IMG/VR virus record: IMGVR_UViG_3300042878_002532
Span: 1-64,000 of that record
DNA: 64,000 nucleotides
Strand: one strand, 5' to 3'
Origin: a virus
Made by a program: the position numbers and the translations under genes
In this document: piece by piece, positions 1-64,000 of the stretch
Numbering within the stretch: the stretch's first letter is position 1
How the letters are laid out: every line of letters starts with the position of its first letter
The notes under the pieces: model-generated
What the model saw: the letters and a program-made list of their open reading frames with translations, nothing else
The model's database searches: none
What the model was told of the DNA's origin: nothing

Positions 1-356
1 GCCATAGAAACCAACTTTTTCAAAAGTTCTTTCAAACTATGTGTTGGTAGGTCAAAAGAAGGTAAATCTGCATCAGGTTCTCTTATGTAGTCTACGAATC
101 TGCTGGCTTTGTTTTTTACAAAATCAATATAGTCTTTTAACTTTTTCTTTTGTTCCATGTCAAAGACGATGGTATCACCTAAGTCAAATTCTTTTTTGTC
201 TTTAAAATTGAAGGTTCTTTTGGGTTCTTCTTTTGTTAGGTCCCATTCGAATGTATTTGGTCCTGTTTGGTTCTCTGCTATGAGCAATATGCTCGCCACT
301 ATGGATTTGAATTCCCTTTCAAGCAAATGTTCGTTGTATCTATCAATTCTTTTCAT
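1..356 (-). CDS. Tagged protein of unknown function (partial, 3' end off window)
   Basis: Reading leftward from an ATG at 356, the frame stays open to the window edge (about 118 codons seen). The protein starts MKRIDRYNEHLLERE, which fits the capsid-targeting-like tag shared by many proteins here (aromatic, two residues, aromatic or His, aliphatic, then Glu). The rest is charged and helical with no family I recognise. A late-promoter-like TATATATTAAA (plus-strand reading) lies 6 nt upstream of the start. The open frame on the other strand over this region is a shadow. Confidence 0.75.
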   Translation of the reverse strand, partial: MKRIDRYNEHLLEREFKSIVASILLIAENQTGPNTFEWDLTKEEPKRTFNFKDKKEFDLGDTIVFDMEQKKKLKDYIDFVKNKASRFVDYIREPDADLPSFDLPTHSLKELLKKLVSM

Positions 357-362
357 ATTCTA

Positions 363-373
363 TATATATTAAA
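363..373 (-). promoter_or_regulatory. Late-promoter-like motif (short spacing)
   Basis: TTTAATATATA on the minus strand, 6 nt before the start codon at 356. Confidence 0.55.
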
Positions 374-400
374 AATGGATTTCTGAAAACTTAATATCAG

Positions 401-811
401 ATGTTTAATATAAGGCTGTATATGGACAAGATATACACCGTTACTATATCATTTGAAGATTGGGAAAGTTCTTCTTTCAATACTGTTGGATTTTTTTCCG
501 ATAAGAAAATGGCTGAAGAAACAATGAAGAAGTGGAAAGATTTCTTTGAATATCATGACAAAGAGATATTCAATCTACAAAGAGATTCAAATGGAAACTT
601 TGAAAGTGATGAGATAGAAGATGAATGGTATTCTAGAGCATCTAAATATGAACAGATACGTTCGTATTCCGGAGTATCAATTGAAGAGTTTCCTTTTAAT
701 ACGGACATCTTCATAAAACAAACACAAATGCGTTCAAAGGAAATGCAGGGACTTGTTCAACAATGGGAAAGAGATTACAAAATAAAAAAAATAACAGACA
801 AAAATGAATAA
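401..811 (+). CDS. Hypothetical protein upstream of nusA
   Basis: A 136-residue acidic, helical protein that I do not recognise. The start may be the ATG at 401 or, more likely, the ATG at 422 (MDKIYTVTISFEDWE). Its last codons overlap the start of nusA by 8 nt, which suggests translational coupling and a shared transcript. No signal peptide or membrane segment is visible. A role linked to NusA is possible only from position. Confidence 0.75.
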   Translation: MFNIRLYMDKIYTVTISFEDWESSSFNTVGFFSDKKMAEETMKKWKDFFEYHDKEIFNLQRDSNGNFESDEIEDEWYSRASKYEQIRSYSGVSIEEFPFNTDIFIKQTQMRSKEMQGLVQQWERDYKIKKITDKNE

Positions 812-2033
812 CTTATTCGAATCATTTACAGAGTTTAAAGATGCTAAGAACATCAACAGACAGGAAATAATGGGTATTTTAGAAGATGTCTTCAGAAACT
901 CACTTATCAAAAAATTTGGTAGTGATGAAAACTTCGACATAATCGTAAATACAGACCAGGGAGATTTAGAAATCTTCAGAAACAGAGAAGTAGTTGAAGA
1001 TGATTTTGAAGGATTTGACAAAAACCTTCATATCAAACTATCCGAAGTTATAAAGTTTGAACCAGACTTTGAGGTTGGTGAAGAGTTTACTGATGAAGTA
1101 AAATTGGCAGAGTTTGGTCATAGAACCATACTTGGAATCAAACAGAATCTTCTTTCTAAAGTAATGGATCTTCAAAAGAGTAACATCTACAACGAATACC
1201 AGAAAAGAATCGGTGAGGTAATCTCTGGTGAGGTTATCTTCGCAAACAAAAGAGAAACTATTGTTCAAGATTCTAATGGTAACGAACTTGTATTACCTAG
1301 AAACGAACAGATGCAGTCTGATTTCTTCAAAAAGGGAGACTATGTAAAAGCGGTCGTTGTTTCTGTAGAAAACGAACACAGACCGGTAGTCATTCTTTCA
1401 AGAAAGTCTGAGAGATTACTTGAACATCTTTTAGAGTTTGAGATTCCTGAGATAATGGATGGTCTTATAACAATCAAAGAGATTGCTAGAGTTGCTGGTG
1501 AAAAGTCTAAAGTTGTTGTAGAGTGTTATGATGATAGAATAGACCCGATTGGTATATGTGTTGGTTCAAAGGGTTCTAGGTTGTTTAGTATAAAGAAAGA
1601 GCTTAATGGTGAAAACATTGATATAATCAACTATACTCAAAATAATTCTTTACTTATACAGAGAGCTCTTAGTCCTGCGAAGTCTTCTTTAGTGAAGATT
1701 GACGAAGATACAAAGAAAGCAACGGTAACTATGAAAGGTGATCAGATTGCTTTGGCTATTGGTAAAGGTGGTGTTAATATAAAACTGGCACGTATTCTTA
1801 CTGGATATGACATAGAAGTATATAGTGAGGATGCGGAGGTTGAAGAAGACGTAATGATTGACGAGTTCCATGATGAGATTGACGAATGGATAATCAATGT
1901 ATTCAAAACGATAGGATTGGATAGTGCAAAAAGTATATTGGATCTTTCTATTGAAGAACTTGTTAAAAGAACAGATTTAGAAGAAGAAACAATAGAAGAA
2001 GTTCTAAAGATACTAGGATCGGAGTTTGAGTAA
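804..2033 (+). CDS. nusA: Transcription termination/antitermination factor NusA
   Basis: A 409-residue NusA homologue. NusA binds RNA polymerase and nascent RNA and controls pausing, termination and antitermination. The N-terminal polymerase-binding domain starts MNNLFESFTEFKDAKNI, as Bacteroidetes NusA proteins do. An S1 domain follows (about residues 135-200; GEVISGEVIFANK), then two KH domains: KH1 with IKEIARVAGEKSKVVV and DPIGICVGSKG, KH2 with IALAIGKGGVNIKLA. The acidic C-terminal tail ends in a short helix-hairpin-like segment. Length fits bacterial NusA of this group. It is intact, so it probably acts on host polymerase to favour phage transcripts. A full-length NusA is unusual in a phage. 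It overlaps the preceding gene, and a terminator hairpin covers its stop codon. Confidence 0.95.
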   Translation: MNNLFESFTEFKDAKNINRQEIMGILEDVFRNSLIKKFGSDENFDIIVNTDQGDLEIFRNREVVEDDFEGFDKNLHIKLSEVIKFEPDFEVGEEFTDEVKLAEFGHRTILGIKQNLLSKVMDLQKSNIYNEYQKRIGEVISGEVIFANKRETIVQDSNGNELVLPRNEQMQSDFFKKGDYVKAVVVSVENEHRPVVILSRKSERLLEHLLEFEIPEIMDGLITIKEIARVAGEKSKVVVECYDDRIDPIGICVGSKGSRLFSIKKELNGENIDIINYTQNNSLLIQRALSPAKSSLVKIDEDTKKATVTMKGDQIALAIGKGGVNIKLARILTGYDIEVYSEDAEVEEDVMIDEFHDEIDEWIINVFKTIGLDSAKSILDLSIEELVKRTDLEEETIEEVLKILGSEFE

Positions 2034-2047
2034 TCTACTCCGGCTTT
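2020..2047 (+). terminator. Rho-independent terminator overlapping nusA stop
   Basis: Six-base stem CGGAGT/ACTCCG (2020-2025 and 2037-2042) around the stop codon, followed by GCTTTTT. Confidence 0.55.
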
Positions 2048-2397
2048 TTCTTGAAGCTAGAAGGTAGTATTCTATCTTCTTGCTTGAAGACTTTCAATAG
2101 AACGAATACAAGTGTTCCACCTGGAAGTAAAGAAATAGAAGTAAGTCCTAATACTTTAAGTATGTCTACGGATTGGTCTTTAATCAATTTAACTTCAGAT
2201 TCAGTAAGATTTCTTTTGTTACCATTTTCGTCTAACAACTGACCTTTTGCTGCTTTGTTTAGAAGTTCATAAACAACACGAGTTTCTTGTCCCTCACTTT
2301 TTAGTGCGGTGACAAAGTCGTTATATTTGACCTTCATTTTATCGACAAATTTTGTTACGTCTGACATGTATTCTTTTACGGATTTTATGTACCTCAT
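2035..2397 (-). CDS. Small LETM1-like membrane protein
   Basis: A 120-residue protein. The last third carries a hydrophobic segment in GLTSISLLPGGTLVFVLLKV followed by ILPSSF. This resembles the membrane part of LETM1-like proteins found in Bacteroidetes (a Leu-Pro-Gly-Gly turn in a membrane segment, then a Leu-Pro-Ser motif), which is a resemblance by eye only. The N-terminus MRYIKSVKEYMSD is a weak match to the capsid-targeting-like tag. A late-promoter-like motif lies 28 nt upstream. It converges on nusA, with only 1 nt between the stop codons. Confidence 0.8.
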   Translation of the reverse strand: MRYIKSVKEYMSDVTKFVDKMKVKYNDFVTALKSEGQETRVVYELLNKAAKGQLLDENGNKRNLTESEVKLIKDQSVDILKVLGLTSISLLPGGTLVFVLLKVFKQEDRILPSSFKKKPE

Positions 2398-2425
2398 TAT
2401 ATTCTAAACAAATTTAAACAAAAAA

Positions 2426-2436
2426 TATATATTAAA
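2426..2436 (-). promoter_or_regulatory. Late-promoter-like motif (long spacing)
   Basis: TTTAATATATA on the minus strand, 28 nt before the start at 2397. Confidence 0.5.
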
Positions 2437-2480
2437 TATAAATAATGTGATATTTATTTTAATTTTTTAAATAAAATGTC

Positions 2481-2488
2481 TATCTTTG
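2481..2488 (+). promoter_or_regulatory. Host-type -7 box TATCTTTG
   Basis: Matches the Bacteroidetes primary sigma -7 consensus TAnnTTTG and lies 20 nt before the start of the phosphoesterase at 2509. No clear -33 TTTG is visible. Probably an early promoter read by host polymerase. Confidence 0.5.
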
Positions 2489-2508
2489 TTGTTCAATAAA
2501 AACAAACT

Positions 2509-3261
2509 ATGAAAATGCGAATTCTATATCTAGGAGACATACACGGAAACTTTAGCCTTATACATCAATATGTGAAGATGTATGACATTAAGGACGCCCA
2601 CATAATTCAAGTAGGAGACTTTGGAGTAGGATTTTCTACTTTGGATAAAGAGAAACGTTCTTTAAGTATGTTTCATGATTTGTTTGTAAAGAACAATGTA
2701 ATCGTTTGGGCTATTCGTGGTAATCATGACTTCAAACCTTATTTTGACAACGATCCTTTCGGATTTACTAATATTCGATTGATTCCAGACTATACAGTTC
2801 TTGAGTTAGAAGGTAATAAAATACTTTGTGTTGGTGGTGCCGTGTCTGTGGATCGTGAATGGCGATATACTGGTGCACAACGTCGAGGAGACTTTGAAGT
2901 AAAGCCTGGACAAAGCTGGTGGAACGACGAGATTTTTGTTTTAGAAAAAGAAAAGATTGTCGATTTAAAAGGAATCAATATTGTTGTGACTCATACTTGT
3001 CCAAGTTATTGTCCTCCAGACAACACTTTTGGTTTTGGTCCGTTTGTTGAAGGAATCATTCGGGATACTGGAGATGTTGGGTTGAAGACTGATCTTAACG
3101 TAGAACGTCATGCAATGACTGAGTTGTTTCACTATCTAAAGATAAACGGTAACAATGTTGAAAAGCATTATTATGGACACTTTCATAAAAGTGAAGTTCA
3201 AACCAATGATGGTGTAGTTCATCGAATGCTTGGAGTTGGTGAATTGTGGGAAGAAAAATAA
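2509..3261 (+). CDS. Calcineurin-like metallophosphoesterase
   Basis: A 250-residue two-metal phosphoesterase. All core motifs are visible: GDIHGN near the start, VGDFG, the RGNHD signature, a mid-protein THTCP and GHFHKSE near the C-terminus. The fold hydrolyses phosphomono- or diesters; the substrate cannot be told from sequence. There is no signal peptide, so it is cytoplasmic. It is preceded by a host-type TATCTTTG box and followed after 3 nt by a small ORF. It may start at the first ATG (2509) or at the next, 6 nt on. Confidence 0.9.
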   Translation: MKMRILYLGDIHGNFSLIHQYVKMYDIKDAHIIQVGDFGVGFSTLDKEKRSLSMFHDLFVKNNVIVWAIRGNHDFKPYFDNDPFGFTNIRLIPDYTVLELEGNKILCVGGAVSVDREWRYTGAQRRGDFEVKPGQSWWNDEIFVLEKEKIVDLKGINIVVTHTCPSYCPPDNTFGFGPFVEGIIRDTGDVGLKTDLNVERHAMTELFHYLKINGNNVEKHYYGHFHKSEVQTNDGVVHRMLGVGELWEEK

Positions 3262-3264
3262 GCA

Positions 3265-3459
3265 ATGAGATATAAAACGGTAGTCTATGTCAAATGGAAG
3301 CTCACTGGAAGGTTTGAACTTTTCATAAACTTGGGTAAACTTTATTCTACTCATAGCGAGACTTCTTTGGGTGTAAGTCGACATACTCTAAACAAAAAAG
3401 ATTTATTTAGTGGATACCACAACGACACTATTGAGATATTCAAATGTATAGTTAGATAA
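3265..3459 (+). CDS. Small hypothetical protein
   Basis: A 64-residue basic protein starting 3 nt after the phosphoesterase stop, followed directly by a terminator hairpin. Position supports it as the second gene of that transcript. No family recognised. Confidence 0.6.
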   Translation: MRYKTVVYVKWKLTGRFELFINLGKLYSTHSETSLGVSRHTLNKKDLFSGYHNDTIEIFKCIVR

Positions 3460-3460
3460 A

Positions 3461-3487
3461 AGAGAGTGAAAACTCTCTTTTTTTTTA
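3461..3487 (+). terminator. Rho-independent terminator
   Basis: Stem AGAGAGT/ACTCTCT with a GAAA loop followed by a run of eight T. Confidence 0.8.
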
Positions 3488-3493
3488 TGTGAT

Positions 3494-3504
3494 TTTAATA
3501 TATA
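3494..3504 (+). promoter_or_regulatory. Late-promoter-like motif
   Basis: TTTAATATATA, 51 nt before the start of the small basic protein at 3556; the longest leader of any copy found. Confidence 0.45.
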
Positions 3505-3555
3505 CTTTGTTTAATGGTCGTTGAAAACGGTCATTAAAAAATAATAAAAATCACT

Positions 3556-3705
3556 ATGGCTGCTAAAGCAAAATCATCAGGTTCTACTACTACTCATTCT
3601 GGTAGAGCTAGAAAGAAAAGACCAGGGGTTCACTCCAAAAAGAAATCTTCTAAATCTAAAAGAGCTAGAAACTACAAAAAACTTAATGTAGGACAAGGTA
3701 AGTGA
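3556..3705 (+). CDS. Small basic GVHSKKK protein
   Basis: A 49-residue, very basic protein (MAAKAKSSGSTTTHSGRAR, then KRPGVHSKKKSSKSKRAR and ending near NVGQGK). From memory, small proteins with this GVHxKxKxSxxK...NYxK...GQG pattern occur in unrelated Bacteroidetes phages, including microviruses. The charge suggests nucleic-acid binding, perhaps in the virion. A late-type promoter precedes it and a terminator hairpin follows. Confidence 0.75.
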   Translation: MAAKAKSSGSTTTHSGRARKKRPGVHSKKKSSKSKRARNYKKLNVGQGK

Positions 3706-3723
3706 GATTTTGAAACAAAAAAC

Positions 3724-3775
3724 AAAAACGACATATAAGTATCATGATTATTCAGATATTTTATGTCGTTTTTTT
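3724..3775 (+). terminator. Terminator hairpin enclosing next start codon
   Basis: A perfect 12-bp stem (AAAAACGACATA at 3724-3735 with its complement at 3762-3773) ending in a T run. The 26-nt loop contains the ATG (3744) of the next gene. Confidence 0.65.
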
Positions 3776-4079
3776 GTTATATATGTGGTTCGATACTGAT
3801 GGATTCCTTGAATACTCAAAACTTTTCGGATTGAAAAAAAGATTTAAAATAAATCTGTGGGAAGAGTATAGAGAGATAAATCCAAGATTAGAATATTTAT
3901 CGTATATGCGATTGAAACATTCCAATTTTTTCATTCGACTTATTACCTGCAAACAATGTCTTTGTTTTTGGTTAGTTTTTTTATTCTGTATTTTTTTTAA
4001 AAACTTTTTTTATTTTCCACTTATTTATATGATGTCTTATCTAATATATAACTTATTATGCAAATTGATAAAATACTAA
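3744..4079 (+). CDS. Small membrane protein with CxxC motif
   Basis: A 111-residue protein with an N-terminal membrane segment (IIQIFYVVFLLYMWF), a basic middle part and a C-terminal hydrophobic hairpin after TCKQCLCFW. The paired Cys followed by FW at a membrane edge recurs in small phage membrane proteins; the function is unknown. Its start codon lies in the loop of the preceding terminator. It overlaps the next gene by 22 nt. Confidence 0.75.
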   Translation: MIIQIFYVVFLLYMWFDTDGFLEYSKLFGLKKRFKINLWEEYREINPRLEYLSYMRLKHSNFFIRLITCKQCLCFWLVFLFCIFFKNFFYFPLIYMMSYLIYNLLCKLIKY

Positions 4080-4333
4080 TAATAGATTCACCGGTACATC
4101 TTTGGCGACTTATTCGTTCTAAAGAAGAGATAATAGACCAAGCATCAGATGGTGTATTCTCTATACTTAATATCTTCATGGATTGTACAGATAACTATAT
4201 AAACGGCTGTAAATGTGATAAAGAAGAACTTTATGAGATGATGAACGAACAATACAATACTTCTATAAGACGTGAAGATGTCATCTCACATCTCATAAAA
4301 GGATTTGAATGTGATAAAATAGAGTTTAAATAA
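4058..4333 (+). CDS. Small hypothetical protein
   Basis: A 91-residue acidic protein (MQIDKILIIDSPVHLWRLI) overlapping the membrane protein gene by 22 nt and followed by a strong terminator. The spacing of charged and hydrophobic residues suggests a small winged-helix-like fold similar in outline to PqqD-type chaperones, but this is weak. Function unknown. Confidence 0.75.
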   Translation: MQIDKILIIDSPVHLWRLIRSKEEIIDQASDGVFSILNIFMDCTDNYINGCKCDKEELYEMMNEQYNTSIRREDVISHLIKGFECDKIEFK

Positions 4334-4334
4334 A

Positions 4335-4368
4335 AAAACCATTAGAAAATTTTTCTAATGGTTTTTTT
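4335..4368. terminator. Bidirectional terminator
   Basis: Long stem AACCATTAGAAAA/TTTTCTAATGGTT flanked by A and T runs, between converging genes ending at 4333 and 4385. Confidence 0.85.
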
Positions 4369-4384
4369 ATTTAATGTATTTTGA

Positions 4385-4801
4385 TTATTGAATACTTACT
4401 ACTTCAATATCGAATACTAAGTCTTGTCCAGCCAAAGGATGGTTTCCGTCGATGATGATTACATCTTCTTTCACTTCTTTAACGATTACTTGAACGACAC
4501 CGCCATCACCACCATCTGCTTGAAGCAATTGTCCTACTTCAACAGGGCCAGGCATTTTGTCTGCAGGCACTTCTACCACCAAGTCTTCTCTGATCTGTCC
4601 ATATGCTTGATCAGGAGCAACGGTAACAGATACTTTTTCTCCAATGTTTTTTCCCATAATTGCTGTTTCAAACCCTGGAATTATTTGTCCAGAACCAATT
4701 TGAAACTGTAACGGGTCTTTTCCTTCAGAAGAGTCAAAAACCTCTCCGTCAAGAAACCTTCCTGTGTAATGTACTTCTACCGTACTTCCTTGTGTTATCA
4801 T
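4385..4801 (-). CDS. FKBP-type peptidyl-prolyl isomerase (SlyD-like)
   Basis: A 138-residue FKBP-fold prolyl isomerase. The N-terminal FKBP half shows VEVHYTGRFLDGEVFDSS, then IGSGQIIPGFETAIMG. A SlyD-type insert-in-flap region follows (APDQAYGQIREDLVVEVPAD), and the last FKBP strand is LVFDIEVVSIQ. It lacks the His-rich SlyD tail and any signal peptide, so it should be cytoplasmic. Such a protein could help fold virion or host-takeover proteins. A prolyl isomerase is uncommon in phages. It is a single gene between a terminator and the leftward phosphoesterase pair. Confidence 0.93.
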   Translation of the reverse strand: MITQGSTVEVHYTGRFLDGEVFDSSEGKDPLQFQIGSGQIIPGFETAIMGKNIGEKVSVTVAPDQAYGQIREDLVVEVPADKMPGPVEVGQLLQADGGDGGVVQVIVKEVKEDVIIIDGNHPLAGQDLVFDIEVVSIQ

Positions 4802-4856
4802 ATTAATCTTTGTTTTTTTTATTTATATTTATATCTATAAATATTCGAAAGTTTCC

Positions 4857-5591
4857 TTATATATGATTTAATATGATGTTTCCTTCTAAATCTTCTATTA
4901 TATAAGAACATGATTCACAAAAGTCACCTGTATTGTAATAGTTTTTGTTCTCTATCTTTTCTATTGCTGGAGTATGTATGTGTCCTATCATTATAGCATC
5001 ACAATTTACTTCTTTGAGTTTCATAAGACTCAGTAACTTAAAGTCGTTTACAAACGATATAGCATCTTTTACTTTGCTTTTAAGAAACTTTGATAAAGAC
5101 CAGTAGTCTAAGCCAAAAACGTTTCTTATTTTGTTGTATATGGTGTTTATTTTAAAACTAAGCTCGTAAGCAAAGTCTCCAATCATGTACATGAAAGGAT
5201 GTAGTCTTACGAATCCGTCAAATTGATCACCATGACATATGTAGATTGATTCTCCTTTTCCTGTCATATAGAACATCTGGTCTGATATCTCAATATCTCC
5301 AATGTTTAGATTACTTTCTTTTATAAGACCTCTTAGATAATGGTCATGATTTCCAAGTATATAGTTTACCTTTACACCCTTTCTTGAAAACCTAAGTATC
5401 TTCTGTATCACGGTGGAATGACTTTCATTCCAATAGAACTTTCTCTTTAGAGATGTGAGGTCTATGAAGTCTCCTACGATTACAAGTTGTTCAAACTCAT
5501 AGTTCTTGAATACTTCCAAAAGTTTTTCTGCTTGACATTTTTTAGTTCCTAAATGAACATCTGATATGAACAATGTTCTAATTTTTTCCAT
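4857..5591 (-). CDS. LpxH-like UDP-2,3-diacylglucosamine diphosphatase family protein
   Basis: A 244-residue calcineurin-type phosphoesterase of the LpxH2/UDP-diacylglucosamine diphosphatase group. Motifs in order: SDVHLGT, VGDFIDL, GNHDHYLR, CHGDQFD and GHIHTPA. Family-specific pieces include a Trp-rich FYWNESHS, the LDYWSLSKFLK segment and the closing YNTGDFCESC. In bacteria these enzymes cleave UDP-2,3-diacylglucosamine in lipid A synthesis or act on related nucleotide-linked glycolipids. It overlaps the upstream glycosyltransferase by 14 nt, so the two are one unit, probably modifying envelope glycolipid of the host. Confidence 0.9.
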   Translation of the reverse strand: MEKIRTLFISDVHLGTKKCQAEKLLEVFKNYEFEQLVIVGDFIDLTSLKRKFYWNESHSTVIQKILRFSRKGVKVNYILGNHDHYLRGLIKESNLNIGDIEISDQMFYMTGKGESIYICHGDQFDGFVRLHPFMYMIGDFAYELSFKINTIYNKIRNVFGLDYWSLSKFLKSKVKDAISFVNDFKLLSLMKLKEVNCDAIMIGHIHTPAIEKIENKNYYNTGDFCESCSYIIEDLEGNIILNHI

Positions 5592-6558
5592 TGTAGCTTA
5601 TTATTTTTTTGACTATTTCATCGATTGGGTTATCCCAATCGTAGTCAATCTTTTGATAGTTTGTTATCCACTTTGATATGGTATCTTTATTTAAGTCTTC
5701 TGTGAATACACCCATTCTTTTGAGTGCTATTGCATTACATAATTGTTCGTATTGTCCTTTTATAGGAATAGACCAGATTTTTTTATTGAGAACCAAAGCT
5801 TCTGTTGTCGTTGAGAATCCAGAGGCAGTGATTACACCCTTACAGTTTAGTAAGTCTTTTGTAAATCTGTCTTTGTTAAGTTTTTTCATTTGAACTCTAT
5901 CTTCGATGTAATCTTCTTTTACGTCTGGTGAGTATATTTTCCAATCGTAGCAGTTAAAGTCTTTCAGTTGCTCTAAAACATAGTCTGTGGCCAATGATGG
6001 AAGATAAACCAGATAAAAGTCTTCTTCTTTGGTTTCTTTCCCAAGTAGATTTTCACTTATTATTGGTAATGACATAGAGTCATCATACTTCAAGTAGTTC
6101 AAAGCTATGTTGTAGTCACATTTTGCAAACTTTTTCAGAAACATCTCGGATATCTTATTTGGTGTTTTAGGTCTTGGTGTATCCTTTGATAAAAATGAGT
6201 ATTGGTTTCCAATCCCTATAGAAAGTATCTTATACTTCTTTGCACTCCATGCTGAAATAGGTTCAAAGTCTGAAATGACTATATCATATTTACTTACATC
6301 ATACTCAATGTCTTTTAAGAACTGAGGTAGGTCCAACGACTTTATTGTTTTGATCCAATCTATACCACCACTTCTATTATAGAAGAAGGATAAACCACGA
6401 TAATGGTTCTTCACTTCATACGGTAACTCTAACTGAGAATTGTTCCCAGATGTTATTATATCGACTTCACAACCACTTTCTTTGAGTGATTTGATTATCT
6501 GTATAGATCTGGTTATATGACCATTTCCAGTAAGCTGTATACCATATAAAATTTTCAT
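5578..6558 (-). CDS. Glycosyltransferase, MJ1255-like (GT-B fold)
   Basis: A 326-residue GT-B glycosyltransferase. The N-terminal MKILYGIQLTGNGHITRS matches the MJ1255-type family opening with the Gly-Asn-Gly-His acceptor-side loop. The C-terminal half holds ITASGFSTTTEALVLNK and PIKGQYEQLCNA, the nucleotide-sugar loop region of MurG/GT28-like enzymes. The substrate is unknown. It overlaps the LpxH-like gene downstream, an arrangement I recall from Bacteroidetes chromosomes, so the pair may be a captured host cassette. A divergent late-like TATATATGGTA is 4 nt upstream. Confidence 0.88.
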   Translation of the reverse strand: MKILYGIQLTGNGHITRSIQIIKSLKESGCEVDIITSGNNSQLELPYEVKNHYRGLSFFYNRSGGIDWIKTIKSLDLPQFLKDIEYDVSKYDIVISDFEPISAWSAKKYKILSIGIGNQYSFLSKDTPRPKTPNKISEMFLKKFAKCDYNIALNYLKYDDSMSLPIISENLLGKETKEEDFYLVYLPSLATDYVLEQLKDFNCYDWKIYSPDVKEDYIEDRVQMKKLNKDRFTKDLLNCKGVITASGFSTTTEALVLNKKIWSIPIKGQYEQLCNAIALKRMGVFTEDLNKDTISKWITNYQKIDYDWDNPIDEIVKKIISYNGKN

Positions 6559-6562
6559 AGTC

Positions 6563-6573
6563 TATATATGGTA
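6563..6573 (-). promoter_or_regulatory. Variant late-promoter-like motif
   Basis: TACCATATATA on the minus strand, 4 nt before the start at 6558; the upstream TTTAA part is not conserved. Confidence 0.3.
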
Positions 6574-6683
6574 CTTATTTCTTTTAGCTTTTTGAAATGT
6601 CGTTTTTTTACAAAAAAACACGCTTGTTCAATGCTAACTTATCATTAATTTTAAACTTTGATTGATTTTTCTATAAAAATGGT

Positions 6684-7028
6684 ATGGGTAGTAGTAAAGA
6701 CTATAATATGGATACTTGGATTGAAATAGACAGGATATCAAAGGTGATGGAGGAGGAGAGTGACAGGTTCAACTACATAATCATTTCTATGCACATGTAC
6801 AACGCACTTCTTCGTAGCCATGAATTTAATTCTTATTTCAATCATGAAGAAATAGAAGGAATCACCGAAGTAGGGTCCATGAAAGGATACAGGGTTTTTC
6901 TTGACATGTATCAGAAACCAGATGAGATACTTCTTTCATGTGATGTAGTATCTTCAAGGGACTACAAGATAAATCAGATATTAGAAGGAACAGAATTTAT
7001 AAAAGAAAAAAGAGTCAAGATAACTTGA
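6684..7028 (+). CDS. Hypothetical protein
   Basis: A 114-residue protein with alternating strands and helices (FNYIIISMHMYNALL, then GYRVFLDMYQKPDEI). The pattern of a small phage structural or accessory protein is suggestive, but I do not recognise the family. The start may be 6684 or the ATG at 6708 (MDTWIEIDR). A bidirectional terminator overlaps its last codons. Confidence 0.7.
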   Translation: MGSSKDYNMDTWIEIDRISKVMEEESDRFNYIIISMHMYNALLRSHEFNSYFNHEEIEGITEVGSMKGYRVFLDMYQKPDEILLSCDVVSSRDYKINQILEGTEFIKEKRVKIT

Positions 7029-7039
7029 CTCTTTTTTTT
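7011..7039. terminator. Bidirectional terminator
   Basis: Nine-base stem AGAGTCAAG/CTTGACTCT with an A run before and T run after, between converging genes. Confidence 0.85.
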
Positions 7040-8658
7040 TATTTTTTATTTATAAGATTTTTAAACTTTTCAAATTTGGCAATAATCTTTTTGTTATCGT
7101 GATCAATCTGAATGTTGTTAGGTTCCATTGCTTTTCCGGCACCTGCCTCAACAAACTCATCTCTTGTAACATCTTTAGTATTACCTTCTTTGTCAGTTAT
7201 CTGATAGTCAAAGTTTTCGTTTGCCATTGGTTTTCCAAACTTATCTAATTTAGTAACATTTTCTGCACCGATTACTTTATTGTCCATCTCAGGTTCTCTA
7301 CCTTTTGATTCTGATGGATCTCCCCATTTTTGATTTAAAGTAAACTTAACTCCGGAAAGGTCATTGAATATTTTGTTTTTAAATAAGTCGATGAATCTAA
7401 GTCCTTGATAAGGAGCAACATCACATGTTCCAAAGATGTTTGAGATAGAACCGATACCACCGTGTCCACCAGAAACCGTAATCTCATCTTGACCGATTGT
7501 AGTGTCAGGGTCATGATATCCTAAATGTTGTTTGAAGTTTGTAAGTAAGCTTGTCATATAAACTCCTAAATCATCGATTGATTTACCATCTTTGTATAAA
7601 GGAAGATTTTCTGTTTGACCCATTTTTTTGTAAGCACATACTTGAAGAGTACCACCATATTGAAGTAATATGAATTTAGGTTCTGAATCAATCTTACCAT
7701 CTTTGAAGTCTCTTTCAACGATTGTTCTTGCTCTTAAAGCATTTGCCCAAGTTCCTGTTGGTACGAATACTAAATCTCCAAGTTTTAAATACCCGTCTAA
7801 TCTAAGTGCCCCACCTTTCCAGAACATACTGATAAGTTCTTGTTGAGAATTAAGTGTTTGTTTTGCACCAGTACCTCTTGTTCTTTTTTGCATCGTAGAA
7901 AGTCTCCATTCTGAATCTTTCATAAACTCTTTCTTACCATATTTAGTAGCGTTGTGCTCAGGGTAAAGTGCTTTCATTGTGTTAAAGATTGCATAGATAG
8001 AAGCATCTTTACAATTTGCAATAACTGCGATTAAAGTTTTTACATCCGATCTTTTTAAGAACTGATTAAAAGCTGCTCCAAATTCAAGTCTTTTCTTATC
8101 TGATTGTTTAATCTCTGCTAGATTAAAATCTAACAATCTTTGCCAATCAACACCATAGTCTTGGTATTTTGCAGCATCAATCATATCTATAACTGAAACA
8201 ATTAACTCATCTTGTGGAAGTCCTAATACAATACAAAGTGCTTCATATGCAGATGATGTTGCCAATTTTTTAACTGGTGAATCTTTATATTTGTCTAAAT
8301 CAGCAGCACTGAAAAGTCCGTGGTGGTCTAAGTAGTAATCTACTAACTCATCTCTTTCATCACCAGGCATGTTTGCGAAGTCAAGAACAATATTTATAAG
8401 TTTTGGATCAAGCGTAGTATATTTCCATCCTTCTGAATAATTTACAACACCGTACTTTACGATTTCGAATCCGTGGTCTAACAACCATTTCTTCATCTCG
8501 ATTGCACAGAAGATACCATCCATGTCATCGTGTGTATATAAAGCGACTTTCTTACCAATCTTTCCTTTTCCGATCCAATACTGCTCATCTGTAGAAGGAG
8601 TTCTAAGAGCTGCTTCCTCGTTGATATTGACCCAGTTGTTAAACTTTTTAATTCTCAT
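7039..8658 (-). CDS. Tagged DHH-family phosphoesterase
   Basis: A 539-residue DHH-superfamily phosphoesterase, the fold of RecJ and NrnA (oligonucleotide, nanoRNA or cyclic-dinucleotide cleavage). Metal motifs: THDDMDG at 42-48, a lone Asp in VLDFANM near 93 and the signature LDHHG at 110-114. A later SGGHGGIGSISN resembles the DHHA1 substrate loop. The N-terminus MRIKKFNNWVNINEE fits the capsid-targeting-like tag, so the enzyme may be packed in the head and injected. It is the last gene of a leftward operon with two other tagged proteins; its own late-like motif lies 20 nt upstream. The last 90 residues are polar and unassigned. Confidence 0.88.
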   Translation of the reverse strand: MRIKKFNNWVNINEEAALRTPSTDEQYWIGKGKIGKKVALYTHDDMDGIFCAIEMKKWLLDHGFEIVKYGVVNYSEGWKYTTLDPKLINIVLDFANMPGDERDELVDYYLDHHGLFSAADLDKYKDSPVKKLATSSAYEALCIVLGLPQDELIVSVIDMIDAAKYQDYGVDWQRLLDFNLAEIKQSDKKRLEFGAAFNQFLKRSDVKTLIAVIANCKDASIYAIFNTMKALYPEHNATKYGKKEFMKDSEWRLSTMQKRTRGTGAKQTLNSQQELISMFWKGGALRLDGYLKLGDLVFVPTGTWANALRARTIVERDFKDGKIDSEPKFILLQYGGTLQVCAYKKMGQTENLPLYKDGKSIDDLGVYMTSLLTNFKQHLGYHDPDTTIGQDEITVSGGHGGIGSISNIFGTCDVAPYQGLRFIDLFKNKIFNDLSGVKFTLNQKWGDPSESKGREPEMDNKVIGAENVTKLDKFGKPMANENFDYQITDKEGNTKDVTRDEFVEAGAGKAMEPNNIQIDHDNKKIIAKFEKFKNLINKK

Positions 8659-8678
8659 TGTATTGAGTTATTTTTTAG

Positions 8679-8689
8679 TATATATTAAA
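8679..8689 (-). promoter_or_regulatory. Late-promoter-like motif (long spacing)
   Basis: TTTAATATATA on the minus strand, 20 nt before the start at 8658; it overlaps the end of the upstream gene. Confidence 0.55.
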
Positions 8690-9629
8690 TTTTTTTGATG
8701 ATTATTCGTATATAATCATTACTAAAATCTTTATATGTTTGTTCAATTTTCCAATCATAGTCTTCTAATCGATTATTCGCCACTTCAATCACTTCTTTGA
8801 ACCTTTCGTCCTCTGTCATTTTAGTCAGTAATGATTGTATCATGTTTCTGTCTGCTTGTGTTCTTCCATATTCTGGAACGGATATAGCATCTGACTTAAC
8901 TCTTACCTCTATAAAAGGAAAGTGTTGGAATGTCATCTTAGGTGCAGACATTGGAGTGTCGAACATCAGGTTTCCATTTTGTCCAAGCATACTTTTAAAC
9001 TCTACGAATACTCTTAATCTTTCAGGAAATATGTCAAGGTCTTGTAAATCATAGAACATCTCTTTAACATCTTCTGGATATAGTCCATAATGTTTCATTG
9101 CGGTCTCATCATCTACTGATTCGTTTATATCTTCATCTTCGTCATCAAAATATACGTAGTCGTCAGGCTGTCTTTCTATTATGATAGATACGCAGTTTAC
9201 CTGGGCGATACCGTAATCTCCGTCTCTCTTTATCTTTCCTGTAGTATATGGTCTGTCTTTAACTACATGAACGTCATATACTTCTTCGAGATGTTCTTTC
9301 AGCTGGTTGAAGTATTCGTCTGGTATTTCTTTTTGATTGAAAGTATGCGAATTCTCATGCCTGTGTATTTCGGCATCTATATCGAAGTATACCTGTATTT
9401 TGTATATTCCTACTCCATCGAAAGACTCGTCTACTTTAGTCGATATGTCATCGCTTGTACCTATCATATAACGGTTTGGTGAATCTGATGCCATCTTTTC
9501 CGTTACGAAGTATTTAGCCTTTACTCCTTCGTCTGACAATATGTAGTCGAGTGCGGCGATGTCTTCTAACAAATCTTTTATTTTAGGTTTGTCGGTATTG
9601 AAGTCTTCATATAGTTTTAAGTATTTCAT
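8685..9629 (-). CDS. Tagged hypothetical protein
   Basis: A 314-residue acidic protein, MKYLKLYEDFNTD at the N-terminus (tag-like: Tyr, two residues, Phe, Asn, then Asp). Two halves each contain charged strands ending in similar Ile-rich elements (VSIIIERQPDDY near residue 157, YIRIIIKKI at the end), which could be a duplicated domain. Function unknown. It overlaps the amidoligase gene by 4 nt. Confidence 0.8.
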   Translation of the reverse strand: MKYLKLYEDFNTDKPKIKDLLEDIAALDYILSDEGVKAKYFVTEKMASDSPNRYMIGTSDDISTKVDESFDGVGIYKIQVYFDIDAEIHRHENSHTFNQKEIPDEYFNQLKEHLEEVYDVHVVKDRPYTTGKIKRDGDYGIAQVNCVSIIIERQPDDYVYFDDEDEDINESVDDETAMKHYGLYPEDVKEMFYDLQDLDIFPERLRVFVEFKSMLGQNGNLMFDTPMSAPKMTFQHFPFIEVRVKSDAISVPEYGRTQADRNMIQSLLTKMTEDERFKEVIEVANNRLEDYDWKIEQTYKDFSNDYIRIIIKKI

Positions 9630-11020
9630 TTCTTTCCACCAGTTTTTCCGAATCCTGAGATGATTCCTTTATCTTTACCTTTTTGTGGGTCTTCATTGAA
9701 CTTAGTATCAAAGAAGTTTGCGTTGTCGTTTACTACTTTAACTTCAGAATCCATAGTTGCGTACGGTCCAAGCTCACCTGATCTAAATACACCACCAAAC
9801 ATATCTCCATTAAGATAGCCTTCCATGAAATAACAATTTGTAAGTCCTGAGTTATCTACTCTACAATTAAGAACTTTTGTGTTATTTGCATCACAATGTG
9901 TTAGAGTTGATTTACTTACTTGAGAGTTTGTCATCTCAGTTCCTAAGAAATTACATGATTCAAATATTCCTTCAATCGTGCAGTTTATGAACTCATAATT
10001 TTTTAGAGTAGTTGTTGACTTAACAATAGTATCAACTATTTCCATAGTCTGTGTTGATGTTACATAGTTGATTATACACTCTTTAAGATCGTTTGTACCA
10101 TCTATTAGATTGTATAACTTAGTGTATATCTTTCCATAGTATGCATTTATTGTATCATAATCACTTACCTGGTCTATCTGTATCTGTATTGTTGGAAAAT
10201 CTACTAAGAAGTTATCATACTTTGAAAAGTTTTTGAACAACTTGATATTATCTTCAAGATATTCTTCAAGTTTTGTTACATCTTCTGAGTTAAAGTTTGT
10301 ATCTGTTGAATCAAATACATCGATTATGAATCTATCCATAAAGTATGTCAACTGACCTATGTTCTTTTCATAATCTTTTCCACCAATATATCTAAACTCA
10401 AGTCTTTGATGTTCTTTATCATTGTTTATATTTACAAAGTTTATACCATAGTATTTGTCGTTTGGTACTCTTAGGTTGTTCTTAACGGTGTCGATGGGAA
10501 TATTGAAGAAGTCATACTCTTTGTATGGTATTATCTTTTTAATAGTCTTTGCATATACGTTGTCTTTTCTCGAAGGAAACACTCTGTATATCTCATCTTC
10601 GTCTGTGTTTAGTATAAGTTTGAGTATATTTAAGTCATTTAAGTCTTTATCTTCACTATTAAACGAAAGGTTAAAGTGTATAGAACATTTATCGTTGGTA
10701 TATCCATATGTCTGTATAAACTTTATTATCTTTACTAAATAGTATTTTGCATCATAATAATCTAATGGGCCAGTTACAAGCTCAACCATGTTTGAACCAC
10801 CCGAAAGATCCGGTTCTATTTTGAAGTTGTTTTCGTCTGGCGTGAAGTCAGAGTGGTATTGTCTGAATCCCCATACCTTTACAGGTGCCAAATCTACATT
10901 TAGCATCTCTAATGTTTTGTAGAAGGATAGATCCTTCATATAGAACTCGAACTCGAAACCTATTCTGGCATGTTTCAACTTGCTTGATTGGTTTATGAAT
11001 TTATCCGAATATTTTTTCAT
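9626..11020 (-). CDS. Tagged amidoligase with pentapeptide-like repeats
   Basis: A 464-residue protein. The amidoligase-family core (glutamine-synthetase-like fold; ATP-dependent amide or peptide bond formation) is visible as IGFEFEFY at 20-27, IEPDLSGGSN at 68-77, VELVTGPLDY at 79-88 and SIHFNLS at 113-119. From about residue 340 to 430 the sequence turns into quasi-pentapeptide repeats (NYEFINCTIEG, ESCNFLGTEM, NTKVLNCRVDN), a right-handed beta helix. The N-terminus MKKYSDKFINQ fits the capsid-targeting-like tag. A late-like motif ends 4 nt before the ATG. First gene of a leftward operon with two other tagged genes. Confidence 0.82.
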   Translation of the reverse strand: MKKYSDKFINQSSKLKHARIGFEFEFYMKDLSFYKTLEMLNVDLAPVKVWGFRQYHSDFTPDENNFKIEPDLSGGSNMVELVTGPLDYYDAKYYLVKIIKFIQTYGYTNDKCSIHFNLSFNSEDKDLNDLNILKLILNTDEDEIYRVFPSRKDNVYAKTIKKIIPYKEYDFFNIPIDTVKNNLRVPNDKYYGINFVNINNDKEHQRLEFRYIGGKDYEKNIGQLTYFMDRFIIDVFDSTDTNFNSEDVTKLEEYLEDNIKLFKNFSKYDNFLVDFPTIQIQIDQVSDYDTINAYYGKIYTKLYNLIDGTNDLKECIINYVTSTQTMEIVDTIVKSTTTLKNYEFINCTIEGIFESCNFLGTEMTNSQVSKSTLTHCDANNTKVLNCRVDNSGLTNCYFMEGYLNGDMFGGVFRSGELGPYATMDSEVKVVNDNANFFDTKFNEDPQKGKDKGIISGFGKTGGKK

Positions 11021-11024
11021 AGAA

Positions 11025-11035
11025 TATATATTAAA
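11025..11035 (-). promoter_or_regulatory. Late-promoter-like motif (short spacing)
   Basis: TTTAATATATA on the minus strand, 4 nt before the start at 11020; transcription starting a few bases downstream would give a leaderless mRNA. Confidence 0.6.
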
Positions 11036-11154
11036 ATATTATTTCCATTATTTAATTTAGGAGAGGAAATCTCTTTTATATATACTTTCAATAAAATAGG
11101 CGACAACTTTTAACCTTGTTAAAGAACTTCGAACTAAAAAAGTAAATATAAAAT

Positions 11155-11544
11155 ATGAATTTTTTCTGTGTTTATGTCAAGACTCGTAAGAAGATGGATA
11201 AGTACATAAAGGTTAATAAGGTTAAGAACAAGTATATAATCGACATAAAGAAGATAATAGAAGAAGAAGAGTTATCTCATTCCGAAGACAAAACCTATTT
11301 GAAGATAATAATATTCAATAAGATACAACAAGCTATCGATAAGAAAAAGGATATTTATTACATACCTGACTTTGACAACGAGTTTTCAATAGAAAAACTC
11401 TTGAATCTTAAAAAGATACTTGGAGACAACGACTTCAACGTATTAGTATTCTACAACGAGTTTAGAAAAAACCCTGAAATTATAGATGATGTTTTCAGTA
11501 ATTTATCTAAATTTTCCAATTCGCAAATTATCAGAGATTATTAG
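11155..11544 (+). CDS. Hypothetical protein
   Basis: A 129-residue charged protein. The start is either the ATG at 11155 or the one at 11194 (MDKYIKVNKVKNKY), which gives a more typical N-terminus. The C-terminal part has an alternating strand-helix pattern (VLVFYNEFRKN). No family recognised. It precedes the first tail gene. Confidence 0.7.
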   Translation: MNFFCVYVKTRKKMDKYIKVNKVKNKYIIDIKKIIEEEELSHSEDKTYLKIIIFNKIQQAIDKKKDIYYIPDFDNEFSIEKLLNLKKILGDNDFNVLVFYNEFRKNPEIIDDVFSNLSKFSNSQIIRDY

Positions 11545-11562
11545 GAGGAGAGATTGCATGTA

Positions 11563-11573
11563 TTTAATATATA
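11563..11573 (+). promoter_or_regulatory. Late-promoter-like motif (long spacing)
   Basis: TTTAATATATA, 20 nt before the tail gene start at 11594. Confidence 0.6.
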
Positions 11574-11593
11574 TGTAAAAATCAATATAATCA

Positions 11594-13591
11594 ATGGCAA
11601 TATTAGGTGGATCACCCCTCGGACTCATAGGACTTAAAAGTGTACCTACCAATGGTATGTCTGGATTCAACGCGGGTGCCTCAAGAAACGTAATTGTTGC
11701 GGACTATAACCGTTCCAAATCACTTTCTTTATTTACTGGTAAAAGAAGATTGAGAGCTTGGCCGAATTTGGCGGGTAAAACTGCTAAAGATCCCGGTGGT
11801 GCAGGTATAGATCCATCTGAGACTCAAGATACTACGGGTTTAGCAGATGTTTATGTTAATAAACAAGGTAAGCTTGTAGATGGTTATACTCCTTCAATAG
11901 AATCAAACTCAAGAGGTAGTAACCTTTTACACAACAATGATGTATATGATACCAGTGTTCTAAATATTTTAGAAAAGTTGGCAAAAACAAAGGCGGCTCT
12001 AAGACCTACCGATTTTGCTTATTTAAAATATTTAGGAGTATATCCTAATAATAGACTAATGATTGCGAGAAGATTTGTCGCACCATCTGGAGATAATATA
12101 ATGGTTAACAGAACTACTAAAGAAGTTCCTTCTATTGCAACGTTGGTTAGTTGGATTCCAGAAGGAACAGACTTTTTGGAAATCAGCTTTGGTGAGGTAT
12201 GGACAGAGGCAAAAGCCGATTTTACCGGAATGTTGAACAGCTTAGGTGAAGATTTCTCTAAGTCCGGTATGGGTAAAATAGCAGGTGCTGCTGGTAACGT
12301 ACTACCACTTCCGGGATTCACTGAGATATTTCAAAGAGCTTTCTTAGCTAAGATTGGTTTGTTAGAAGAAGATGCTGCAAACCAGATACCTGCCGGAAAC
12401 CCAAACTTAATTAAAGAAGCTAAGGTTAGAAAAACTGTTGGTTATAGTGAACCTGGATCAGGATTGATGGCTAAGATAACTATAAAGATGACTTGTGAAT
12501 ATGAACTTAAATTCATTGCAGGAATAGATCCTACTATAGTTTGGATGGATATAATAGGTATGATAGTAAGATTTGGAACTTCTGAATCTTCAAACTATGG
12601 TTTAAGTCAAGGAGTTGCTGCAAAGTTAGCTAGATGGGCTGCCAACCCTTATACGTTGATATCTGATGTTGTTTCGGGTATAAAAAATGCAATAACGTCT
12701 GCTCGATCAAAACTTGAAGAAGCGGTGACTGCAGTTTATAACGCAGCGACTGACGCTGCTAAGAATCTTAGTGATGGAAGTACTTCTGGTGATGAGAAAG
12801 AAATTTCAGAAAAGGCTGCCGCAGAAACTGCAGCGACGGAGGCAAAGGATGCTGGTTTTAATCTTATAGCCAAGCTTGTTGATATCGGAGAATCTGTTAT
12901 TAAAGCAGCGGTTATGAAATATAGAGTAGAGGTAATGGGTATTGTTAACGCACTTACCGGAAACCCTTCTACTCCTTGGCATATAACGATTGGAAATCCA
13001 ATGAGACCGGTTTTTTGTTCTGGTGACATGCTAACGACAAGCGTAGTTTTGAAGCTTGGACCAAATTTGGCGTTCAACGACCTTCCTTCTAGTATAATAG
13101 CAGATTTTGAGTTGACTAACGCTAGAAATCTTGGTATGCAAGAAATTATGGCAAAGTTTAACTCTGGTTATTTGAGAACAGTCGATGTTCAAAAAACTTT
13201 CTTTGAAACAACCGTCAAATTTGGAGCAGATGGAAAAGTTGCTTCACAGGAACCAGTTGGTGTTATGCCTGGAGAAGCAGAGTTCAAAAGTGATCTTGGT
13301 ACAAGTGGTACATCTGGAGCAGGAACATCTGGTACAAATGGAAACCAAGGTGGTGGAAACACTAACAATGGTGATACAAGTGGTAAAAGCGGTGATACTA
13401 GTGGTACTCAGGGCACTCAGGGTACTCAAGGTAATATAGGTAAAACTGAGACTTCAACTAATGTCAAAGAAGTTCCTGGTTCGGGTACACAAAAAACTTT
13501 GACTAAAGAAGAACAAGCTAAGTTAGATAAAGCAACGGCGGATGCAAAGGCAACAGCCGAAAAAAGCAAAATGACGGGTAAGAAAAAATAA
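11594..13591 (+). CDS. Tail/baseplate structural protein with GTS/GTQ linker
   Basis: A 665-residue protein that opens the tail gene cluster. The first 500 residues are a folded structural region (NPSTPWHITIGNPMRP and SGDMLTTSVVLKLGPNLAF look like a virion beta domain) interrupted at 370-420 by an Ala/Thr-rich helical stretch. The C-terminus is low-complexity: Gly-Thr-Ser repeats, then SGTQGTQGTQGN, then a Lys/Ala helix. The same linker type occurs in two other baseplate genes here. The exact T4 counterpart is unclear. It shares a transcript with the LysM and M15 peptidase genes. Confidence 0.75.
   Translation: MAILGGSPLGLIGLKSVPTNGMSGFNAGASRNVIVADYNRSKSLSLFTGKRRLRAWPNLAGKTAKDPGGAGIDPSETQDTTGLADVYVNKQGKLVDGYTPSIESNSRGSNLLHNNDVYDTSVLNILEKLAKTKAALRPTDFAYLKYLGVYPNNRLMIARRFVAPSGDNIMVNRTTKEVPSIATLVSWIPEGTDFLEISFGEVWTEAKADFTGMLNSLGEDFSKSGMGKIAGAAGNVLPLPGFTEIFQRAFLAKIGLLEEDAANQIPAGNPNLIKEAKVRKTVGYSEPGSGLMAKITIKMTCEYELKFIAGIDPTIVWMDIIGMIVRFGTSESSNYGLSQGVAAKLARWAANPYTLISDVVSGIKNAITSARSKLEEAVTAVYNAATDAAKNLSDGSTSGDEKEISEKAAAETAATEAKDAGFNLIAKLVDIGESVIKAAVMKYRVEVMGIVNALTGNPSTPWHITIGNPMRPVFCSGDMLTTSVVLKLGPNLAFNDLPSSIIADFELTNARNLGMQEIMAKFNSGYLRTVDVQKTFFETTVKFGADGKVASQEPVGVMPGEAEFKSDLGTSGTSGAGTSGTNGNQGGGNTNNGDTSGKSGDTSGTQGTQGTQGNIGKTETSTNVKEVPGSGTQKTLTKEEQAKLDKATADAKATAEKSKMTGKKK
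13306..13440 (+). repeat. GTS/GTQ-coding low-complexity repeat
   Basis: Imperfect 9-base units coding Gly-Thr-Ser, Gly-Thr-Asn and Gly-Thr-Gln near the C-terminus of the structural protein. Confidence 0.8.
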
Positions 13592-13602
13592 TTTTATAGA
13601 AA

Positions 13603-14082
13603 ATGGGAATGAGTATTAAATCACTTGTTGAAGCTAGATGGATAAATAGAAAATGGGATTTGAATATTCCTTCTTTTAAAGTGGATGCCGCTCAGTTAGA
13701 CATATATGTTGTTCAAAGAGGTGAGGATATGAGATTAGATTTGGTTATGAAGTCTATGTATGATGACATATATACTTTCGCACAAGCCGATATTATATTA
13801 CATATAAACCATATTGATAATCCTCTCAACATAAGAGAAGGTATGGTACTATACTATCCACCATCAGAATCACTCGATGATTTTAGATACTATGAAAGTG
13901 GAAATGTTGCATCAAATAAATCTATCAAACAAAGATTAGGAGTTTTAAATAAAACAACGAGAACAGATGAGAAAAGGAAAAAATTCCTTGATGCAAACTA
14001 TTCTTTACCTCCTGTAGTTCTTCAAGAGAACAGGGCCGGTGTTACTGTTGGTGTTAGTACTATAAAAGTCGGTGGACTTTAA
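13603..14082 (+). CDS. LysM-type baseplate protein (gp53-like)
   Basis: A 159-residue protein, starting at the ATG at 13603 (MGMSIKSLVEARW). The central part is LysM-like: a strand IYVVQRGEDMRLDLV, a helix around MKSMYDD, and the closing NIREGMVLYYPP. T4 baseplate wedge protein gp53 has a LysM-related fold, and the position among tail genes supports a similar role. The C-terminal tail is polar with DANYSLPPVVL. It lies 11 nt after the large tail protein gene. Confidence 0.75.
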   Translation: MGMSIKSLVEARWINRKWDLNIPSFKVDAAQLDIYVVQRGEDMRLDLVMKSMYDDIYTFAQADIILHINHIDNPLNIREGMVLYYPPSESLDDFRYYESGNVASNKSIKQRLGVLNKTTRTDEKRKKFLDANYSLPPVVLQENRAGVTVGVSTIKVGGL

Positions 14083-14101
14083 TAAAATAAAGAATTAAAA
14101 A

Positions 14102-15763
14102 GTGGCATATAAAGAAATACCTAAACCAAATTGTACAGTTTATGTACCTACTTTTGCTGATCAATATACTACTGATGTTAGTGTATTAGTTCTTTTCCCG
14201 GGAATACCGGTTGGTGGTAAAACTGGTAAGACTTATTTTCCACCTATGATAAAGGCTGGTGCTCCTACATGGTTTGATAAATATGTAATTGTTATTCCAA
14301 ATGAGCATACCACAAAATGGGATTCTGTTAAAAAAGAATATGGTGAGGCAATGGCTAGTGTTCCACAAGGAACGGGTAAAGATCCAAAGTACGTATTGGT
14401 TGAAAAAACCGTAAGTATTGGAGTTTTTTCGGGTAGTGGAAATGGAACCGCTAATATTCAATCAAAGCTTGTCTCTATAAAGCCAACACATTTGATAATA
14501 ATGGACCCTTCTGCTTCTGGTCCACTCACTCAAAACGTTAAGACATTAGTTAATAAAGGAACATCTTGTTATCTTATGTATAATCCTACTAACTGGGATA
14601 GTTTTCCCGCACTTAAAAATGGATTTCCTTCTTTAGTTGCGGCTGTTGATACTGGTGTGAATAAATCTCAAAAAGTCAAGTTGGGACATACTTCAATTCC
14701 ACCACAAACTCTTAAAACATTTGCACCGGATATTGAAAAAAAGTTGATTACACCCACACAGAAACCTGAAGAACAACCACCAGTTGTAGAGGAAAAAAAA
14801 ACTGATGAGCAGGTAGCCGCAGAGGCCAACCAAGATGCCGCGGGTAAAACACAATCTACTTCACCAAAATGGAATATAACCATAGATGGTTTAGGAGATT
14901 CTGCGGTTGGTGCTGCCCCGGTTGCATATGAAATTAGTGCTAAAAAAGATCTTCCTGGCTTCACTATATACGTTGGAAATCCAGCAACTGATTGGGCTAG
15001 ATTTGGAGAGACGGTTCCTCCTGATGGTGATAACTTTGAAGATGTTGGTGATGATGAAGAGTATACTGAAGGTGGATTCGCGGGAGCCGAAGAGATGGGT
15101 ATAGAATTTGAGGAGATGGAGGCCGCACCTAGTGCGGAAAGAGCGGCAGAGGCTGCATCTGTAGTAGAACAACTTGAGAATTCTGAACCTATTAATGTCG
15201 GTAATCATAAATTAGATTTGATACCAGGTACATTCGTAACAAACGGTGGTACTAAAATACAATGTTGTCAGATTAATGGCTCTGCCGTGAATGTTAAGAT
15301 TGCGGGTGCGTATTTAGATATGGTTGCGGCTGCCAAAAAAGATGGTGTTACAATATCTATAGGATCTGGATTTAGATCACCTTATGATAGTATTAATACA
15401 AAATCTTCTTCTGGTGTAAAAGTAAGTGCTAGTTCACAACAGTCCTTATATGATTCCTATTTAGCAGGAAAAGGTAATGTGGCTGCAAAACCTGGTAACT
15501 CGAATCATGGAAATGGTATTGGATTAGATACAAACGCCGGTGGTAAATCAAAAGGAAGATTTATAAACGTAAATCAGAAAGTTTATACCTGGTTGGTCAA
15601 AAACTCATGGAAGTATGGATTCGTTAGAGCGGTTAAGAACGAAGAATGGCATTTCGACTACCTACCAGACCTTGCTAAAAAAGGACCTTATGGTAAAATC
15701 GCAGGAACTGATGCCAATAAATTTTACTCAGATTGGGGACTTGATAAATTATCAATCACATAA
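14102..15763 (+). CDS. Tail-associated M15 peptidase (VanY-like)
   Basis: A 553-residue protein starting at GTG (MAYKEIPKPNC); no nearby ATG fits better and an A-rich stretch precedes it. The N-terminal 210 residues are an unassigned alpha/beta domain, followed by Pro/Glu-rich and acidic linkers. The last 170 residues are an M15 peptidase (D-Ala-D-Ala or L-Ala-D-Glu cleavage): IGSGFRSPYDS, zinc ligands in SNHGNGIGLD, and EEWHFDYLP with the catalytic Glu and last His. It probably cuts peptidoglycan peptides during tail penetration. Fibre-like opening residues resemble those of the hub protein at 23790-27602. Confidence 0.88.
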   Translation: MAYKEIPKPNCTVYVPTFADQYTTDVSVLVLFPGIPVGGKTGKTYFPPMIKAGAPTWFDKYVIVIPNEHTTKWDSVKKEYGEAMASVPQGTGKDPKYVLVEKTVSIGVFSGSGNGTANIQSKLVSIKPTHLIIMDPSASGPLTQNVKTLVNKGTSCYLMYNPTNWDSFPALKNGFPSLVAAVDTGVNKSQKVKLGHTSIPPQTLKTFAPDIEKKLITPTQKPEEQPPVVEEKKTDEQVAAEANQDAAGKTQSTSPKWNITIDGLGDSAVGAAPVAYEISAKKDLPGFTIYVGNPATDWARFGETVPPDGDNFEDVGDDEEYTEGGFAGAEEMGIEFEEMEAAPSAERAAEAASVVEQLENSEPINVGNHKLDLIPGTFVTNGGTKIQCCQINGSAVNVKIAGAYLDMVAAAKKDGVTISIGSGFRSPYDSINTKSSSGVKVSASSQQSLYDSYLAGKGNVAAKPGNSNHGNGIGLDTNAGGKSKGRFINVNQKVYTWLVKNSWKYGFVRAVKNEEWHFDYLPDLAKKGPYGKIAGTDANKFYSDWGLDKLSIT

Positions 15764-15793
15764 AAAAATCCTGTTCTAAGTAACAGGATTTTT
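15762..15793. terminator. Bidirectional terminator
   Basis: Stem AATCCTGTT/AACAGGATT with flanking A and T runs, between converging tail operons. Confidence 0.8.
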
Positions 15794-17374
15794 AGTTATT
15801 GCGGTATCTGAAAGTGTTGTTCCGGCTGCTATGGTAGTCATATCTGGCTTAATTATAATAAGAACAACTCTTCTGTTTTTTTGTTTATTTTCTGCATTTT
15901 TGTTATCTGTGAGTGGTTTTGTTTCTCCCAATCCTTCGGTTGTTATCATTCCTTCTGCAACTCCTTTATCTACTAAATACTTCTTCGTAGATGCTGCTCT
16001 TCTATTTGATAGAGATAAATTACTTTCATTTGATCCATCAGAATCGGTATGTCCTTCAACCTTAAGCTTCCAAGATGTTTCTTTTTTAAGAAGTTCTGCC
16101 AACTTATTCAAGCTTTCAAAACTTTCTGGTCTTATATCAGATTTGTTTGTGTCAAAGTTTAGATTTCTAAATGCAGTTATTACTACTTCTTCTACCTCGG
16201 CAGGTGGAGTAGATGGTGTTCCTGCTATTTTTTCCTCAACCGCAGGTGGTGGAGTAGATGCAGTTCCAGGATCTGGAACAGCTTTGTTAGTCTGAACACT
16301 TTTCGCCGCTTCATCCCAGTCATCTCTTGTAGATAATGTATATGTCAATTTGTTACCATACTTATCTTTATGTACCTCACATAGTTTAAAAAAATCATTA
16401 AGGTCATCTGCTGTAGAAAAAACTTGTGAACCATCTTCTGACCAGTTTCCAACTTTTTTACCTCCTGGATATCCTAAATGTATTTTTATACCAAAATCAC
16501 CGTTTCCATCATCGTTTACTTTTTGTGGTGATGTTAGATTACTTGGAAGAAACTCTGGTCTATCATATTCTTTATCCAACCAAACCATTTGTTTAGAATC
16601 TTTAGTAGTCAATAAAGCAGGTGCTCCACCATATTTTGATATTTTATAAACATCGATATATTGTGAAGGAACTAATATTCTTATTCCTTTAAGTTTATTG
16701 TCTTCTATTGGTGCAACTGCTGGTTTTGTATCGGTTTTAGGTGCGACTACTTCTGGTGTTGATGCAGTTCCTTCTGGTGTTTTATCTTTTGAGTTTTTTA
16801 TCAAAGCATAAGCTCCTGCACCTACTAATGCGGCACCTCCGGCAACTGCGGCAACTGCCAATGCTTTATCTTTATCAAAATTAAATGTAAATCCGGCAGG
16901 AGATCCTGGTGTACTAGCAGTGCCGGCCGCGGTGGCTGACGTAACTGCTACGGCTGTTGCGTTTTTTTCTGGTGTGGTAACTGCCGCAGTCTCGGGCGTC
17001 GTTGTGGTTGTAGTAGTTGTAGCCACTTCTTTAGGTGGATCTAAACTAAAATCAATGTTCAGTCCATACTTTACTGCAAACTCATCTGTTATTATAGCGA
17101 CCATTTCGGTTGCTAATACCTTTGGTGGTGAGAACATCGATGCTTCACCATTCTTTATTATTGTTCCATTGTTGTCAGGAACGACTAAGTTGGTCTGTGG
17201 ATTAGTGAACGGAACTGGAATTCCAGTAACCTCACCTACGGCAGTCCTTTCGGTCATTCCGCTGGCTGCAATTGTTTCGTTTATGGTTATCTTCCCGGAT
17301 AGGTTCTTCTCAAAATTGTTCTGAGTACTACCGTAAAACATCGGATTCGTTATGTATAACTTATATTCTATCAT
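15776..17374 (-). CDS. Baseplate protein with dead L,D-transpeptidase-like and OmpA domains
   Basis: A 532-residue modular protein. Residues 1-115 match the N-terminus of the GH19 baseplate protein at 22366-23790 (VPFTNPQTNLVV here, INPFTNPITNAVV there), so this is probably a shared docking domain. A Thr/Ala/Pro linker with a hydrophobic stretch (AVAAVAGGAALVGAGAYALI) follows. Residues about 225-360 resemble the L,D-transpeptidase-like enzyme at 49195-49791, but the Ser-Glu-Gly-Cys site is SEDGSQVF, with no Cys. The C-terminus is an OmpA peptidoglycan-binding domain (NFDTNKSDIR, EGHTDSDG, LSNRRA). It likely anchors the baseplate to the cell wall. Confidence 0.85.
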   Translation of the reverse strand: MIEYKLYITNPMFYGSTQNNFEKNLSGKITINETIAASGMTERTAVGEVTGIPVPFTNPQTNLVVPDNNGTIIKNGEASMFSPPKVLATEMVAIITDEFAVKYGLNIDFSLDPPKEVATTTTTTTTPETAAVTTPEKNATAVAVTSATAAGTASTPGSPAGFTFNFDKDKALAVAAVAGGAALVGAGAYALIKNSKDKTPEGTASTPEVVAPKTDTKPAVAPIEDNKLKGIRILVPSQYIDVYKISKYGGAPALLTTKDSKQMVWLDKEYDRPEFLPSNLTSPQKVNDDGNGDFGIKIHLGYPGGKKVGNWSEDGSQVFSTADDLNDFFKLCEVHKDKYGNKLTYTLSTRDDWDEAAKSVQTNKAVPDPGTASTPPPAVEEKIAGTPSTPPAEVEEVVITAFRNLNFDTNKSDIRPESFESLNKLAELLKKETSWKLKVEGHTDSDGSNESNLSLSNRRAASTKKYLVDKGVAEGMITTEGLGETKPLTDNKNAENKQKNRRVVLIIIKPDMTTIAAGTTLSDTAITKNPVT

Positions 17375-17384
17375 CTTTTATCTT

Positions 17385-19103
17385 TTATTTCTGGAATATT
17401 ATCCATTTTGCTACTATATTTTCTCCCGATTCTTTAGTGAAAGTAGCACCGTTGCCAGATGTTGTATCAACTTTCATATTCTTCAATTTTTCCATCAATG
17501 CAATTTGGGCGGCACTATAAGTTTTCCCTGTCACTGTTATATTAGAGTCTAATAAGGTTTTACCACTAACACTACCTGTTGATGTATATCCGTCTTTTTC
17601 AAGCTTATCTTGAGTTGTCGGTGTTATCGTGGGTGGTGTTAAATCTTCTGATGTTCCACTTGTTCCTGATGTTCCACTTGTTCCTGAAGTCCCACTTGTT
17701 CCCGAAGTTCCACTTGTTCCAGATGTTCCTGACGTTCCTGAAGTTCCACTTGCTGTAGCACCCGCGCTCGCAGGATTGTCCTCGTCAGTAGCAGTGTTAG
17801 ATATAGGACCTTTCATAAAGTCTTTCAAAGTTATCTTAGTACCAATCTTTTCTTCCCAATACTTTCTTTCTTTTCTTTTAAAATCTTTGTCTTTTATCCA
17901 TCCTTTTGTTATCTCAAATTCAACACCGGGCATTGTAGAGAATACATATTGTTTCAACTGCCATACATCTTTGTCGTCTTTATAGAAAGCATAAAGTTTG
18001 TCTACAAATTCGTCAGTGTATTTGTCACCAGACTTCAGACCTTGGTTTCTTATTGAAACTATGTTTAGTTCATATGGTTTTGTGAATACTTTGTAGTTCT
18101 TTATTCTTAACATCTCTAAAAGAACGTCTATATCTGGATTATGTGCTGGTTTCTCCGGTGCTAAATCCATAGGTGCTGATGCTGTTGGTGCATCGACCGG
18201 TGGTTTTTCAAATGTTTGTGTAGTAGGTCCTTCAACAGGAACAAACTTCACCGGCTCTTTGGTTGTTAGTTTGTTTTCATCAACAGTGGATGCCCATGTA
18301 TCTCCTTTTTGTCCTTCTGTTACTGAACCTTTGGCTGCACCACCATCTGTTCTTTCTTGTGTTGCTATACTATCGTTGTCTACGATATAGACGTTCTTAG
18401 ACAATATCTTAGGATCTTTCAATGAAAAGTATAGCTGTACTTGTGCCATTAGTGCAGGAGTCGCCACAACAGGTGAAAGAAGGTTTCCTAAGAAAGGTCC
18501 ACCTTTAGAACCCATAAGTATATTTAGAAACTCATCAAACCAGTTTACAAAATTGTCTCCTAAGATTGCTCTTTGTGTAGAGTTTGGAGATCCTATGTTT
18601 ATCTTTCCAAAGTTGTCTTTTAGGTTTACGTTTATACAGGCTTCTCTTATGTTTATATTGTTGAACTTATGGTCTATTTTCAATCCTTCAGAATCGTTTA
18701 CGTATATCTGAGTTTTGTGGTCGTACAATAGTGCTTTCATTGAAAGATAGTCAGGCTCTGATAGTTGTTCCAACTTTTTTTCTAAGTTCACGTTGTAGTG
18801 ATCAGAAGATATGTATTCCGGTGTGTTTTTGTTTCCATCTTCGAATACTACGGTAACTACTTTACCTTTTTCTGGAAGATTAAAGTTGTTTCCGTTTACG
18901 TCTTTCCAAGGAGTTGCCCATGGAAGATCCTCTACCGATATTTCATATTTGTCGTCTTTACTTTTCTCGTCAAATACGTCAAGAACTCTTATCTTACATC
19001 TTCCTAGTTTTTTAGGGTCGTTGTTGTCTTCGACGGTGCCGATATATGTTTTGTTGGCACTTGCGCCATCCATCTTGTTCTTTACGAAATCTTTTGCACT
19101 CAT
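17385..19103 (-). CDS. Baseplate central spike/hub protein (gp5-like OB domain)
   Basis: A 572-residue protein. The N-terminal part is a gp5/VgrG-type OB fold: TYIGTVEDNNDPKKLGRCKI, then WATPWKDVNG, LPEKGKVVTVVF. A linker of about nine GTS units runs near residues 455-485, and the last 85 residues hold a conserved-looking domain (KTYSAAQIALMEKLKNMK). No lysozyme domain like T4 gp5 is visible, so wall cutting is probably done by the neighbouring enzymes. A late-like motif ends 4 nt before the ATG. Confidence 0.8.
   Translation of the reverse strand: MSAKDFVKNKMDGASANKTYIGTVEDNNDPKKLGRCKIRVLDVFDEKSKDDKYEISVEDLPWATPWKDVNGNNFNLPEKGKVVTVVFEDGNKNTPEYISSDHYNVNLEKKLEQLSEPDYLSMKALLYDHKTQIYVNDSEGLKIDHKFNNINIREACINVNLKDNFGKINIGSPNSTQRAILGDNFVNWFDEFLNILMGSKGGPFLGNLLSPVVATPALMAQVQLYFSLKDPKILSKNVYIVDNDSIATQERTDGGAAKGSVTEGQKGDTWASTVDENKLTTKEPVKFVPVEGPTTQTFEKPPVDAPTASAPMDLAPEKPAHNPDIDVLLEMLRIKNYKVFTKPYELNIVSIRNQGLKSGDKYTDEFVDKLYAFYKDDKDVWQLKQYVFSTMPGVEFEITKGWIKDKDFKRKERKYWEEKIGTKITLKDFMKGPISNTATDEDNPASAGATASGTSGTSGTSGTSGTSGTSGTSGTSGTSGTSGTSEDLTPPTITPTTQDKLEKDGYTSTGSVSGKTLLDSNITVTGKTYSAAQIALMEKLKNMKVDTTSGNGATFTKESGENIVAKWIIFQK
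17648..17757 (-). repeat. Tandem GTS-coding repeat
   Basis: Imperfect 9- and 18-base units coding (Gly-Thr-Ser)n within the spike gene; the complementary strand reads as an open frame of Val-Pro repeats, which is a shadow. Confidence 0.9.
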
Positions 19104-19107
19104 AGAT

Positions 19108-19118
19108 TATATATTAAT
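19108..19118 (-). promoter_or_regulatory. Late-promoter-like motif (short spacing)
   Basis: ATTAATATATA on the minus strand, 4 nt before the start at 19103. Confidence 0.55.
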
Positions 19119-19185
19119 TAATCTAATCTCAACAGAGAGTAAATCAATTATATCTAATATTTTATCAGATTATAACAAAATGTTG

Positions 19186-22100
19186 TTATTTACCGAACTT
19201 TTTATTATTTACAGGGAAACTCCATTTAGTTCCAGATTGAACTATTTGTGTAAGTGTACTATTACCTTGTGTAAGTGGTGCTGGATACTTCTGAGGTGCT
19301 TTAGGAAACTGAACCATATTTAAATTAGTACTACCATATTTATTACCGGTCTTTGTATTTGAATCAAGTATCTGTTTTAAAGTTCCATTACCCATATTTG
19401 TAGGAGTTGGATATTTTTGCCCGCCTGCGGGAAACTGAAGTCCACTCATAGATCCAGGAACACTTACCCATTTACTACTTGTTAGTAAATCTTTAAGTTT
19501 TTGATTACCCGAAGAAACCGGTGCAGGATATTTCTGACCACCTGCAGGAAACTGAACCATATTTACATCGCTAGTCCCATAGTTACTTATTTTAGAGTTT
19601 CCAGTTACTATTTGATCAAGCGTCTTATTGCCTTGTGTAAGTGGTGCCGGATATTTTTGTCCAGCATCCGGAAACTGAATACTTCCCATTGGGAAACTCC
19701 AAACCGTTTTAGAAGAAACAAGGTTTGCCAATGTTTTAACAACTTGTGTAAGTGGTGCCGGATATTTCTGTGCACCTGCCGGAAACTGTATCTTGTCATA
19801 GTCTTTTGTACCAACCGGAAATTTGTTGTTCAATGGATTTGAATATCCGTCTATCATTGTTGCTGGTTTGTTGCTACCATCAGTATAGATTGTTCCTTTA
19901 GGTTTCATGAATGAAAATCCTTTAACTCCGATACCACCACCAAACTTAACTTGTCCCATAGTTACGAATTTGAAAGTAGTGTTTGAGTTGAATAGTTTAT
20001 TTACTGATGTTCCTGCCCATTTTGTACTATGTTTACTAGAATCAAAGAATGGCATCTTAGGTCCTTTACTCTGCATTGCTGCGATAAGTTTAGCTTCGGC
20101 ATCATATACTGAGAACTTACTAGTTAGTTTATCTAATGTCGCACCTATGTTAGGCATTTTAAATGGTACGTTTAGTTGAGTTCCTGGTAATAGTGACTGC
20201 ATCGCACCACCCATTACAGCAGCTACGTCTTCTCCAACAAAATTAAATAGGTCGTTTCTTACGTCAAAGAATATTCCGAAACTATGTGGTGTGTATGGTC
20301 TAGGATATACTCTCTTAGGTTCGTTTTTCATACCACCCAATCCTAATAAATTTCTTGCCTTGTTTATAGTGTTTTCCAATAATTTGGCTCTTATGCTTAT
20401 TTGGTTATTTACTTCATTGAATACAAATTTCGCAGCACCCTTTGCTAAATTGACTGCAGACTTTTTAGCATTTTCTTTAAATTGATCAAGTGCTTGTTTT
20501 GTCTTTTTCTTTCTATCTTCTTTCTTAGAATCTTTTGATTCTTCGTCTTCTCCAACTGAATCACCTGGTTTTTGAGGTGCTTTTGGTATAGTAGAAGGAG
20601 TTTCATCTCCTGATGTACCTGTAACTATCTTAGCTTCTTCACCATCCGATTCTGCACTTACTTTGAATGCGTCCATTATGATGGCTTTAGTTACTCCATT
20701 TCCTCTCATAGTGTTTGTTCCTACCGTGTAGAATTTAGGAACAGAAGTATCAACAGTTACGAATCCGCCTACGTTTCTAGCACTTCTCATTCCTTTGTTT
20801 CCTATCTTCCATATAGCACCATTGTTATATCCTACATATTGTCCGAACTTCTCTGTATCTGGTATCCACTTTTCGAGTTTCATATGTGCATATTTATAAT
20901 CGAAAGTAACTTCAAATGCAGCGTTTCCATCACCATACATTTTAATAGTACCCATGTCGATAGAATCTTCATGTGGCATGGTATTGAAGTAGAACTGACA
21001 TTCTCTAAGAGAGTATATGTATCTAGACACATTGTCTTTTATTATCTCTAAATCTCCTGTTTTTGTTGCTTTTCTAACTCTATTGAAGTTTCTACATTCA
21101 GAAACTATTATATCACAATTGAATCTTAGAAGATTTTCAGGAATAAGTCCTTTACCATTTGGTTTTGACCAATAAAGTAGTTTGTATAGATGTGCTAATG
21201 TACCCATTGTTGCAGATACGTCTTCTAAGAATGTAAGCTTTATTACATCTTTACCATAATCTGTTAAGTATTTTTTAGTTTCTGCACTATTGGACTCTAT
21301 TAGTTTAGAAAGACCATCAATTTTTTGCAAATAGTATGACATATAAGCCTTTTTACCTGGTCTGTATAGGTTTGTTTGTGTCTCTGCTCCAGCATATGCT
21401 GATAGTAGACCATCAACACTGGATGCTAGTGCTTGACCATCACGTTGTTTGTTTATAAGAACGTCGTCTCCTTTGTATGTTTTTTGATTAACTGATCCTT
21501 TCGTTCTGAATATTTTTGAAAATTGTCTTTTGAAATCATCCAATACTATGGCTCTTGATGCAATCTCACTCACGTATGAAAATTCTGATATGAAGTCCTC
21601 TACCGATCCGTTCAATAGTGGTGAACTGAACGCGTCGATTACTATCTCAACTCCGTACATTACAGGATCGTTGTTTTCATATGGTGTATTTTTAAAAGAA
21701 GCCAATCTAAAAGAGTCTCCAGATCCATTCCATGATTCTCTTGCACCAGTTCCTGATTTTAGATTTGTATATCCATCGATGTGAAGACCATGTCTAAAGT
21801 AGTCTGTTCCTTGGTCATTGAATCTAAGATAGTAGTCTCTTGCTGAATATGCTTCAGATTCTACTTTGTCTCTTGTTGTTTCTTCAAGTTTTTGTTTTGT
21901 ATCGGTACTTACAAAGTTTTTGGCAAACTGTGTGTAATAATCACTTTCAAGATGTGAATTCATAAGATGTCCTATCCATGCGTTTCCATCATTCCAACTA
22001 TATTCATTTATTTTACCTTTTCCTAATTTAGTATCTAATATTTGCTTACTTAAAAATGAAGGAGGTAAAAATCCTGGTTCGTATCTTTTAGTTCCTTTTA

Positions 22101-22341
22101 AAGATATGACGGTTAGTGGTTTTATTATTATTGATGGACTCCAATCTGTAGGTTTATTTGTATTGACGTTTTTGGTAAGATCATCTGGAGTTGCTTGAAG
22201 GGTTGTCGTACCTGGTGAAAATGATCCATCTGTTCTAAAATCTCCTTGTACCACGTCCAACAAGGCACCTACAGGAAGCTTTGAGTTGTCAAATAACCCA
22301 AGCGTACCACCACCAAATTTCAAATTACTAAAATATCCCAT
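19186..22341 (-). CDS. Large baseplate/tail protein with five C-terminal QFPAG repeats
   Basis: A 1051-residue protein. The first 600 residues contain a tail-structural region (ECQFYFNTMPHEDSIDMG, AAFEVTFDYKYAHMKLEKW). A charged coiled-coil-like stretch rich in Lys/Asp/Glu lies at about 600-650. The last 200 residues carry five near-identical units of about 39 residues, each containing QFPAGxQKYPAPLTQGNxTL followed by an Ile/Leu-Val pair. The repeats look like a surface or spike-contacting array. Position between the spike and GH19 genes puts it in the baseplate. A late-like TATATATAAAA begins 4 nt upstream of the ATG. Confidence 0.8.
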   Translation of the reverse strand: MGYFSNLKFGGGTLGLFDNSKLPVGALLDVVQGDFRTDGSFSPGTTTLQATPDDLTKNVNTNKPTDWSPSIIIKPLTVISLKGTKRYEPGFLPPSFLSKQILDTKLGKGKINEYSWNDGNAWIGHLMNSHLESDYYTQFAKNFVSTDTKQKLEETTRDKVESEAYSARDYYLRFNDQGTDYFRHGLHIDGYTNLKSGTGARESWNGSGDSFRLASFKNTPYENNDPVMYGVEIVIDAFSSPLLNGSVEDFISEFSYVSEIASRAIVLDDFKRQFSKIFRTKGSVNQKTYKGDDVLINKQRDGQALASSVDGLLSAYAGAETQTNLYRPGKKAYMSYYLQKIDGLSKLIESNSAETKKYLTDYGKDVIKLTFLEDVSATMGTLAHLYKLLYWSKPNGKGLIPENLLRFNCDIIVSECRNFNRVRKATKTGDLEIIKDNVSRYIYSLRECQFYFNTMPHEDSIDMGTIKMYGDGNAAFEVTFDYKYAHMKLEKWIPDTEKFGQYVGYNNGAIWKIGNKGMRSARNVGGFVTVDTSVPKFYTVGTNTMRGNGVTKAIIMDAFKVSAESDGEEAKIVTGTSGDETPSTIPKAPQKPGDSVGEDEESKDSKKEDRKKKTKQALDQFKENAKKSAVNLAKGAAKFVFNEVNNQISIRAKLLENTINKARNLLGLGGMKNEPKRVYPRPYTPHSFGIFFDVRNDLFNFVGEDVAAVMGGAMQSLLPGTQLNVPFKMPNIGATLDKLTSKFSVYDAEAKLIAAMQSKGPKMPFFDSSKHSTKWAGTSVNKLFNSNTTFKFVTMGQVKFGGGIGVKGFSFMKPKGTIYTDGSNKPATMIDGYSNPLNNKFPVGTKDYDKIQFPAGAQKYPAPLTQVVKTLANLVSSKTVWSFPMGSIQFPDAGQKYPAPLTQGNKTLDQIVTGNSKISNYGTSDVNMVQFPAGGQKYPAPVSSGNQKLKDLLTSSKWVSVPGSMSGLQFPAGGQKYPTPTNMGNGTLKQILDSNTKTGNKYGSTNLNMVQFPKAPQKYPAPLTQGNSTLTQIVQSGTKWSFPVNNKKFGK
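19258..19795 (-). repeat. Five tandem units of about 117 nt (QFPAG..KYPAP)
   Basis: Coding repeats at roughly 19270, 19400, 19520, 19640 and 19750, each encoding a QFP(A/K/D)xxQKYPxP core. The conserved DNA blocks differ mainly at third codon positions. Confidence 0.9.
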
Positions 22342-22345
22342 AAAC

Positions 22346-22356
22346 TATATATAAAA
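22346..22356 (-). promoter_or_regulatory. Variant late-promoter-like motif (short spacing)
   Basis: TTTTATATATA on the minus strand, 4 nt before the start at 22341. Confidence 0.5.
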
Positions 22357-22365
22357 AATCTATTG

Positions 22366-23790
22366 CTATGTATAAGAAGATGGATTTTTCTCAAGTACTG
22401 ACCAATAGTAAGTAAATTTTTCTTTTCTATCTGCTAGACCATTGTCACCACCATTAACCCATCTTGATATTTTGGTAACGATATCCATACCTGCTCCTTC
22501 GTTTGCCTTTTTAGGGAAGTTTTTAACACCTTTTGGACCAGCAACACTCCAGAACCAAACAGAACAATCTGCTGCAAATTTTCCTTCTAGTAACTCAGGA
22601 TTTGCCACAACATCGTCTTTTATTCCTTTAGATTTTAAGTAAGTGTTGTATGATGTGTAGTTTGCTCTTCCTGTTATTTGTATATAACCTCTTCCTTTGT
22701 ATCTAACACCATCTCCTGTTTGTGTATTTCCTAAATCTTTTCTACCTTCATATGCCTTACCAGATGCAAACTCTCTCTTCCAAGCAAATTGTCCAGATTC
22801 GTGAGCACATTGTGCAAGGAAGTGAGCTCTTTCAAGTGCACTCTTTATACCATAGTCTTTCATTGCTTTAATAACGTCTGCAGGTGGTGATTTGGATGGT
22901 TTTCCAGGTTTGTACTTAACCATCTCTTTAGCTATTTCTGTTTTCTCTTCTGGTGTGATATTTGAATTTGTATCTTGTGATATTTGTTGGATATATGCAT
23001 CAAAAGTTACTTTTAGTTCTTCATCTCCTGCAAAAATTTCTTCTGAGAATTCTTCATCCATCTCTTCCGCTGGTGGTACTTCTAAAGGTTCTTCTTTGAT
23101 TTCACCAACACCTACTATTGTCAATGTTCCTAGTTCGTTGTTTACTCCTATAAACTGATTGTCTTGTTCTATGTTGAAAGTGAATTCTCCTGCTAAACTG
23201 TCACCACTTGTTCCTGAAGTACCACCAGTTCCAGAAGTCCCGCTAGTACCAGAAGTCCCGCTAGTACCAGAAGTACCTGCTGGAGTTTCAGTGGTTGTTT
23301 TAGTAACGTCACCACTAGTTCCTGATGTTCCACTAGTTCCTGATGTTCCTGATGTACCACTTGTACTTGAATCTGTAGAGTCTGGAGTAGAGTCGGAAGC
23401 ATAAAAATCTATTTCTACTCCAAATAGATTTTTATATCTTTCTTTTATCATATCTCTTGCCGCAGTATCCGCTATGTATTCGTAGTAATTGTCTTTAGTT
23501 ACTTCACTTCCCCATCCAGTAGTGTCACTAAAAGATATTTCTATTTTTTTTTCTGTAACCACTGCATTAGTTATAGGATTTGTAAATGGATTTATAAGAC
23601 CTGTGGCTTCTGCACTTGCTTTCCAATATCCATTTCCATCTTTAGTCGAATTTGGAGCACCATCTTTCACTTTGGAAAAATCATATACACGAACTTTTAT
23701 TTTCGCATAATCGGTTCCAGCAGGTATTGAAGTTACCCAGTTTGCATCGGTGGGTGTTTTATATTTTTTTACTGAATAAATATATTCCAT
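22366..23790 (-). CDS. Baseplate GH19 chitinase-like lysozyme
   Basis: A 474-residue modular protein. Residues 1-130 form the docking domain shared with the OmpA-domain baseplate protein (INPFTNPITNAVV, LFGVEIDF). Two (GTS)n linkers and an acidic segment follow (EEMDEEFSEEIFAGDEE). The last 200 residues are a glycoside hydrolase 19/chitinase-like domain with HFLAQCAHESGQFAW (general acid Glu), GRGYIQITGRANYTSY and WVNGGDNGLADR. In phages this fold cleaves the peptidoglycan glycan chain. A second copy is the free endolysin at 53476-54291. It overlaps the hub gene by one base. Confidence 0.88.
   Translation of the reverse strand: MEYIYSVKKYKTPTDANWVTSIPAGTDYAKIKVRVYDFSKVKDGAPNSTKDGNGYWKASAEATGLINPFTNPITNAVVTEKKIEISFSDTTGWGSEVTKDNYYEYIADTAARDMIKERYKNLFGVEIDFYASDSTPDSTDSSTSGTSGTSGTSGTSGTSGDVTKTTTETPAGTSGTSGTSGTSGTSGTGGTSGTSGDSLAGEFTFNIEQDNQFIGVNNELGTLTIVGVGEIKEEPLEVPPAEEMDEEFSEEIFAGDEELKVTFDAYIQQISQDTNSNITPEEKTEIAKEMVKYKPGKPSKSPPADVIKAMKDYGIKSALERAHFLAQCAHESGQFAWKREFASGKAYEGRKDLGNTQTGDGVRYKGRGYIQITGRANYTSYNTYLKSKGIKDDVVANPELLEGKFAADCSVWFWSVAGPKGVKNFPKKANEGAGMDIVTKISRWVNGGDNGLADRKEKFTYYWSVLEKNPSSYT
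23203..23370 (-). repeat. Two blocks of GTS-coding tandem repeats
   Basis: Two runs of imperfect 9-base units coding Gly-Thr-Ser, separated by a short Thr-rich segment. Confidence 0.9.
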
Positions 23791-26700
23791 TATTTTTTCT
23801 GAGATTTTTTAACTATGTTAAAGGTTGCCTTTAGTGTTTTTAATTCGTATGGGTTGTGATTGGTAACAGGATCTTTTGTCATAAGCCTTTGTCTCTCAAC
23901 TTCCCACATACCGGTTCCGTTGTATGGTTTTCCTGCGTTTTCTCCATCATGGTTTATCTTCACATATAGTGGCACGTAGTATTTGACTTCTAAGGTATAG
24001 ACACCTGGTTTGAATCCGGTGGTCATGTCGTAGTATAGCGTGTTTTCTCCACCGACTGGAGTATATTCTTGGTCTGGTGCGACTAAAACACTGGCGGTTG
24101 GTGAACCGTCACCAGGGTAAGCAAACCATCTGCTATATTCGTATTTTGGTGGTGTTCCTGCGAATCCGCCCTTTACTTGTGCAGTCGTTGATGTTGAATT
24201 ATTTGTATCACCGAATTCTTTGACAACATTGCCGTCTGAGTCAAGTACTCTTATGGTACCCTTTGGTACGCTCCAAGCATCAAATCCCCATAACTTCTCA
24301 CCATTTTCTTTTAAATGTCCCCATTTTTCTTGTCCGTAGAATATTCTGTATTTTAATGATTCATAGATTTTAGGGTTTCCACTATCCAATATGTTGTAGC
24401 TATTGTTATTGGAGTATGGAGATATAACGACATCGTTTGTAAAAAAATCATTTATACCTTGGTCTGAGAGCTCAAAAACCGTCCAATTGAAAGGAGTCAA
24501 TGCCTTTTGCCAATCTTCGCTAGGTTTGTATGTAGGGAAAGGTCTCTTGATTGCAATGAATAGAGATTTTGAGTCTTTTATATTGTCTTCTGCACTTATT
24601 AGATTTCCTGAACTGGTTAGTTGTGCATGGTTGTTTGTTACGTCGGAAACTCTTGCCTGTGTATAGTCTCCGTCTATTCCGCCCCATGCAAGTTCTAGTT
24701 TTACTTCATGTCGATAGACTCCGCTTGCGGTTGCAACAATTGTTTCTGGTACTGCATCCGCAACGGTAGATTGTGATACTCCGGTTATAGTATCTGGACT
24801 AGTAAGTGTTTGGTTTGGAATAGCAAATGGATCTTTCAATGATGTAACTACGTCAATACCATTCTCCGACAATTTATTTATCGTAAGTATATATTTTTTA
24901 CCTGAAGAATCTTGAACGGTAAATATATCACCAACTTTGTATTTTTCGTTTGGTTTGTATGTTATAGTTGATGATGCACTTCCAACAATAGGATTTTCGT
25001 TTTTCTCTTCTTTCTTTTCTTTTGTTCCATTGTTTGTTCCTTCTTTGATTTCTGCAGGATCTTTACCCATTTCTTTTCTGGCTAATGTTATTTCTTGACT
25101 AAGAACACCATTTAAGAATGTGTATTTAATGCTTGCAATCATCCATTCACCTGAATATCTCCATTGTACCGTTTCTGGAGCAGCGACGGTTGCGGCATCT
25201 TTCATCAAGAAAACCTGTATCTTTTGAAATCTGTATAGGTTGAAGTTAGGATTTGGAAGACTGATATCCATCTGGTTCTTCATCATGTTATCAAGGTTTA
25301 TCTTGTTTTGAGTAACTGCATAATTGTGATTTTTGTGTACATTGTCAGTATCAATCTTACCATGATATTTTGTAACATAGTTATTGTCAAACGATTCTTT
25401 ATCACCTTCACTACCTTTTAATATGTGACTTTTTGAACCATCACTGGTAGTAGAATCAACATCAAAAACCAAAAACATTTTTTTTACAGTGTCATAGAAT
25501 TTAGTTCTTGTTCTATATCCTTGCTCCATACTAATCTTTGTAGATTCGTTTCTTTCTGCCTTTTTTGAAAAGTACATACTACTGGTTTGTTGTCCTTTTT
25601 CAGAAGTTAGTTTTAGACTTTTGATTTTATCCGCGTCCTTTTCACCTGGTTTGTCTATACCACCGGTGTCTATTCCAACATCGTTTGTTATGTCTCTTTT
25701 CATTTCTTTCTCTATATCAACATAGTTAAAACAATAGTAGAAATCTATATAACCTGCCATAAAAGATTCTTCTGATATATAAGAATGTTTTATTATATCC
25801 TCCATGAATTTGTACTCTTTATCACCTACATTTCTCCAAGGCATAGTGTCTGTGGTGTTTTCTATATTAGAGTTGAATCCAATCTTTAAATCTTTACATA
25901 TCTCTCTAAGAACTTCAAATGAAGTTCCTCTTCTTACTTTAAATTTGTTTCTATAAAGGTCTGAAACATCTAATGTTCCTGATAAACTATATTGTCCTGC
26001 CTCCATTCTTCCAAATTCTTCTATTTTGAATATAAGATGTATATATTTAAGGTTAACTGATCTAGAGTTTAGAAAAATATCAAATTTAGTGTCATCACGA
26101 GGTGGTTGTTTTGAAATCATACCATTTGTGTCTCTAAACAATATATCTACCTTTGGAATCATTCCTTCGTGGTATAAAGAGAATGATATTATATCCCTAT
26201 CGTTTATCTGTGAACCACCAATGCTTAAGAACGGAGTAAGACCTATAGTAGTAGCAACTTGTTGCGAACCACCTTTGTCTGTACCCTGTCTTTCGAATTC
26301 CATTGGTTTAACTTCTATAGTTGGTCTGTCTATTTGAGTTATTATTGGTCTTGTTCCTGATGCATTTGATTCTGTGACACCTTTACTTTCCTGTGGTATG
26401 ACTGTTGGTTCTGGAAGAACTTTAAATTTAATTTCTGTTGGTTCAACATCAGGAGAAGTACTACCAACCGTTACTACATAGTCACCAGGTTGGTCAAATT
26501 GTATTCCACTAAAATCTGCTTTCCCACCTGATATTTCTACTTCAGTAACACCTATTATAACTCCAGGTCCACTCTTTACTTTAAGAGTAAACTTTCCTAC
26601 AGTCATTACTGGATTTGTTGTTGGTTTTCCACTTGGACTTCCATTGTCTACACCAGATGCAGACATTCCTGCAGGGTCCGGTGATTCTGGAAATGGATAT

Positions 26701-27602
26701 CCTGTTATTTCTATCTTTGTGTCTTTAGGAATAATAGTTACGCCATATCTCTCAAGCCATTTTCCATTTGCATCGTAAAAGTAGTCGGATGCCAAAAAAT
26801 AAATCTGTTTATTGGTTTCTTCGAATACAAAACCGGAGCTATTTTTTATGCTTTCTATAAGCTTTTCTCCTTTAAGTATATCAAATGTTATTTCTATAGG
26901 TACGGTTGCTGTAGACCAGGCCGAAGCCGAAATATATTTACCGGTATAAACCTCTTCTACCACGGGCTCATCGCCGTCTATAGTCAAAGACATTTTATTT
27001 TCCGGCCTGTTTCCTATATCATTGTATATCTTAGTCGTATCTTCTTTAGATATTTCTTTAGCATCTGATCTTTTTGCGGCATCTACCCATATAGGATCTT
27101 TTCTTCTACCATAGACAATATTTTTATAAGAATTTTCTAAATAGCTTTTTGCTAGGTTTATAAAGTCGTCCAATGAATATTGTGCAGTGATTTCACCATA
27201 TTCGACTCGTTTGAGTGAAGTTCCTAAATCATCACGGAATCTTTTTATACCATCTTTGGTTTCTATATCGTTCCAGGGATCATATAAATCACTTCCGTCT
27301 TTAGGATTTTTTTCGGGAAAATCATATAGGTTTGAAAATGCGTAGTAATTATTGACAAATGGGTAATATGTATTTCCGGTAGGATCCTTATCATAGTTCT
27401 TACCCGCAAGCTGTTGTGCGGAAGCTAAATCTCCCTTACTCATCGCTTCTATATCTACGATCCAAATTACACCGTTAACAGTTTCTTCGCCTGGATATTT
27501 AGTTGGCTTAGTAATAGAAAACTTATAGCTTTTACTATAGGCAGCATCTATGAATCCGTTTGTGGTACATGGTATATATGTATCTGTAGGTTTATAAGCC
27601 AT
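23790..27602 (-). CDS. Giant baseplate hub protein (gp27-like core)
   Basis: A 1270-residue protein. Residues about 440-850 look like the gp27/late-control-D hub fold: PFLSIGGSQINDRDIISFS, then SLYHEGMIPKVDILFRD, RRGTSFEVLREICKDLKIGF and a closing QKIQVFLMKDA. The N-terminal 400 residues include beta-rich Ig-like parts (FTLKVKSGPGVIIGVTEVEI). The C-terminal 400 residues are another set of beta domains. Compared with T4 gp27 (about 390 residues) it is three times longer. Its start MAYKPTDTYIPC resembles that of the M15 peptidase. A late-like motif lies 23 nt upstream. Confidence 0.78.
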   Translation of the reverse strand: MAYKPTDTYIPCTTNGFIDAAYSKSYKFSITKPTKYPGEETVNGVIWIVDIEAMSKGDLASAQQLAGKNYDKDPTGNTYYPFVNNYYAFSNLYDFPEKNPKDGSDLYDPWNDIETKDGIKRFRDDLGTSLKRVEYGEITAQYSLDDFINLAKSYLENSYKNIVYGRRKDPIWVDAAKRSDAKEISKEDTTKIYNDIGNRPENKMSLTIDGDEPVVEEVYTGKYISASAWSTATVPIEITFDILKGEKLIESIKNSSGFVFEETNKQIYFLASDYFYDANGKWLERYGVTIIPKDTKIEITGYPFPESPDPAGMSASGVDNGSPSGKPTTNPVMTVGKFTLKVKSGPGVIIGVTEVEISGGKADFSGIQFDQPGDYVVTVGSTSPDVEPTEIKFKVLPEPTVIPQESKGVTESNASGTRPIITQIDRPTIEVKPMEFERQGTDKGGSQQVATTIGLTPFLSIGGSQINDRDIISFSLYHEGMIPKVDILFRDTNGMISKQPPRDDTKFDIFLNSRSVNLKYIHLIFKIEEFGRMEAGQYSLSGTLDVSDLYRNKFKVRRGTSFEVLREICKDLKIGFNSNIENTTDTMPWRNVGDKEYKFMEDIIKHSYISEESFMAGYIDFYYCFNYVDIEKEMKRDITNDVGIDTGGIDKPGEKDADKIKSLKLTSEKGQQTSSMYFSKKAERNESTKISMEQGYRTRTKFYDTVKKMFLVFDVDSTTSDGSKSHILKGSEGDKESFDNNYVTKYHGKIDTDNVHKNHNYAVTQNKINLDNMMKNQMDISLPNPNFNLYRFQKIQVFLMKDAATVAAPETVQWRYSGEWMIASIKYTFLNGVLSQEITLARKEMGKDPAEIKEGTNNGTKEKKEEKNENPIVGSASSTITYKPNEKYKVGDIFTVQDSSGKKYILTINKLSENGIDVVTSLKDPFAIPNQTLTSPDTITGVSQSTVADAVPETIVATASGVYRHEVKLELAWGGIDGDYTQARVSDVTNNHAQLTSSGNLISAEDNIKDSKSLFIAIKRPFPTYKPSEDWQKALTPFNWTVFELSDQGINDFFTNDVVISPYSNNNSYNILDSGNPKIYESLKYRIFYGQEKWGHLKENGEKLWGFDAWSVPKGTIRVLDSDGNVVKEFGDTNNSTSTTAQVKGGFAGTPPKYEYSRWFAYPGDGSPTASVLVAPDQEYTPVGGENTLYYDMTTGFKPGVYTLEVKYYVPLYVKINHDGENAGKPYNGTGMWEVERQRLMTKDPVTNHNPYELKTLKATFNIVKKSQKK

Positions 27603-27625
27603 TTGATATTTTTGTTTTTGTTCTT

Positions 27626-27636
27626 TATATATTAAA
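27626..27636 (-). promoter_or_regulatory. Late-promoter-like motif (long spacing)
   Basis: TTTAATATATA on the minus strand, 23 nt before the start at 27602; it sits just after the stop of the small gene upstream. Confidence 0.55.
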
Positions 27637-27638
27637 AA

Positions 27639-27827
27639 CTATCGGTCTGAGAGAAGAATGTCGAGCTTTATTTCTCTAATGGATTCGACGACTTCTTTCT
27701 CCAAAGACTCTCTTATTATTCCTTGAGCTATTAGGTTCATTATATTCACACAGGATAAGTCAACCTCTATTCCTTTGTAGAAAACCTGCCCAGAATCTTC
27801 AATCTTCAGGTCTTTCATCCATATCAT
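27639..27827 (-). CDS. Small hypothetical protein coupled to UvsW
   Basis: A 62-residue acidic protein whose ATG overlaps the UvsW stop codon (ATGA), which indicates translational coupling. No family recognised. Confidence 0.75.
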   Translation of the reverse strand: MIWMKDLKIEDSGQVFYKGIEVDLSCVNIMNLIAQGIIRESLEKEVVESIREIKLDILLSDR

Positions 27828-29431
27828 AGGTTAATCTTTAACATTTTATAAGGATACTTTCTTTTTATGTAAAAAGATTCTCTTTCTTTGTAGTGTCTGA
27901 AAAGTGCGTTATTCATATCGTTTGCATCAAAGATGTCGACTAAGTCAAATATGTTTACTTTGTCTTTGTCTGAATGAAGTCTCAATCCCCTTCCAATTGA
28001 TTGTATAATAATCTGTTCTGATTTGAAAGAGTCTGCAAATATAACGTTGAAGATTGCGTTAATAGATACACCTGTTGAAAGAGTTCCAAACGAAGCGACT
28101 AGAACCCTAACTTTTCCGTCAGTTACTTCCATTTGTTTCTTTATTTCCTCTCTTTTTCTTCCACTTACTTCACCATCAATGTAGAAAAACTCTTTATCAT
28201 CGATTTCTCTTTTGAGTTTGTCAAAGATCCTTTGTCCATTCTCTATCGTATGAAAAAGTAAAAGTGTATTATTAGTACATTTTTGTACAAGTGTTCTTAT
28301 AAAGTCTAATCTTTTGTCTGATTGGTGTATGAAAGTCTTCTCAAAATCAAATGCTGCCTTTCCATCTCCACTTTTTCTAACAAGTTTTAGTCTTTCGTTG
28401 AACTCTAAATGATTGTGATTCATCACAACAACTCTTATCTCCATCGGTGTTATGATACCTTTCTTTTTTAACTCATCTGCACTAACTTCTGTTATTTTTG
28501 GACCCAGAACTGATTGAATAGTAAGTATCTCACACGACTCATCCAATGGAAAAGTACCAGATACACCAAATCTACAATAAGCATGACCAAATGTGTATTC
28601 TAATATCTTAGTGATTGTCTTTGCTTTTGCACCATGTGCTTCATCTGTTGCAACCGTGTGGAATTTTTCAAAGAATTCTTTAGGCCATTTCTCTAAAGAT
28701 TGGTATGTTCCAATATAAACATTAGGATTTTCTGTTCCTGAGAACTTTCTTGGTCTGTCTGACATTACTTCCTCAACTCTTACGGTACATGGCAAATGTC
28801 CGGTTGAAAGAACGGTGGTATTTTTATCTCTCATTTCTAAAAGATTGTTTATACCATAGTTATATTCTACTATGTTGTCATAGAATTGTGTTACTAAAGT
28901 TATCGAAGGTACTATGATAAGAAACTTTGCATCTTCTTCGATGTTTTTAAGTGTGTAAAACATCACTATAGATATGATAAGTGATTTACCACCTGATGTA
29001 GCAACTTCTGCCATACAATATCTGTTCTTTAGTATCTTATATGCTGCCTCTATTTGGTGTTCATATGGCATGAACGGAACCCATTCTCCTTCTTTTGTTC
29101 TTACTTTGTGTGTTTTGAAAAAATCTTTACAGAAATCTTGTACCTTTTCTAAAGTAACATCTCTGTTTATAGGGAAGTCTAGTTTGTTTTCTAACTGAAA
29201 AGGCATTTCAATCTCTTTACATCCTCTCATAGCTTCTTTCCATAGACCTAAGCTTATTCTACCATTTTTGAAGAACGTCATGTTTCCATCCCAGACTCCT
29301 ATTTTAACCATAGGGTGGAACTTCCAGCCTTTAACCTTTCTTGTAAGCCAAAGTTGCATTTGGTGGTATTCGATTCTTGTCGCTTCTGATACTACTATTT
29401 CTTCTGTCTCTTTATCATATCTAAATTTCAT
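27824..29431 (-). CDS. uvsW: UvsW-like DNA helicase (SF2)
   Basis: A 535-residue superfamily 2 helicase close in length to T4 UvsW (about 500). The N-terminal domain (1-115) is UvsW-like (GVWDGNMTFFKNGRISLG). Then Walker A ATSGGKS at 144-150, the DEAH box DEAHGAK at 263-269, motif III region SGTFP, and motif VI QSIGRGLR. T4 UvsW unwinds branched DNA and R-loops and ends origin-dependent replication. A late-like motif lies 28 nt before its start. The small gene downstream is coupled by an ATGA overlap. Confidence 0.93.
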   Translation of the reverse strand: MKFRYDKETEEIVVSEATRIEYHQMQLWLTRKVKGWKFHPMVKIGVWDGNMTFFKNGRISLGLWKEAMRGCKEIEMPFQLENKLDFPINRDVTLEKVQDFCKDFFKTHKVRTKEGEWVPFMPYEHQIEAAYKILKNRYCMAEVATSGGKSLIISIVMFYTLKNIEEDAKFLIIVPSITLVTQFYDNIVEYNYGINNLLEMRDKNTTVLSTGHLPCTVRVEEVMSDRPRKFSGTENPNVYIGTYQSLEKWPKEFFEKFHTVATDEAHGAKAKTITKILEYTFGHAYCRFGVSGTFPLDESCEILTIQSVLGPKITEVSADELKKKGIITPMEIRVVVMNHNHLEFNERLKLVRKSGDGKAAFDFEKTFIHQSDKRLDFIRTLVQKCTNNTLLLFHTIENGQRIFDKLKREIDDKEFFYIDGEVSGRKREEIKKQMEVTDGKVRVLVASFGTLSTGVSINAIFNVIFADSFKSEQIIIQSIGRGLRLHSDKDKVNIFDLVDIFDANDMNNALFRHYKERESFYIKRKYPYKMLKINL

Positions 29432-29459
29432 TTAAAAGTGAATATTTTTTCTTTCATGT

Positions 29460-29470
29460 TATATATTAAA
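29460..29470 (-). promoter_or_regulatory. Late-promoter-like motif (long spacing)
   Basis: TTTAATATATA on the minus strand, 28 nt before the uvsW start at 29431. Confidence 0.5.
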
Positions 29471-29574
29471 AATCATTGATTGTTTAAAAACCCTTGTTTT
29501 TATTATTTTTTTGACGTTTTTAGTGGAGGGAAGAAAGTTTTGCTGATATATACTAAAAAATAAAAAGTAAAAGC

Positions 29575-29934
29575 ATGAAAAAGTTGATATCATTCTTTAA
29601 GAATCTTTTCGCTAAAGAAGAAGCGGTTGTTGAAGTTGCTCACAAAGTTGAGGAAGTTAAAGCAGAAGCAGTTCACGTAGTTGAAGAAGTTAAAGAAGTT
29701 GTTGAGAAGGTAAAAGAAATCGTAAAAGAAGCGCCTACTAAACAAATCGAAGAAAGATTGGCTGAAGTAGCTACAGAGAAAAAAGAAGAGCCAAAGGTTA
29801 CTGCAAAAGAAATCAAGGCTAAAGTAAGAAGACCTGCTGCACCTAAAGCAGTTGTTGAAGCTACTGAAGTTGAAGCTACTGAAGTTAAAAGAAAACCAAC
29901 CAGAAGAAAGCCTAAGGCTAAGAAAGCTGAATAA
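29575..29934 (+). CDS. Coiled-coil protein with basic tail
   Basis: A 119-residue protein. The first 14 residues (MKKLISFFKNLFAK) form an amphipathic helix. A long Val/Glu/Lys heptad-like stretch follows (KVEEVKAEAVHVVEEVKEVV), and the last 40 residues are rich in Lys, Arg, Ala and Pro (RKPTRRKPKAKKAE), like a histone H1 or TolA-type tail. It could bind DNA or membranes. A DNA-condensing role is only a guess. Weak late-like ATATATA upstream; strong terminator downstream. Confidence 0.8.
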   Translation: MKKLISFFKNLFAKEEAVVEVAHKVEEVKAEAVHVVEEVKEVVEKVKEIVKEAPTKQIEERLAEVATEKKEEPKVTAKEIKAKVRRPAAPKAVVEATEVEATEVKRKPTRRKPKAKKAE

Positions 29935-29951
29935 TTTTCTTTTAGAAATTT

Positions 29952-29980
29952 AAAAAGCCACTCAAATTGAGTGGCTTTTT
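29952..29980. terminator. Terminator, GCCACTC family
   Basis: Stem AAAAAGCCACTC/GAGTGGCTTTTT; one of several near-identical terminators in the window; works in both directions between converging genes. Confidence 0.9.
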
Positions 29981-29994
29981 TAGTGTTAGTATTT

Positions 29995-30648
29995 TTAGAA
30001 AGGCAGGTCGTGATTTTCTAAGTGTGTTTCTGGGTTGTAAATGTATAAAAATATTCTATCAATCTTATTAGGACTTTCTATACCATTTAGTTCAAACCAA
30101 GAATCTATGTTTGGTTTTGCTCCTTTGTAAAGAGTTTTTGGTAGCTTGCGGTCTCTTGAAAAACCATCGGAAGATATTGCTTCAAATATAAAGTGAAAAT
30201 CTGTATTATCAATCATTTCAAGCTTTGAGAAAGCATCCTTTATATCTTCTTTGACTTCTTCGATACTTTTATGTCTGAGTCCTTTCATCTTTATAATAAA
30301 CTCGCCGTTATTGTCGTTTGAATCTTCGTGTAGCTCATCCGTGTTGTCTATTAAGTCTCTTATACAATCTTTTATTGCATCCTCATCTGAGTCTATTCTA
30401 AACATTTTGAAGAAGTCTTCAAACGAATCTTCGTTTTTTACATTTCTCTGCCAATGGATCATGGAATCCGTGTTCATGCAAGAGATTAGATCCTTTAATC
30501 TTTTTCTAGTGTTAGAGGTGTATTTCTCGGATTGTAAAAGCTCTATAAGAGGTTTTACCTTTTCCCAATCTTCTGCAGATACCGTAGCATGTGGTATAAG
30601 TTCTTTATCCACATTAGATTCTGTTATTAGTTTTGAGAACTTTTTCAT
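29995..30648 (-). CDS. Tagged hypothetical protein
   Basis: A 217-residue acidic, helical protein. The ATG at 30648 is preferred over the one at 30654 because the latter overlaps the late-like promoter motif and the former gives the tag MKKFSKLITES. T4-type capsid targeting would cut after the Glu at position 10. The C-terminal region contains a strand pattern (RIFLYIYNPETHLEN). Function unknown. Confidence 0.78.
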   Translation of the reverse strand: MKKFSKLITESNVDKELIPHATVSAEDWEKVKPLIELLQSEKYTSNTRKRLKDLISCMNTDSMIHWQRNVKNEDSFEDFFKMFRIDSDEDAIKDCIRDLIDNTDELHEDSNDNNGEFIIKMKGLRHKSIEEVKEDIKDAFSKLEMIDNTDFHFIFEAISSDGFSRDRKLPKTLYKGAKPNIDSWFELNGIESPNKIDRIFLYIYNPETHLENHDLPF

Positions 30649-30653
30649 AAACA

Positions 30654-30664
30654 TATATATTAAA
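30654..30664 (-). promoter_or_regulatory. Late-promoter-like motif (short spacing)
   Basis: TTTAATATATA on the minus strand, 5 nt before the preferred start at 30648. Confidence 0.6.
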
Positions 30665-30670
30665 TCAAAA

Positions 30671-30692
30671 AAGCCTCATTTTATTGAGGCTT
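30671..30692 (-). terminator. Terminator for ClpP operon
   Basis: Stem AAGCCTCA/TGAGGCTT with a T run on the minus-strand side; overlaps the last codons of the 30681 gene. Confidence 0.75.
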
Positions 30693-31133
30693 GTTTATTA
30701 TTTCTAGTACTTCGTCTATCTTTTTGTTTCTTTCTTCTCGTATTCTTCTCTGTTCATCGAAAACATTGGCATACCTGAAACTTATAGATCCGTCGTTTTC
30801 TTTTAGTATGTCGTAGAAGTAGGTTATACTCGATTCGATAGATTCGGATCTAAGTATGTAGCCAATACAGGTTTCTAAATCTTGAAACTTCAATGTTTGT
30901 GTCGACACCGATTTTTGAATTAGTTTGTTGTTTACTACTTCACTAAATTGAAATGTCGGTGATTGTGATATGTAGTCTATTCTTTCATGTACTTGTTCAA
31001 AGAAGTATTCCAATTCTTGATCAGAAAGAATACTGACATCAAAAGAGAACTTCATTCTCAAAGAATTTTTAGACTTTACGTCTTTTATCAGTTCTTTAAT
31101 CTTATCATCTTTTGATAGTTGTGTAAGATTCAT
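30681..31133 (-). CDS. Hypothetical protein downstream of ClpP
   Basis: A 150-residue charged protein with no recognised family. It follows clpP by 5 nt on the same strand and ends in a terminator, so it belongs to that operon. Confidence 0.75.
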   Translation of the reverse strand: MNLTQLSKDDKIKELIKDVKSKNSLRMKFSFDVSILSDQELEYFFEQVHERIDYISQSPTFQFSEVVNNKLIQKSVSTQTLKFQDLETCIGYILRSESIESSITYFYDILKENDGSISFRYANVFDEQRRIREERNKKIDEVLEIINKPQ

Positions 31134-31138
31134 TCATA

Positions 31139-31813
31139 CTATTTTCTTTTTTGTATGATTTCGTCAATCATTCCATACTTTTTAGCCTCTGATGCAGTCA
31201 TCCAATAATCTCTTTCACTATCTTTGTAGACTTTATCGTAGACTTGACCGGTAGTATCTGAAATTATTTCATAAAGTTCCTTTTTCAAAGAGTTTATTTC
31301 CTTTGCTTCGATTTCCATGTCTGTTGCTTGAGCATAACCTGTATATCCAAGTGGTTGGTGTATCATTGTTCTACTTCTTCTAAGTGCTTTTCTTTTACCT
31401 TTAGTTCCAGAACAAAGTATTACTGCCGCCATAGAGGCTGCAAGTCCTGTGTTTACTGTGATAATGTCTGGTTTAATAAAATCCATTACGTCCAATAGTC
31501 CTAATCCAGAATAGACTGAACCTCCTCCTGAATCAATATAGATTTTTATGTCTTTATCACTTTCCATTTCTAAATATAGAAGTTGAGCTTTGATTATATT
31601 ACAAACATAGTCGTCAACTTCGGTGGATAAAAAGATTATTCTATCTTCTAATAGCTTAGAGAATATGTCAACAGACATTCCGTTGCTTTCTAATAGGTAG
31701 GGTGTGTTGTTGTTTTGTGTTCTTGATACAGTTTTGAAGTAGTCATCGAACGTAGAGCCAGATATACCATTGTCTCTCATATGAGATTTCAGAATCCTTT
31801 CGTTTCTATTCAT
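31139..31813 (-). CDS. clpP: ClpP-like serine protease
   Basis: A 224-residue ClpP-family protease. The catalytic Ser is S127 in TGLAASMAA, the His is H152 in MIHQPLGY and the Asp is in ERDYWMTASEA near 202; the 25- and 50-residue spacings match bacterial ClpP. SGGGSVYSGLG is the oxyanion-loop region. A 40-residue polar N-terminal extension replaces the short ClpP propeptide. It could partner host ClpX, or serve as a head-maturation protease as ClpP-fold proteins do in some siphoviruses. No scaffold gene adjoins it. Confidence 0.92.
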   Translation of the reverse strand: MNRNERILKSHMRDNGISGSTFDDYFKTVSRTQNNNTPYLLESNGMSVDIFSKLLEDRIIFLSTEVDDYVCNIIKAQLLYLEMESDKDIKIYIDSGGGSVYSGLGLLDVMDFIKPDIITVNTGLAASMAAVILCSGTKGKRKALRRSRTMIHQPLGYTGYAQATDMEIEAKEINSLKKELYEIISDTTGQVYDKVYKDSERDYWMTASEAKKYGMIDEIIQKRK

Positions 31814-31853
31814 TGGTTTGGTTTTTCTTTTTTATAAAAAAACGGATTGAAAG

Positions 31854-31864
31854 TTTAATATATA
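31854..31864 (+). promoter_or_regulatory. Upstream copy of tandem late-like motif
   Basis: TTTAATATATA, 25 bp before the second copy that precedes the acidic protein gene. Confidence 0.5.
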
Positions 31865-31878
31865 ATGTAGTTTATAAA

Positions 31879-31889
31879 TTTAATATATA
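31879..31889 (+). promoter_or_regulatory. Late-promoter-like motif (long spacing)
   Basis: TTTAATATATA, 21 nt before the start at 31911. Confidence 0.6.
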
Positions 31890-31910
31890 CAAAAAAACAA
31901 CAAAAATCAT

Positions 31911-32222
31911 ATGAAAACTAAAGTAGAAATAAACGGATACGAGATTGAGATCGAAGAAAGAGATGGTCTTATTTCTGTAACAGCAACTTTTGAAGACGAA
32001 GTAGTAGAAGAATTCCAAATCGAGACTGAAGAAGGTCAAGGTGATGAAGAAGGTCAAGAAGACGTTCAAGGATTTGACGAATTTGGTCAAGACGAAGAAG
32101 AAGATTTTGGTCAAGATGACGAAGAAGGTCAGGATGACGAAGATGAAGATGAAGAAGAAGGTCAAAACGAAATGGAAGGAAAATTAGAGTCTTTTCAAGC
32201 TTTCATCAACAAAAAAAAATAA
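31911..32222 (+). CDS. Highly acidic small protein (prohead core-like)
   Basis: A 103-residue protein with a strand-rich N-terminus (MKTKVEINGYEIEIEE) and a middle of Glu/Asp/Gly/Gln repeats (FGQDDEEGQDDEDED). It ends in LESFQAFINKKK, which resembles the capsid-targeting-like tag placed at the C-terminus. The acidic character recalls T4 prohead core protein gp67, but no homology can be claimed. It is preceded by two late-like motifs and followed after 12 nt by a tagged HAD-like gene. Confidence 0.82.
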   Translation: MKTKVEINGYEIEIEERDGLISVTATFEDEVVEEFQIETEEGQGDEEGQEDVQGFDEFGQDEEEDFGQDDEEGQDDEDEDEEEGQNEMEGKLESFQAFINKKK

Positions 32223-32234
32223 TATAATCCAAAA

Positions 32235-33290
32235 ATGATTAAAAAGTTTAATCAATACATAAAGGAGGACGTTGCAGGAGAAAAACAACTTCTGTATTAT
32301 GCGTTTGACTGGGATGACAATATATTGAGCATGCCAACGGTTATACACATGGACCATCTTATCGATGGTGACTGGGTTCCTGAGGATGTTTCTACCGCAG
32401 ACTTTGCAAAAGTAAGAGGTGATAGTGAGAACTGGAGAGTAATCAACGGTGATCCTGCTGCAGCTTTTTCTGAATTTAGAGATAGTGGACCAAGAGGTGA
32501 TGTTGCTTTCTTGGAAGATACTAAAAATGCAGTCTCTGCACAAAGATTTTCTCCAGCGTGGGAAGATTTCGTAGAGTGTTTAGTAAACGGATCTCTTTTC
32601 GCTATAATAACGGCGAGAGGACATGAAGCACCATCAATGAAAAAAGGAGTTGAGTGGATAATAGACAATGTTCTTTCTGAAGAACAACTATACGAAATGT
32701 ATAACAACCTATTGAAGTTTGCTTATTTATTCAGACATAACAAAGAGTATGATAGAATATTAAAAGGGCAACCATCTGCACATTCACTTGTTCAACTTTA
32801 TTTAGAAAATTGTGAGTTCGTGGGTGTTTCTGCACCATCAAGAGGTGGTTCACCATCTGATCCAGAACAAGCTAAAGAAGATGCACTTCTTCTTTTCATG
32901 GATAGAGTAAACAAATTTGCGGCAAGTGTTGGATATAAAGCCAAAGTTGGATTCTCAGATGATGACTTAGGTAATGTTAGTCATATAGAAAACCTTGCAG
33001 ACAACTTACACCACGAGCAGTTTCCAAACTTATTATTATTTGTGGTTAAAGGTACAAAATATCCTGAAGACATTACTAAGAAAGTAGTTACTTTTGACGA
33101 GTTCAGAGGTGAAATGAAAGAAAGTCAAGATCCTATGACGACAAGCACTATGTCTATGCAAACTCCTAACGCTGCTATGTCGGCTGGTTTAAATAGTAAA
33201 GACCCTTTTGTGACTAGAGCCATTGGTCAGTCAAAACTTTTAACAAAAATGTCTAAAAACACTTTTGGAAAAAGTAAAAAAAAAGATTAG
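32235..33290 (+). CDS. Tagged HAD-superfamily phosphatase-like protein
   Basis: A 351-residue protein opening with a textbook tag, MIKKFNQYIKED. The HAD motifs follow: motif I YAFDWDDNIL with the two Asp at 25 and 27, motif II Thr in FAIITARGHEA, and motif IV GFSDDDLGN. HAD enzymes use the first Asp as nucleophile on phosphate esters; the substrate is unknown. The last 70 residues are Ser/Thr/Met-rich and basic. If packed in the head it could act on host nucleotides or nucleic-acid ends right after injection. It shares a transcript with the acidic protein. Confidence 0.85.
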   Translation: MIKKFNQYIKEDVAGEKQLLYYAFDWDDNILSMPTVIHMDHLIDGDWVPEDVSTADFAKVRGDSENWRVINGDPAAAFSEFRDSGPRGDVAFLEDTKNAVSAQRFSPAWEDFVECLVNGSLFAIITARGHEAPSMKKGVEWIIDNVLSEEQLYEMYNNLLKFAYLFRHNKEYDRILKGQPSAHSLVQLYLENCEFVGVSAPSRGGSPSDPEQAKEDALLLFMDRVNKFAASVGYKAKVGFSDDDLGNVSHIENLADNLHHEQFPNLLLFVVKGTKYPEDITKKVVTFDEFRGEMKESQDPMTTSTMSMQTPNAAMSAGLNSKDPFVTRAIGQSKLLTKMSKNTFGKSKKKD

Positions 33291-33320
33291 CCCGAAAGAA
33301 AAAGATTCAGGCAACAAATG

Positions 33321-33349
33321 ATCCGCTTAGTTTTTAAGCGGATTTTTTT
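33321..33349 (+). terminator. Terminator running into a late-like promoter
   Basis: Stem ATCCGCTTA/TAAGCGGAT followed by seven T; the T run passes straight into the promoter motif of the next gene. Confidence 0.8.
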
Positions 33350-33357
33350 AATATATA
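33347..33357 (+). promoter_or_regulatory. Late-promoter-like motif (short spacing)
   Basis: TTTAATATATA, 4 nt before the start at 33362. Confidence 0.6.
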
Positions 33358-33361
33358 GAAT

Positions 33362-35212
33362 ATGAAACTAAACAGATACTTAGACTTTATATCAGAAGGT
33401 ACCGGTAGTGGTAAAATGATGATATTCTACTCGGATGACCTGAGAGAGCTTTTCACACACATAGCGATGAGCGAGAGTTCCGCAAAAAATGTGGCAAGAG
33501 TACTTTTGGAAGTTGAAGACAACGACACCGTGAAAGACACTTATACTTTGATAGACAAAACCGACAAGAACGACATGATTTCGTATGTTCAGACAAGTAG
33601 GTTCTACAGAGAGTATCCTAACGGAATCTCGAGTCCGGATTTGGAAAAAGAAAGAGGTTACTCCATGAAGAGTAGCAAGTTCTGGAAAAGTGGAAGAACT
33701 CCTAACTACGGAATAGGAAGATGGGTAAGACACATATTCAACGACGTTCGTCAGACTCCTATAAAGAACGAAGATCTTGAGAGTTTTGTGAACGCCTACA
33801 AGTCTACCTACGATACAATGGCCAAACGTTCTGAAAAATTTAAATTGGTAAAAGGTGAGGATATAAGATACTGGTATTTAGAAGACAGATACGAAGAAGT
33901 GAGTGGACAGCTTGGAAACTCTTGTATGAGATACAAAAGATGTCAGTCATATCTGGATATCTATGTCGAGAATCCGGAATCGTGTAGTCTGCTTATATTG
34001 AAAGGTAATGATCCAGACAAGATAGCAGGACGTGCACTTATCTGGACTATACACGAAGGTCCAGGTGTTGCTGGAAGAAGGTTCATGGACAGGATCTACA
34101 CGATAAAGGACAGCGACAAGATTCTTTTTGAGGCATACGCGAAAGAGAACGATATTCTTAGATCACAATCTTATACGTACAAAATAAAGGTTAAGGAAGG
34201 TAGGTACGACTACTATCCTTATATGGACACGCTTACGTGCTATGATTATGAAAAAGGGATTCTATCTTCTTCTCTTGATGGCGAAGATATTTTAGGTCTA
34301 CAAAACACGGATGGAACCGCATCGGACAACGAAGGAAGAGTTTGGAGTGAGTATCACGGTGAGTATATAGACGAGGATGACGCCAGATATTGTGAAGACG
34401 TTGACGGTCCCGTGCACTATGAGAGCACGGTTTGGTTAGAATATTTAGACATATATGTTACCGATAATGCAGATACGGTTTATAGCGAATATTTTGATGG
34501 AAGCTACTATAGTGAAGATGCCGTTCGTTCGGAATGTATGGATGACTATCTAAAAGCAAACGATAGTGATGTTATAGAGATTAAAACTAGTGCGGATGGA
34601 GACACCGATTATTGTGTTTTAGATCGTAAGGACCTATATATTGAGGTAGATGACGAATATTACTATAGAAAGAATTATATATTAGATCCTTACACAGGTG
34701 AATATCATTTCGGTGATGAGAAGGTTGATGGTGTGAAATATATCAAATATTTAGAGAATAAGTTAGAAGAAGAACTTGAAGTAAAAGAGAAATATACTCT
34801 AGCAGGTGGAAAGTTTGATTTAGAAAAATATAGAACCGATCTTAAAAAGATGTTTGTCGAATATGTTCCTACCGATGACTTCATAAAAGAAGTGAAGACA
34901 AAGGGTGGTGATAATAGTTATTACTATCATTTACCTGGACTATATGCTTGGATAATAAGAGACCAGATGAATTATGGAACCATAAATGCAGGTTATCAAT
35001 CAAGTGCAGCATTGTCTAGCTACAAGAAACTTTTATTTGATATTTTGGAAGAGATGTCTGAAGAATTTGATAAAGAAAATATTAAATTATGGTACGATGA
35101 TAAGTTTTCACGCTCTTGGAATCTAAGATCCGTATTTAAAATATTTGACAATATAGACATCACTAAATTTCCTACGGAAATATACAAAAGAATATTCTTT
35201 TTTAACATATGA
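33362..35212 (+). CDS. Tagged large hypothetical protein with EY repeats
   Basis: A 616-residue protein opening MKLNRYLDFISEG, a close match to the T4 capsid-targeting sequence. Conserved-looking pieces are LGNSCMRYKRCQSYLDIYVE near 187-206, AGRALIWTI and FMDRIYTI. Residues about 325-400 hold several units around VWSEYHGEYIDEDDA / VYSEYFDGSYYSEDA, a Tyr/Glu/Asp repeat. The first half uses visibly more G/C-ending codons than the second. Function unknown. The next gene overlaps its end by 4 nt. Confidence 0.82.
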   Translation: MKLNRYLDFISEGTGSGKMMIFYSDDLRELFTHIAMSESSAKNVARVLLEVEDNDTVKDTYTLIDKTDKNDMISYVQTSRFYREYPNGISSPDLEKERGYSMKSSKFWKSGRTPNYGIGRWVRHIFNDVRQTPIKNEDLESFVNAYKSTYDTMAKRSEKFKLVKGEDIRYWYLEDRYEEVSGQLGNSCMRYKRCQSYLDIYVENPESCSLLILKGNDPDKIAGRALIWTIHEGPGVAGRRFMDRIYTIKDSDKILFEAYAKENDILRSQSYTYKIKVKEGRYDYYPYMDTLTCYDYEKGILSSSLDGEDILGLQNTDGTASDNEGRVWSEYHGEYIDEDDARYCEDVDGPVHYESTVWLEYLDIYVTDNADTVYSEYFDGSYYSEDAVRSECMDDYLKANDSDVIEIKTSADGDTDYCVLDRKDLYIEVDDEYYYRKNYILDPYTGEYHFGDEKVDGVKYIKYLENKLEEELEVKEKYTLAGGKFDLEKYRTDLKKMFVEYVPTDDFIKEVKTKGGDNSYYYHLPGLYAWIIRDQMNYGTINAGYQSSAALSSYKKLLFDILEEMSEEFDKENIKLWYDDKFSRSWNLRSVFKIFDNIDITKFPTEIYKRIFFFNI

Positions 35213-35772
35213 AAAACGTAAAGACATATGAAGGATTCCTAGACTTCTTCAAAAGAAAACCAAAAAGTACAGAACCAGTTTATATGGATGATATAAAAGA
35301 GTGTGGGTACGACTTTTTACATGACAACAGAATAGCCACTTACGTCGATGGATCAACTCCAGGTGGTATTGGTCATGACTTTGATGATATTTTTGGAATA
35401 AAAAGAGGAATAGATTTGACACACGACTATGAAGATTTAATGAACGATACTATGAATCTACCACGTAACGTAAGAGGAAACATGATGATTATACAATTTC
35501 GATATTCTTTATACGAAGAAACTACAAGTAGAGAAAATTATAAATACGTTTCGAGAAATGAAATGTCTGAGATGTTGAAAGACTTCGCAGATAAGTTAGA
35601 GACATTGGATTGTAAGGCGAGTTTTTATCTTGCTTGGGGTTATGACGAAGGACGTACAGATGACAAAGAATACAAAAACATTGATAAAGTTATAGACGTT
35701 ATATACAAAACTGATAGAACTCCATTGGTAACGATGAAAATAACTGCACCTTCTGATATAATAGTCGATTAA
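35209..35772 (+). CDS. Tagged hypothetical protein
   Basis: A 187-residue protein opening MKNVKTYEGFLDFFKRK, tag-like in its Tyr-x-x-Phe-Leu-Asp pattern though the Glu is replaced by Asp. The rest is an alpha/beta protein with no recognised family. It overlaps the preceding tagged gene by 4 nt. Confidence 0.8.
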   Translation: MKNVKTYEGFLDFFKRKPKSTEPVYMDDIKECGYDFLHDNRIATYVDGSTPGGIGHDFDDIFGIKRGIDLTHDYEDLMNDTMNLPRNVRGNMMIIQFRYSLYEETTSRENYKYVSRNEMSEMLKDFADKLETLDCKASFYLAWGYDEGRTDDKEYKNIDKVIDVIYKTDRTPLVTMKITAPSDIIVD

Positions 35773-35778
35773 TTTCCT

Positions 35779-35786
35779 TATCTTTG
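35779..35786 (+). promoter_or_regulatory. Host-type -7 box TATCTTTG
   Basis: TAnnTTTG match 4 nt before the start of the receiver-domain gene at 35791; suggests early transcription by host polymerase with a very short leader. Confidence 0.5.
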
Positions 35787-35790
35787 TTAA

Positions 35791-36243
35791 ATGAATAGAA
35801 TTTATTTAGACGATATAAGAACTCCATTAGAGCAAGACTGGATTGTAGTAAGAAACTTAGAAGAGTTTTCCAAAAAGATTCAAGAGATTGGACTTGAAAA
35901 TATTTCGCACATATCTCTCGACCACGACCTTGATAAGTCTGCGATGGATGAATACTTCAATAACGTAGCAAAGAACTACACAATCGATTACAGCAAGATT
36001 ATAGAGCCAACCGGTCTCGACTGTGTGAAGTGGATTGTAGACCATTTCTATAAGATGAATCCAAAGAGAAGAAAGATGTCTCGATTTGAGAAGAAATCTT
36101 ATCCTATAAAATTCCCTTATATCACTATACATTCACATAACCCTATCGGTTCTGCAAACATGCAAGGCTACATCAACAACTTCTACAAGAACGAAGGTCA
36201 GGAAGAAGATTGTGTTCGAGGTAAGATACCATACAAAGACTAA
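35791..36243 (+). CDS. Cyclic-phosphate-processing receiver-domain protein
   Basis: A 150-residue receiver-like protein: LDDIRTP at 6-12, an aromatic WIVVRN, ISLDHDLDK at 41-49, and IHSHNPIGSANMQ near the C-terminus. This pattern (LDDxRxP, SLDHDLG, H-S-x-NPxG) is that of the cREC family, which has been proposed to process 2',3'-cyclic phosphates in RNA-repair settings. The final His/Asn motif and the Asp pair would form the active site. It is preceded by a host-type promoter box and followed by primase after 31 nt. Confidence 0.8.
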   Translation: MNRIYLDDIRTPLEQDWIVVRNLEEFSKKIQEIGLENISHISLDHDLDKSAMDEYFNNVAKNYTIDYSKIIEPTGLDCVKWIVDHFYKMNPKRRKMSRFEKKSYPIKFPYITIHSHNPIGSANMQGYINNFYKNEGQEEDCVRGKIPYKD

Positions 36244-36256
36244 ACTTAGAATATGA

Positions 36257-36271
36257 TTTTCTATATCATGT
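36257..36271 (+). promoter_or_regulatory. Motif shared by primase and clamp upstream regions
   Basis: TTTTCTATATCATGT, 3 nt before the primase start; the same 15 bases occur on the minus strand 18 nt before the sliding-clamp gene. Confidence 0.4.
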
Positions 36272-36274
36272 GAT

Positions 36275-37465
36275 ATGGATAAGGAATACATAAAAGGATT
36301 GGTTCAGAAGATACTCAACAAAGAGTTCGCCAACATAAACAAGAGAAAGATTGTCGACTATGTTGATCGATTTAATATCGCGTGTCCCTATTGCGGTGAT
36401 AGTAAGAACGTCTATAAGAAAAGAGGAAATCTTTATCTGAATAGGTTGATGTTTGTTTGCTTTAACTGCGACAAACATACAAATCTTGATAGGATGTGTA
36501 AGGACTTCAACGAAATGGTTGATCCTGATAAGAAGCTTGAAATGATTGAGCATCTTAATAGTGTAATGACATATTCCGACTATGAAGCAAATATGTCTGA
36601 TGCCAAATTCGAAAACCTTATCGAATTAAGCGAGTTAGAGAGAGTTTTTAGCTCTAACCTTACTCAGATAACAGATTTCAAACCAATCATCACCAACGGC
36701 GGTATATATAAGTATTTAATAGGTCGTGGTATTCCAGAAGAGTATCATAAAAACATATATCAAGCAAAATTCTGGAAGAACGAAGATGAAGCAGAATGGA
36801 TAATCGTGATGCTCAATAGAAGAGACACGAAAGTTCTGGGTATGCAAGTTCGTAATCTAAAAGAAGGTAAAAAACGTATGTTTAAGATTTATAACTATGA
36901 GAATCTTTTAGAATGGATAAACATTGGAAAAGAAGAACCTATAGAGATTGACATGAACGAGATGGTTATCTACAACAAGCTTTCATACTACTTCAATATA
37001 TTGAACGTAGATTTAGGAAAAACCATAACGGTCTTTGAAGGGTATTTAGATTCGCTATTTTATCCAAACTCTATAGGGTTGGTAGGAGTCAACACAGACT
37101 ATAAGTTGATTGAAAACAATGGGTTAGATATTCAATATTTCTTTGACAACGATGATGCCGGATTCAGTAAGAGTGAGGAAAAAATAAAGATAGAATATCC
37201 TGTCTTTCTATGGCAAAAACTTTTTGAAGATATTGTTGAGAAGAAAAAGTCTGCGGACCCAGGTGCACTTCTACATAGGATAAGTAAGGTAAAAGATATA
37301 AACAAACTGGCGACACTTGTACCAAATCCTTATAAGACTTTAAAATTAGAAGATTTTTTTAGTAAAGATGTACTCGATTTAAAATGGATACCTAAAAAGA
37401 AGAAGTATTCTAAGAAACAAGATACCGACTACAACAGAAAGTTCGACAACATCAAATATCTATGA
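36275..37465 (+). CDS. DNA primase (gp61-like)
   Basis: A 396-residue primase. The zinc-binding domain has CPYCGDS at 37-43 and VCFNCDK at 61-67. The Toprim catalytic part has FEGYLDSLF near 255-263 with the conserved Glu, and FFDNDDAG near 289-296 with the Asp residues. Length is near T4 gp61 (342). It should make RNA primers with the phage helicase, which is not in this window. The C-terminus is Lys-rich. No late-like motif precedes it. Confidence 0.93.
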   Translation: MDKEYIKGLVQKILNKEFANINKRKIVDYVDRFNIACPYCGDSKNVYKKRGNLYLNRLMFVCFNCDKHTNLDRMCKDFNEMVDPDKKLEMIEHLNSVMTYSDYEANMSDAKFENLIELSELERVFSSNLTQITDFKPIITNGGIYKYLIGRGIPEEYHKNIYQAKFWKNEDEAEWIIVMLNRRDTKVLGMQVRNLKEGKKRMFKIYNYENLLEWINIGKEEPIEIDMNEMVIYNKLSYYFNILNVDLGKTITVFEGYLDSLFYPNSIGLVGVNTDYKLIENNGLDIQYFFDNDDAGFSKSEEKIKIEYPVFLWQKLFEDIVEKKKSADPGALLHRISKVKDINKLATLVPNPYKTLKLEDFFSKDVLDLKWIPKKKKYSKKQDTDYNRKFDNIKYL

Positions 37466-37479
37466 TTTCATTTTCTCCG

Positions 37480-37490
37480 TTTAATATATA
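37480..37490 (+). promoter_or_regulatory. Late-promoter-like motif
   Basis: TTTAATATATA, 16 nt before the start at 37507. Confidence 0.55.
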
Positions 37491-37506
37491 AAAGAAAAAT
37501 ATTAAA

Positions 37507-37827
37507 ATGGAAAAAGAACAAAAAAAGGTAGCCAATGTGGTAGCACCTAAAAAGAATTATTTTTTTGGTTGGTCAAACATAAAATGGGGATTAAAAGAAT
37601 TAATTAACGTATATTCATCTAAAAACTCTTATTTCTCTAAAAAGAGAGTAGAGTCAGGATTGGCATTCATCATTGCACAATGGGGTATGATATTCTTTTT
37701 GTTAGAAAAACATTCTACTTTGACTATGGGAGAATTCTTATTATGGGCTGCTGCTGAGTTTGCAGTATCTGGATATATAATCAATAAAATACAAAAAGAA
37801 AAGAAACCAACTGAATCAGAAGAATAA
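37507..37827 (+). CDS. Small membrane protein (possible holin)
   Basis: A 106-residue protein with two membrane segments (GLAFIIAQWGMIFFLL and FLLWAAAEFAVSGYII) and a Lys/Glu-rich tail. Size and topology fit a holin-like or other small phage membrane protein, but nothing decides it. It ends in ATGA overlap with the next gene. Confidence 0.78.
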   Translation: MEKEQKKVANVVAPKKNYFFGWSNIKWGLKELINVYSSKNSYFSKKRVESGLAFIIAQWGMIFFLLEKHSTLTMGEFLLWAAAEFAVSGYIINKIQKEKKPTESEE

Positions 37828-38258
37828 TGAGATACGGAGTAATCTATATAAAAATATGTCCTAAAGAAGGAACACCAGGTGATTGGATAAAGTATTGTCA
37901 TTTCCTTTCGGAAACTCCTAAATCTTTCCAACAAAACGTTGAGATTATAGCAAATGACATCAATAGTAAGCATTCAGATGATATAGTTATCCCAATGGAT
38001 ATAGATGTTCATCCAGGTTGTACGACAACACCTGAAGGTGTAAAGGCAGTTGCGGAGGATATGTATAAACAGTATTCTGAGTTGTGTGAAAGACAAGGAA
38101 TTCCAAACTCTGTAAGATGTGTTTATTCTATCGGTGAACTTAGAAATATTAATGTTGATTCTACACATCATTTGAGTAATGATGAACTTATGGTAAAGGT
38201 CGGTAGATTTTTAGATGAATCTGACGAACCAGGCATATTTGAATTAGATGAAATATAA
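37827..38258 (+). CDS. Hypothetical protein
   Basis: A 143-residue alpha/beta protein (MRYGVIYIKICPKEGTPGDW) starting on the last base of the membrane protein stop. No family recognised. A GCCACTC-family terminator follows. Confidence 0.78.
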   Translation: MRYGVIYIKICPKEGTPGDWIKYCHFLSETPKSFQQNVEIIANDINSKHSDDIVIPMDIDVHPGCTTTPEGVKAVAEDMYKQYSELCERQGIPNSVRCVYSIGELRNINVDSTHHLSNDELMVKVGRFLDESDEPGIFELDEI

Positions 38259-38262
38259 AACT

Positions 38263-38290
38263 AAAAAGCCACTCAAATGAGTGGCTTTTT
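38263..38290. terminator. Terminator, GCCACTC family
   Basis: AAAAAGCCACTCA/TGAGTGGCTTTTT, nearly the same as the one at 29952. Confidence 0.9.
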
Positions 38291-38303
38291 TATTTAGTGT
38301 TTA

Positions 38304-38891
38304 TTAAAACTTTCTTTTGAATGTTCTGTTTTTGTAGCTTTTAGACTCTCCAATCTGGTCGATATCTACTGCTTGAGCTTTAAGAGCTTGAGCTTCTGGA
38401 TCTAAACCTGTTTCAGTTTTATCAGAACCTCTTTCAAACTCACCTTGAGCTTGTGCTCTTTTTTGAGCTTGTGCTTGTACTCTTCTTTCTTTTTTACCTT
38501 GAGCTTCTGCTTGAGCTTGTGGGTTGTTAAGGTAATCAACAACTTTTTCAACGTCGTCAGTTTTCAAATCGATTCCGTCTACTCTAAATTGTCCTGTTTC
38601 AGATGGTTGATCAATCTCATGTCCATCATGATTGATAACATTTCTTTCAACTGAAGCACCTAACAATTCTGCTAATCCTTCTAATCCACCTTCTACTGCG
38701 TCTACGTCTCCATATGCTAATGGATTGTCTCTTACACCTGGTTCTTCTGTAGGAATAACAGATGGTCTAGCCGGTCTTGGCGTTGTATCTGGTCTTGTTG
38801 GTGCTGGAATCGTCTCAGGAGAAACGCCTGGTCTTGACGGTGCCGGAGCATTTTCATTTGTTTTTACAAATTGATTATATTTTTTAATCAT
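38304..38891 (-). CDS. Tagged Pro/Ala/Gln-rich protein
   Basis: A 195-residue protein opening MIKKYNQFVKTNENA (tag-like: Tyr, two residues, Phe-Val, Glu a few residues on). It is followed by a Pro-rich stretch (TIPAPTRPDTTPRPARP), a small acidic middle and an Ala/Gln-rich helix (VQAQAQKRAQAQG). The end is basic (KSYKNRTFKRKF). It looks like a flexible internal or core-type head protein; function unknown. Confidence 0.8.
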   Translation of the reverse strand: MIKKYNQFVKTNENAPAPSRPGVSPETIPAPTRPDTTPRPARPSVIPTEEPGVRDNPLAYGDVDAVEGGLEGLAELLGASVERNVINHDGHEIDQPSETGQFRVDGIDLKTDDVEKVVDYLNNPQAQAEAQGKKERRVQAQAQKRAQAQGEFERGSDKTETGLDPEAQALKAQAVDIDQIGESKSYKNRTFKRKF

Positions 38892-38913
38892 CTTTTTAGA
38901 CTTATTTTTTTAG

Positions 38914-38924
38914 TATATATTAAA
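38914..38924 (-). promoter_or_regulatory. Late-promoter-like motif (long spacing)
   Basis: TTTAATATATA on the minus strand, 22 nt before the start at 38891. Confidence 0.55.
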
Positions 38925-38940
38925 ATATTTTTTTCTTTTT

Positions 38941-39429
38941 TTACTCTTCATCTTGATTTTCTAACTCACTAACTACATAGTCGATAAAACTATCAAGTTC
39001 ATATTCATAACCTGAACAAAAGTCAAAGACATCAAAATCTTTTCCGTTTATCTGAACTCCAAAGTCTGGAGATGTGAATGTTGTTTCTGGATAGTAAACG
39101 ATTCTTCCTTCAAGTCTTCCACTTATTGTTTTCCCGTTTTCTATAAGATCTGGACAAGTAAGTGTTCCTAAGTAATGTATCTCATCTCCATATTCTTCTA
39201 TAGAGTCAAATTCAAACTTGAACATTCCAGCATAGTCTTCGAAGACCTTTTCACTTTCTTCTTTAGTAAGTGCATTATGTACTGCTTCTTCACCGCCGGA
39301 TTTATGTGCATCCAAAAACTCTTTCTCTAATGAAGTCAATGATTTCATACCATACTTAGATATTTTGTCTAGTATGTCGTCGACTCGTTGTGCGGTCGAA
39401 TAACCTTCGTATCTCATTAGATGTCTCAT
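38941..39429 (-). CDS. Tagged protein with DILDKIS module
   Basis: A 162-residue acidic protein. The ATG at 39429 gives MRHLMRYEGYSTAQ, a moderate tag match; an upstream GTG at 39435 is less likely. Residues 18-38 are the DILDKISKYGMKSLTSLEKE module also found in Bacteroidetes proteins and in two more genes here. The rest is an acidic beta-rich domain (GRIVYYPETTFTSPDFGVQI). Function unknown. Confidence 0.78.
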   Translation of the reverse strand: MRHLMRYEGYSTAQRVDDILDKISKYGMKSLTSLEKEFLDAHKSGGEEAVHNALTKEESEKVFEDYAGMFKFEFDSIEEYGDEIHYLGTLTCPDLIENGKTISGRLEGRIVYYPETTFTSPDFGVQINGKDFDVFDFCSGYEYELDSFIDYVVSELENQDEE

Positions 39430-39439
39430 AATCACAATG

Positions 39440-39450
39440 TATATATTAAA
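39440..39450 (-). promoter_or_regulatory. Late-promoter-like motif
   Basis: TTTAATATATA on the minus strand, 10 nt before the start at 39429. Confidence 0.55.
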
Positions 39451-39464
39451 TTAGACACTCGTTT

Positions 39465-39827
39465 TTATACAGAACCTTTGATTTCCCACGGATTCCAGTC
39501 TTTTATAGGTTCCATTAGTTTCTTTTTAATAGTTTCATATACGGGTATTAGATTGCCTGATGTCTGGTATATAGCTATGTAATTATTTTGATACTTTTCG
39601 GAATCAAAGTCTTCTATTTCTTTATCTTCTAAAACTGAATCTAATCGACTTTGTCTTTCCCATGCTTTTACTGAGTTTATATAGCTATCTACAAAGAATA
39701 TAAGAAATCCATTCTCTTCTTTGTGATTACGGATCATATCAAAGTCTATTCCATCATAGAAAAAGACATTGGTTCCGTTTATTTCTATATTTTCAATCAA
39801 AGTCAAAGCCATCGAATAAGTCGTCAA
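39465..39827 (-). CDS. Hypothetical protein
   Basis: A 120-residue acidic alpha/beta protein with no recognised family. It overlaps the upstream small gene by 35 nt in another frame, so its true start may be slightly downstream (second Met at residue 6). Confidence 0.7.
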   Translation of the reverse strand: MTTYSMALTLIENIEINGTNVFFYDGIDFDMIRNHKEENGFLIFFVDSYINSVKAWERQSRLDSVLEDKEIEDFDSEKYQNNYIAIYQTSGNLIPVYETIKKKLMEPIKDWNPWEIKGSV

Positions 39828-40017
39828 TCTTTTTATCTCTAAAAGATCCTATTTGTTTTCCTTCAAATTGTTCATTTTTTTCGACTTTATTTTTGAACTC
39901 TTCAAATGCCGCTCTTGATATTTTAGAAAGTGCCATTGCACCTGCTGATATCTTTCCTTCGTTTAATCTATCTGATAGATAACTTACGAACATTGGGTAT
40001 AGTCTTTCGTTTTTCAT
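39793..40017 (-). CDS. Small hypothetical protein
   Basis: A 74-residue protein from the ATG at 40017 (MKNERLYPMFVSYLSDRL). A late-like TATATATCAAA begins 5 nt upstream, which rules against the longer TTG start. Helical N-terminal half, acidic end. Function unknown. Confidence 0.7.
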   Translation of the reverse strand: MKNERLYPMFVSYLSDRLNEGKISAGAMALSKISRAAFEEFKNKVEKNEQFEGKQIGSFRDKKIDDLFDGFDFD

Positions 40018-40022
40018 AAAAA

Positions 40023-40033
40023 TATATATCAAA
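40023..40033 (-). promoter_or_regulatory. Variant late-promoter-like motif (short spacing)
   Basis: TTTGATATATA on the minus strand, 5 nt before the start at 40017. Confidence 0.5.
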
Positions 40034-40070
40034 TAACACCTTTCCGAATCGTGGAAAATATATATACTTT

Positions 40071-40802
40071 ATGGAAAAAGATTTAAGCTTAGGACCAGTC
40101 CTTACAAGCAAATATGGTGAAACGAATTCAATCGCTTGGTTGAATCAAATGATAATAAAATACATAACAAGTATTTATGGTCCTTTTGGATATTCTTATA
40201 GAGCAGGAAACAAAGACATCAATGTAAACGGAAAGCTGATAAACACAGAGTACATCGACAAAATGGTGAACAACTACACAGTTTTCAAAGGAATAATAAA
40301 CGATCAGGAAATAAACACAGAGGAAGGATTCTACAACTATATGGTTGCAAACTTATTCGATGTGTATAACTACGGTGGTTCTCATTTTGATAAGATAACC
40401 TTACCGGTTCTTATTGCAACCTCTAGACGAGGGAACATTGGTGAACAAAAGGCTTTAGCGTTTTTTAAAAACGAACTTATGAAAAGAAACGTTGAGTGTG
40501 TTATAATACCACCAACTCTTTTAGAAGATGGTCAAGGAATAGATGGTAAGTTTATGTGGAATGGTAAAGAACTTACTATTCAAGTAAAACCTTATGATAG
40601 TATAATGAAAAGAGATGGAATGGTAAATGTTTTTTCTCAAGGATCATTATCTCTTCAAATAATAGGTGCTGGTAAAAATGTAGACTATCTTGTTCTTTAC
40701 AATCTTGAAAAGAAAGGATTTGTAATAGTAAGAGCAAGTAATGTTACTATACAAGGAAATCAGTTTATATTTCCAGAAGACAAACTCATCGCAATGATAT
40801 AA
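40071..40802 (+). CDS. Putative PD-(D/E)XK-fold nuclease
   Basis: A 243-residue protein. Residues 120-175 show the core of a restriction-endonuclease-like fold: a helix with E125 in NIGEQKALAFF, then D158 in GQGIDGKF, then Q171 and K173 in LTIQVKPYD (D...QxK, a known variant of D...ExK). The first 110 residues are helical. A phage nuclease, recombination enzyme or Holliday-junction-type enzyme is possible. Whether it is active is uncertain. AAAATATATATA lies 4 nt upstream. Confidence 0.8.
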   Translation: MEKDLSLGPVLTSKYGETNSIAWLNQMIIKYITSIYGPFGYSYRAGNKDINVNGKLINTEYIDKMVNNYTVFKGIINDQEINTEEGFYNYMVANLFDVYNYGGSHFDKITLPVLIATSRRGNIGEQKALAFFKNELMKRNVECVIIPPTLLEDGQGIDGKFMWNGKELTIQVKPYDSIMKRDGMVNVFSQGSLSLQIIGAGKNVDYLVLYNLEKKGFVIVRASNVTIQGNQFIFPEDKLIAMI

Positions 40803-40803
40803 C

Positions 40804-40836
40804 AAAAAACCCACTCATTTTGAGTGGGTTTTTTTA
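40804..40836. terminator. Bidirectional terminator, CCACTCA family
   Basis: AAAAAACCCACTCA/TGAGTGGGTTTTTT between the nuclease-like gene and the converging polymerase gene. Confidence 0.9.
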
Positions 40837-42258
40837 TTTTCCAAAGCCGCCGAATATATCCATTACAACAGATAATCTTTCAGTTATCTCAGGCATTCCC
40901 AATGGTTCGATAATCTTGTTTATCGGTGCCAAAATACATTTCGCAAACTGAATGTCATAATCAATCGCTGGTGCAATCTCAATCGGATAAGAACCTCTAA
41001 TATAAGCAAAGATATCTCCATTGTTATTGTTTTTACAATAGTAGTATTTAATCTTAGTTCCAGACTTTACAAATTCGTACTTAGTCTGTAAATACTTGTT
41101 CTGATGTAAAAGATAGTTATGATAAGCACTTGCTTTTACTGCGAAGTGAGCACCATTTACGAACTGAAGTGGTAAAGATTTATCATCTATTACTTTGACA
41201 TCGTAGTTTGAACAAGAAGACTGCATAGCAATGTCGTCAATATCAGCCAACTCAAACTCTTTACGTAGAGCTTTGATTAGTTTAAGTAAATCCTTTATGT
41301 TGAATGTGTTCGAATGTTCAAAAAGATACTTCACAATGTTGATAATCTTCTCTCTAGCGAACAATGGAGTCGAAGATCTTACTAACTCTACTCCTTTAGG
41401 GAATAAGTATGTCAATCTATCATAAGGAATTCCATCTTCAAAAGAAACATGTTGAATATATTTCTTCTTAGCCAATGAGATAATAGATTCAGAAATTCTT
41501 TCAAGCTCGAAATCTTCTTTGTTTTCTACTCCAAATGTTGCTGCGTAGTCTTCTAAACATTGTTTAAAGTATCCACCATATCTAAAATGGTCCATTCCGT
41601 GAATGTAATCTACTTCTCTCGACCAGTTCCATTCTACTTCACAAGTAAGTGCTCCACTTCCAATAAGTTTCATGAATCCTCTGTCCTTAATGAAAAGTCC
41701 GTCAGAGATTATCATCTCATAGTCTGTTGTAAGAAGTTCTTCAAATTCTGCAAGATTCGCAGCAGTTCCTAAATGATTAGGGTTGTCTGTTTTTATGTTG
41801 TTCTGTGAAAGAACTATAAATTTCTTATCAATCGATTTTAGATTTTCAGTACCTAAAAGAATATCTCTCCAATCAGAGTGGTTTATTGCAGGAAGAAAAG
41901 AAACGAATAGTGAATCGGTATCTGCATAGATTGAAACCGGTTCACTTCTATCTATTGCAGTTACGTTTCTAACACAAAGTCTTTTGTGTAACTCAAAGTC
42001 AAAGTGCCATTGGTTGTACCAATAGTCTTCGTTGACTCTATCCATAGTTTGTGTAAGGTCTCTTCCTTGAGCGGTGATTGTTCCTGCAACGTGGTTGTTG
42101 TACAATATGAAGTATGCTGTTGCGAAGGCTCCATAAGATCCATTCAGAACTAATTTTAGAGCGGTTTGCATCGCATTGTAGTATTCGACGGTCTTCTTAA
42201 CCTCGATTGCTTGCCTTTTCAGTTCTTCTATCTTTTTAAGCTTTTCTTCCTTTGTCAT
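40834..42258 (-). CDS. DNA polymerase, family B, C-terminal half (split gp43-like)
   Basis: A 474-residue fragment of a T4-like replicative polymerase (T4 gp43 is 898). Motif B, KLVLNGSYGA at 35-44, and motif C, YADTDSLF at 111-118, are intact. The 3'-5' exonuclease domain and motif A (DxxSLYPS) are missing. The first 34 residues are one charged helix, as in one arm of the fingers hairpin. The C-terminus LSVVMDIFGGFGK resembles a clamp-binding tail. No intein junction residues are seen. The N-terminal half is not in this window, so the two parts must assemble from separate genes. It is the last gene of the clamp operon. Confidence 0.88.
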   Translation of the reverse strand: MTKEEKLKKIEELKRQAIEVKKTVEYYNAMQTALKLVLNGSYGAFATAYFILYNNHVAGTITAQGRDLTQTMDRVNEDYWYNQWHFDFELHKRLCVRNVTAIDRSEPVSIYADTDSLFVSFLPAINHSDWRDILLGTENLKSIDKKFIVLSQNNIKTDNPNHLGTAANLAEFEELLTTDYEMIISDGLFIKDRGFMKLIGSGALTCEVEWNWSREVDYIHGMDHFRYGGYFKQCLEDYAATFGVENKEDFELERISESIISLAKKKYIQHVSFEDGIPYDRLTYLFPKGVELVRSSTPLFAREKIINIVKYLFEHSNTFNIKDLLKLIKALRKEFELADIDDIAMQSSCSNYDVKVIDDKSLPLQFVNGAHFAVKASAYHNYLLHQNKYLQTKYEFVKSGTKIKYYYCKNNNNGDIFAYIRGSYPIEIAPAIDYDIQFAKCILAPINKIIEPLGMPEITERLSVVMDIFGGFGK

Positions 42259-42259
42259 A

Positions 42260-42640
42260 TCATTTTATTATTTTTGTCGTGTCTATTGCTATTACTTTTG
42301 TTTCCTTTATTTCTATAATATCTACCTTTGTCTTTGTTGTGTCTTTTATCGGTCTTCTGAATACCTTCTTAGGTATTATCTCTACAATAGGTACTATCTT
42401 TCTACTTTCTTCTAATATCTTTGATATTGAGTCTACTTTGTGTACAAGCTCTATGTTTTCGGATTTCAACATTTGTTTTTCATCAGATATTTGACTTATA
42501 TCAGATTTTAGACTTACTATCCAAAAAATTAGAACGATTGTTATAAATACCAGTGTTACTATCGAAGATGCACCGTTTGTTGTTTTGTCTCTACTTCCGT
42601 AGTTTCTTCTTCTGTTGTCGTATTTGTATCTATTATTCAT
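42260..42640 (-). CDS. Membrane-anchored coiled-coil protein
   Basis: A 126-residue protein: a basic N-terminus (NNRYKYDNRRRNYGSR), one membrane segment (VTLVFITIVLIFWIV), a coiled coil and a Thr/Lys/Ile-rich tail. It lies between the clamp gene (8-nt overlap) and the polymerase fragment (1 nt apart). It may be an operon passenger or may tether replication to the membrane; nothing decides this. Confidence 0.8.
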   Translation of the reverse strand: MNNRYKYDNRRRNYGSRDKTTNGASSIVTLVFITIVLIFWIVSLKSDISQISDEKQMLKSENIELVHKVDSISKILEESRKIVPIVEIIPKKVFRRPIKDTTKTKVDIIEIKETKVIAIDTTKIIK

Positions 42641-43421
42641 CTTCTTCTGAAAAATCTTGTTCGAATGAAAGCATTAGGTTTGAGTCTTCGTGTTTAACAA
42701 GCATAAAGTTGTCAAATATGTGAAACTGAATATCATCACTATCATTCACACATCCTAAGAACTTTTTGTTTAGTATTAAGTTAGAACTTCTGTCCGCGTC
42801 GATATTGTCTATCTCCAGCTCCCATGCTGCAGTTTCTGATATCACTACCTTTCCTGCGTTTACTCCAATCTGAAGTATTTTTTCTCCGTTTATAGAAGAA
42901 AGTTTTTTGATATCAGAGAAATCGTTTTTCGCAATCGTAAAAGACCATCTACTGTTTTTCAGGTGAAGACCTTGTTCTAATTTTTGTTTGTTCATGTCTT
43001 TTATCTCGTAGTGTTCACCACCGATCCAGTTCACTTTAAGTTTACCACCAACAATCTGCAATGCTCTTGCATCCATTATACTATCATCTTCCTGAGACTC
43101 TTTGTGAGTTATCTCTATAGTCACCTTATCACTTTCCTTTAGAAAGTTTAGATTCTTCACGAACTTCTTCGCGTTTAGAATGATGATATCTATACCATAT
43201 TCCAAGTCATCTTTCATCTCGAAGAGCTCACTTGTAGGTATATTGTAGTTTTTAAATGCAAGTACGGTAGCCTTACCTAAGATAGAGTACATCATCGTGT
43301 TTCCACTTTCTATCTTAATCTTTATGTTGTCGGATATCTTAGTCAGGTCTTCTAACTTAGATATAAACTCTGGAAGCTTTTCTGATTTTATTCTGAATTT
43401 GTCTTTTCCTGTTTTTGCCAT
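42633..43421 (-). CDS. Sliding clamp (gp45-like)
   Basis: A 262-residue protein from the ATG at 43421 (MAKTGKDKFRIKS); longer N-terminal readings lack support. The overall pattern of repeated beta-alpha-beta units and the end (FMLVKHEDSNLMLSFEQDF) fit a T4 gp45-type clamp, and it heads the operon that contains the polymerase fragment. T4 gp45 gives processivity and activates late transcription, which would fit the late motif found throughout the window. The assignment is by pattern and context. Confidence 0.72.
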   Translation of the reverse strand: MAKTGKDKFRIKSEKLPEFISKLEDLTKISDNIKIKIESGNTMMYSILGKATVLAFKNYNIPTSELFEMKDDLEYGIDIIILNAKKFVKNLNFLKESDKVTIEITHKESQEDDSIMDARALQIVGGKLKVNWIGGEHYEIKDMNKQKLEQGLHLKNSRWSFTIAKNDFSDIKKLSSINGEKILQIGVNAGKVVISETAAWELEIDNIDADRSSNLILNKKFLGCVNDSDDIQFHIFDNFMLVKHEDSNLMLSFEQDFSEEDE

Positions 43422-43439
43422 AATCAATTTTATTTCTAT

Positions 43440-43454
43440 ACATGATATAGAAAA
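43440..43454 (-). promoter_or_regulatory. Motif shared with primase upstream region
   Basis: TTTTCTATATCATGT on the minus strand, 18 nt before the clamp start; same 15 bases as at 36257. Confidence 0.4.
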
Positions 43455-43476
43455 AGTCAAATTTTGTTTATTTGTT

Positions 43477-43487
43477 TTTAATATATA
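43477..43487 (+). promoter_or_regulatory. Late-promoter-like motif (short spacing)
   Basis: TTTAATATATA, 5 nt before the start at 43493. Confidence 0.6.
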
Positions 43488-43492
43488 AAGTC

Positions 43493-44020
43493 ATGATAAA
43501 TAAATGGAATGAATTCATAAGAGAGTTTGTTGAATCAACTGGATTGATTGATGCAAAAATGCAAGAGCTCAAAGATTTGATAGATGGTATGTCCGATGGA
43601 CAGAACCTTATATACGAATGGGAGAACAAAGACGACCATCAGTTATTGGTTAATTTTACTAGCGGTGATCTTTCTCTTAGATATGAGTTTGACATTGATG
43701 ATTTACACGTTACAAAAATTGCTGGTGATACTGTAGACTATAAGACTGATGTTGAGTCTATGGAAGAAGGATTAGATCTTATTGAAAAGGATATTCAATC
43801 CATCTTAGGTATTGATGAAAAAAAGACAAATAATATGAAATATTTGAAAAAATTTGAGTCTTATAATTTTGAAGACTTTACACATTCCGATATGGAAGAT
43901 GTAAAAGATTTATTAGAAGAAGGGTTAACTGCCGAAGAAATCGCAAATGAATTAGACTTTGATGTAAACAAAGTTAAACAAATAATCTCTTCTATTAGAA
44001 AGAGTGAAAAATTTAATTAA
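43493..44020 (+). CDS. Doubly tagged protein with HTH-like end
   Basis: A 175-residue protein from the ATG at 43493; an upstream in-frame ATG at 43472 precedes the promoter motif and is rejected. It opens MINKWNEFIREF, a perfect tag match. At residue 115 a second tag-like opening occurs inside the same frame (MKYLKKFESYNFED), preceded by an A-rich stretch like a Bacteroidetes start site. The last 40 residues (GLTAEEIANELDFDVNKVKQ) look like a helix-turn-helix. Either two tagged genes have fused or the second ATG is also used. Confidence 0.8.
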   Translation: MINKWNEFIREFVESTGLIDAKMQELKDLIDGMSDGQNLIYEWENKDDHQLLVNFTSGDLSLRYEFDIDDLHVTKIAGDTVDYKTDVESMEEGLDLIEKDIQSILGIDEKKTNNMKYLKKFESYNFEDFTHSDMEDVKDLLEEGLTAEEIANELDFDVNKVKQIISSIRKSEKFN

Positions 44021-44029
44021 AAAAAAGTT

Positions 44030-44239
44030 ATGAAAAATTTATTACTATTTGAAGACTACAATGAAGTTCTTATATTAGAAAAAAATATCCCGACTAACCC
44101 AGAACTATGGGCAAAGTGCAAAGCTTCTGCCAAATCAAAATATGATGTTTGGCCATCAGCATATGCATGTGGTTTTGCTGCTAAAAAATATAAAGCAGAA
44201 GGTGGTAAATGGAAAAAAGAAAAGAAAAAGAAGAAATAA
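44030..44239 (+). CDS. Tagged small basic phage protein
   Basis: A 69-residue protein opening MKNLLLFEDYNEVLILE (tag-like), followed by a conserved-looking core: LWAKCKASAKSKYDVWPSAY, then AAKKYKAEGGKWKK and a run of Lys. From memory, this W..AK..AK.K..V.PSAYA.G.A..KY pattern is common in small proteins of large phages and some giant viruses. High positive charge fits packed DNA. Its stop overlaps the next start (TAATG). Confidence 0.82.
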   Translation: MKNLLLFEDYNEVLILEKNIPTNPELWAKCKASAKSKYDVWPSAYACGFAAKKYKAEGGKWKKEKKKKK

Positions 44240-44532
44240 TGGAATATTTATTATTATTTGAACAATTCATATTAGAAGAAAAGAAACCAAAAGGTGGTCT
44301 TGATAAATGGTTCAAAGAAAAGTGGGTTGATATATCTAAGACTAATGCTGATGGAACACATCCACCATGTGGTAGAGATGATGCTGATAAAGGATCTTAT
44401 CCAAAGTGTAGAAAGGTAAGAGTAGCTGCAAGGATGACTGATAAAGAGAAAAAAGCTTCAACTAGAAGAAAAAGAAAAGTTGAAAAAGAAGGCTCTAAAG
44501 GAAGTGGTAGAAAACCAAATTACGCTAAATAA
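44239..44532 (+). CDS. Tagged DUF5872-like basic protein
   Basis: A 97-residue protein from the ATG at 44239 (MEYLLLFEQFILEE), the start that gives a textbook tag and overlaps the preceding stop. The remainder, KGGLDKWFKEKWVDIS, CGRDDADKGSYPKC and RMTDKEKKAS, fits the DUF5872 family known from large phages and giant viruses. It is strongly basic. With its neighbour it is a candidate DNA-associated internal head protein. Confidence 0.83.
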   Translation: MEYLLLFEQFILEEKKPKGGLDKWFKEKWVDISKTNADGTHPPCGRDDADKGSYPKCRKVRVAARMTDKEKKASTRRKRKVEKEGSKGSGRKPNYAK

Positions 44533-44550
44533 AATTTGATAAAAATAAAA

Positions 44551-44582
44551 TAAAAAACCACTCATTTGAGTGGCTTTTTTTA
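44551..44582. terminator. Terminator, CCACTCA family
   Basis: CCACTCA/TGAGTGG stem flanked by A and T runs between converging genes. Confidence 0.88.
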
Positions 44583-45650
44583 TGCGTTATATTTGAAGTT
44601 GTGATTCTCTTCTATATTTAGAAGTGTTTGGTAAATCAACTTAACAATACTCTTAACATCGTCTTTGTGAACAGTTTCACAAGTTGTATGCATGTATTTC
44701 AAAGGAAGTGAAATCAATACAGAAGGAACTCCACCATTTGAATAAGCGAATGCATCTGTATCTGTTCCCGTCGATGTTGAACTTGCTGCCAACTGAACAG
44801 GAATATCTTTTTTATCAGCAACATCCAATACTAACTTTCTCAATTTGTTGTGTACTGCAGGTGCTCTTGTGATAACACCACCTTGACCAGCAACGTGTTC
44901 ACCTTCTTTGCTTGCGGTATAACAAGGTGATGATGTTTCATGACACACGTCTGTTATGATTGCTACATTTGGTTTGATTGTTTGAGTAACCATTTGAGCA
45001 CCTCTCAATCCAATCTCTTCCTGAACAGAGTTCACGATATAAAGTTTGAAAGGAAGTTTTTTACCTTTCTCTGATAATTTTCTAGCAACTTCTGCAATCA
45101 TGAATCCACCGATTCTGTTGTCCAATGCTCTTCCTGTGTAATAGTCTGTTCCAAGTTTCATAAACTCATCTTTAAAAGTGATTACAGTTCCAACATTAAT
45201 ACCCATTTGAAGAACTTCTTCTTTACTTGCAGCACCCACGTCGATAAAGATAGAATCTAAATCTGCTTCTTTCTTTCTATAAGAAATGTGAATAGCTGGA
45301 TGTCCAAAGATTCCGTCTATTGGTCCATTATCTCCCCAAAGTGTTACTCTCATAGAAGGAGCGATTGTAGTATCAGACCCACCGTTTCTGATTACTTTGA
45401 TATACCCTTTTGAATCGATGTGGTTTACAAACCAACTAATTTCGTCGGCATGTGCCTCAATAACTACTTTAAAGTCTGAGTCCATGTTTCCCATAATACC
45501 ATAAGCAGTACCATAGTTGTCAAGTTCTACTTTATCGACATACTTAGAGATATAGTCCATCCAAACTTTTTGACCACCTAATTCATATTCGAATCCTGTT
45601 GGTGCATTGCTGTTTAAATAGCTTTCTAAAAATTTTTCGTCTAATTTCAT
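44580..45650 (-). CDS. M42-family aminopeptidase
   Basis: A 356-residue metallo-aminopeptidase of family M42 (glutamyl aminopeptidase/endoglucanase M group). Metal ligands and catalytic residues are all in place: EAHADE near 65-70, ALDNRIGG, the catalytic Glu pair in VQEEIGLRGA, TDVCHE, and YMHTTCETVHKDD near the end. It would trim N-terminal residues from peptides in the cytoplasm, possibly recycling amino acids. A complete M42 enzyme is rare in phages. It stands alone between a terminator and a rightward operon. Confidence 0.93.
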   Translation of the reverse strand: MKLDEKFLESYLNSNAPTGFEYELGGQKVWMDYISKYVDKVELDNYGTAYGIMGNMDSDFKVVIEAHADEISWFVNHIDSKGYIKVIRNGGSDTTIAPSMRVTLWGDNGPIDGIFGHPAIHISYRKKEADLDSIFIDVGAASKEEVLQMGINVGTVITFKDEFMKLGTDYYTGRALDNRIGGFMIAEVARKLSEKGKKLPFKLYIVNSVQEEIGLRGAQMVTQTIKPNVAIITDVCHETSSPCYTASKEGEHVAGQGGVITRAPAVHNKLRKLVLDVADKKDIPVQLAASSTSTGTDTDAFAYSNGGVPSVLISLPLKYMHTTCETVHKDDVKSIVKLIYQTLLNIEENHNFKYNA

Positions 45651-45720
45651 TTATTTAAGTTTTTGTTTATATCTTTTTTATATGTTTTTTTTGATTATTG
45701 TTTAGAGAACAAAGGTCAAT

Positions 45721-45732
45721 TGGTAATATATA
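45721..45732 (+). promoter_or_regulatory. Variant late-promoter-like motif
   Basis: TGGTAATATATA, 20 nt before the start at 45753. Confidence 0.35.
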
Positions 45733-45752
45733 AACAGAGTAAAACTAATAAA

Positions 45753-46109
45753 ATGATTAAATTTAGACTAAAAGAAGATTGGTATTTAGAGGATTTCTTT
45801 GATAAAGTAAAGATATACGACGCTGGTCATATCTTCTCACCAAAAGAAGACGGCAAATACATAATCAATGGACTCAATGGTGGCAAGATGTTGATGTCTT
45901 TTGATGATATGTTGAAAGCAACTAACAATGATGTGCTTCTTTTTGAGACAATAAACGAACAAGAAATAGAGCTTACTATAGAGGAAGTTCCAGAGGATAA
46001 AGATAATGAAGTAAAGAACTGGAGAATTCAGTTGGATGTAAAGACATCTCTAAAAAATCTTAAAAAAATAGAAGTTTTCATAAAAGAAAACATACAGGAA
46101 ATGCTATGA
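45753..46109 (+). CDS. Hypothetical protein coupled to aminotransferase
   Basis: A 118-residue acidic protein from the ATG at 45753 (MIKFRLKEDWYLED); the longer upstream reading overlaps the promoter-like motif. No family recognised. Its stop overlaps the aminotransferase start (ATGA), which indicates coupling. Confidence 0.72.
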   Translation: MIKFRLKEDWYLEDFFDKVKIYDAGHIFSPKEDGKYIINGLNGGKMLMSFDDMLKATNNDVLLFETINEQEIELTIEEVPEDKDNEVKNWRIQLDVKTSLKNLKKIEVFIKENIQEML

Positions 46110-47191
46110 AGATAAATACAGCAAACGTAACTTATTCTTCTATCGTTCAGATAGGAGAAAACATCAACAAAATAGAGAAGGAGACTGGTGATAAATATTT
46201 GAAACTACACCGAGGTGTGATGGATGTCACTACATTAGATATCGATTCTTTGAATTTGAATCTTGACCTTAATAATGGAAAGACTCAACAATATAGTGGT
46301 AATGATGGAAGTCCTGAATTGATTGAGACTATAAAAGAAGAGTTTGGATTAGAAGGACATGTTATTATAACACCTGGTGGAATGGCGGGATTGGATTTAC
46401 TAATCAACTCTTTAGGTGATGAAACAATCTGGATTCCAAACTATCACTGGGGATCTTGGAATAAGATACTTACTACACACGGAAAAGAAATAAAAACTTT
46501 TGATGATTTTAAAATTGATGAATTCTCACCAAGGTCAGGTACGGTTATGCTTTGTTATCCATCAAACCCAACTGGATATTGTCCTGATGTGGAAGTAATC
46601 AAAAACTTTTTGGCTAGGTCTAAAGATGTTGGGGTTACTGTTGTGTTGGATCTTCCATATTACTATTTGTTTAGTGATATGAATGATAATCTATCTGATT
46701 TCTTTTTTGATAACGTGATTGTTGTTTCATCTTTTTCAAAATCTATTGGTCTTTCAGGATACAGAGTTGGATATATCTCTACTAAAAACGAGGCGTTGTA
46801 TCAAACATTAAGAATAAGATCGTTGTACAAATACAATTCTATTTCTACTCTTCCACAGTATATAGTAAACGAACTTCTTAAAGAAAAAGTAGCAATAACT
46901 GAATATAGAAAAAAAACGGTAGATAGTATCAAAAAGAATATAATGGTTCTTGAAATGAATGGTCTATTATTCGATGAGTATCCACAGATACCTACTGGAC
47001 CTTTCGCGGTTGTGAACATTTCTTATGACGAACTTTTGAAGAATAAGATTTCAAGTGTTCCTTTAAGTAAGTTTACTTTGAACAAACAACTAAAACATGA
47101 AAATTGTAGTAGGATATCGGTGGCGGTCGACCATAAAGTCTTTTGGGAGTATTTTGAAAAGATGCTTGTAAACGAAAAAATCACTCTTTAA
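46106..47191 (+). CDS. PLP-dependent aminotransferase, fold type I
   Basis: A 361-residue aminotransferase of the aspartate aminotransferase superfamily. Key pieces: VIITPGGMAGLDLL (cofactor phosphate loop region), YPSNPTGY near 153-160, VVLDLPYYYLF with the Asp that contacts the pyridine, SSFSKSIGLSGYRVGY with Lys212 as the Schiff-base lysine, and a C-terminal Arg region (CSRISVA). Substrates cannot be read. In a phage it could supply an amino group for modified bases or sugars, or be a metabolic passenger. It is coupled to a small unknown gene. Confidence 0.9.
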   Translation: MKINTANVTYSSIVQIGENINKIEKETGDKYLKLHRGVMDVTTLDIDSLNLNLDLNNGKTQQYSGNDGSPELIETIKEEFGLEGHVIITPGGMAGLDLLINSLGDETIWIPNYHWGSWNKILTTHGKEIKTFDDFKIDEFSPRSGTVMLCYPSNPTGYCPDVEVIKNFLARSKDVGVTVVLDLPYYYLFSDMNDNLSDFFFDNVIVVSSFSKSIGLSGYRVGYISTKNEALYQTLRIRSLYKYNSISTLPQYIVNELLKEKVAITEYRKKTVDSIKKNIMVLEMNGLLFDEYPQIPTGPFAVVNISYDELLKNKISSVPLSKFTLNKQLKHENCSRISVAVDHKVFWEYFEKMLVNEKITL

Positions 47192-47205
47192 GAGTGATTT
47201 TTTTA
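47175..47205. terminator. Bidirectional terminator
   Basis: AAAATCACTCTT/AAGAGTGATTTT over the aminotransferase stop codon, with T run. Confidence 0.82.
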
Positions 47206-47469
47206 TTTGAATTTAGTTATCATTTTTATCGTTCTGGTCGGAACTGTTATGCGAGGATAGCCAGTATTCTCCGGCTTTCTTATATAGGTCATTCCGTCTC
47301 TTCTTGAATCCGCCTCCACGCATAGGTATACGGTTCCGTCTTCTAGCTCTACTTTCGTGTCCACTACATTGAGATCGTAGTTTATTTCACGTACCCATAT
47401 CCATACGAGCGCCGCGAATATGCACGCACCTATTGTTGCACCTATTGTTCTAAATATATCATTTTCCAT
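47203..47469 (-). CDS. Small membrane protein with atypical composition
   Basis: An 88-residue protein with one membrane segment (TIGATIGACIFAALVWIWV) and a short beta-rich end. It is visibly richer in G and C (many CG-containing codons such as cgc, gcg, gtc) than its neighbours, which suggests recent arrival. Function unknown. One base separates it from the upstream gene. Confidence 0.7.
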   Translation of the reverse strand: MENDIFRTIGATIGACIFAALVWIWVREINYDLNVVDTKVELEDGTVYLCVEADSRRDGMTYIRKPENTGYPRITVPTRTIKMITKFK

Positions 47470-47470
47470 A

Positions 47471-47965
47471 TTATCTTCCTAAGTAGTTCATTAGTTCAAT
47501 CATATTCTTTATAGAATATCCGAATGCTTCTAAGTTTTTTACAGTATCTCTAAGAAAAGTAATGTAGGATTCAATCAACTCAATACATCTATCATTTTCT
47601 GCGATGTGTGCATCGATAAGTATTGCTTTCTCTCCCATATTAGTCTTTACTTGAAATCCGATTGCGTAGAATACAAACTTATCTTGTCTCAACTTTTTAA
47701 TCTTTGTTGTTTCCTTACTTCTTTTGTTTAAGAAGAAATTTATATTTTCGTTTATTTGTTGTCTAAACGATAAAGCAGTAGATTGTGCCTCTAATATGTA
47801 TTTAGAATTGGATGGATTTGAAAGATCCGTAGTAAGAGCCTTGAAAAGTGGCTCTACTTGTTTATTCCATTCTGCTCTTTTGTCATTGAAAAGTTCTTCC
47901 AATCTTTCATTGGTTTCTTTTGTCTTTTGTATTCTGTCTAGTTCTTCTTGATTATAAAGATTCAT
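47471..47965 (-). CDS. Helical hypothetical protein
   Basis: A 164-residue charged, almost all-helical protein (probable coiled coil). It overlaps the upstream gene by 14 nt and is followed by the small membrane protein, so the three form an operon. Function unknown. Confidence 0.8.
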   Translation of the reverse strand: MNLYNQEELDRIQKTKETNERLEELFNDKRAEWNKQVEPLFKALTTDLSNPSNSKYILEAQSTALSFRQQINENINFFLNKRSKETTKIKKLRQDKFVFYAIGFQVKTNMGEKAILIDAHIAENDRCIELIESYITFLRDTVKNLEAFGYSIKNMIELMNYLGR

Positions 47966-48380
47966 CTTCGTCTGGTAATATTTTTCTCATCTTCCATTCT
48001 CTATGGATGTTTTTGTTGAAGCAGCTTGACAAAGAGTTTTCAATCATCTCTCTGAAATTAGTCTTTAAGTTATTACTTATATATTCTTCTATGATGTCAC
48101 ACCATTTATCTAAAAGTTCTTTGTCTTCTATGGCTATTGTTGATACATCGGTATTTTCGGAAGAAAAGAATATACATTCGTTTCTTCTATCAAAATGTAT
48201 TGAAAGCCTTCCTGATATAGTTCCCCAATGGTTATTTGTTTGTGACTTTGGTTCTGTATCTATGTCGAAGCTTATCCAATAGTTTTTATGGCCGTATTTT
48301 ATGTCTTTTTGTATCGTCACACGCTCATCATCTTTATGTTTCATCATAAAAGTAATGAACTCATCTATTTCTTCTCTCAT
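47952..48380 (-). CDS. Hypothetical protein
   Basis: A 142-residue acidic protein (MREEIDEFITFMMKHKDDER) with a central beta region (NYWISFDIDTEP, GRLSIHFDRR). No family recognised. First gene of a three-gene leftward operon; no clear late-like motif, so it may be early or middle. Confidence 0.78.
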   Translation of the reverse strand: MREEIDEFITFMMKHKDDERVTIQKDIKYGHKNYWISFDIDTEPKSQTNNHWGTISGRLSIHFDRRNECIFFSSENTDVSTIAIEDKELLDKWCDIIEEYISNNLKTNFREMIENSLSSCFNKNIHREWKMRKILPDEDESL

Positions 48381-48438
48381 CGTTCAGATATTTGTTTTTG
48401 TACCTTATTGTATAGAAATATATAGTGATTGTTTACAA

Positions 48439-48464
48439 AAAAACCTCTCGATTTGAGAGGTTTT
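48439..48464 (-). terminator. Terminator of the PPK2 operon
   Basis: AACCTCTC/GAGAGGTT stem with a T run on the minus-strand side, just after the stop at 48467. Confidence 0.8.
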
Positions 48465-48466
48465 GA

Positions 48467-49195
48467 TTATTTGTAGGCTAAATTTATTGTCTCACCTGCG
48501 TATTTTCCGGTGAGTGCATTTTGGTACTCTACTATTTTATAGCTCACCATCTTCGAACCCTGTTCTGCTAGATTTAACAAATATTGTATTGATTGATTTC
48601 TTTCTTCACCAGGTGTCATATTCTTTATCTCTTCTGCGTTCTGCTGAACAACTTTCATCGCTGAGTTTGCCAAGTCTGTCACTTGTTTTCCAAAGATTGG
48701 ATTGTCTACCGATCCTCCTTTTTTCAATTGAAACAAATATGCTTGTGCTTTCATAAGAAGACCATCATCGTATTTTCCGGATCCTTCGGACTGAAGTCTT
48801 TTCAGGAATCCAATTGCGGCATCCATTACTCCTTCCGGTGGTGTAGCTTGTTTAGTCGCTGCTGCAGAACATAGAACAAAGAATAAAACTATTAGAATAA
48901 GTGTTATGATTATAGTTCTAAATAAGGCAGGGTGCTTTTCTTTGAAACTTTTTATCTTATCCAGTACCTTGTCGAAGAACTTTTTGACGAGACTAAGTGC
49001 CATCAATCCTTTCTCCATCAGTGTCAACATAAGATTTCTTATAGAATCGTTTATCTTTTCAAAGAAGTCTCCTATCTTTTTCATCCAATCCGTAAATCCT
49101 TCGTTTATAGAATCAAAATTACATAACTCATCAAGAGCTGCAAAAGTTCTTTGTTCATTTATCGAAAAGGATTCAAAATTGTTTAGATGTTTCAT
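48467..49195 (-). CDS. Tagged membrane protein
   Basis: A 242-residue protein opening MKHLNNFESFSINEQ (tag-like: Phe-Glu-Ser-Phe-Ser, Glu nearby). One strong membrane segment lies around residues 92-115 (RTIIITLILIVLFFVLCSAA), and the rest is helical. A tagged, membrane-inserting protein in a head could form part of an ejection channel; this is inference. It overlaps the L,D-transpeptidase-like gene by one base. Confidence 0.8.
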   Translation of the reverse strand: MKHLNNFESFSINEQRTFAALDELCNFDSINEGFTDWMKKIGDFFEKINDSIRNLMLTLMEKGLMALSLVKKFFDKVLDKIKSFKEKHPALFRTIIITLILIVLFFVLCSAAATKQATPPEGVMDAAIGFLKRLQSEGSGKYDDGLLMKAQAYLFQLKKGGSVDNPIFGKQVTDLANSAMKVVQQNAEEIKNMTPGEERNQSIQYLLNLAEQGSKMVSYKIVEYQNALTGKYAGETINLAYK

Positions 49196-49791
49196 TATTT
49201 AATATCTTTTGATTCTATTAAAGTATATGTAAATGAGTTACCATGAAGTTTCGCTGCTTTCTTACAGATTTTCATAAACTCATCAAAGTCTTTAACTCTT
49301 TTGAATACTTGACAACCTTCTGACCAGTTTTCAACCCATGTTGAATCTTGTCCAGCTTTATGAATGTTGATACCATATAAACCTTCTGTGATTTTGTTTT
49401 CATCGTAGTTTAAGTCTTTGTTTGCATCTCTGTAAACTTTAACATTTTTAGCTTGACCTAATGCTTCGTATTTACCTTGGTGTAATCTGATTGTATGTGA
49501 ACCTCTATATTGATTTGGTACTAATCTAGCTACTCCGTCTTTGTTATGAAATTCCATAACTCCTTTTTTACCTGGATCTGTTGTTGCTGCCCAAATAAAA
49601 AACTTCCATTCACCATTTTCTTTAAATGATATTGTAAGATTATCATCAAATACATTTGTTACTTTTGTTCCTGTAGATGAGTTTCTTACTCCAACGATAT
49701 TTACATCGTATCCTTTGTTTGCCGCATCGTCGAACCATACATATCCTTTTGATTTAACTGCAGCCTCGATTTGTTCTCTTGTATAAGACAT
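49195..49791 (-). CDS. L,D-transpeptidase (YkuD)-like enzyme
   Basis: A 198-residue protein. The active-site segment shows GLYGINIHKAG with His144 and NWSEGCQVF with Cys160, the H...S-x-G-C arrangement of YkuD-type L,D-transpeptidases and related phage proteins. The helix that follows (DFDEFMKICKKA) is shared with the baseplate protein at 15776-17374, where the Cys is lost. It could cleave or rework peptidoglycan cross-links at lysis. No signal peptide is visible. Third gene of the PPK2 operon. Confidence 0.78.
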   Translation of the reverse strand: MSYTREQIEAAVKSKGYVWFDDAANKGYDVNIVGVRNSSTGTKVTNVFDDNLTISFKENGEWKFFIWAATTDPGKKGVMEFHNKDGVARLVPNQYRGSHTIRLHQGKYEALGQAKNVKVYRDANKDLNYDENKITEGLYGINIHKAGQDSTWVENWSEGCQVFKRVKDFDEFMKICKKAAKLHGNSFTYTLIESKDIK

Positions 49792-49808
49792 TTTTTAAAT
49801 GTTATTTT

Positions 49809-50168
49809 TTATAGGCTAAAATCTTCAAAGCCTTTTATGTTTTCATCATCTCTATGTCTAGCATCATGTTCTGAGTGAGATGATTCTGGTCCACCTAATA
49901 GTGGTTTTTCTTCGTGATGTTCTTCTTCATGCTCTTCTGAATGACCTGCAAGAAAGTTGAATACTTCTTCTACATCATCCTTAGATGTTGCAATGTGGTC
50001 TAATGCCCAGTTGTGGCCGTTTGTAAGCATAGCGTCAACTTCTGCTTCATCCATTTCTAACATCTCATCAACTAATCTTTTGATTGTTTTAAGATTACCA
50101 AAGAACATATAATTTTGAGGACCACCATCATGGTCTTCTTTAAATAGTTTAAATTTTTTGATTTCCAT
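49809..50168 (-). CDS. Tagged His/Glu-rich protein
   Basis: A 119-residue protein. The ATG at 50168 gives MEIKKFKLFKEDHDGG (tag-like) and leaves 11 nt after the PPK2 stop, whereas the longer reading overlaps PPK2. The second half is rich in His and Glu (HSEEHEEEHHEEKPLL, SSHSEHDARHRDD), which could bind metal ions. Function unknown. Confidence 0.78.
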   Translation of the reverse strand: MEIKKFKLFKEDHDGGPQNYMFFGNLKTIKRLVDEMLEMDEAEVDAMLTNGHNWALDHIATSKDDVEEVFNFLAGHSEEHEEEHHEEKPLLGGPESSHSEHDARHRDDENIKGFEDFSL

Positions 50169-50179
50169 ATCGTTTACTT

Positions 50180-51340
50180 TTATTTTAGAATGTTTACTAC
50201 TTCTGGGTAGTATTTGCATATATTTTGATTCTTTCCTTCATAAGGAATGGCTGAAAGTGCGTATCTCATAGCATTTAATCTTCCAATCTTTTTGTCGTTT
50301 GAGTTTATTATAACCCAAGGTGTAGTCCTACTTGATGTAAGGTTGAACATCTGATTTTTGTAGTGTCCGATTATCTCCCATTTATCAACAACTTTGGCGT
50401 CATTCGGTGAGAACTTCCAGTATTTCAAAGGACTTTGTTGTCTTAAATCGAATCTTTTTAGTTGTTTTTCTTTGGTAATAGAGAACCAGAACTTAATAAG
50501 GTGAAGACCTTGTTTCTTTATCATTTTCTCTTCCCAATCTACCACTTTTTCCATGAAGTCTTTGTACTGATCTTCTGTACAATAACCCATTGCTGGTTCT
50601 ACTACTGCTCTGTTGTACCAAGATCTATCAAAGAATACTATTTCTCCTTCTTTAGGCATGTGTGCCTCATATCTAGCGAACCAGTTTTCTTTCTCTTCTG
50701 GAGTTGGAAGTCCTAAAGCAACTACTCTGAATCCTTTTGGATTTAAGTATTCGACGAATCTTTTTATTGTAGAACCTTTTCCTGCAGAGTCTCGTCCTTC
50801 GAATACTATAGCTATTCTCTTACCGTTCTTCAGAACCCATTCTTGAAGTTTCATAAGCTCTACTTGTATCTGATATTTCTCTGATTCGTATTCTTTTCTA
50901 GTAAGTATAGATCTCTCACCTTCGAACTCATCAAAGTGTTGAGCCTGAGCACCAGTTTTAATAACTGATATCCTGTTATCTATAGATTTGGCGAAGTCAT
51001 CAAACTGTTTTCTTATGTTACTTTTGGTATCTCTTCTTTTGAGTTCCATAAGTTGATTTATCTTCCTAAGAAGTGTGTCGATGTTTAAGTCTTGTACGAC
51101 CTCTGGAGTGAACTCGTTGTTAAGTTCTCTCATTATTATATCTACTTCGATTTTTTCAAAGGATTTGTATTCTACTTTGTTTGTTTGAAAGTTGTAGACA
51201 ATATTGTCCAATATAGAACTTTTATACTCTCCAAGTCTTGTCAGTATGTTCCTTTTTATCTGTTCGATATTTTCGGGATCCATCTTGTCAATCCTAAGCT
51301 CTTCTTTTATAAAATCCAAGAATTTACGTAAATTCTTCAT
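50180..51340 (-). CDS. ppk2: Tagged polyphosphate kinase 2
   Basis: A 386-residue protein from the ATG at 51340. The first residues, MKNLRKFLDFIKEE, are one of the best matches to the T4 capsid-targeting sequence. Residues 145-370 form a complete PPK2: Walker A EGRDSAGKGS at 181-190, Walker B FFDRSWYNR at 236-244, the lid PLKYWKFSPND at 304-314, and the C-terminal DDK-like INSNDKKIGRLN. PPK2 uses polyphosphate to phosphorylate nucleoside mono- or diphosphates. The 145-residue N-terminal extension beyond the usual PPK2 is helical and unassigned. It heads a leftward operon with an L,D-transpeptidase-like enzyme and two tagged proteins. Confidence 0.93.
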   Translation of the reverse strand: MKNLRKFLDFIKEELRIDKMDPENIEQIKRNILTRLGEYKSSILDNIVYNFQTNKVEYKSFEKIEVDIIMRELNNEFTPEVVQDLNIDTLLRKINQLMELKRRDTKSNIRKQFDDFAKSIDNRISVIKTGAQAQHFDEFEGERSILTRKEYESEKYQIQVELMKLQEWVLKNGKRIAIVFEGRDSAGKGSTIKRFVEYLNPKGFRVVALGLPTPEEKENWFARYEAHMPKEGEIVFFDRSWYNRAVVEPAMGYCTEDQYKDFMEKVVDWEEKMIKKQGLHLIKFWFSITKEKQLKRFDLRQQSPLKYWKFSPNDAKVVDKWEIIGHYKNQMFNLTSSRTTPWVIINSNDKKIGRLNAMRYALSAIPYEGKNQNICKYYPEVVNILK

Positions 51341-51360
51341 ATATTTAGAATATTTTCTTT

Positions 51361-51371
51361 TATATATTAAA
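51361..51371 (-). promoter_or_regulatory. Late-promoter-like motif (long spacing)
   Basis: TTTAATATATA on the minus strand, 20 nt before the PPK2 start at 51340. Confidence 0.58.
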
Positions 51372-51380
51372 AGTGAAAAG

Positions 51381-52283
51381 CTAAAGTTTTTTCTCAAATA
51401 GATAAAGGTCGTATAAAGTATTTCCTTTTACGTTCTTTATACTTTTAAGAACTTGTCCGGTAACAGAATCAAGCACTTTGAATACTCCTATTTGTTGATT
51501 TTTATCAGTCTGAATTTTCACAGTATTTCCTGGTTGACCCAAAGCCCCTAATACTGCAACATATTTGTTTCCATATACACTTTTTAAAAACGATACTCTT
51601 AAAGTATTTGTATCTTTAATGTTGTTTATATAAGCGTTATCCATTACTTTTGTTAAATCTAACTGACTTTCAGTTTCTTTTACTACTATGGTCGCGAATT
51701 TTCTTTCTTCACCACCTAAAGTAATTTCTTCTCTGTTCTGAATTTTGTTTTGGTTTACAAGGTTTTGTTGGTTTCTTCTAATCTCACTAAAATCTGCTTT
51801 AGCTATTATACCACCTCTCATACCTTTATCATTCATATTATAACCTGCAGGGGCTAATCTGTAGAACGATCCAGTAAAAGTCATAGAAAGTATTCTATCT
51901 GTTCTAAAAAGTCTCCAGATCTTGTTTATGTGTCTTTTCTGAGACACCGACCATCCGTTTAGATGCCAACCTCTCAATAAAGTTTTGCCTTTTGAAGACC
52001 TCCCAATCACCATTGGGTATATAACTCGCTCATGGCCAGCAAAATGCGTATCTTCTTCTCCTTTGTAGTTGAGTAGGAAGATCATTCCGTATTTGATTGC
52101 CTTTATCATAGTCTGCTCGTTGTACTTGATAGGTTCGTTGATAGGTATATTGGCGATGTCTTTTACATTCTTCAATGAAAATCTAGGTATGAACTCATTG
52201 TCCTCTATAAGTTCGTATCGTTCTTTAACGACGAATTCTACAGGCTTTGTATTGTAATATGCTTTTGTTTGCGCTAGGTTCAT
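51381..52283 (-). CDS. Hypothetical protein
   Basis: A 300-residue protein. A middle stretch (YPMVIGRSSKGKTLLRGWHL, then KIWRLFRTDRILSMTFTG) loosely resembles a WYL-type ligand-binding module, but without the WYL triad this is weak. The end (VFKVLDSVTGQVLKSIKN) is beta-rich. Two late-like motifs precede it, so it is probably a virion or late protein. Confidence 0.78.
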   Translation of the reverse strand: MNLAQTKAYYNTKPVEFVVKERYELIEDNEFIPRFSLKNVKDIANIPINEPIKYNEQTMIKAIKYGMIFLLNYKGEEDTHFAGHERVIYPMVIGRSSKGKTLLRGWHLNGWSVSQKRHINKIWRLFRTDRILSMTFTGSFYRLAPAGYNMNDKGMRGGIIAKADFSEIRRNQQNLVNQNKIQNREEITLGGEERKFATIVVKETESQLDLTKVMDNAYINNIKDTNTLRVSFLKSVYGNKYVAVLGALGQPGNTVKIQTDKNQQIGVFKVLDSVTGQVLKSIKNVKGNTLYDLYLFEKKL

Positions 52284-52287
52284 AAAG

Positions 52288-52298
52288 TATATATTTAA
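52288..52298 (-). promoter_or_regulatory. Late-promoter-like motif (short spacing)
   Basis: TTAAATATATA on the minus strand, 4 nt before the start at 52283. Confidence 0.5.
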
Positions 52299-52306
52299 TT
52301 ATATTC

Positions 52307-52317
52307 TATATATTAAA
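52307..52317 (-). promoter_or_regulatory. Second late-promoter-like motif (long spacing)
   Basis: TTTAATATATA on the minus strand, 23 nt before the same start; the gene therefore has one motif of each spacing class. Confidence 0.55.
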
Positions 52318-52335
52318 TGTGAATGACGCAAAATA

Positions 52336-52371
52336 AAAAAGCGAGGTCACATTTGATGTGCCTCGCTTTTC
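52336..52371 (-). terminator. Terminator of lipoprotein gene
   Basis: Long stem AAAAGCGAGG..CACAT/ATGTG..CCTCGCTTTT with a T run on the minus-strand side. Confidence 0.85.
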
Positions 52372-52400
52372 CAACATTCTGTTGTAACCTTCTGTGGTGA

Positions 52401-52571
52401 TTACTTAACTACAGTAGTATCTACTGAAACGGTAGATGCCGGAACAGCTGTAGTATCTACAGCAGCCTCAACGGCAGTCGTGTCAGTATTTGCAGCTTCT
52501 CCCTCAGGAGTCTTGCCACCGCAAGATGCAAGTACCACAGATGTGATTACTAAAAACAATGCTTTTTTCAT
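52401..52571 (-). CDS. Small lipoprotein
   Basis: A 56-residue protein from the ATG at 52571 (MKKALFLVITSVVLASCGG): a short basic start, hydrophobic core and a lipobox ending in LASC, so it should be exported and lipid-anchored. The mature part is only 39 residues and rich in Thr, Ala and Val. Phage lipoproteins of this kind often block superinfection or phage receptors; that role is inference. Confidence 0.85.
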   Translation of the reverse strand: MKKALFLVITSVVLASCGGKTPEGEAANTDTTAVEAAVDTTAVPASTVSVDTTVVK

Positions 52572-52646
52572 AATTTTCTGTCTTGTTATTTTTTGTGAGA
52601 TGTATATATCCAATTGAAGATTTTGTTTAGAAAAAGAAAAAATATA

Positions 52647-52657
52647 TTTAATATATA
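52647..52657 (+). promoter_or_regulatory. Late-promoter-like motif (long spacing)
   Basis: TTTAATATATA, 26 nt before the start at 52684. Confidence 0.55.
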
Positions 52658-52683
52658 CATATACAAGAAAATAATTCTAAGAA

Positions 52684-53394
52684 ATGTCAATAAAAAGTAG
52701 AGAAGATGCAAACAAATATTATCAAATCGTAAACGAGTTGGTAGACGAATACATGTCAAAGGGTAAAATCAGACCTTCTAATCTTAAAAGATACCTTCAA
52801 CCAGGTAGTGAGAGATTCAAAAAGTTTTTAATAAGAAACAAGTTGAACGAGATAACAGGAATAGACAGAGTTCTTTCTGATGTGATTGAAGATAGAGCCA
52901 ATATGGAATCTGACGGAGTTCTTACATTTGAAAACTTCAAATTCTTTGAATCTGATGAGTTCAAAATTGCTTCTATGAAACAATGTCTTTATAAAGGTAT
53001 TGAAAAAGCGGATCTAAATATGGAAAAAGTATTGGCAGACGTTTTTGATACTAACTTAGGATCGATAGATATAGTAGATCCTGAAAAACATTGTTTTAAA
53101 ATAGAGGATGAAGAAGAAGTTTTCATTTATTCAAAAGAAGACATTGATATAATAGGATTAAATATAATAGATCATCTATATGATGAGCTTTGTAAAAAAG
53201 ATGTTGTACTTGCAGACGACATATCTATGAATCTTTCTGATTTGGTGGGAAAAGAAGCTTTTGAGAAAAAGATGCACGATTTTTTCACAGAAGAATTTTT
53301 ACTAAAACTGATTGGAAAGTTACTTGATTCTGAATACTACAAAGAAGGTGAAAGTGTCGGAAAAGGAAACTACTTTGTTTGGAAAAAACTCTAA
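52684..53394 (+). CDS. Hypothetical protein
   Basis: A 236-residue acidic, mainly helical protein. A conserved-looking stretch is NLKRYLQPGSERFKKFLIR followed by VLSDVIEDRANMESDGVLTF. No family recognised. A late-like motif precedes it, and the endolysin gene follows with its own weaker motif. Confidence 0.8.
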   Translation: MSIKSREDANKYYQIVNELVDEYMSKGKIRPSNLKRYLQPGSERFKKFLIRNKLNEITGIDRVLSDVIEDRANMESDGVLTFENFKFFESDEFKIASMKQCLYKGIEKADLNMEKVLADVFDTNLGSIDIVDPEKHCFKIEDEEEVFIYSKEDIDIIGLNIIDHLYDELCKKDVVLADDISMNLSDLVGKEAFEKKMHDFFTEEFLLKLIGKLLDSEYYKEGESVGKGNYFVWKKL

Positions 53395-53442
53395 AAACAT
53401 GTAACATCATGATATACTAATAACTAATATTTGGTTTTTCTA

Positions 53443-53454
53443 TTTGGATATATA
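53443..53454 (+). promoter_or_regulatory. Variant late-promoter-like motif
   Basis: TTTGGATATATA, 21 nt before the endolysin start at 53476. Confidence 0.4.
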
Positions 53455-53475
53455 AATCAAAATAAAAATATCAGT

Positions 53476-54291
53476 ATGTTACTAAAAGTAGGATCAAAAG
53501 GAGATGACGTAAAGTCACTTCAGGAAAAGCTGGGACTTACAGCTGACGGCTCGTTCGGACCTGGAACAGAGAAAGCCGTAAAAGAATGGCAAGCAAAAAA
53601 CGGATTGACGGCAGACGGAGTTATCGGTGATAAAAGCTGGCAACTTTTGGCTTTATTCGGAACAAAAAAAGAAGAGGTTGTAATACCTGCAAGTGAATTT
53701 AAGCTTGAGGCATTAAAAGGACATCTTCCGGATTCAGTAATCGCTCAGATTCCTGACACAGCAAAAAAATTCAACATTACAAATGTATTGAGACTATCTC
53801 ACTTCTTGGCACAATGTGGTCATGAGTCTGGTGGATTCAAAGCGGTTTCTGAAAACCTAAACTATTCTTCTGACGGATTGAAAAAAATATTCGGAAAGTA
53901 TTTCCCTGGTGATACTACGGCTTATGCTAGAAACCCGGAAAAGATTGCTTCTAAAGTTTATGCAAACAGAATGGGTAATGGAGACGAAAGTTCTAAAGAA
54001 GGATTCAAATTCAGAGGTAGAGGATATATCCAGTTGACCGGAAAATCAAACTATCAAGGATTCACAAAATTCATTGGAGAGGATTGCGTAGCAAATCCGG
54101 ATTTAGTAGCGACTAAATATCCATTGGCTTCTGCGGCATTCTTTTTTGACTCTAATAAACTATGGTCTATTTGTGATAAAGGTGCAGATGATGCTACCGT
54201 AACTGCAGTTACTAAAAGAGTGAATGGTGGTACTATTGGATTACCGGATAGAATAAAACATTTCAAAGAGTTTTACAACTTACTTAAATAA
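53476..54291 (+). CDS. Endolysin: PG-binding domain plus GH19
   Basis: A 271-residue protein from the ATG at 53476 (MLLKVGSKGDDVKSLQEKL); the longer reading starts before the promoter-like motif. Residues 1-62 form a PG_binding_1 repeat domain (LGLTADGSFGPGTEKAVKEW, NGLTADGVIGDKSW). Residues 75-270 are a GH19 lysozyme/chitinase-like domain (SHFLAQCGHESGGF with the general acid Glu, RGRGYIQLTGKSNY, VNGGTIGLPDR). It lacks a signal peptide, so release would need a holin. It is the likely lysis enzyme, and its catalytic domain is homologous to that of the baseplate protein at 22366-23790. Confidence 0.93.
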   Translation: MLLKVGSKGDDVKSLQEKLGLTADGSFGPGTEKAVKEWQAKNGLTADGVIGDKSWQLLALFGTKKEEVVIPASEFKLEALKGHLPDSVIAQIPDTAKKFNITNVLRLSHFLAQCGHESGGFKAVSENLNYSSDGLKKIFGKYFPGDTTAYARNPEKIASKVYANRMGNGDESSKEGFKFRGRGYIQLTGKSNYQGFTKFIGEDCVANPDLVATKYPLASAAFFFDSNKLWSICDKGADDATVTAVTKRVNGGTIGLPDRIKHFKEFYNLLK

Positions 54292-54299
54292 AAAAAGAA

Positions 54300-54326
54300 A
54301 AGAGAGCCACAAAGCTCTCTTTTTTC
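54300..54326 (+). terminator. Rho-independent terminator
   Basis: AGAGAGC/GCTCTCT stem with CACAAA loop followed by six T. Confidence 0.82.
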
Positions 54327-54987
54327 ATGATAGAATATCTTTTATCTTAGCATCTCTGATTAGAACCTTTGATAGAATTCCTGATTGTTTGTCAATGGCT
54401 TCGAATATCTTTGTTTTTGAAAAGAATCCATTATAGATTGTGTTGAAATCGTCTTTCATATGTATAAGTTTCAAAAAAAGATTAGGTTGTAATCTTATAA
54501 TAAACTTTTCTACATATTTATCTTCTCTCAACTCTAAAATATAAGCTTGTTCCATTTCTGGTCCAAAATTGAACTCTGATGGTTCAAATCCTAAACTCTT
54601 TATAAAATCTAATACGAATGAATACTTTTCATATCGACATTTGAGTTTTGTTTCTGTGTCGTAGTATGAAAATCTCGAAGGCATCTGATTAAAATCCATT
54701 TCGGTTCCTATATGATATGTGTCATTTTCCAATAGTTCCGAAAGATCAGATTCTCTCCTATCTTCTTTGTTTAAGATATTCTTTTTTTTAACAAAGTGAG
54801 ATAGCTTAGTATCAAAAAGAAAATGTGTTTCTCCTGTTTCTTCTGCTCTTTTTTCACATTCGTCGATGAAATATTGATCTATCTCAGATCTTTCATATTC
54901 CCATGAAGATTCTTCTTGTATAAATCCTTCTGGTTTGCTACCATCGTCTATTTCTATAGTACCATCTGGTAATTGTCTAATATTCAT
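54325..54987 (-). CDS. Hypothetical protein
   Basis: A 220-residue acidic protein (MNIRQLPDGTIEIDDGSKPE) with no recognised family. It overlaps the upstream small gene by 4 nt and is the last gene of a four-gene leftward operon headed by the RlaP-like enzyme. Confidence 0.82.
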   Translation of the reverse strand: MNIRQLPDGTIEIDDGSKPEGFIQEESSWEYERSEIDQYFIDECEKRAEETGETHFLFDTKLSHFVKKKNILNKEDRRESDLSELLENDTYHIGTEMDFNQMPSRFSYYDTETKLKCRYEKYSFVLDFIKSLGFEPSEFNFGPEMEQAYILELREDKYVEKFIIRLQPNLFLKLIHMKDDFNTIYNGFFSKTKIFEAIDKQSGILSKVLIRDAKIKDILS

Positions 54988-55211
54988 GCTAAGGCATAGT
55001 TTTTTTCGTGGTCGAACCTTTCTTTTGAAAAGTCCAATAGAACTTTACACTTCTCATACTCTTCTCTTTCTTCGAAGTAGTACATTATTTTTTCGATAAA
55101 ATCTAACGTGTATGGTTTAAAGGATATGTCATAACATTTACCTTTATTGATTCTATCATAAGTGCTATTCATCAAATAGCTGTAGTTGTGCATAACAATT
55201 TTATCAGTCAT
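54984..55211 (-). CDS. Small hypothetical protein
   Basis: A 75-residue Tyr/Lys-rich protein (MTDKIVMHNYSYLMNSTYDR). Overlaps the next gene by 4 nt and lies 1 nt from the upstream gene. Function unknown. Confidence 0.78.
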   Translation of the reverse strand: MTDKIVMHNYSYLMNSTYDRINKGKCYDISFKPYTLDFIEKIMYYFEEREEYEKCKVLLDFSKERFDHEKNYALA

Positions 55212-55212
55212 C

Positions 55213-55833
55213 TTATTTATTGCTTTGATTTTTCAAAAAATCTAATTCCTCTTGTGTTATTTTACTCATTCCGTGTTTACTAATCTTATCTAAGATTGAA
55301 TCTACATCGAAACGGTCTTCGTTTTCTTCTACTATTCTTTCAATCTCCGTAGTTTCTTTCTTCATCATTAGGTTGTTCAGTTCCGCTTCTGGGTTTACAC
55401 TTTCAAAATCTTTTAACTTAGATTCTAATTCCTCTCTAGAGATTGTCACACCCAATACTTCTACAACATCATCAATCTGTTTACCATATTGTTCATGTAT
55501 ATTACTTATTATATTTTCATTTAACTTTTTATCGATTGTCTCAGATGTATAGATACATTTATTTTCTTTGAAAATACAAACAATACTTTTATCCATAAGA
55601 TAAACTACGTTTACAATATTGTAGTCTTTCAGTTTGGTATCTAACATTACTGTGTGATTTACCCTACTAACAAATACCGCTTGACCTTTTTTAATATTAG
55701 ATAATATCTCTTCGAATTGTAATATCATATCTTTCAGAAGCTTTTGGTCTTTGAAATGTTCTTTTATTTTGTCTACAATCTTCGCATATAGGAAGCCTAA
55801 TATAAACATAAGTGTTAACGTCATTATACTCAT
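55213..55833 (-). CDS. Membrane protein with C-terminal DILDKIS module
   Basis: A 206-residue protein: an N-terminal membrane segment (SIMTLTLMFILGFLYAKIV), a central beta-rich domain and, in the last 30 residues, SILDKISKHGMSKITQEELD. The latter is the same module as in the genes at 38941 and 59912. In Bacteroidetes this module ends membrane and other proteins. Function unknown. It overlaps the RlaP-like gene by 4 nt. Confidence 0.8.
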   Translation of the reverse strand: MSIMTLTLMFILGFLYAKIVDKIKEHFKDQKLLKDMILQFEEILSNIKKGQAVFVSRVNHTVMLDTKLKDYNIVNVVYLMDKSIVCIFKENKCIYTSETIDKKLNENIISNIHEQYGKQIDDVVEVLGVTISREELESKLKDFESVNPEAELNNLMMKKETTEIERIVEENEDRFDVDSILDKISKHGMSKITQEELDFLKNQSNK

Positions 55834-57020
55834 AGTGTATTATATATATTTTTTCTGATTTTGATTAGTATTTCATTGACAAAAGATTCATCTACTTTGT
55901 CTGGAAGGTTTGAGTTCGCGAACAGCTCGTCGATTTCTACGATTTCTGCCTCTACTTGATCAATAAGAGTCTGTAGGTCAATCTTTCCTTTTCTGATGTC
56001 GATTAGTTCTTGAGCATTTTCTCTACGAACGTTGATACCAAGACCCAATGCGATTTCTCTTGCCATATCCATAAGTCTTCGGGAGTGCATCATGTTCTTA
56101 CCGTCGATTTTTTGACCGTGAGATTTAACATCAACCCATCTTGCATCATTTTTATTTACTAACCAATCTTCATAAGACTTATAATCTTTACAGTGTTCGG
56201 AATAACCATCTTTATTATAAACAATATTACAGATTGGAGTTTCATCTTTTGGAATAGAAGAAAGTCTAAGAGCATTTGACTCAGCAACGTTATCACCTTC
56301 ACCAGTCTTTACAAGTCCTTTATAACCAAATCCCATTGAGTGACCTTCTTCTTTTCTCCATGCTTTAGCTTTTTCCCTCAAGTCTTCTGGAATCCTTTCA
56401 TTAAAACAGTTGTTAGCATCTGTATCAAAATAAACAGCATATGAATCTCTAGCATTTGGTACATTTACAACTCCACAGAACTTTTCTTCAAACCCCTTAT
56501 CAGAGTTCCATTTTTTCCAAGGAATAGATTTTGGTCCTTCAATCACATAAACAAAGTCGAGTACATCTTTACGAGTTACTTTATCTTTTTCCCAGTTTTG
56601 TTTTTTGTTTTGACCTTTTGCTTTTTGGATTTGCATTTTACCATAACCACCAAAAGATTTGGCACACACTTTGGTGATGAATTTATCTCTGTTATCTAAG
56701 ATAAGGTCGAAGATAGGATCTTTATAGATGATACAATCTTCTGGTGTGTTTAGAAGTTCTAATACGGTTGGATTATTGCTAGAAAGTAGTTGTAGAAATC
56801 TTTTGATTTCATAGATTACGGTATCATTTGTATCGTCGTTGATTTGTTCTTTGTAGTTGAATCCAAAGATGTCTTCTTGTGATTGAATGAATACACCTGC
56901 GTAGTCTGTATCGGATGTTTCAATGTTTGTTCCATATGCATGTGATCCTCTAATAACGAGTAGTAGTGGTTTTGCGTTTGGAGACTTTTCTTCGATGAAT
57001 CTAAATAGTTCTTCTTTCAT
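55830..57020 (-). CDS. RlaP-like nucleotidyltransferase
   Basis: A 396-residue polymerase-beta-superfamily nucleotidyltransferase of the RlaP/YcgL-like group. The catalytic motif is GSHAYGTNIETSDTDYAG at 25-42, with GS and the D-x-D pair. C-terminal helices follow (FGGYGKMQIQKAKGQNKK, and MMHSRRLMDMAREIALG, where His and Arg recur in the family). RlaP proteins are associated with RNA ligases in RNA repair. Upstream is a host-like TACATTTG box. It heads a four-gene operon. Confidence 0.87.
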   Translation of the reverse strand: MKEELFRFIEEKSPNAKPLLLVIRGSHAYGTNIETSDTDYAGVFIQSQEDIFGFNYKEQINDDTNDTVIYEIKRFLQLLSSNNPTVLELLNTPEDCIIYKDPIFDLILDNRDKFITKVCAKSFGGYGKMQIQKAKGQNKKQNWEKDKVTRKDVLDFVYVIEGPKSIPWKKWNSDKGFEEKFCGVVNVPNARDSYAVYFDTDANNCFNERIPEDLREKAKAWRKEEGHSMGFGYKGLVKTGEGDNVAESNALRLSSIPKDETPICNIVYNKDGYSEHCKDYKSYEDWLVNKNDARWVDVKSHGQKIDGKNMMHSRRLMDMAREIALGLGINVRRENAQELIDIRKGKIDLQTLIDQVEAEIVEIDELFANSNLPDKVDESFVNEILIKIRKNIYNTL

Positions 57021-57037
57021 TTTCTTTATTTATTCTA

Positions 57038-57045
57038 CAAATGTA
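57038..57045 (-). promoter_or_regulatory. Possible host-type -7 box TACATTTG
   Basis: TAnnTTTG on the minus strand upstream of the RlaP-like gene start at 57020; no convincing -33 element. Confidence 0.35.
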
Positions 57046-57083
57046 GTGATTAAAACTGAAATAAAAATAAAGCAACATTAAAA

Positions 57084-57094
57084 TTTAATATATA
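57084..57094 (+). promoter_or_regulatory. Late-promoter-like motif (long spacing)
   Basis: TTTAATATATA, 21 nt before the fibre gene start at 57116. Confidence 0.6.
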
Positions 57095-57115
57095 CCAAAA
57101 AAGAATAAAACTCAT

Positions 57116-58264
57116 ATGTCTACACAGAGTTATAATACGGGCAACACAATATATGATAGTAATGGTGGTAATCAAAACGTTGTTGCGGACTATGCTTATA
57201 TTTCAGATTTACTTGCCAATATACCTGATAATAATACAAACTTAATTGATGCAAAAGACGTTAGGGATGCGGTTTGGACTTTATGGAATAGAATTGAAGA
57301 TATAAATATAGGTTTATCCTCTTCTGGAATAAACATATATGCAACTGGATCAGGAACATTTTCGGCAGATTTAAGATATGATAGAACACGTCTATCTAGT
57401 GCAGCACCTGTCGGTGGTGTTCCAACTGGATCAACATTTAGTGGAACTCTTCAGGATGTTTTTGATAGAATATTTTATCCATATACAGCACCAACGTGTG
57501 CTTTGAGTGGTGGTAGTACTAGACAATTTGGTTCGAATACTTCGGTAACATTGAGTTTCACTCTTAATAAATTTGAAAAGCCTGTGACTGCAGTATCTAT
57601 ACAACTTCTTTCTGGAACATCACCGATAACACCAATACCTTCTGTGATAACTCAGAACAATACAAATCCTGCTAGTTTTGGTCCAAGTACTTTGTCTACC
57701 ACTCCAGCATCTATTGTTACTTATGCTACACATAGTGCAACACCAACATCACTCAGTGAATCTAATACATACAATCTTACTATAGGTGATGGTCAAGCTT
57801 CCGCTGGTGCGTCAACTACCGTTACTTGGATGAACTATTTATATTATGGTACTTTAAATTTGAGTACACTTTCGGGTAATCCGAATCCTGATTTAACCGT
57901 AAGGCCCGATGGTAGCAATAGTGCAGCCGTTGCATCATCCATAGTGCAGATAACTGCAGCAATAGATAGCAATACCGTTAAGGCGACTGCCAATACGTAT
58001 GATAGAGTTTTGGTATCAAAAGTTTTTGCAACCAGTAGAACACTTAGTTTGGCGGACTATGCTGCCGGTAATAACTATCTTTTCTTTGCTTGGCCTACAT
58101 TGTTTGGAACACCTACTTTTAAAATAAATGGATTGTCGAATAGTGCATTTACTAAAGTTAAAAGTGGTTTTGTATTCACAAATGAAAATGGATTCTCAGG
58201 AGTAAATTATGATGTTTGGATAAGTAATACTGTCTATGGAACATCTACAATAAATATAAGTTAA
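57116..58264 (+). CDS. Tail fibre or neck-type structural protein
   Basis: A 382-residue Ser/Thr/Asn-rich protein with low charge, typical of phage fibres. N-terminal residues 1-75 contain a helix (NLIDAKDVRDAVWTLWNRI) that may attach it; the rest is beta-rich with Ig-like features (SNTSVTLSFTLNKFEKPVTA) and repeated TYNLTIGDG-type strands. It shares the late promoter with the next gene, 19 nt downstream. Confidence 0.7.
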   Translation: MSTQSYNTGNTIYDSNGGNQNVVADYAYISDLLANIPDNNTNLIDAKDVRDAVWTLWNRIEDINIGLSSSGINIYATGSGTFSADLRYDRTRLSSAAPVGGVPTGSTFSGTLQDVFDRIFYPYTAPTCALSGGSTRQFGSNTSVTLSFTLNKFEKPVTAVSIQLLSGTSPITPIPSVITQNNTNPASFGPSTLSTTPASIVTYATHSATPTSLSESNTYNLTIGDGQASAGASTTVTWMNYLYYGTLNLSTLSGNPNPDLTVRPDGSNSAAVASSIVQITAAIDSNTVKATANTYDRVLVSKVFATSRTLSLADYAAGNNYLFFAWPTLFGTPTFKINGLSNSAFTKVKSGFVFTNENGFSGVNYDVWISNTVYGTSTINIS

Positions 58265-58283
58265 AAAAATAAGATAAAGATAT

Positions 58284-59627
58284 ATGCCAACTCAAAACGT
58301 AGGTACACTAGTAGGGGCTGCGATAAGGCCAATAGATGATGCAATGCCGATTGCTTCTGCATTTTCTTTTGAAATAAATGGAGGACATCACCAAGTTGCC
58401 ACTTTGGTTGCTAGAGATGCCATAATTGTTCAAAGAAGACAATGGGGGATGTTGTGTACGGTTTATAACGATTCAACTTCTACAAACAATGCAACATACC
58501 AACTTAAATATGGACATAACAATGGTAGTACCAATACTATGGATAACGCAAACTGGGTAGTTTTCTCAGGTGGTGGCGGTGCCGGTGGAAGTGCAAACTG
58601 GGTAGATCCTGTTCTTTCTGTTACAATGAGTACTCCTGGAATTTCGGCAGACGGAGATAGATATTTGGTTGGATTGGATGAGACTGCTTCGTTATCTGGT
58701 AGTTTTGCCACACTTACTAATACTGGATATGTTGGAAACTTAGTTGGTGGATATATTGCTGAATATAACTCTAGTATAAGCAATTGGGTAACTACATTAC
58801 CAACCGATGGGATGACTCTAAGAGTCAATGATCAAGACAACTCATTTTATAGATATGAAGGAACTTATTCTACTGGTCAATGGTACAAAGAAAGAGTCAA
58901 TCAAGTAAGATATCTTTCTGCGATTAGTGCAAATGGTGTTGATTATACTATAACCACTAATGATTTTTTTGAATACTCTACTGAAGTTGTATATTTAGTT
59001 CAGTTTGGAACTGCTAACTCAGGAAGTACAGCTTCATTAAATATAAATGGTTTAGGTCAAACAAACATGAGAAAACAGAACGCACTTGGACTTTCTGATT
59101 TTTCTAAAAACGATTTGAATATTGTTGGAGTTTACAATCTTATATATGATGGAACTATTTTTAGAGTTGATCAACAAGCCGGAGAAGGTGGTGCTTTTAC
59201 TTTAAAGTATAGGATTATCGATTCTGAAAGAATTGAAGTTCCTGCATATTCTGAATATTTACTTTATGGTGATTTAGAAGTAAATGGTATATTAGATATC
59301 AATGCTACTGGAAAAGTTGTTTTGGTAAATGGTGGATTGAATGTAAATGGTGGTACGGTTTCTAACTCAGGAAATATAGAATTTGTAACCGTTCCTCAGG
59401 CAGCATCGACTGGAGTTGCTGGATATGTTCCAAAATGGGCATCTACTACTGCAATATCTGCAACTTCTTCTATACAGGATAGTGGAACAAAAGTTACTTT
59501 GAGCTCTGTTTTGAATTTGACACCAAGTAGTCAACCTGCAACTGCTGCGGCTGGAGATATATACTTTGATAGTGGTACTAATAAGTTAAGAGCATATGAT
59601 GGTTCTGGTTGGAACGATCTTTGGTAA
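58284..59627 (+). CDS. Fibre/adhesin-like structural protein
   Basis: A 447-residue protein rich in Gly, Ser, Thr and Asn. A central beta-strand pattern around GDLEVNGILDINATGKVVLV looks like a short beta helix. The end (AAGDIYFDSGTNKLRAYDGS) is a motif common at the C-termini of tail fibres. It follows the other fibre-like gene directly and is probably a receptor-contacting protein. Confidence 0.75.
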   Translation: MPTQNVGTLVGAAIRPIDDAMPIASAFSFEINGGHHQVATLVARDAIIVQRRQWGMLCTVYNDSTSTNNATYQLKYGHNNGSTNTMDNANWVVFSGGGGAGGSANWVDPVLSVTMSTPGISADGDRYLVGLDETASLSGSFATLTNTGYVGNLVGGYIAEYNSSISNWVTTLPTDGMTLRVNDQDNSFYRYEGTYSTGQWYKERVNQVRYLSAISANGVDYTITTNDFFEYSTEVVYLVQFGTANSGSTASLNINGLGQTNMRKQNALGLSDFSKNDLNIVGVYNLIYDGTIFRVDQQAGEGGAFTLKYRIIDSERIEVPAYSEYLLYGDLEVNGILDINATGKVVLVNGGLNVNGGTVSNSGNIEFVTVPQAASTGVAGYVPKWASTTAISATSSIQDSGTKVTLSSVLNLTPSSQPATAAAGDIYFDSGTNKLRAYDGSGWNDLW

Positions 59628-59629
59628 TA

Positions 59630-59660
59630 AAAAAAGTCCTTCATTTGAAGGACTTTTTTT
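59630..59660. terminator. Bidirectional terminator
   Basis: AAAAAGTCCTTC/GAAGGACTTTTT between converging genes. Confidence 0.87.
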
Positions 59661-59919
59661 ATGATATTATTTTAATAATATTTTCTAAGGAAAAACCATC
59701 TAATGGTTTGCCACCATTTTTAAGGTAGTCTCCATAGATGTTGTTATAGTCATCTATAGTATAGAACTTTGAATCTAAGTCACAAAATATAACTGTAGTA
59801 TCGTGTGCATTCACCGTTTTATTCTGAAGTCCTGTCTCTCCGTATCCTGGTCCCATAGGTCCAATCAGTTCGGTTCCGTTTACTTCTTCTTTTATGAAAT
59901 CTTCAAATCTTTTAATCAT
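59659..59919 (-). CDS. Tagged small hypothetical protein
   Basis: An 86-residue protein. Of four in-frame starts (59928, 59922, 59919) the ATG at 59919 gives MIKRFEDFIKEE, an excellent tag. The rest (VFCDLDSKFYTIDDYNNIYG-like acidic region) is unrecognised. It overlaps the upstream gene end by a few bases. Confidence 0.75.
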   Translation of the reverse strand: MIKRFEDFIKEEVNGTELIGPMGPGYGETGLQNKTVNAHDTTVIFCDLDSKFYTIDDYNNIYGDYLKNGGKPLDGFSLENIIKIIS

Positions 59920-60376
59920 CATCCCCATTACTTGCTTCTATTTTTTCAAAGTATTCGTCTTGTTCTTGAAGAGAATATTCGTCTTTTTTGATATTGTATA
60001 TTATGTTGTACAAAAATCTGTCATCTAATCTATGTTTTTCACCACCTTTCATTGTTATGGTACATACATCGTCTTCAAAAACATTTTCAATCTTACTTAT
60101 TTGAAGTCCAAACTTTCCATATTTGTCGTGAAGATTACATATAACTATTCTTTTTTCCTTTAAAAGGTCGTCTATTCTAGAATATGTCGAATTCTTTGAT
60201 AGATACATGAAATCTTTCATGTAGTCCTCTCTTGTATGCTGATAGAGGTTCAGGAAATTTATTTCCTTATCAGAAAGCTTCTTGCTGCTGTTTATCTTAT
60301 CTAAGATACGGTTCAGCTCTATTTCTTTAATAGATTCGCCGAGAAGGTAATACTTTATGAGTTTTTTTATTTTCAT
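59912..60376 (-). CDS. Protein with DILDKI module (weakly tagged)
   Basis: A 154-residue acidic protein from the ATG at 60376 (MKIKKLIKYYLLGES, a weak tag match); the upstream ATG at 60397 overlaps the late-like motif. Residues 20-44 (ELNRILDKINSSKKLSDKEI) are the DILDKIS-type module, following the N-terminal segment directly as in the 38941 gene. Function unknown. Confidence 0.75.
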   Translation of the reverse strand: MKIKKLIKYYLLGESIKEIELNRILDKINSSKKLSDKEINFLNLYQHTREDYMKDFMYLSKNSTYSRIDDLLKEKRIVICNLHDKYGKFGLQISKIENVFEDDVCTITMKGGEKHRLDDRFLYNIIYNIKKDEYSLQEQDEYFEKIEASNGDDD

Positions 60377-60396
60377 GTCGCTATTATTTTCTATCA

Positions 60397-60407
60397 TATA
60401 TATTAAG
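60397..60407 (-). promoter_or_regulatory. Late-promoter-like motif (long spacing)
   Basis: CTTAATATATA on the minus strand, 20 nt before the start at 60376. Confidence 0.5.
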
Positions 60408-60419
60408 AAGTGTAAACGA

Positions 60420-60431
60420 TTTTTATATATA
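60420..60431 (+). promoter_or_regulatory. Variant late-promoter-like motif
   Basis: TTTTTATATATA, 25 nt before the tape-measure-like start at 60457. Confidence 0.35.
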
Positions 60432-60456
60432 GTTTATACTAAAATTATATAATCTA

Positions 60457-63400
60457 ATGGATCAAAAGTTACTTAGTGCATTAAACAATTTATCCGAAGG
60501 CCTGGAGGCCATCGCAGAGGCACTTAAAGAAAGTGGGGGTAGTGGTAATAAATCTGCCACTACTTCCGCACTACAAGGTGGAAGTTTTACTAAAGAGATT
60601 CAGGAAATAAATGTTGGTGTCAAGCAATTGATGAAAGATTCTAAACAGATTCTGAAGAACCAAGAAACTATAATAAGTTTATCTAAGAAGTCTGCAGGTG
60701 ATAAAAAGAGTGACTTTGAAAAGGCGGGTGGTGATAAGAAGAAAGAAAGCCAGATTAAAAAAGGTATTGGAACTATATTGCTTATTGCAGTTGCTGTACT
60801 TGCCATAGGAATGGCATTTAAACTTGTTGGTAAAATTGATTTTCTATCGGTTGTAGGTTTAGGATTAGCCATGTTGATAATGTCTGAGGCGTTTGTAAAA
60901 ATAGCCAAAACAAAAATGACTATAAAAGAGGCTGCTATTGCATCACTTGCAATGGTTATGATGGCAATTGCCGTTACTCTTTCATCATGGGTATTAAAAA
61001 TGATTAGTCCAATCGGAATAGCACAGTTACTAACGGGTATTGCAATAACTGCAATGTTTTATATTATGGCTCCTAAATTCGCGATGTTATTGAATGCTGT
61101 TAATAATAGCTTCAAAAAAGTGAGTTATGCAGACATAATCAAAGTTACTGTAATCTTAGTTGCTATGTCTGTGGCGATAACTCTTTCATCATGGGTATTG
61201 AGATTAATCACACCATTGAGTCTTGGACAGATTATAACGGGTATTGGTATAACCGTGATGTTCTATGTTGTGTCTAACTTTTTACCTAAGCTTGCCATTT
61301 CGGTAATCGCGGTTAGTAAAATAATGAGTAAAAAAGACTTGGCGTTGTTGCCAATCATGTTGGTTGCATTTTCTATTGCGATAACACTTTCGTCATGGAT
61401 ATTGAGAATGATTGCACCAATGTCGTTTGGACAAATAATAACAGGGATTGCAATAACTGCGATGTTCTGGATTGTATCTAACTTCTTGCCTAAGCTTGCA
61501 CTTGCTGTAATCGCGGTTAGTAAAATAATGAGTAAAAAGGACTTAGTTTTACTACCACTTATGATGGTTGCATTTTCTATCGCGATTATGCTTTCTTCTT
61601 TAATATTAAAATTGATTCAACCACTATCGTTTGGTCAGATAATAACAACAATAGTTGTTACTGCAGTATTTTGGGCAATTTCGATGTTTTTAACAGATAT
61701 CGCAATTGGTGTTATAATGGTTGATAAAATATTGGGTAAAAATAAAATATGGATGATTCCATTGGTTTATGTTGCGATATCTGCTGCCATAATGGTTGCC
61801 GGTTTCCTTTTCTCGATGACTCCAGAATTGGGTTGGAAACAAATGGTTGGTATTCTATTGATTGGTTTGATATTTGCTGGATTGGCTTATGTTATGCCTG
61901 ATATGGCGATTGGTCTTGTTATCATGGAGAAGGCCTTGGGTAAAGGTAAAATGTGGTTGATTCCTTTGGTTTATGTTGCGATTGCTGCTGCCATAATGGT
62001 TTCGTCTCACATTCTTAATGCTAGTGCTGAAATACCTTGGATGAAGCTACTTAACATATTGGTATTCTCTGTTGTATTAGTGATTGCAGTTGCTTTAATC
62101 GGATTACTATCTTTACTTTTAGTCAAAGTTATTGGATTAACCACTATACTAAAAGGATCTCTTTGTATTGTGGCTATAGCCACTTCAATAATGTTGGCAT
62201 CATGGCTTCTTACTAAGGGTAGTTATAAAAAATATCCTGATTGGAAATGGGTACTTTTTGCAGCATTGGCAATTGTGGTATTTGGTTTAATAGGATGGTT
62301 ATTGATGAAGATTGGTAGTCTCAGTACGTATATAAAGGGTGGTATTGCCATATTGGCGGTTGCTACTACTATTATGTTGACTTCGCATATAATAAATGCT
62401 GGAAACTATAAAAAATATCCTAAACTGGCTTGGTCTCTAGGTGTTGGTGCTGCATTGTTGGCATTTGGTTTGGCTGCGGTTGGATTGGGGTTAGTGATGA
62501 TGTTTGATGGTGGTTTATCTCTTTTATTAGGTTCTCTTGGTATTTTAGGAGTATCTGCAACTATAGTTGCTGCCTCACACATACTTGCTCAGGGTAAATA
62601 TGGTAAATTTCCTTCACTTGGATGGTCTGTTTCTGTTGGTTTAGCATTGGCTGCCTTTGGTGGTGGAATGGTTCTTTTGGGTGGTCTTATAATAGCATCT
62701 TTTGGTATTGGTGGTCTTATGCTTGCAGCAGGTGCTAAGGCTGTTTTGAAGGTCGCAGAAACTATAGTAAAGTCATCACACATATTAGCCAAAGGAAATT
62801 GGAAAAAGGGTCCTACGGTTGAATGGGCATCGGGAGTTGCAATTGCACTTGGTGCTTTTGCACCAATCTATAGTATGTTGTTGGAAAACGCACCTGGACT
62901 TTTCAGTGCGGGTGGTGGTGTTGGTCCAGACGATTTTGCAAGGGCCATAGTAACCGTTAGTAAGGGTATAATGACTGCAGCGGCTGAATTCGCCTCTCCT
63001 AAGAATAAAAGTGTTTGGAAAGGTGGACCTACACAAGCTTGGGCGACTGGTGTTGGTATAGCATTAGGTGCATTCGCCCCAGTTTATATGATGTTGCTTA
63101 ACAATGCACCTGGTATATTCAGTAAGGGTGGTGGTGTCGGACCTGAAGATTTTGCAAAGGCAGTTATGACGGTTTCTAGAGGTATAATAGCAGCTGCTGG
63201 AGTATTTGCGTTAAATACCGCACAATTCGAAGAAGGTAAATATCCTTCTGTTAAATGGGGTCAAGGTGTAGGTGCTGCACTTAATGCCTTTGCTCCTGTA
63301 TTTACCGCGTTGAGTAAAGATACTGGTTGGTTTACATCGGGTGATGAGGTTATAACCAACATGGTAAGTGGTGTCATTAGACTAGCGGGTGCCATCGTCA

Positions 63401-64000
63401 CAGTTGCACAAATATTCGAATGGGCTAAGATGAAGTGGGATTCAGCTCCTAGTAAAAATTGGTCATGGAATGTCGGAGTTGCCGTTAGGTCATATGCAAA
63501 ATTGGCTTCTGATATAAGTAAAAATACGGACTTTTTTGGTATAGGATTGTCTTTGCCTGTTAAAATCGTATCTTCAATTATTTCTGTAGGACATATTATA
63601 CAAAAAAACAAAAAGGCACTAACAAGTTATTTGAATCCTGCATTTGTGCCTATTTTGGCAGTAAGTGTTAGGGGTTATGTTAGGTTAACTGACTTTGTTG
63701 CAAAAAGTGCTGGTATGTTAATGAACGAAAGTGGTGTTAGAACCGTTGCTGTTCAGATGGCCACTACTGCCAAAATATTAGAAAAAAACAAAAAGTATTT
63801 CTCTTATTTGATTCCGAGAAACTTTATAGCCAATTTGGCACCTAACTTATTAGGGTATGCTACAATGGCAAGGGCTTTGGAGAAGATGATGACGATTACC
63901 GAAAAGAAATTCATACCTTTAAGTGCATTGGGTGGAACCGACGTTAGTTATAAGACTACTAGACCTGCAGATATTTCTATTGTCAATAGAGTTGCTGCAC
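60457..64000 (+). CDS. Tape-measure-like protein with hydrophobic repeats (partial)
   Basis: Open from the ATG at 60457 to the window edge (1181 codons, no stop). Residues 1-105 are polar and helical. From there the protein is a long series of hydrophobic helices. Family 1 repeats of about 68 residues (61000-61700) contain ITLSSWVLRMI, then SFGQIITGIAITAMFY and VSKIMSKKDL. Family 2 repeats (62200-63500) contain a HI(L/I)xxGxYxKxP turn, a Trp, then GVGxALxAFAP. Such proteins set tail length and often make a pore in the inner membrane. It lies after the fibre genes. The pattern is unlike a coiled-coil tape measure, so a membrane or ejection protein is the alternative. Confidence 0.78.
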   Translation, partial: MDQKLLSALNNLSEGLEAIAEALKESGGSGNKSATTSALQGGSFTKEIQEINVGVKQLMKDSKQILKNQETIISLSKKSAGDKKSDFEKAGGDKKKESQIKKGIGTILLIAVAVLAIGMAFKLVGKIDFLSVVGLGLAMLIMSEAFVKIAKTKMTIKEAAIASLAMVMMAIAVTLSSWVLKMISPIGIAQLLTGIAITAMFYIMAPKFAMLLNAVNNSFKKVSYADIIKVTVILVAMSVAITLSSWVLRLITPLSLGQIITGIGITVMFYVVSNFLPKLAISVIAVSKIMSKKDLALLPIMLVAFSIAITLSSWILRMIAPMSFGQIITGIAITAMFWIVSNFLPKLALAVIAVSKIMSKKDLVLLPLMMVAFSIAIMLSSLILKLIQPLSFGQIITTIVVTAVFWAISMFLTDIAIGVIMVDKILGKNKIWMIPLVYVAISAAIMVAGFLFSMTPELGWKQMVGILLIGLIFAGLAYVMPDMAIGLVIMEKALGKGKMWLIPLVYVAIAAAIMVSSHILNASAEIPWMKLLNILVFSVVLVIAVALIGLLSLLLVKVIGLTTILKGSLCIVAIATSIMLASWLLTKGSYKKYPDWKWVLFAALAIVVFGLIGWLLMKIGSLSTYIKGGIAILAVATTIMLTSHIINAGNYKKYPKLAWSLGVGAALLAFGLAAVGLGLVMMFDGGLSLLLGSLGILGVSATIVAASHILAQGKYGKFPSLGWSVSVGLALAAFGGGMVLLGGLIIASFGIGGLMLAAGAKAVLKVAETIVKSSHILAKGNWKKGPTVEWASGVAIALGAFAPIYSMLLENAPGLFSAGGGVGPDDFARAIVTVSKGIMTAAAEFASPKNKSVWKGGPTQAWATGVGIALGAFAPVYMMLLNNAPGIFSKGGGVGPEDFAKAVMTVSRGIIAAAGVFALNTAQFEEGKYPSVKWGQGVGAALNAFAPVFTALSKDTGWFTSGDEVITNMVSGVIRLAGAIVTVAQIFEWAKMKWDSAPSKNWSWNVGVAVRSYAKLASDISKNTDFFGIGLSLPVKIVSSIISVGHIIQKNKKALTSYLNPAFVPILAVSVRGYVRLTDFVAKSAGMLMNESGVRTVAVQMATTAKILEKNKKYFSYLIPRNFIANLAPNLLGYATMARALEKMMTITEKKFIPLSALGGTDVSYKTTRPADISIVNRVAA
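61020..61700 (+). repeat. Tandem repeats of about 204 nt in tape-measure-like gene
   Basis: Four hydrophobic units; DNA identity is high between 61309 and 61338 and between 61513 and 61542 (the VSKIMSKKDL coding block). Confidence 0.85.
62380..63300 (+). repeat. Second family of tandem hydrophobic repeats
   Basis: Diverged units coding a K-x-P, Trp, then G-V-G-x-A-L-x-A-F-x-P pattern, spaced roughly 180-240 nt. Confidence 0.75.

What the first reader, a model, noticed from the sequence alone, without database searches (positions are those of the whole stretch)
9626..11020. Tagged amidoligase fused to a pentapeptide-repeat-like helix
An amidoligase core (GFEFEF, EPDLSGG, ELVTGP, SIHFNLS) followed by quasi-pentapeptide repeats and led by a tag is an unusual architecture. 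An amide-bond-forming enzyme delivered with the DNA could modify a host protein or peptidoglycan precursors; pentapeptide helices sometimes mimic DNA and bind gyrase.
Basis: partly seen in the sequence, partly recalled or inferred. Interest (0 to 1): 0.72.

Follow-up and report, generated by a model that had tools for sequence, protein, structure and literature searches.

The report
Phage amidoligase with pentapeptide-repeat tail
A large phage family carries a well-preserved enzyme of the glutamine-synthetase type joined to a small repeat rod; it is usually encoded among the genes that build the phage tail, so it probably forms amide bonds on a virus part rather than being a tagged protein shot into the host.

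Summary
The 464-aa ORF at 9626-11020 (-) is real. It is a glutamine-synthetase-fold amidoligase (about residues 1-314) joined to a short pentapeptide-repeat beta-solenoid (about 315-428). AlphaFold pLDDT is 86; solved glutamine synthetases match at Z 12.6. The six metal-ligand positions and the substrate arginine of glutamine synthetase have counterparts kept in all or all but one of 47 relatives. The "tag" is not there: the N-terminus is the first helix and strand of the enzyme fold, and the tag motif of the neighbouring gene is absent from all 98 homologs examined. The fusion is not a local oddity: at least 505 IMG/VR stretches encode relatives, the whole-length architecture persists to 28% identity, and each of 11 genomes tested has exactly one full-length copy. 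In the most divergent relatives the gene lies inside the virion-assembly operon (hub, S1 protein, amidoligase, neck, gp25, gp6). It lacks the glutamine-amidotransferase partner reported next to other phage amidoligases. Best reading: an ATP-dependent amide ligase that modifies a tail or neck protein during assembly, with the solenoid as docking arm. The enzyme is well supported; substrate and timing are inferred. A new variant of a known kind, apparently undescribed.

The parts
9626..11020 (-). whole gene, 464 aa plus stop
10079..11020 (-). glutamine-synthetase-fold amidoligase domain, residues 1-314; predicted ligands E23, E25, D71, E80, H115, E208; also N117 and R210
   Evidence: AlphaFold model; Z 12.6 to solved GS; residue conservation
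9737..10078 (-). pentapeptide-repeat-like beta-solenoid, residues 315-428, with invariant N318 and R413
   Evidence: model strands; periodicity; Pentapeptide_4 in 41 of 47 members; solved pentapeptide proteins E 5e-6
9629..9736 (-). low-confidence, probably disordered Lys/Glu-rich C-terminal tail, residues 429-464
   Evidence: pLDDT under 50 at 432-436 and 438-464
11025..11035 (-). TTTAATATATA, promoter-like motif just upstream of the ATG
   Evidence: 20 in window against 0.23 expected; TAATATA upstream of the start in 29 of 40 related loci
8685..9629 (-). 314-aa gene of unknown function, 4-bp overlap (ATGA) with the amidoligase; tag-like N-terminus
   Evidence: same-strand neighbour in 12 of 37 close representatives
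7039..8658 (-). 539-aa DHH-phosphoesterase-like gene with CTS-like N-terminal tag
   Evidence: phrog_4771, weak, E 0.014; tag motif in 25 of 48 copies
11155..11544 (+). 129-aa divergent neighbour of unknown function, very conserved (mostly 78-95%)
11594..15763 (+). three genes of the tail region (665, 159 and 553 aa); the last carries a VanY D,D-carboxypeptidase domain
   Evidence: the first two recur with the hub gene in distant relatives
17385..19103 (-). baseplate hub/spike protein (Phage_base_V, gp5-type)

Best explanation
The gene encodes an active ATP-dependent amide-bond-forming enzyme (amidoligase) of the glutamine-synthetase fold. Two metal ions held by E23, E25, D71, E80, H115 and E208 would position ATP; a carboxylate is phosphorylated and attacked by an amine. 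The pentapeptide solenoid at its C-terminus is a docking arm. The enzyme is made as part of the virion-assembly programme and acts on a phage tail, baseplate or neck protein (adding an amino acid or cross-linking side chains) during assembly. Shown computationally: fold, conserved active site, architecture, single copy, association with virion-assembly genes. Inferred: catalysis itself, the substrate, the role of the solenoid, the timing.
For: AlphaFold pLDDT 86, pTM 0.81; GS fold, Foldseek E 4e-5 and VIA Z 12.6; phage amidoligases in BFVD. E23, E25, D71, E80, E208 and R210 are in 47 of 47 sequences, H115 and N117 in 46. The spacings ExE, HxN and ExR equal those of Salmonella GS E129/E131, H269/H271 and E357/R359 (residue roles from PMC6529630). 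All 12 representatives under 40% identity lie within about 8 kb of hub, gp25 or gp6 genes; the next gene on the same strand is a neck-protein homolog in 9 of 12 and the preceding one an S1-domain gene in 8 of 12 (identities). A 28%-identical copy has the same order: S1, amidoligase, neck, gp25, gp6. The distant cultured relative Atu_ph07 gp196 lies in a cluster, CDS 170-215, rich in virion proteins (PMC6102473). It is more conserved than the adjacent tail genes: 90% against 57-78% to L006, 72% against 41-43% to L001. One full-length copy in each of 11 genomes.
Against: Operon position does not prove a role in assembly; in the largest genomes the gene is no longer next to the neck or gp6 genes. 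Related phages with homologous neck and gp6 genes (Lak-C1, PTm1, PAU, MA9V-2, pT24) show no copy, so it is not universally needed. No virion proteome of a close relative exists to my knowledge; whether Atu_ph07 gp196 was in that proteome could not be read. No catalysis has been shown.
Confidence: 0.45

Rival explanations
1. It modifies the host cell wall or its precursors, for example to block superinfection, as proposed for other phage amidoligases.
For: PMC10580990 reports that amidoligase with GATase in phage phiEco32 has been suggested to modify the cell wall and prevent superinfection, citing Iyer et al. 2009. The window has peptidoglycan-active genes nearby: VanY domain at 14102-15763, endolysin/GH19-like at 22366-23790, OmpA domain at 15776-17374.
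Against: No GATase_6 in 11 genomes or records that carry the gene (all 14 controls ring); the operon context in divergent relatives is virion assembly, not cell-wall synthesis.
Confidence: 0.18
2. It travels in the virion and acts on host proteins after injection.
For: Virion-assembly context; several neighbouring genes do carry CTS-like tags.
Against: No tag: 0 of 98 homologs match the motif, and the N-terminus is part of the fold.
Confidence: 0.15
3. It is a structural tail or baseplate component in which the enzyme fold is only a scaffold.
For: Operon position; solenoid-type sequence also occurs in long beta-solenoid, fibre-like proteins of the same huge phages.
Against: All predicted catalytic positions are kept in 46-47 of 47 sequences down to about 34% identity, which a scaffold would not need.
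Confidence: 0.12
4. It makes a small metabolite (gamma-glutamyl-type compound) during infection.
For: Fold shared with glutamine synthetase.
Against: No metabolic genes recur next to it; the solenoid suggests a protein partner; operon context.
Confidence: 0.1

Closest known systems
Pfam PF12224 Amidoligase_2 / PHROG phrog_2443 and phrog_7469 'amidoligase enzyme' of phages (e.g. Agrobacterium phage Atu_ph07 gp196)
   Same: Same fold and motif order; profile comparison with gp196 E 4e-12 over residues 48-237; 13 of 47 members match PF12224, best E 5.5e-6
   Different: The window protein itself gives no PF12224 hit; carries a C-terminal solenoid; no GATase partner; encoded among virion-assembly genes
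phrog_33777, Salicola phage SCTP-2 gp125 (and gp124)
   Same: Amidoligase domain matched by the family profile, E 2e-13 and 2e-11; gp125 also by hhalign E 1.6e-11
   Different: Match covers only about positions 76-258; longer proteins (606 aa for gp125); two copies in tandem; unknown function
Uncharacterised viral protein A0A6J5PQ40 (BFVD)
   Same: Whole-length structural match, TM 0.72/0.76 over 447 columns, 20% identity
   Different: No function or context known
Glutamine synthetase
   Same: Catalytic fold and metal-ligand pattern
   Different: About 10% identity; no solenoid in GS; substrate unknown here
Pentapeptide-repeat proteins (MfpA, AlbG, QnrB1, Rfr23)
   Same: Five-residue repeat fold, sequence profile E 5e-6 to 1e-4 for AlbG-like and MfpA
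   Different: Only about 13-15 repeat units, fused to an enzyme, not strongly acidic

Membership tests
Amidoligase_2 (PF12224) superfamily | Matches the curated family profile | tested here: inconclusive
   Window protein: no hit; 13 of 47 relatives hit, best E 5.5e-6; relatives in L028/L073 genomes 18 bits, under the 22-bit cut-off; Atu_ph07 gp196 over it, and hhalign to gp196 E 4e-12
Amidoligase_2 (PF12224) superfamily | Glutamine-synthetase-like fold | tested here: met
   Foldseek E 4e-5, VIA Z 12.6, rmsd 3.4 over 198 residues
Amidoligase_2 (PF12224) superfamily | Conserved metal and substrate residues (ExE, D...E, H, ExR) | tested here: met
   46-47 of 47 sequences; matched to GS by motif, spacing and fold, not by coordinate superposition
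Amidoligase_2 (PF12224) superfamily | ATP-dependent amide-bond formation | not testable with these tools
   needs biochemistry
Phage amidoligase + GATase cell-wall system | Glutamine amidotransferase partner encoded in the genome | tested here: not met
   No PF13522 in 11 genomes or records, five of them huge-phage records of 462-735 kb; controls ring in 14 of 14. AIG2_2 (PF13772) also none, but its control is weak
Pentapeptide-repeat (Rfr fold) domain | Five-residue periodicity and quadrilateral solenoid | tested here: met
   Pfam hit below curated cut-off
DNA-mimic pentapeptide proteins (MfpA/Qnr) | Long, acidic, dimeric rod | tested here: inconclusive
   Short (about 109 residues), net charge 0 to -10; dimerisation not testable here
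T4-type capsid-targeted internal proteins | N-terminal targeting peptide ahead of the folded domain | tested here: not met
   Motif in 0 of 98 homologs, against 25 of 48 for the neighbouring DHH gene and 0.76% background; N-terminus belongs to the fold

The most novel reading that the evidence does not exclude
A widespread, undescribed class of virion-assembly enzymes: a glutamine-synthetase-type ligase with a pentapeptide docking arm that covalently modifies or cross-links a tail, baseplate or neck protein of large T4-related phages.
Probability: 0.3. Interest if true: 0.75.

Novelty: new variant of a known kind. Interest (0 to 1): 0.5.

Why it matters
Phage amidoligases have been annotated for years without a known substrate. 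Here one large family keeps its active site, its fused docking domain and, in its deeper branches, its place between hub, neck and wedge genes. That points to a testable class of substrates, virion proteins, and to enzyme-made amide modification during tail assembly in some of the largest phages known.

Tried and rejected
Tag reading: rejected. DNA mimic: the solenoid is too short and too weakly acidic to favour it, though not formally excluded. Degenerate pseudo-enzyme: not favoured, catalytic positions kept. GATase and AIG2 partners: none found (the AIG2 control is weak). Tenacibaculum phage pT24 gp175, a 436-aa gene next to gp25 and neck genes, looked like a positional homolog but is not related. 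Bacterial origin: only two short MAG contigs match; one carries S1, neck, gp25 and gp6 genes and is clearly phage, the other was not resolved. RNA families around the gene: none. Literature: no description of this architecture found; Iyer et al. 2009 is not held. VIA lists only part of possible folds, so absence of other folds there means nothing.

Full report
What is there. The window is part of a 113-kb IMG/VR virus record. The ORF at 9626-11020 on the minus strand codes for 464 residues. Pfam finds only a sub-threshold Pentapeptide_4 match at 353-398.

Fold. An alignment of 47 diverse relatives gave an AlphaFold model with mean pLDDT 86 and pTM 0.81. The first 314 residues are a glutamine-synthetase-type catalytic domain: Foldseek E 4e-5, VIA Z 12.6, rmsd 3.4 over 198 residues. 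Viral structure comparison lists many phage 'amidoligase enzymes', and one uncharacterised protein that matches over the whole length (TM 0.72/0.76). Residues 315-428 form a solenoid with a strict five-residue period (0 of 20,000 shuffles as strong), and the family profile hits solved pentapeptide proteins (E 5e-6). The five-residue period is clear in 36 of the 47 relatives and weaker in the 11 most divergent ones, although those align over the same length. Residues beyond about 430 are low-confidence.

Active site. E23, E25, D71, E80, E208 and R210 are present in all 47 sequences; H115 and N117 in 46. Glutamine synthetase binds its two metals with E129, E131, E212, E220, H269 and E357 and its substrate with R359; H271 contacts the ADP phosphate (PMC6529630). 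The ExE, HxN and ExR pairs have the same spacing, and D71/E80 stands for E212/E220 with a gap of 9 instead of 8. I had no model coordinates, so this assignment rests on motif order, spacing and fold. E69 could replace D71 as ligand, but is less conserved (44 of 47).

The tag. Many window genes start with a peptide resembling the T4 capsid-targeting sequence (an aromatic residue, two residues, an aromatic residue, then an acidic stretch). The regular expression used for this motif matches 25 of 48 copies of the neighbouring DHH gene, 0.76% of internal methionines, and none of 98 amidoligase homologs. I wrote that expression after looking at the window's N-termini, so the comparison between genes counts, not the absolute rates. 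The amidoligase N-terminus is the first helix and strand of the enzyme fold; the catalytic E23 lies only eight residues after that helix.

Surroundings. In relatives above 55% identity the gene lies near a 665-aa gene and a 129-aa gene (35 and 34 of 37 representatives) and a DHH-type gene (34 of 37). In all 12 representatives below 40% identity it lies near hub, gp25 or gp6 genes, typically hub, S1-domain protein, amidoligase, neck protein, gp25, gp6 on one strand (identities). The pattern holds in a 28%-identical copy on a phage contig binned as a bacterium. Representatives at 40-55% identity are looser: 3 of 9 have a hub, gp25 or gp6 gene nearby. In the largest genomes the neck and gp6 genes lie far away. 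The gene is better conserved than the adjacent tail genes. A promoter-like TTTAATATATA stands just before it, a motif found 20 times in the window against 0.23 expected, with TAATATA upstream in 29 of 40 related loci. Distant amidoligases in the cultured jumbo phages Atu_ph07 and SCTP-2 are detectable by profile; the Atu_ph07 one lies in a gene cluster rich in virion proteins. Lak-C1, PTm1, PAU, MA9V-2 and pT24 show no match. Eleven carrier genomes or records each have one full-length copy and no GATase_6.

Reading. The enzyme is very likely intact. The long-lived link with neck and baseplate genes makes a role in virion assembly the best guess for its substrate class, with the solenoid as a protein-docking arm. 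The same kind of solenoid sequence appears in long fibre-like proteins of these phages, which fits a virion setting but is weak evidence. Cell-wall modification, delivery to the host, a structural role and small-molecule synthesis remain open with lower weight. It is a divergent member of the amidoligase superfamily by fold and residues; strict Pfam membership is inconclusive, and the known amidoligase-plus-GATase system is not met.

Noticed in passing
window, 20 sites, e.g. 11025-11035 (-), 11563-11573 (+), 57084-57094 (+): TTTAATATATA occurs 20 times against 0.23 expected, mostly just upstream of ORFs; before the amidoligase it ends only a few bases from the ATG, suggesting a phage-specific promoter and very short leaders.
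   Followed up: partly
window 7039-8658, 32235-33290, 33362-35212, 38304-38891, 59659-59928 and others: Many genes begin with T4 capsid-targeting-like peptides, often with an IxE-type site after them; a set of candidate packaged proteins, including a DHH-phosphoesterase-like one.
   Followed up: partly
window 804-2033 (+): Phage-encoded NusA (NusA_N, S1 and KH domains).
   Followed up: no
window 14102-15763 (+), 15776-17374 (-), 22366-23790 (-): Cell-wall-related domains in the tail region: VanY carboxypeptidase, OmpA, and an endolysin/GH19-like domain joined to a collagen-like repeat.
   Followed up: no
window 11155-11544 (+): 129-aa gene divergent from the amidoligase, mostly 78-95% identical between phages, more conserved than its neighbours, with no known family.
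   Followed up: no
L099 13967-17727: Salicola phage SCTP-2 has two tandem amidoligase-domain genes (gp124, gp125).
   Followed up: partly
L106 1-5933: Contig binned as a Deltaproteobacteria MAG is phage: S1, GIY-YIG-like endonuclease, amidoligase, neck, tagged genes, gp25, gp6.
   Followed up: partly
L115 1698-6473, L116 1129-3198, L117 1375-5349: Very long phage proteins made of NGxF/GGxW-type repeats with short stretches matching the amidoligase solenoid; probably fibre-like beta-solenoids.
   Followed up: partly

What the first reader, a model, noticed from the sequence alone, without database searches (positions are those of the whole stretch)
50180..51340. Polyphosphate kinase 2 carrying the packaging tag
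A complete PPK2 (Walker A, Walker B, lid) with a 145-residue N-terminal extension starting with one of the best tag matches. If injected, it could turn host polyphosphate into nucleoside triphosphates at the very start of infection, or remove polyphosphate used in stress defence. I know of no described virion-packaged polyphosphate kinase.
Basis: partly seen in the sequence, partly recalled or inferred. Interest (0 to 1): 0.85.

Follow-up and report, generated by a model that had tools for sequence, protein, structure and literature searches.

The report
Phage polyphosphate kinase with capsid-targeting tag
A huge bacterial virus makes, late in infection, an enzyme that can move phosphate between polyphosphate and nucleotides; its first 14 residues match the repeat of the virus's own head scaffold, so it is probably carried inside the virus particle and injected into the next cell, which no paper we could search describes.

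Summary
Window 50180-51340 (-) encodes a complete PPK2 of the PA0141 (class I) type (Pfam 1e-75; TIGR03707 above cut-off; AlphaFold model superposes on Francisella PPK2 at 1.4 A). It has a folded 145-residue N-terminal extension that begins with a disordered tag, MKNLRKFLDFIKEE. The tag is not chance: about 100-150 of 931 proteins in the relative LR745206 (634 kb, Mahaphage clade) start with such a tag; about 2 are expected. New evidence links it to the head. The phage's T4-type prohead protease is fused to a scaffold of 12 tandem repeats (NIAYSEYIAENLDK) that hold the same pattern, as do T4's capsid-targeting sequence (YQEFIAE|A) and T4's gp23 cleavage site. PPK2 orthologues keep the tag (17 of 23 exact; 0 of 71 bacterial PPK2) and a TAATATATA promoter shared with head and tail genes (late by inference). 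PPK2 is common in phages (348 IMG/VR contigs) and forms an almost purely phage clade. Best reading: a late-made, capsid-targeted, probably injected PPK2. Packaging, cleavage, injection and activity are inferred, not shown. Virus-encoded PPKs are known as auxiliary metabolic genes; a packaged one was not found.

The parts
50180..51340 (-). PPK2 gene, 386 aa, ATG start
51299..51340 (-). N-terminal tag, residues 1-14 (MKNLRKFLDFIKEE); predicted prohead-protease site after E13 or E14
   Evidence: tag statistics; kept in orthologues; pLDDT below 50 at residues 2-14
50906..51298 (-). N-terminal extension, residues 15-145; helical, folded from about residue 22; residues from about 83 on shared with a second phage lineage; not matched by nearly all bacterial PPK2 hits
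50225..50902 (-). PPK2 catalytic domain, residues 147-372
   Evidence: PF03976; TIGR03707; Foldseek to 5ll0/5llf
50774..50797 (-). Walker A GRDSAGKG, residues 182-189
   Evidence: invariant except position 185 in 47 homologues
50609..50641 (-). Walker B region, residues 234-244 (IVFFDRSWYNR); D238 aligns with D117 of Francisella PPK2
   Evidence: 5llf is the D117N mutant
50402..50455 (-). lid region, residues 296-313 (RFDLRQQSPLKYWKFSPN)
   Evidence: invariant R296, F297, R300, W308, K309, S311, P312, N313
51361..51369 (-). TAATATATA promoter-like element, beginning 29 bases before the ATG, in the 40-bp gap behind the upstream gene
   Evidence: 40 copies in the 113-kb record against 3.5 expected; before baseplate, sheath-like and protease-scaffold genes
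49809..50168 (-). next gene downstream, also tagged (MEIKKFKLFKED)
   Evidence: homologue follows PPK2 in LR756502
48467..49195 (-). tagged membrane-type protein (MKHLNNFESFSINE|Q), similar to the capsid-protein propeptide EYAEFHSINE|N
59659..59922 (-). another tagged protein (MMIKRFEDFIKEE)
33362..35212 (+). another tagged protein (MKLNRYLDFISE|G), with the same promoter-like element
32235..33290 (+). another tagged protein (MIKKFNQYIKED)
7039..8658 (-). another tagged protein (MRIKKFNNWVNINEE), with the same promoter-like element

Best explanation
This is a phage class I-type polyphosphate kinase 2 that works as an internal head protein. It is made late, from a promoter shared with head and tail genes. 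Its first 13-14 residues imitate the repeat unit of the phage's own scaffold (Y-x-x-Y-I-A-E), so it joins the prohead core. The T4 gp21-type protease then cuts after the tag's Glu. The mature enzyme stays in the head with the DNA and enters the next host cell, where it moves phosphate from the host's polyphosphate to NDPs (ADP/GDP to ATP/GTP) before any phage gene is expressed. Shown by sequence or model: PPK2 family and fold, intact motifs, tag, its conservation, the scaffold/CTS match, the shared promoter-like element. Inferred: late timing, packaging, cleavage, injection, direction of catalysis and benefit.
For: PPK2 identity. Tag enrichment. The pattern [FYW]xx[FYW][ILVM]xE, close to the one first written from the tags, hits the protease-scaffold 11 times out of 94 hits in 197,924 aa of LR745206, and 11 of 29 in the own record; the repeats also occur in LR756501 and LR756502. 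Gp21-type protease: weak Pfam S77 hits but PHROG 'head maturation protease' E=1.6e-29; gp23-type capsid protein. T4 IPIII YQEFIAE|ASV and gp23 FGSFLTE|A match the pattern; T4 biology in PMC9958956 and PMC3012670. PPK2 tag kept: 17 of 23 exact, 0 of 71 bacterial, 1.5% background. Tag disordered, rest folded, mean pLDDT 88.8. Promoter element: tagged 63/150 against untagged 90/781, p=7e-17; 19 of 25 PPK2 orthologues. Catalytic domain nearly exclusive to a phage clade.
Against: No virion proteomics was found for these uncultured phages. A class I PPK2 is oligomeric (background knowledge) and would have to pass the tail tube, probably unfolded. More than 100 tagged proteins is far more than T4 packages. 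Some tagged candidates match DNA primase or polymerase families, so the looser tag patterns include errors or proteins with another destination. Polyphosphate levels in the unknown Bacteroidetes host are unknown, and PPK2 reactions are reversible.
Confidence: 0.6

Rival explanations
1. Ordinary auxiliary metabolic gene: PPK2 works in the infected cell during replication (nucleotide supply or polyphosphate storage), and its N-terminus is incidental.
For: Virus-encoded ppk genes are read this way in the literature (PMC13188868). The catalytic domain needs no tag.
Against: The tag is kept at the N-terminus while the rest of the extension diverges. The gene carries a promoter-like element shared with head and tail genes. 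The 124 untagged mid-size proteins scanned hold the housekeeping enzymes (tRNA synthetases, thymidylate synthase, IMPDH).
Confidence: 0.13
2. The tag is an address for something other than the head (membrane, a replication compartment, or a late assembly site), and PPK2 acts there, for example feeding ATP to DNA packaging.
For: A very large number of proteins carry it. It is predicted as an N-terminal helix that could be amphipathic.
Against: The same pattern repeats in the protease-scaffold protein, a variant lies in the capsid-protein propeptide, and it matches T4's proven capsid-targeting sequence.
Confidence: 0.15
3. PPK2 is packaged, but its job is to consume host polyphosphate or to restore NTPs drained by a nucleotide-depleting defence, rather than general NTP supply.
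For: Other tagged proteins in LR745206 look like early counter-defence or RNA-repair functions: SMODS-associated NUDIX, Acb1-like (weak), T4 RNA ligase 1 type, CCA/polyA polymerase.
Against: No direct evidence on substrate or target; this differs from the best explanation only in the purpose.
Confidence: 0.25

Closest known systems
T4 internal proteins IPI-IPIII and Alt with the capsid-targeting sequence (CTS) and gp21 protease
   Same: Short N-terminal peptide with the same aromatic-xx-aromatic-I-x-E pattern as IPIII; gp21-type protease and gp23-type capsid protein in the same phage; cargo fused behind the peptide.
   Different: T4 carries a handful of such proteins, none a PPK2. Here about a hundred or more proteins are tagged, protease and scaffold are one protein, and the tag matches the scaffold's 14-residue tandem repeat; the T4 scaffold gp22 gave no match to the pattern.
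Class I PPK2 (Francisella tularensis 5ll0/4yeg, Sinorhizobium 3czq/6dzg; TIGR03707)
   Same: Fold, Walker A and B, lid, 46% identity, rmsd 1.4 A; score above the TIGR03707 cut-off.
   Different: Tagged, folded N-terminal extension; catalytic domain in a phage clade apart from bacterial ones.
Virus-encoded polyphosphate kinases reported as auxiliary metabolic genes (PMC13188868; Li et al. 2025 Water Res, cited there)
   Same: PPK gene on a viral contig.
   Different: Those are read as boosting host polyphosphate accumulation during infection; no packaging signal is mentioned in the passages read.
Ejection proteins of giant phages such as SPN3US and phiKZ (PMC5694885)
   Same: Propeptides cut by a prohead protease after Glu; many proteins in the head.
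   Different: Other cleavage motif (AxE/SxE) and mostly long propeptides; no PPK2 among the passages read.

Membership tests
PPK2 (PF03976), PA0141-type / class I | PPK2 domain above curated cut-offs | tested here: met
   PF03976 254.6 bits vs 22.3; TIGR03707 304.9 vs 301.8
PPK2 (PF03976), PA0141-type / class I | Walker A, Walker B Asp and lid residues | tested here: met
   invariant or nearly so in 47 homologues; D238 aligns with Francisella D117
PPK2 (PF03976), PA0141-type / class I | class I fold | tested here: met
   best Foldseek matches are Francisella and Sinorhizobium PPK2, 6dzg being labelled class I
PPK2 (PF03976), PA0141-type / class I | polyphosphate-dependent phosphorylation of ADP/GDP | not testable with these tools
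   needs an enzyme assay
T4-type CTS-bearing internal head protein | short N-terminal peptide ending in [hydrophobic]xE | tested here: met
   MKNLRKFLDFIKE|E against T4 IPIII MKTYQEFIAE|A
T4-type CTS-bearing internal head protein | gp21-type protease in the same genome | tested here: met
   PHROG head maturation protease E=1.6e-29; Pfam S77 hit below its cut-off
T4-type CTS-bearing internal head protein | same motif in core or capsid precursors | tested here: met
   12 scaffold repeats, 11 exact matches; the capsid-protein propeptide holds a variant
T4-type CTS-bearing internal head protein | expressed with head genes | tested here: inconclusive
   shared TAATATATA element, no transcript data
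T4-type CTS-bearing internal head protein | present in virions, tag removed | not testable with these tools
   needs virion mass spectrometry

The most novel reading that the evidence does not exclude
Huge Bacteroidetes phages run a general head-loading system: cargo proteins carry a one-repeat copy of the phage's tandem-repeat scaffold as an address, so that a hundred or so proteins, among them a polyphosphate kinase that powers the first minutes of infection from host polyphosphate, are loaded into the head, trimmed and injected.
Probability: 0.4. Interest if true: 0.92.

Novelty: new variant of a known kind. Interest (0 to 1): 0.78.

Why it matters
If true, a phage brings its own energy enzyme and can draw on host polyphosphate before making any protein, which would be a new use of PPK2 and of virion cargo. 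It also bears on an open question: a 2023 review says the mechanisms that localise certain proteins in the T4 scaffolding core 'remain mysterious' (PMC9958956). Here the address tag and the scaffold repeat share one motif, which makes a scaffold-mimicry mechanism directly testable, and it would let one predict the injected protein set of uncultured huge phages. It also cautions against reading every viral ppk gene as an in-cell metabolic gene.

Tried and rejected
A position-specific score built from the scaffold repeats alone was too narrow to be useful (15 N-terminal against 8 internal matches); the pattern-based test was kept. Folding the protein without an alignment gave a poor model (pLDDT 42.7) and was not used. 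A weak thymidylate-kinase match of the extension was set aside as chance, since it covers residues 27-139, outside the P-loop. The first alignment could not be handed to the structure tool because it held rows from annotated records. The second-lineage leader (LLTEVERI...) is only moderately enriched in its genome (25 against about 4-5 expected) and its TATTTATA element is hardly over-represented genome-wide (100 against 80); both are reported as weak support only.

Full report
1. The observation. The ORF at 50180-51340 (-) is a 386-aa protein with an ATG start. Pfam PPK2 covers residues 147-372 (E=1.1e-75), and NCBIfam TIGR03707 (PPK2, PA0141 type) is passed at 304.9 bits against a cut-off of 301.8. 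With 47 phage homologues as alignment, AlphaFold2 gives mean pLDDT 88.8; residues 2-14 are below 50 and the rest, including the helical extension from about residue 22, is well folded. Foldseek puts it on Francisella PPK2 (rmsd 1.3-1.5 A, 46% identity).

2. Where it comes from. The window is part of a 113,293-base virus record. The nearest relatives among annotated phage records are LR745206 (634 kb, 67% identical PPK2), LR756502 (642 kb, 64%) and LR756501 (735 kb, 42%), with conserved neighbours in the first two. Record sizes match the largest genomes of the Mahaphage clade, predicted to infect Bacteroidetes (PMC7162821).

3. The tag. Patterns written from the window's N-termini were counted in LR745206. 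They start 26 and 103 of 931 called proteins (two overlapping classes), against about 1-2 expected from internal methionines (1.3 and 2.2) and from shuffled N-termini (1.2 and 2.6). A looser union gives 150, with some errors. Gene calls are simple longest-ORF calls, so numbers are approximate.

4. What the tag is. The gp21-type protease gene (own record 110172-112274, L011:6172-8274; PHROG head maturation protease E=1.6e-29; weak S77 hits) continues into a scaffold-like part with tandem 14-residue repeats, NIAYSEYIAENLDK. The pattern [FYW]xx[FYW][ILVM]xE, close to the tag class-1 pattern, hits this protein 11 times; the whole LR745206 proteome has 94 hits in 197,924 aa. LR756501 and LR756502 have the same architecture. 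The capsid-protein propeptide carries MKKWSPVLEN and EYAEFHSINEN, close to the window's tag MKHLNNFESFSINEQ. In T4, read from its own sequence, IPIII starts MKTYQEFIAE|ASV and gp23 has FGSFLTE|A at residues 59-65; both match the pattern. T4's CTS sends foreign proteins into the prohead, and gp21 cuts N-terminal peptides off the internal proteins (PMC9958956; PMC3012670). So the tag is most simply a T4-type capsid-targeting sequence that copies the scaffold repeat.

5. The tag on PPK2. In the Mahaphage-type set, 17 of 23 PPK2 proteins match the strict motif within the first 22 residues, and most of the others have near variants. Examples: MRNLYKFIDFIKEE, MLKRFSNFIREE, MIQNFNNFINEE, and MISNYDNFMNES in the 42%-identical LR756501 protein. 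None of 71 bacterial PPK2 proteins has it; the background for internal methionines is 1.5%. Nearly all bacterial matches align only from about residue 120-150. A quick tree puts 48 phage sequences apart from 46 bacterial ones, with one long-branch Verrucomicrobia MAG inside the phage part; the bacterial set was drawn from the 80 most similar loci, so deeper sampling could change details.

6. Promoter. A TAATATATA element occurs 40 times in the own record against 3.5 expected. It lies before the baseplate gene (17385-19103, Phage_base_V), large tail-type genes, a sheath-like gene, a UvsW-like helicase and the protease-scaffold gene. In LR745206 it precedes 63 of 150 tagged and 90 of 781 untagged genes (p=7e-17). 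PPK2 has it in the 40-bp gap before its ATG, and 19 of 25 orthologues have it; the other six have TTATATATA. Late timing is inferred from the company it keeps, not from transcripts.

7. Other phages. A profile scan found 348 IMG/VR contigs with relatives, 80 kept. A second group, in which the contigs examined carry clear T4-type gp21 and gp23 genes, shares the extension from about residue 83 but starts with another leader, such as MRSLLTEVERIRQMIGIPLNE. In its 293-kb representative, leaders of that type are moderately enriched (25 against 4.3). One member is fused to a phage tail lysozyme (E=5.5e-13); two others are long multi-domain proteins with DUF4314.

8. Company. Among 133 tagged LR745206 proteins, Pfam finds PPK2, SMODS-associated NUDIX, polyA/CCA polymerase, T4 RNA ligase 1, NFACT-R, M15 peptidase, 2'-5' RNA ligase and a weak Acb1. 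Among 124 untagged mid-size proteins it finds 71 families at 1e-10, including tRNA synthetases, thymidylate synthase, topoisomerase and IMPDH. The sets differ in protein length, so this is indicative only.

9. Novelty. Virus-encoded ppk1 and ppk2 are reported as auxiliary metabolic genes (PMC13188868). Searches of the held library found no packaged PPK and no scaffold-repeat address tag; the library lacks most subscription papers.

10. Verdict. PPK2 identity is about certain (0.97, judgement). Head targeting is likely (about 0.8). Injection is plausible (about 0.6). NTP supply at the start of infection is the preferred role but open (about 0.4).

Noticed in passing
L021:19435-19686 (LR745206 460435-460686): An 83-aa protein made largely of four scaffold-type repeats (NYEDYIAESLEKNISYSEYISENL...), next to a DnaJ gene: a possible second, minimal scaffold or decoy.
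   Followed up: partly
L018:46824-47435; L022:26201-27373; other members of alignment A2: Tagged proteins of LR745206 include a SMODS-associated NUDIX, a CCA/polyA polymerase, a T4 RNA ligase 1 type and a weak Acb1: possibly an injected counter-defence and RNA-repair kit.
   Followed up: partly
L118:5815-7797: PPK2 fused in one ORF to a phage tail lysozyme domain (Phage_lysozyme2, 5.5e-13).
   Followed up: partly
L073:4864-7329 and L098:4285-7341: PPK2 near the end of 822- and 1018-aa proteins that begin with DUF4314.
   Followed up: partly
L139-L153 (293-kb contig): Another common leader in T4-like phages: MKKVVRLTESDLVRIVKRVI..., MKYLITESQIDKVIFKYL; the [LI]TE may be a prohead-protease site.
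   Followed up: partly
window 17385-30654 and 57116-64000; record 64001-113293: TAATATATA promoter-like element before many large tail-type and head genes (40 copies against 3.5 expected).
   Followed up: yes
LR745206, many tagged proteins (for example L014:9658-10086, L021:5618-6850): Many tagged proteins share a following stretch like 'DMFVDISDMGFDV', which looks like a large paralogous family.
   Followed up: no
window 55830-57020: RlaP-type RNA-repair protein (2.2e-18) whose N-terminus MKEELFRFIEE resembles the tag.
   Followed up: no
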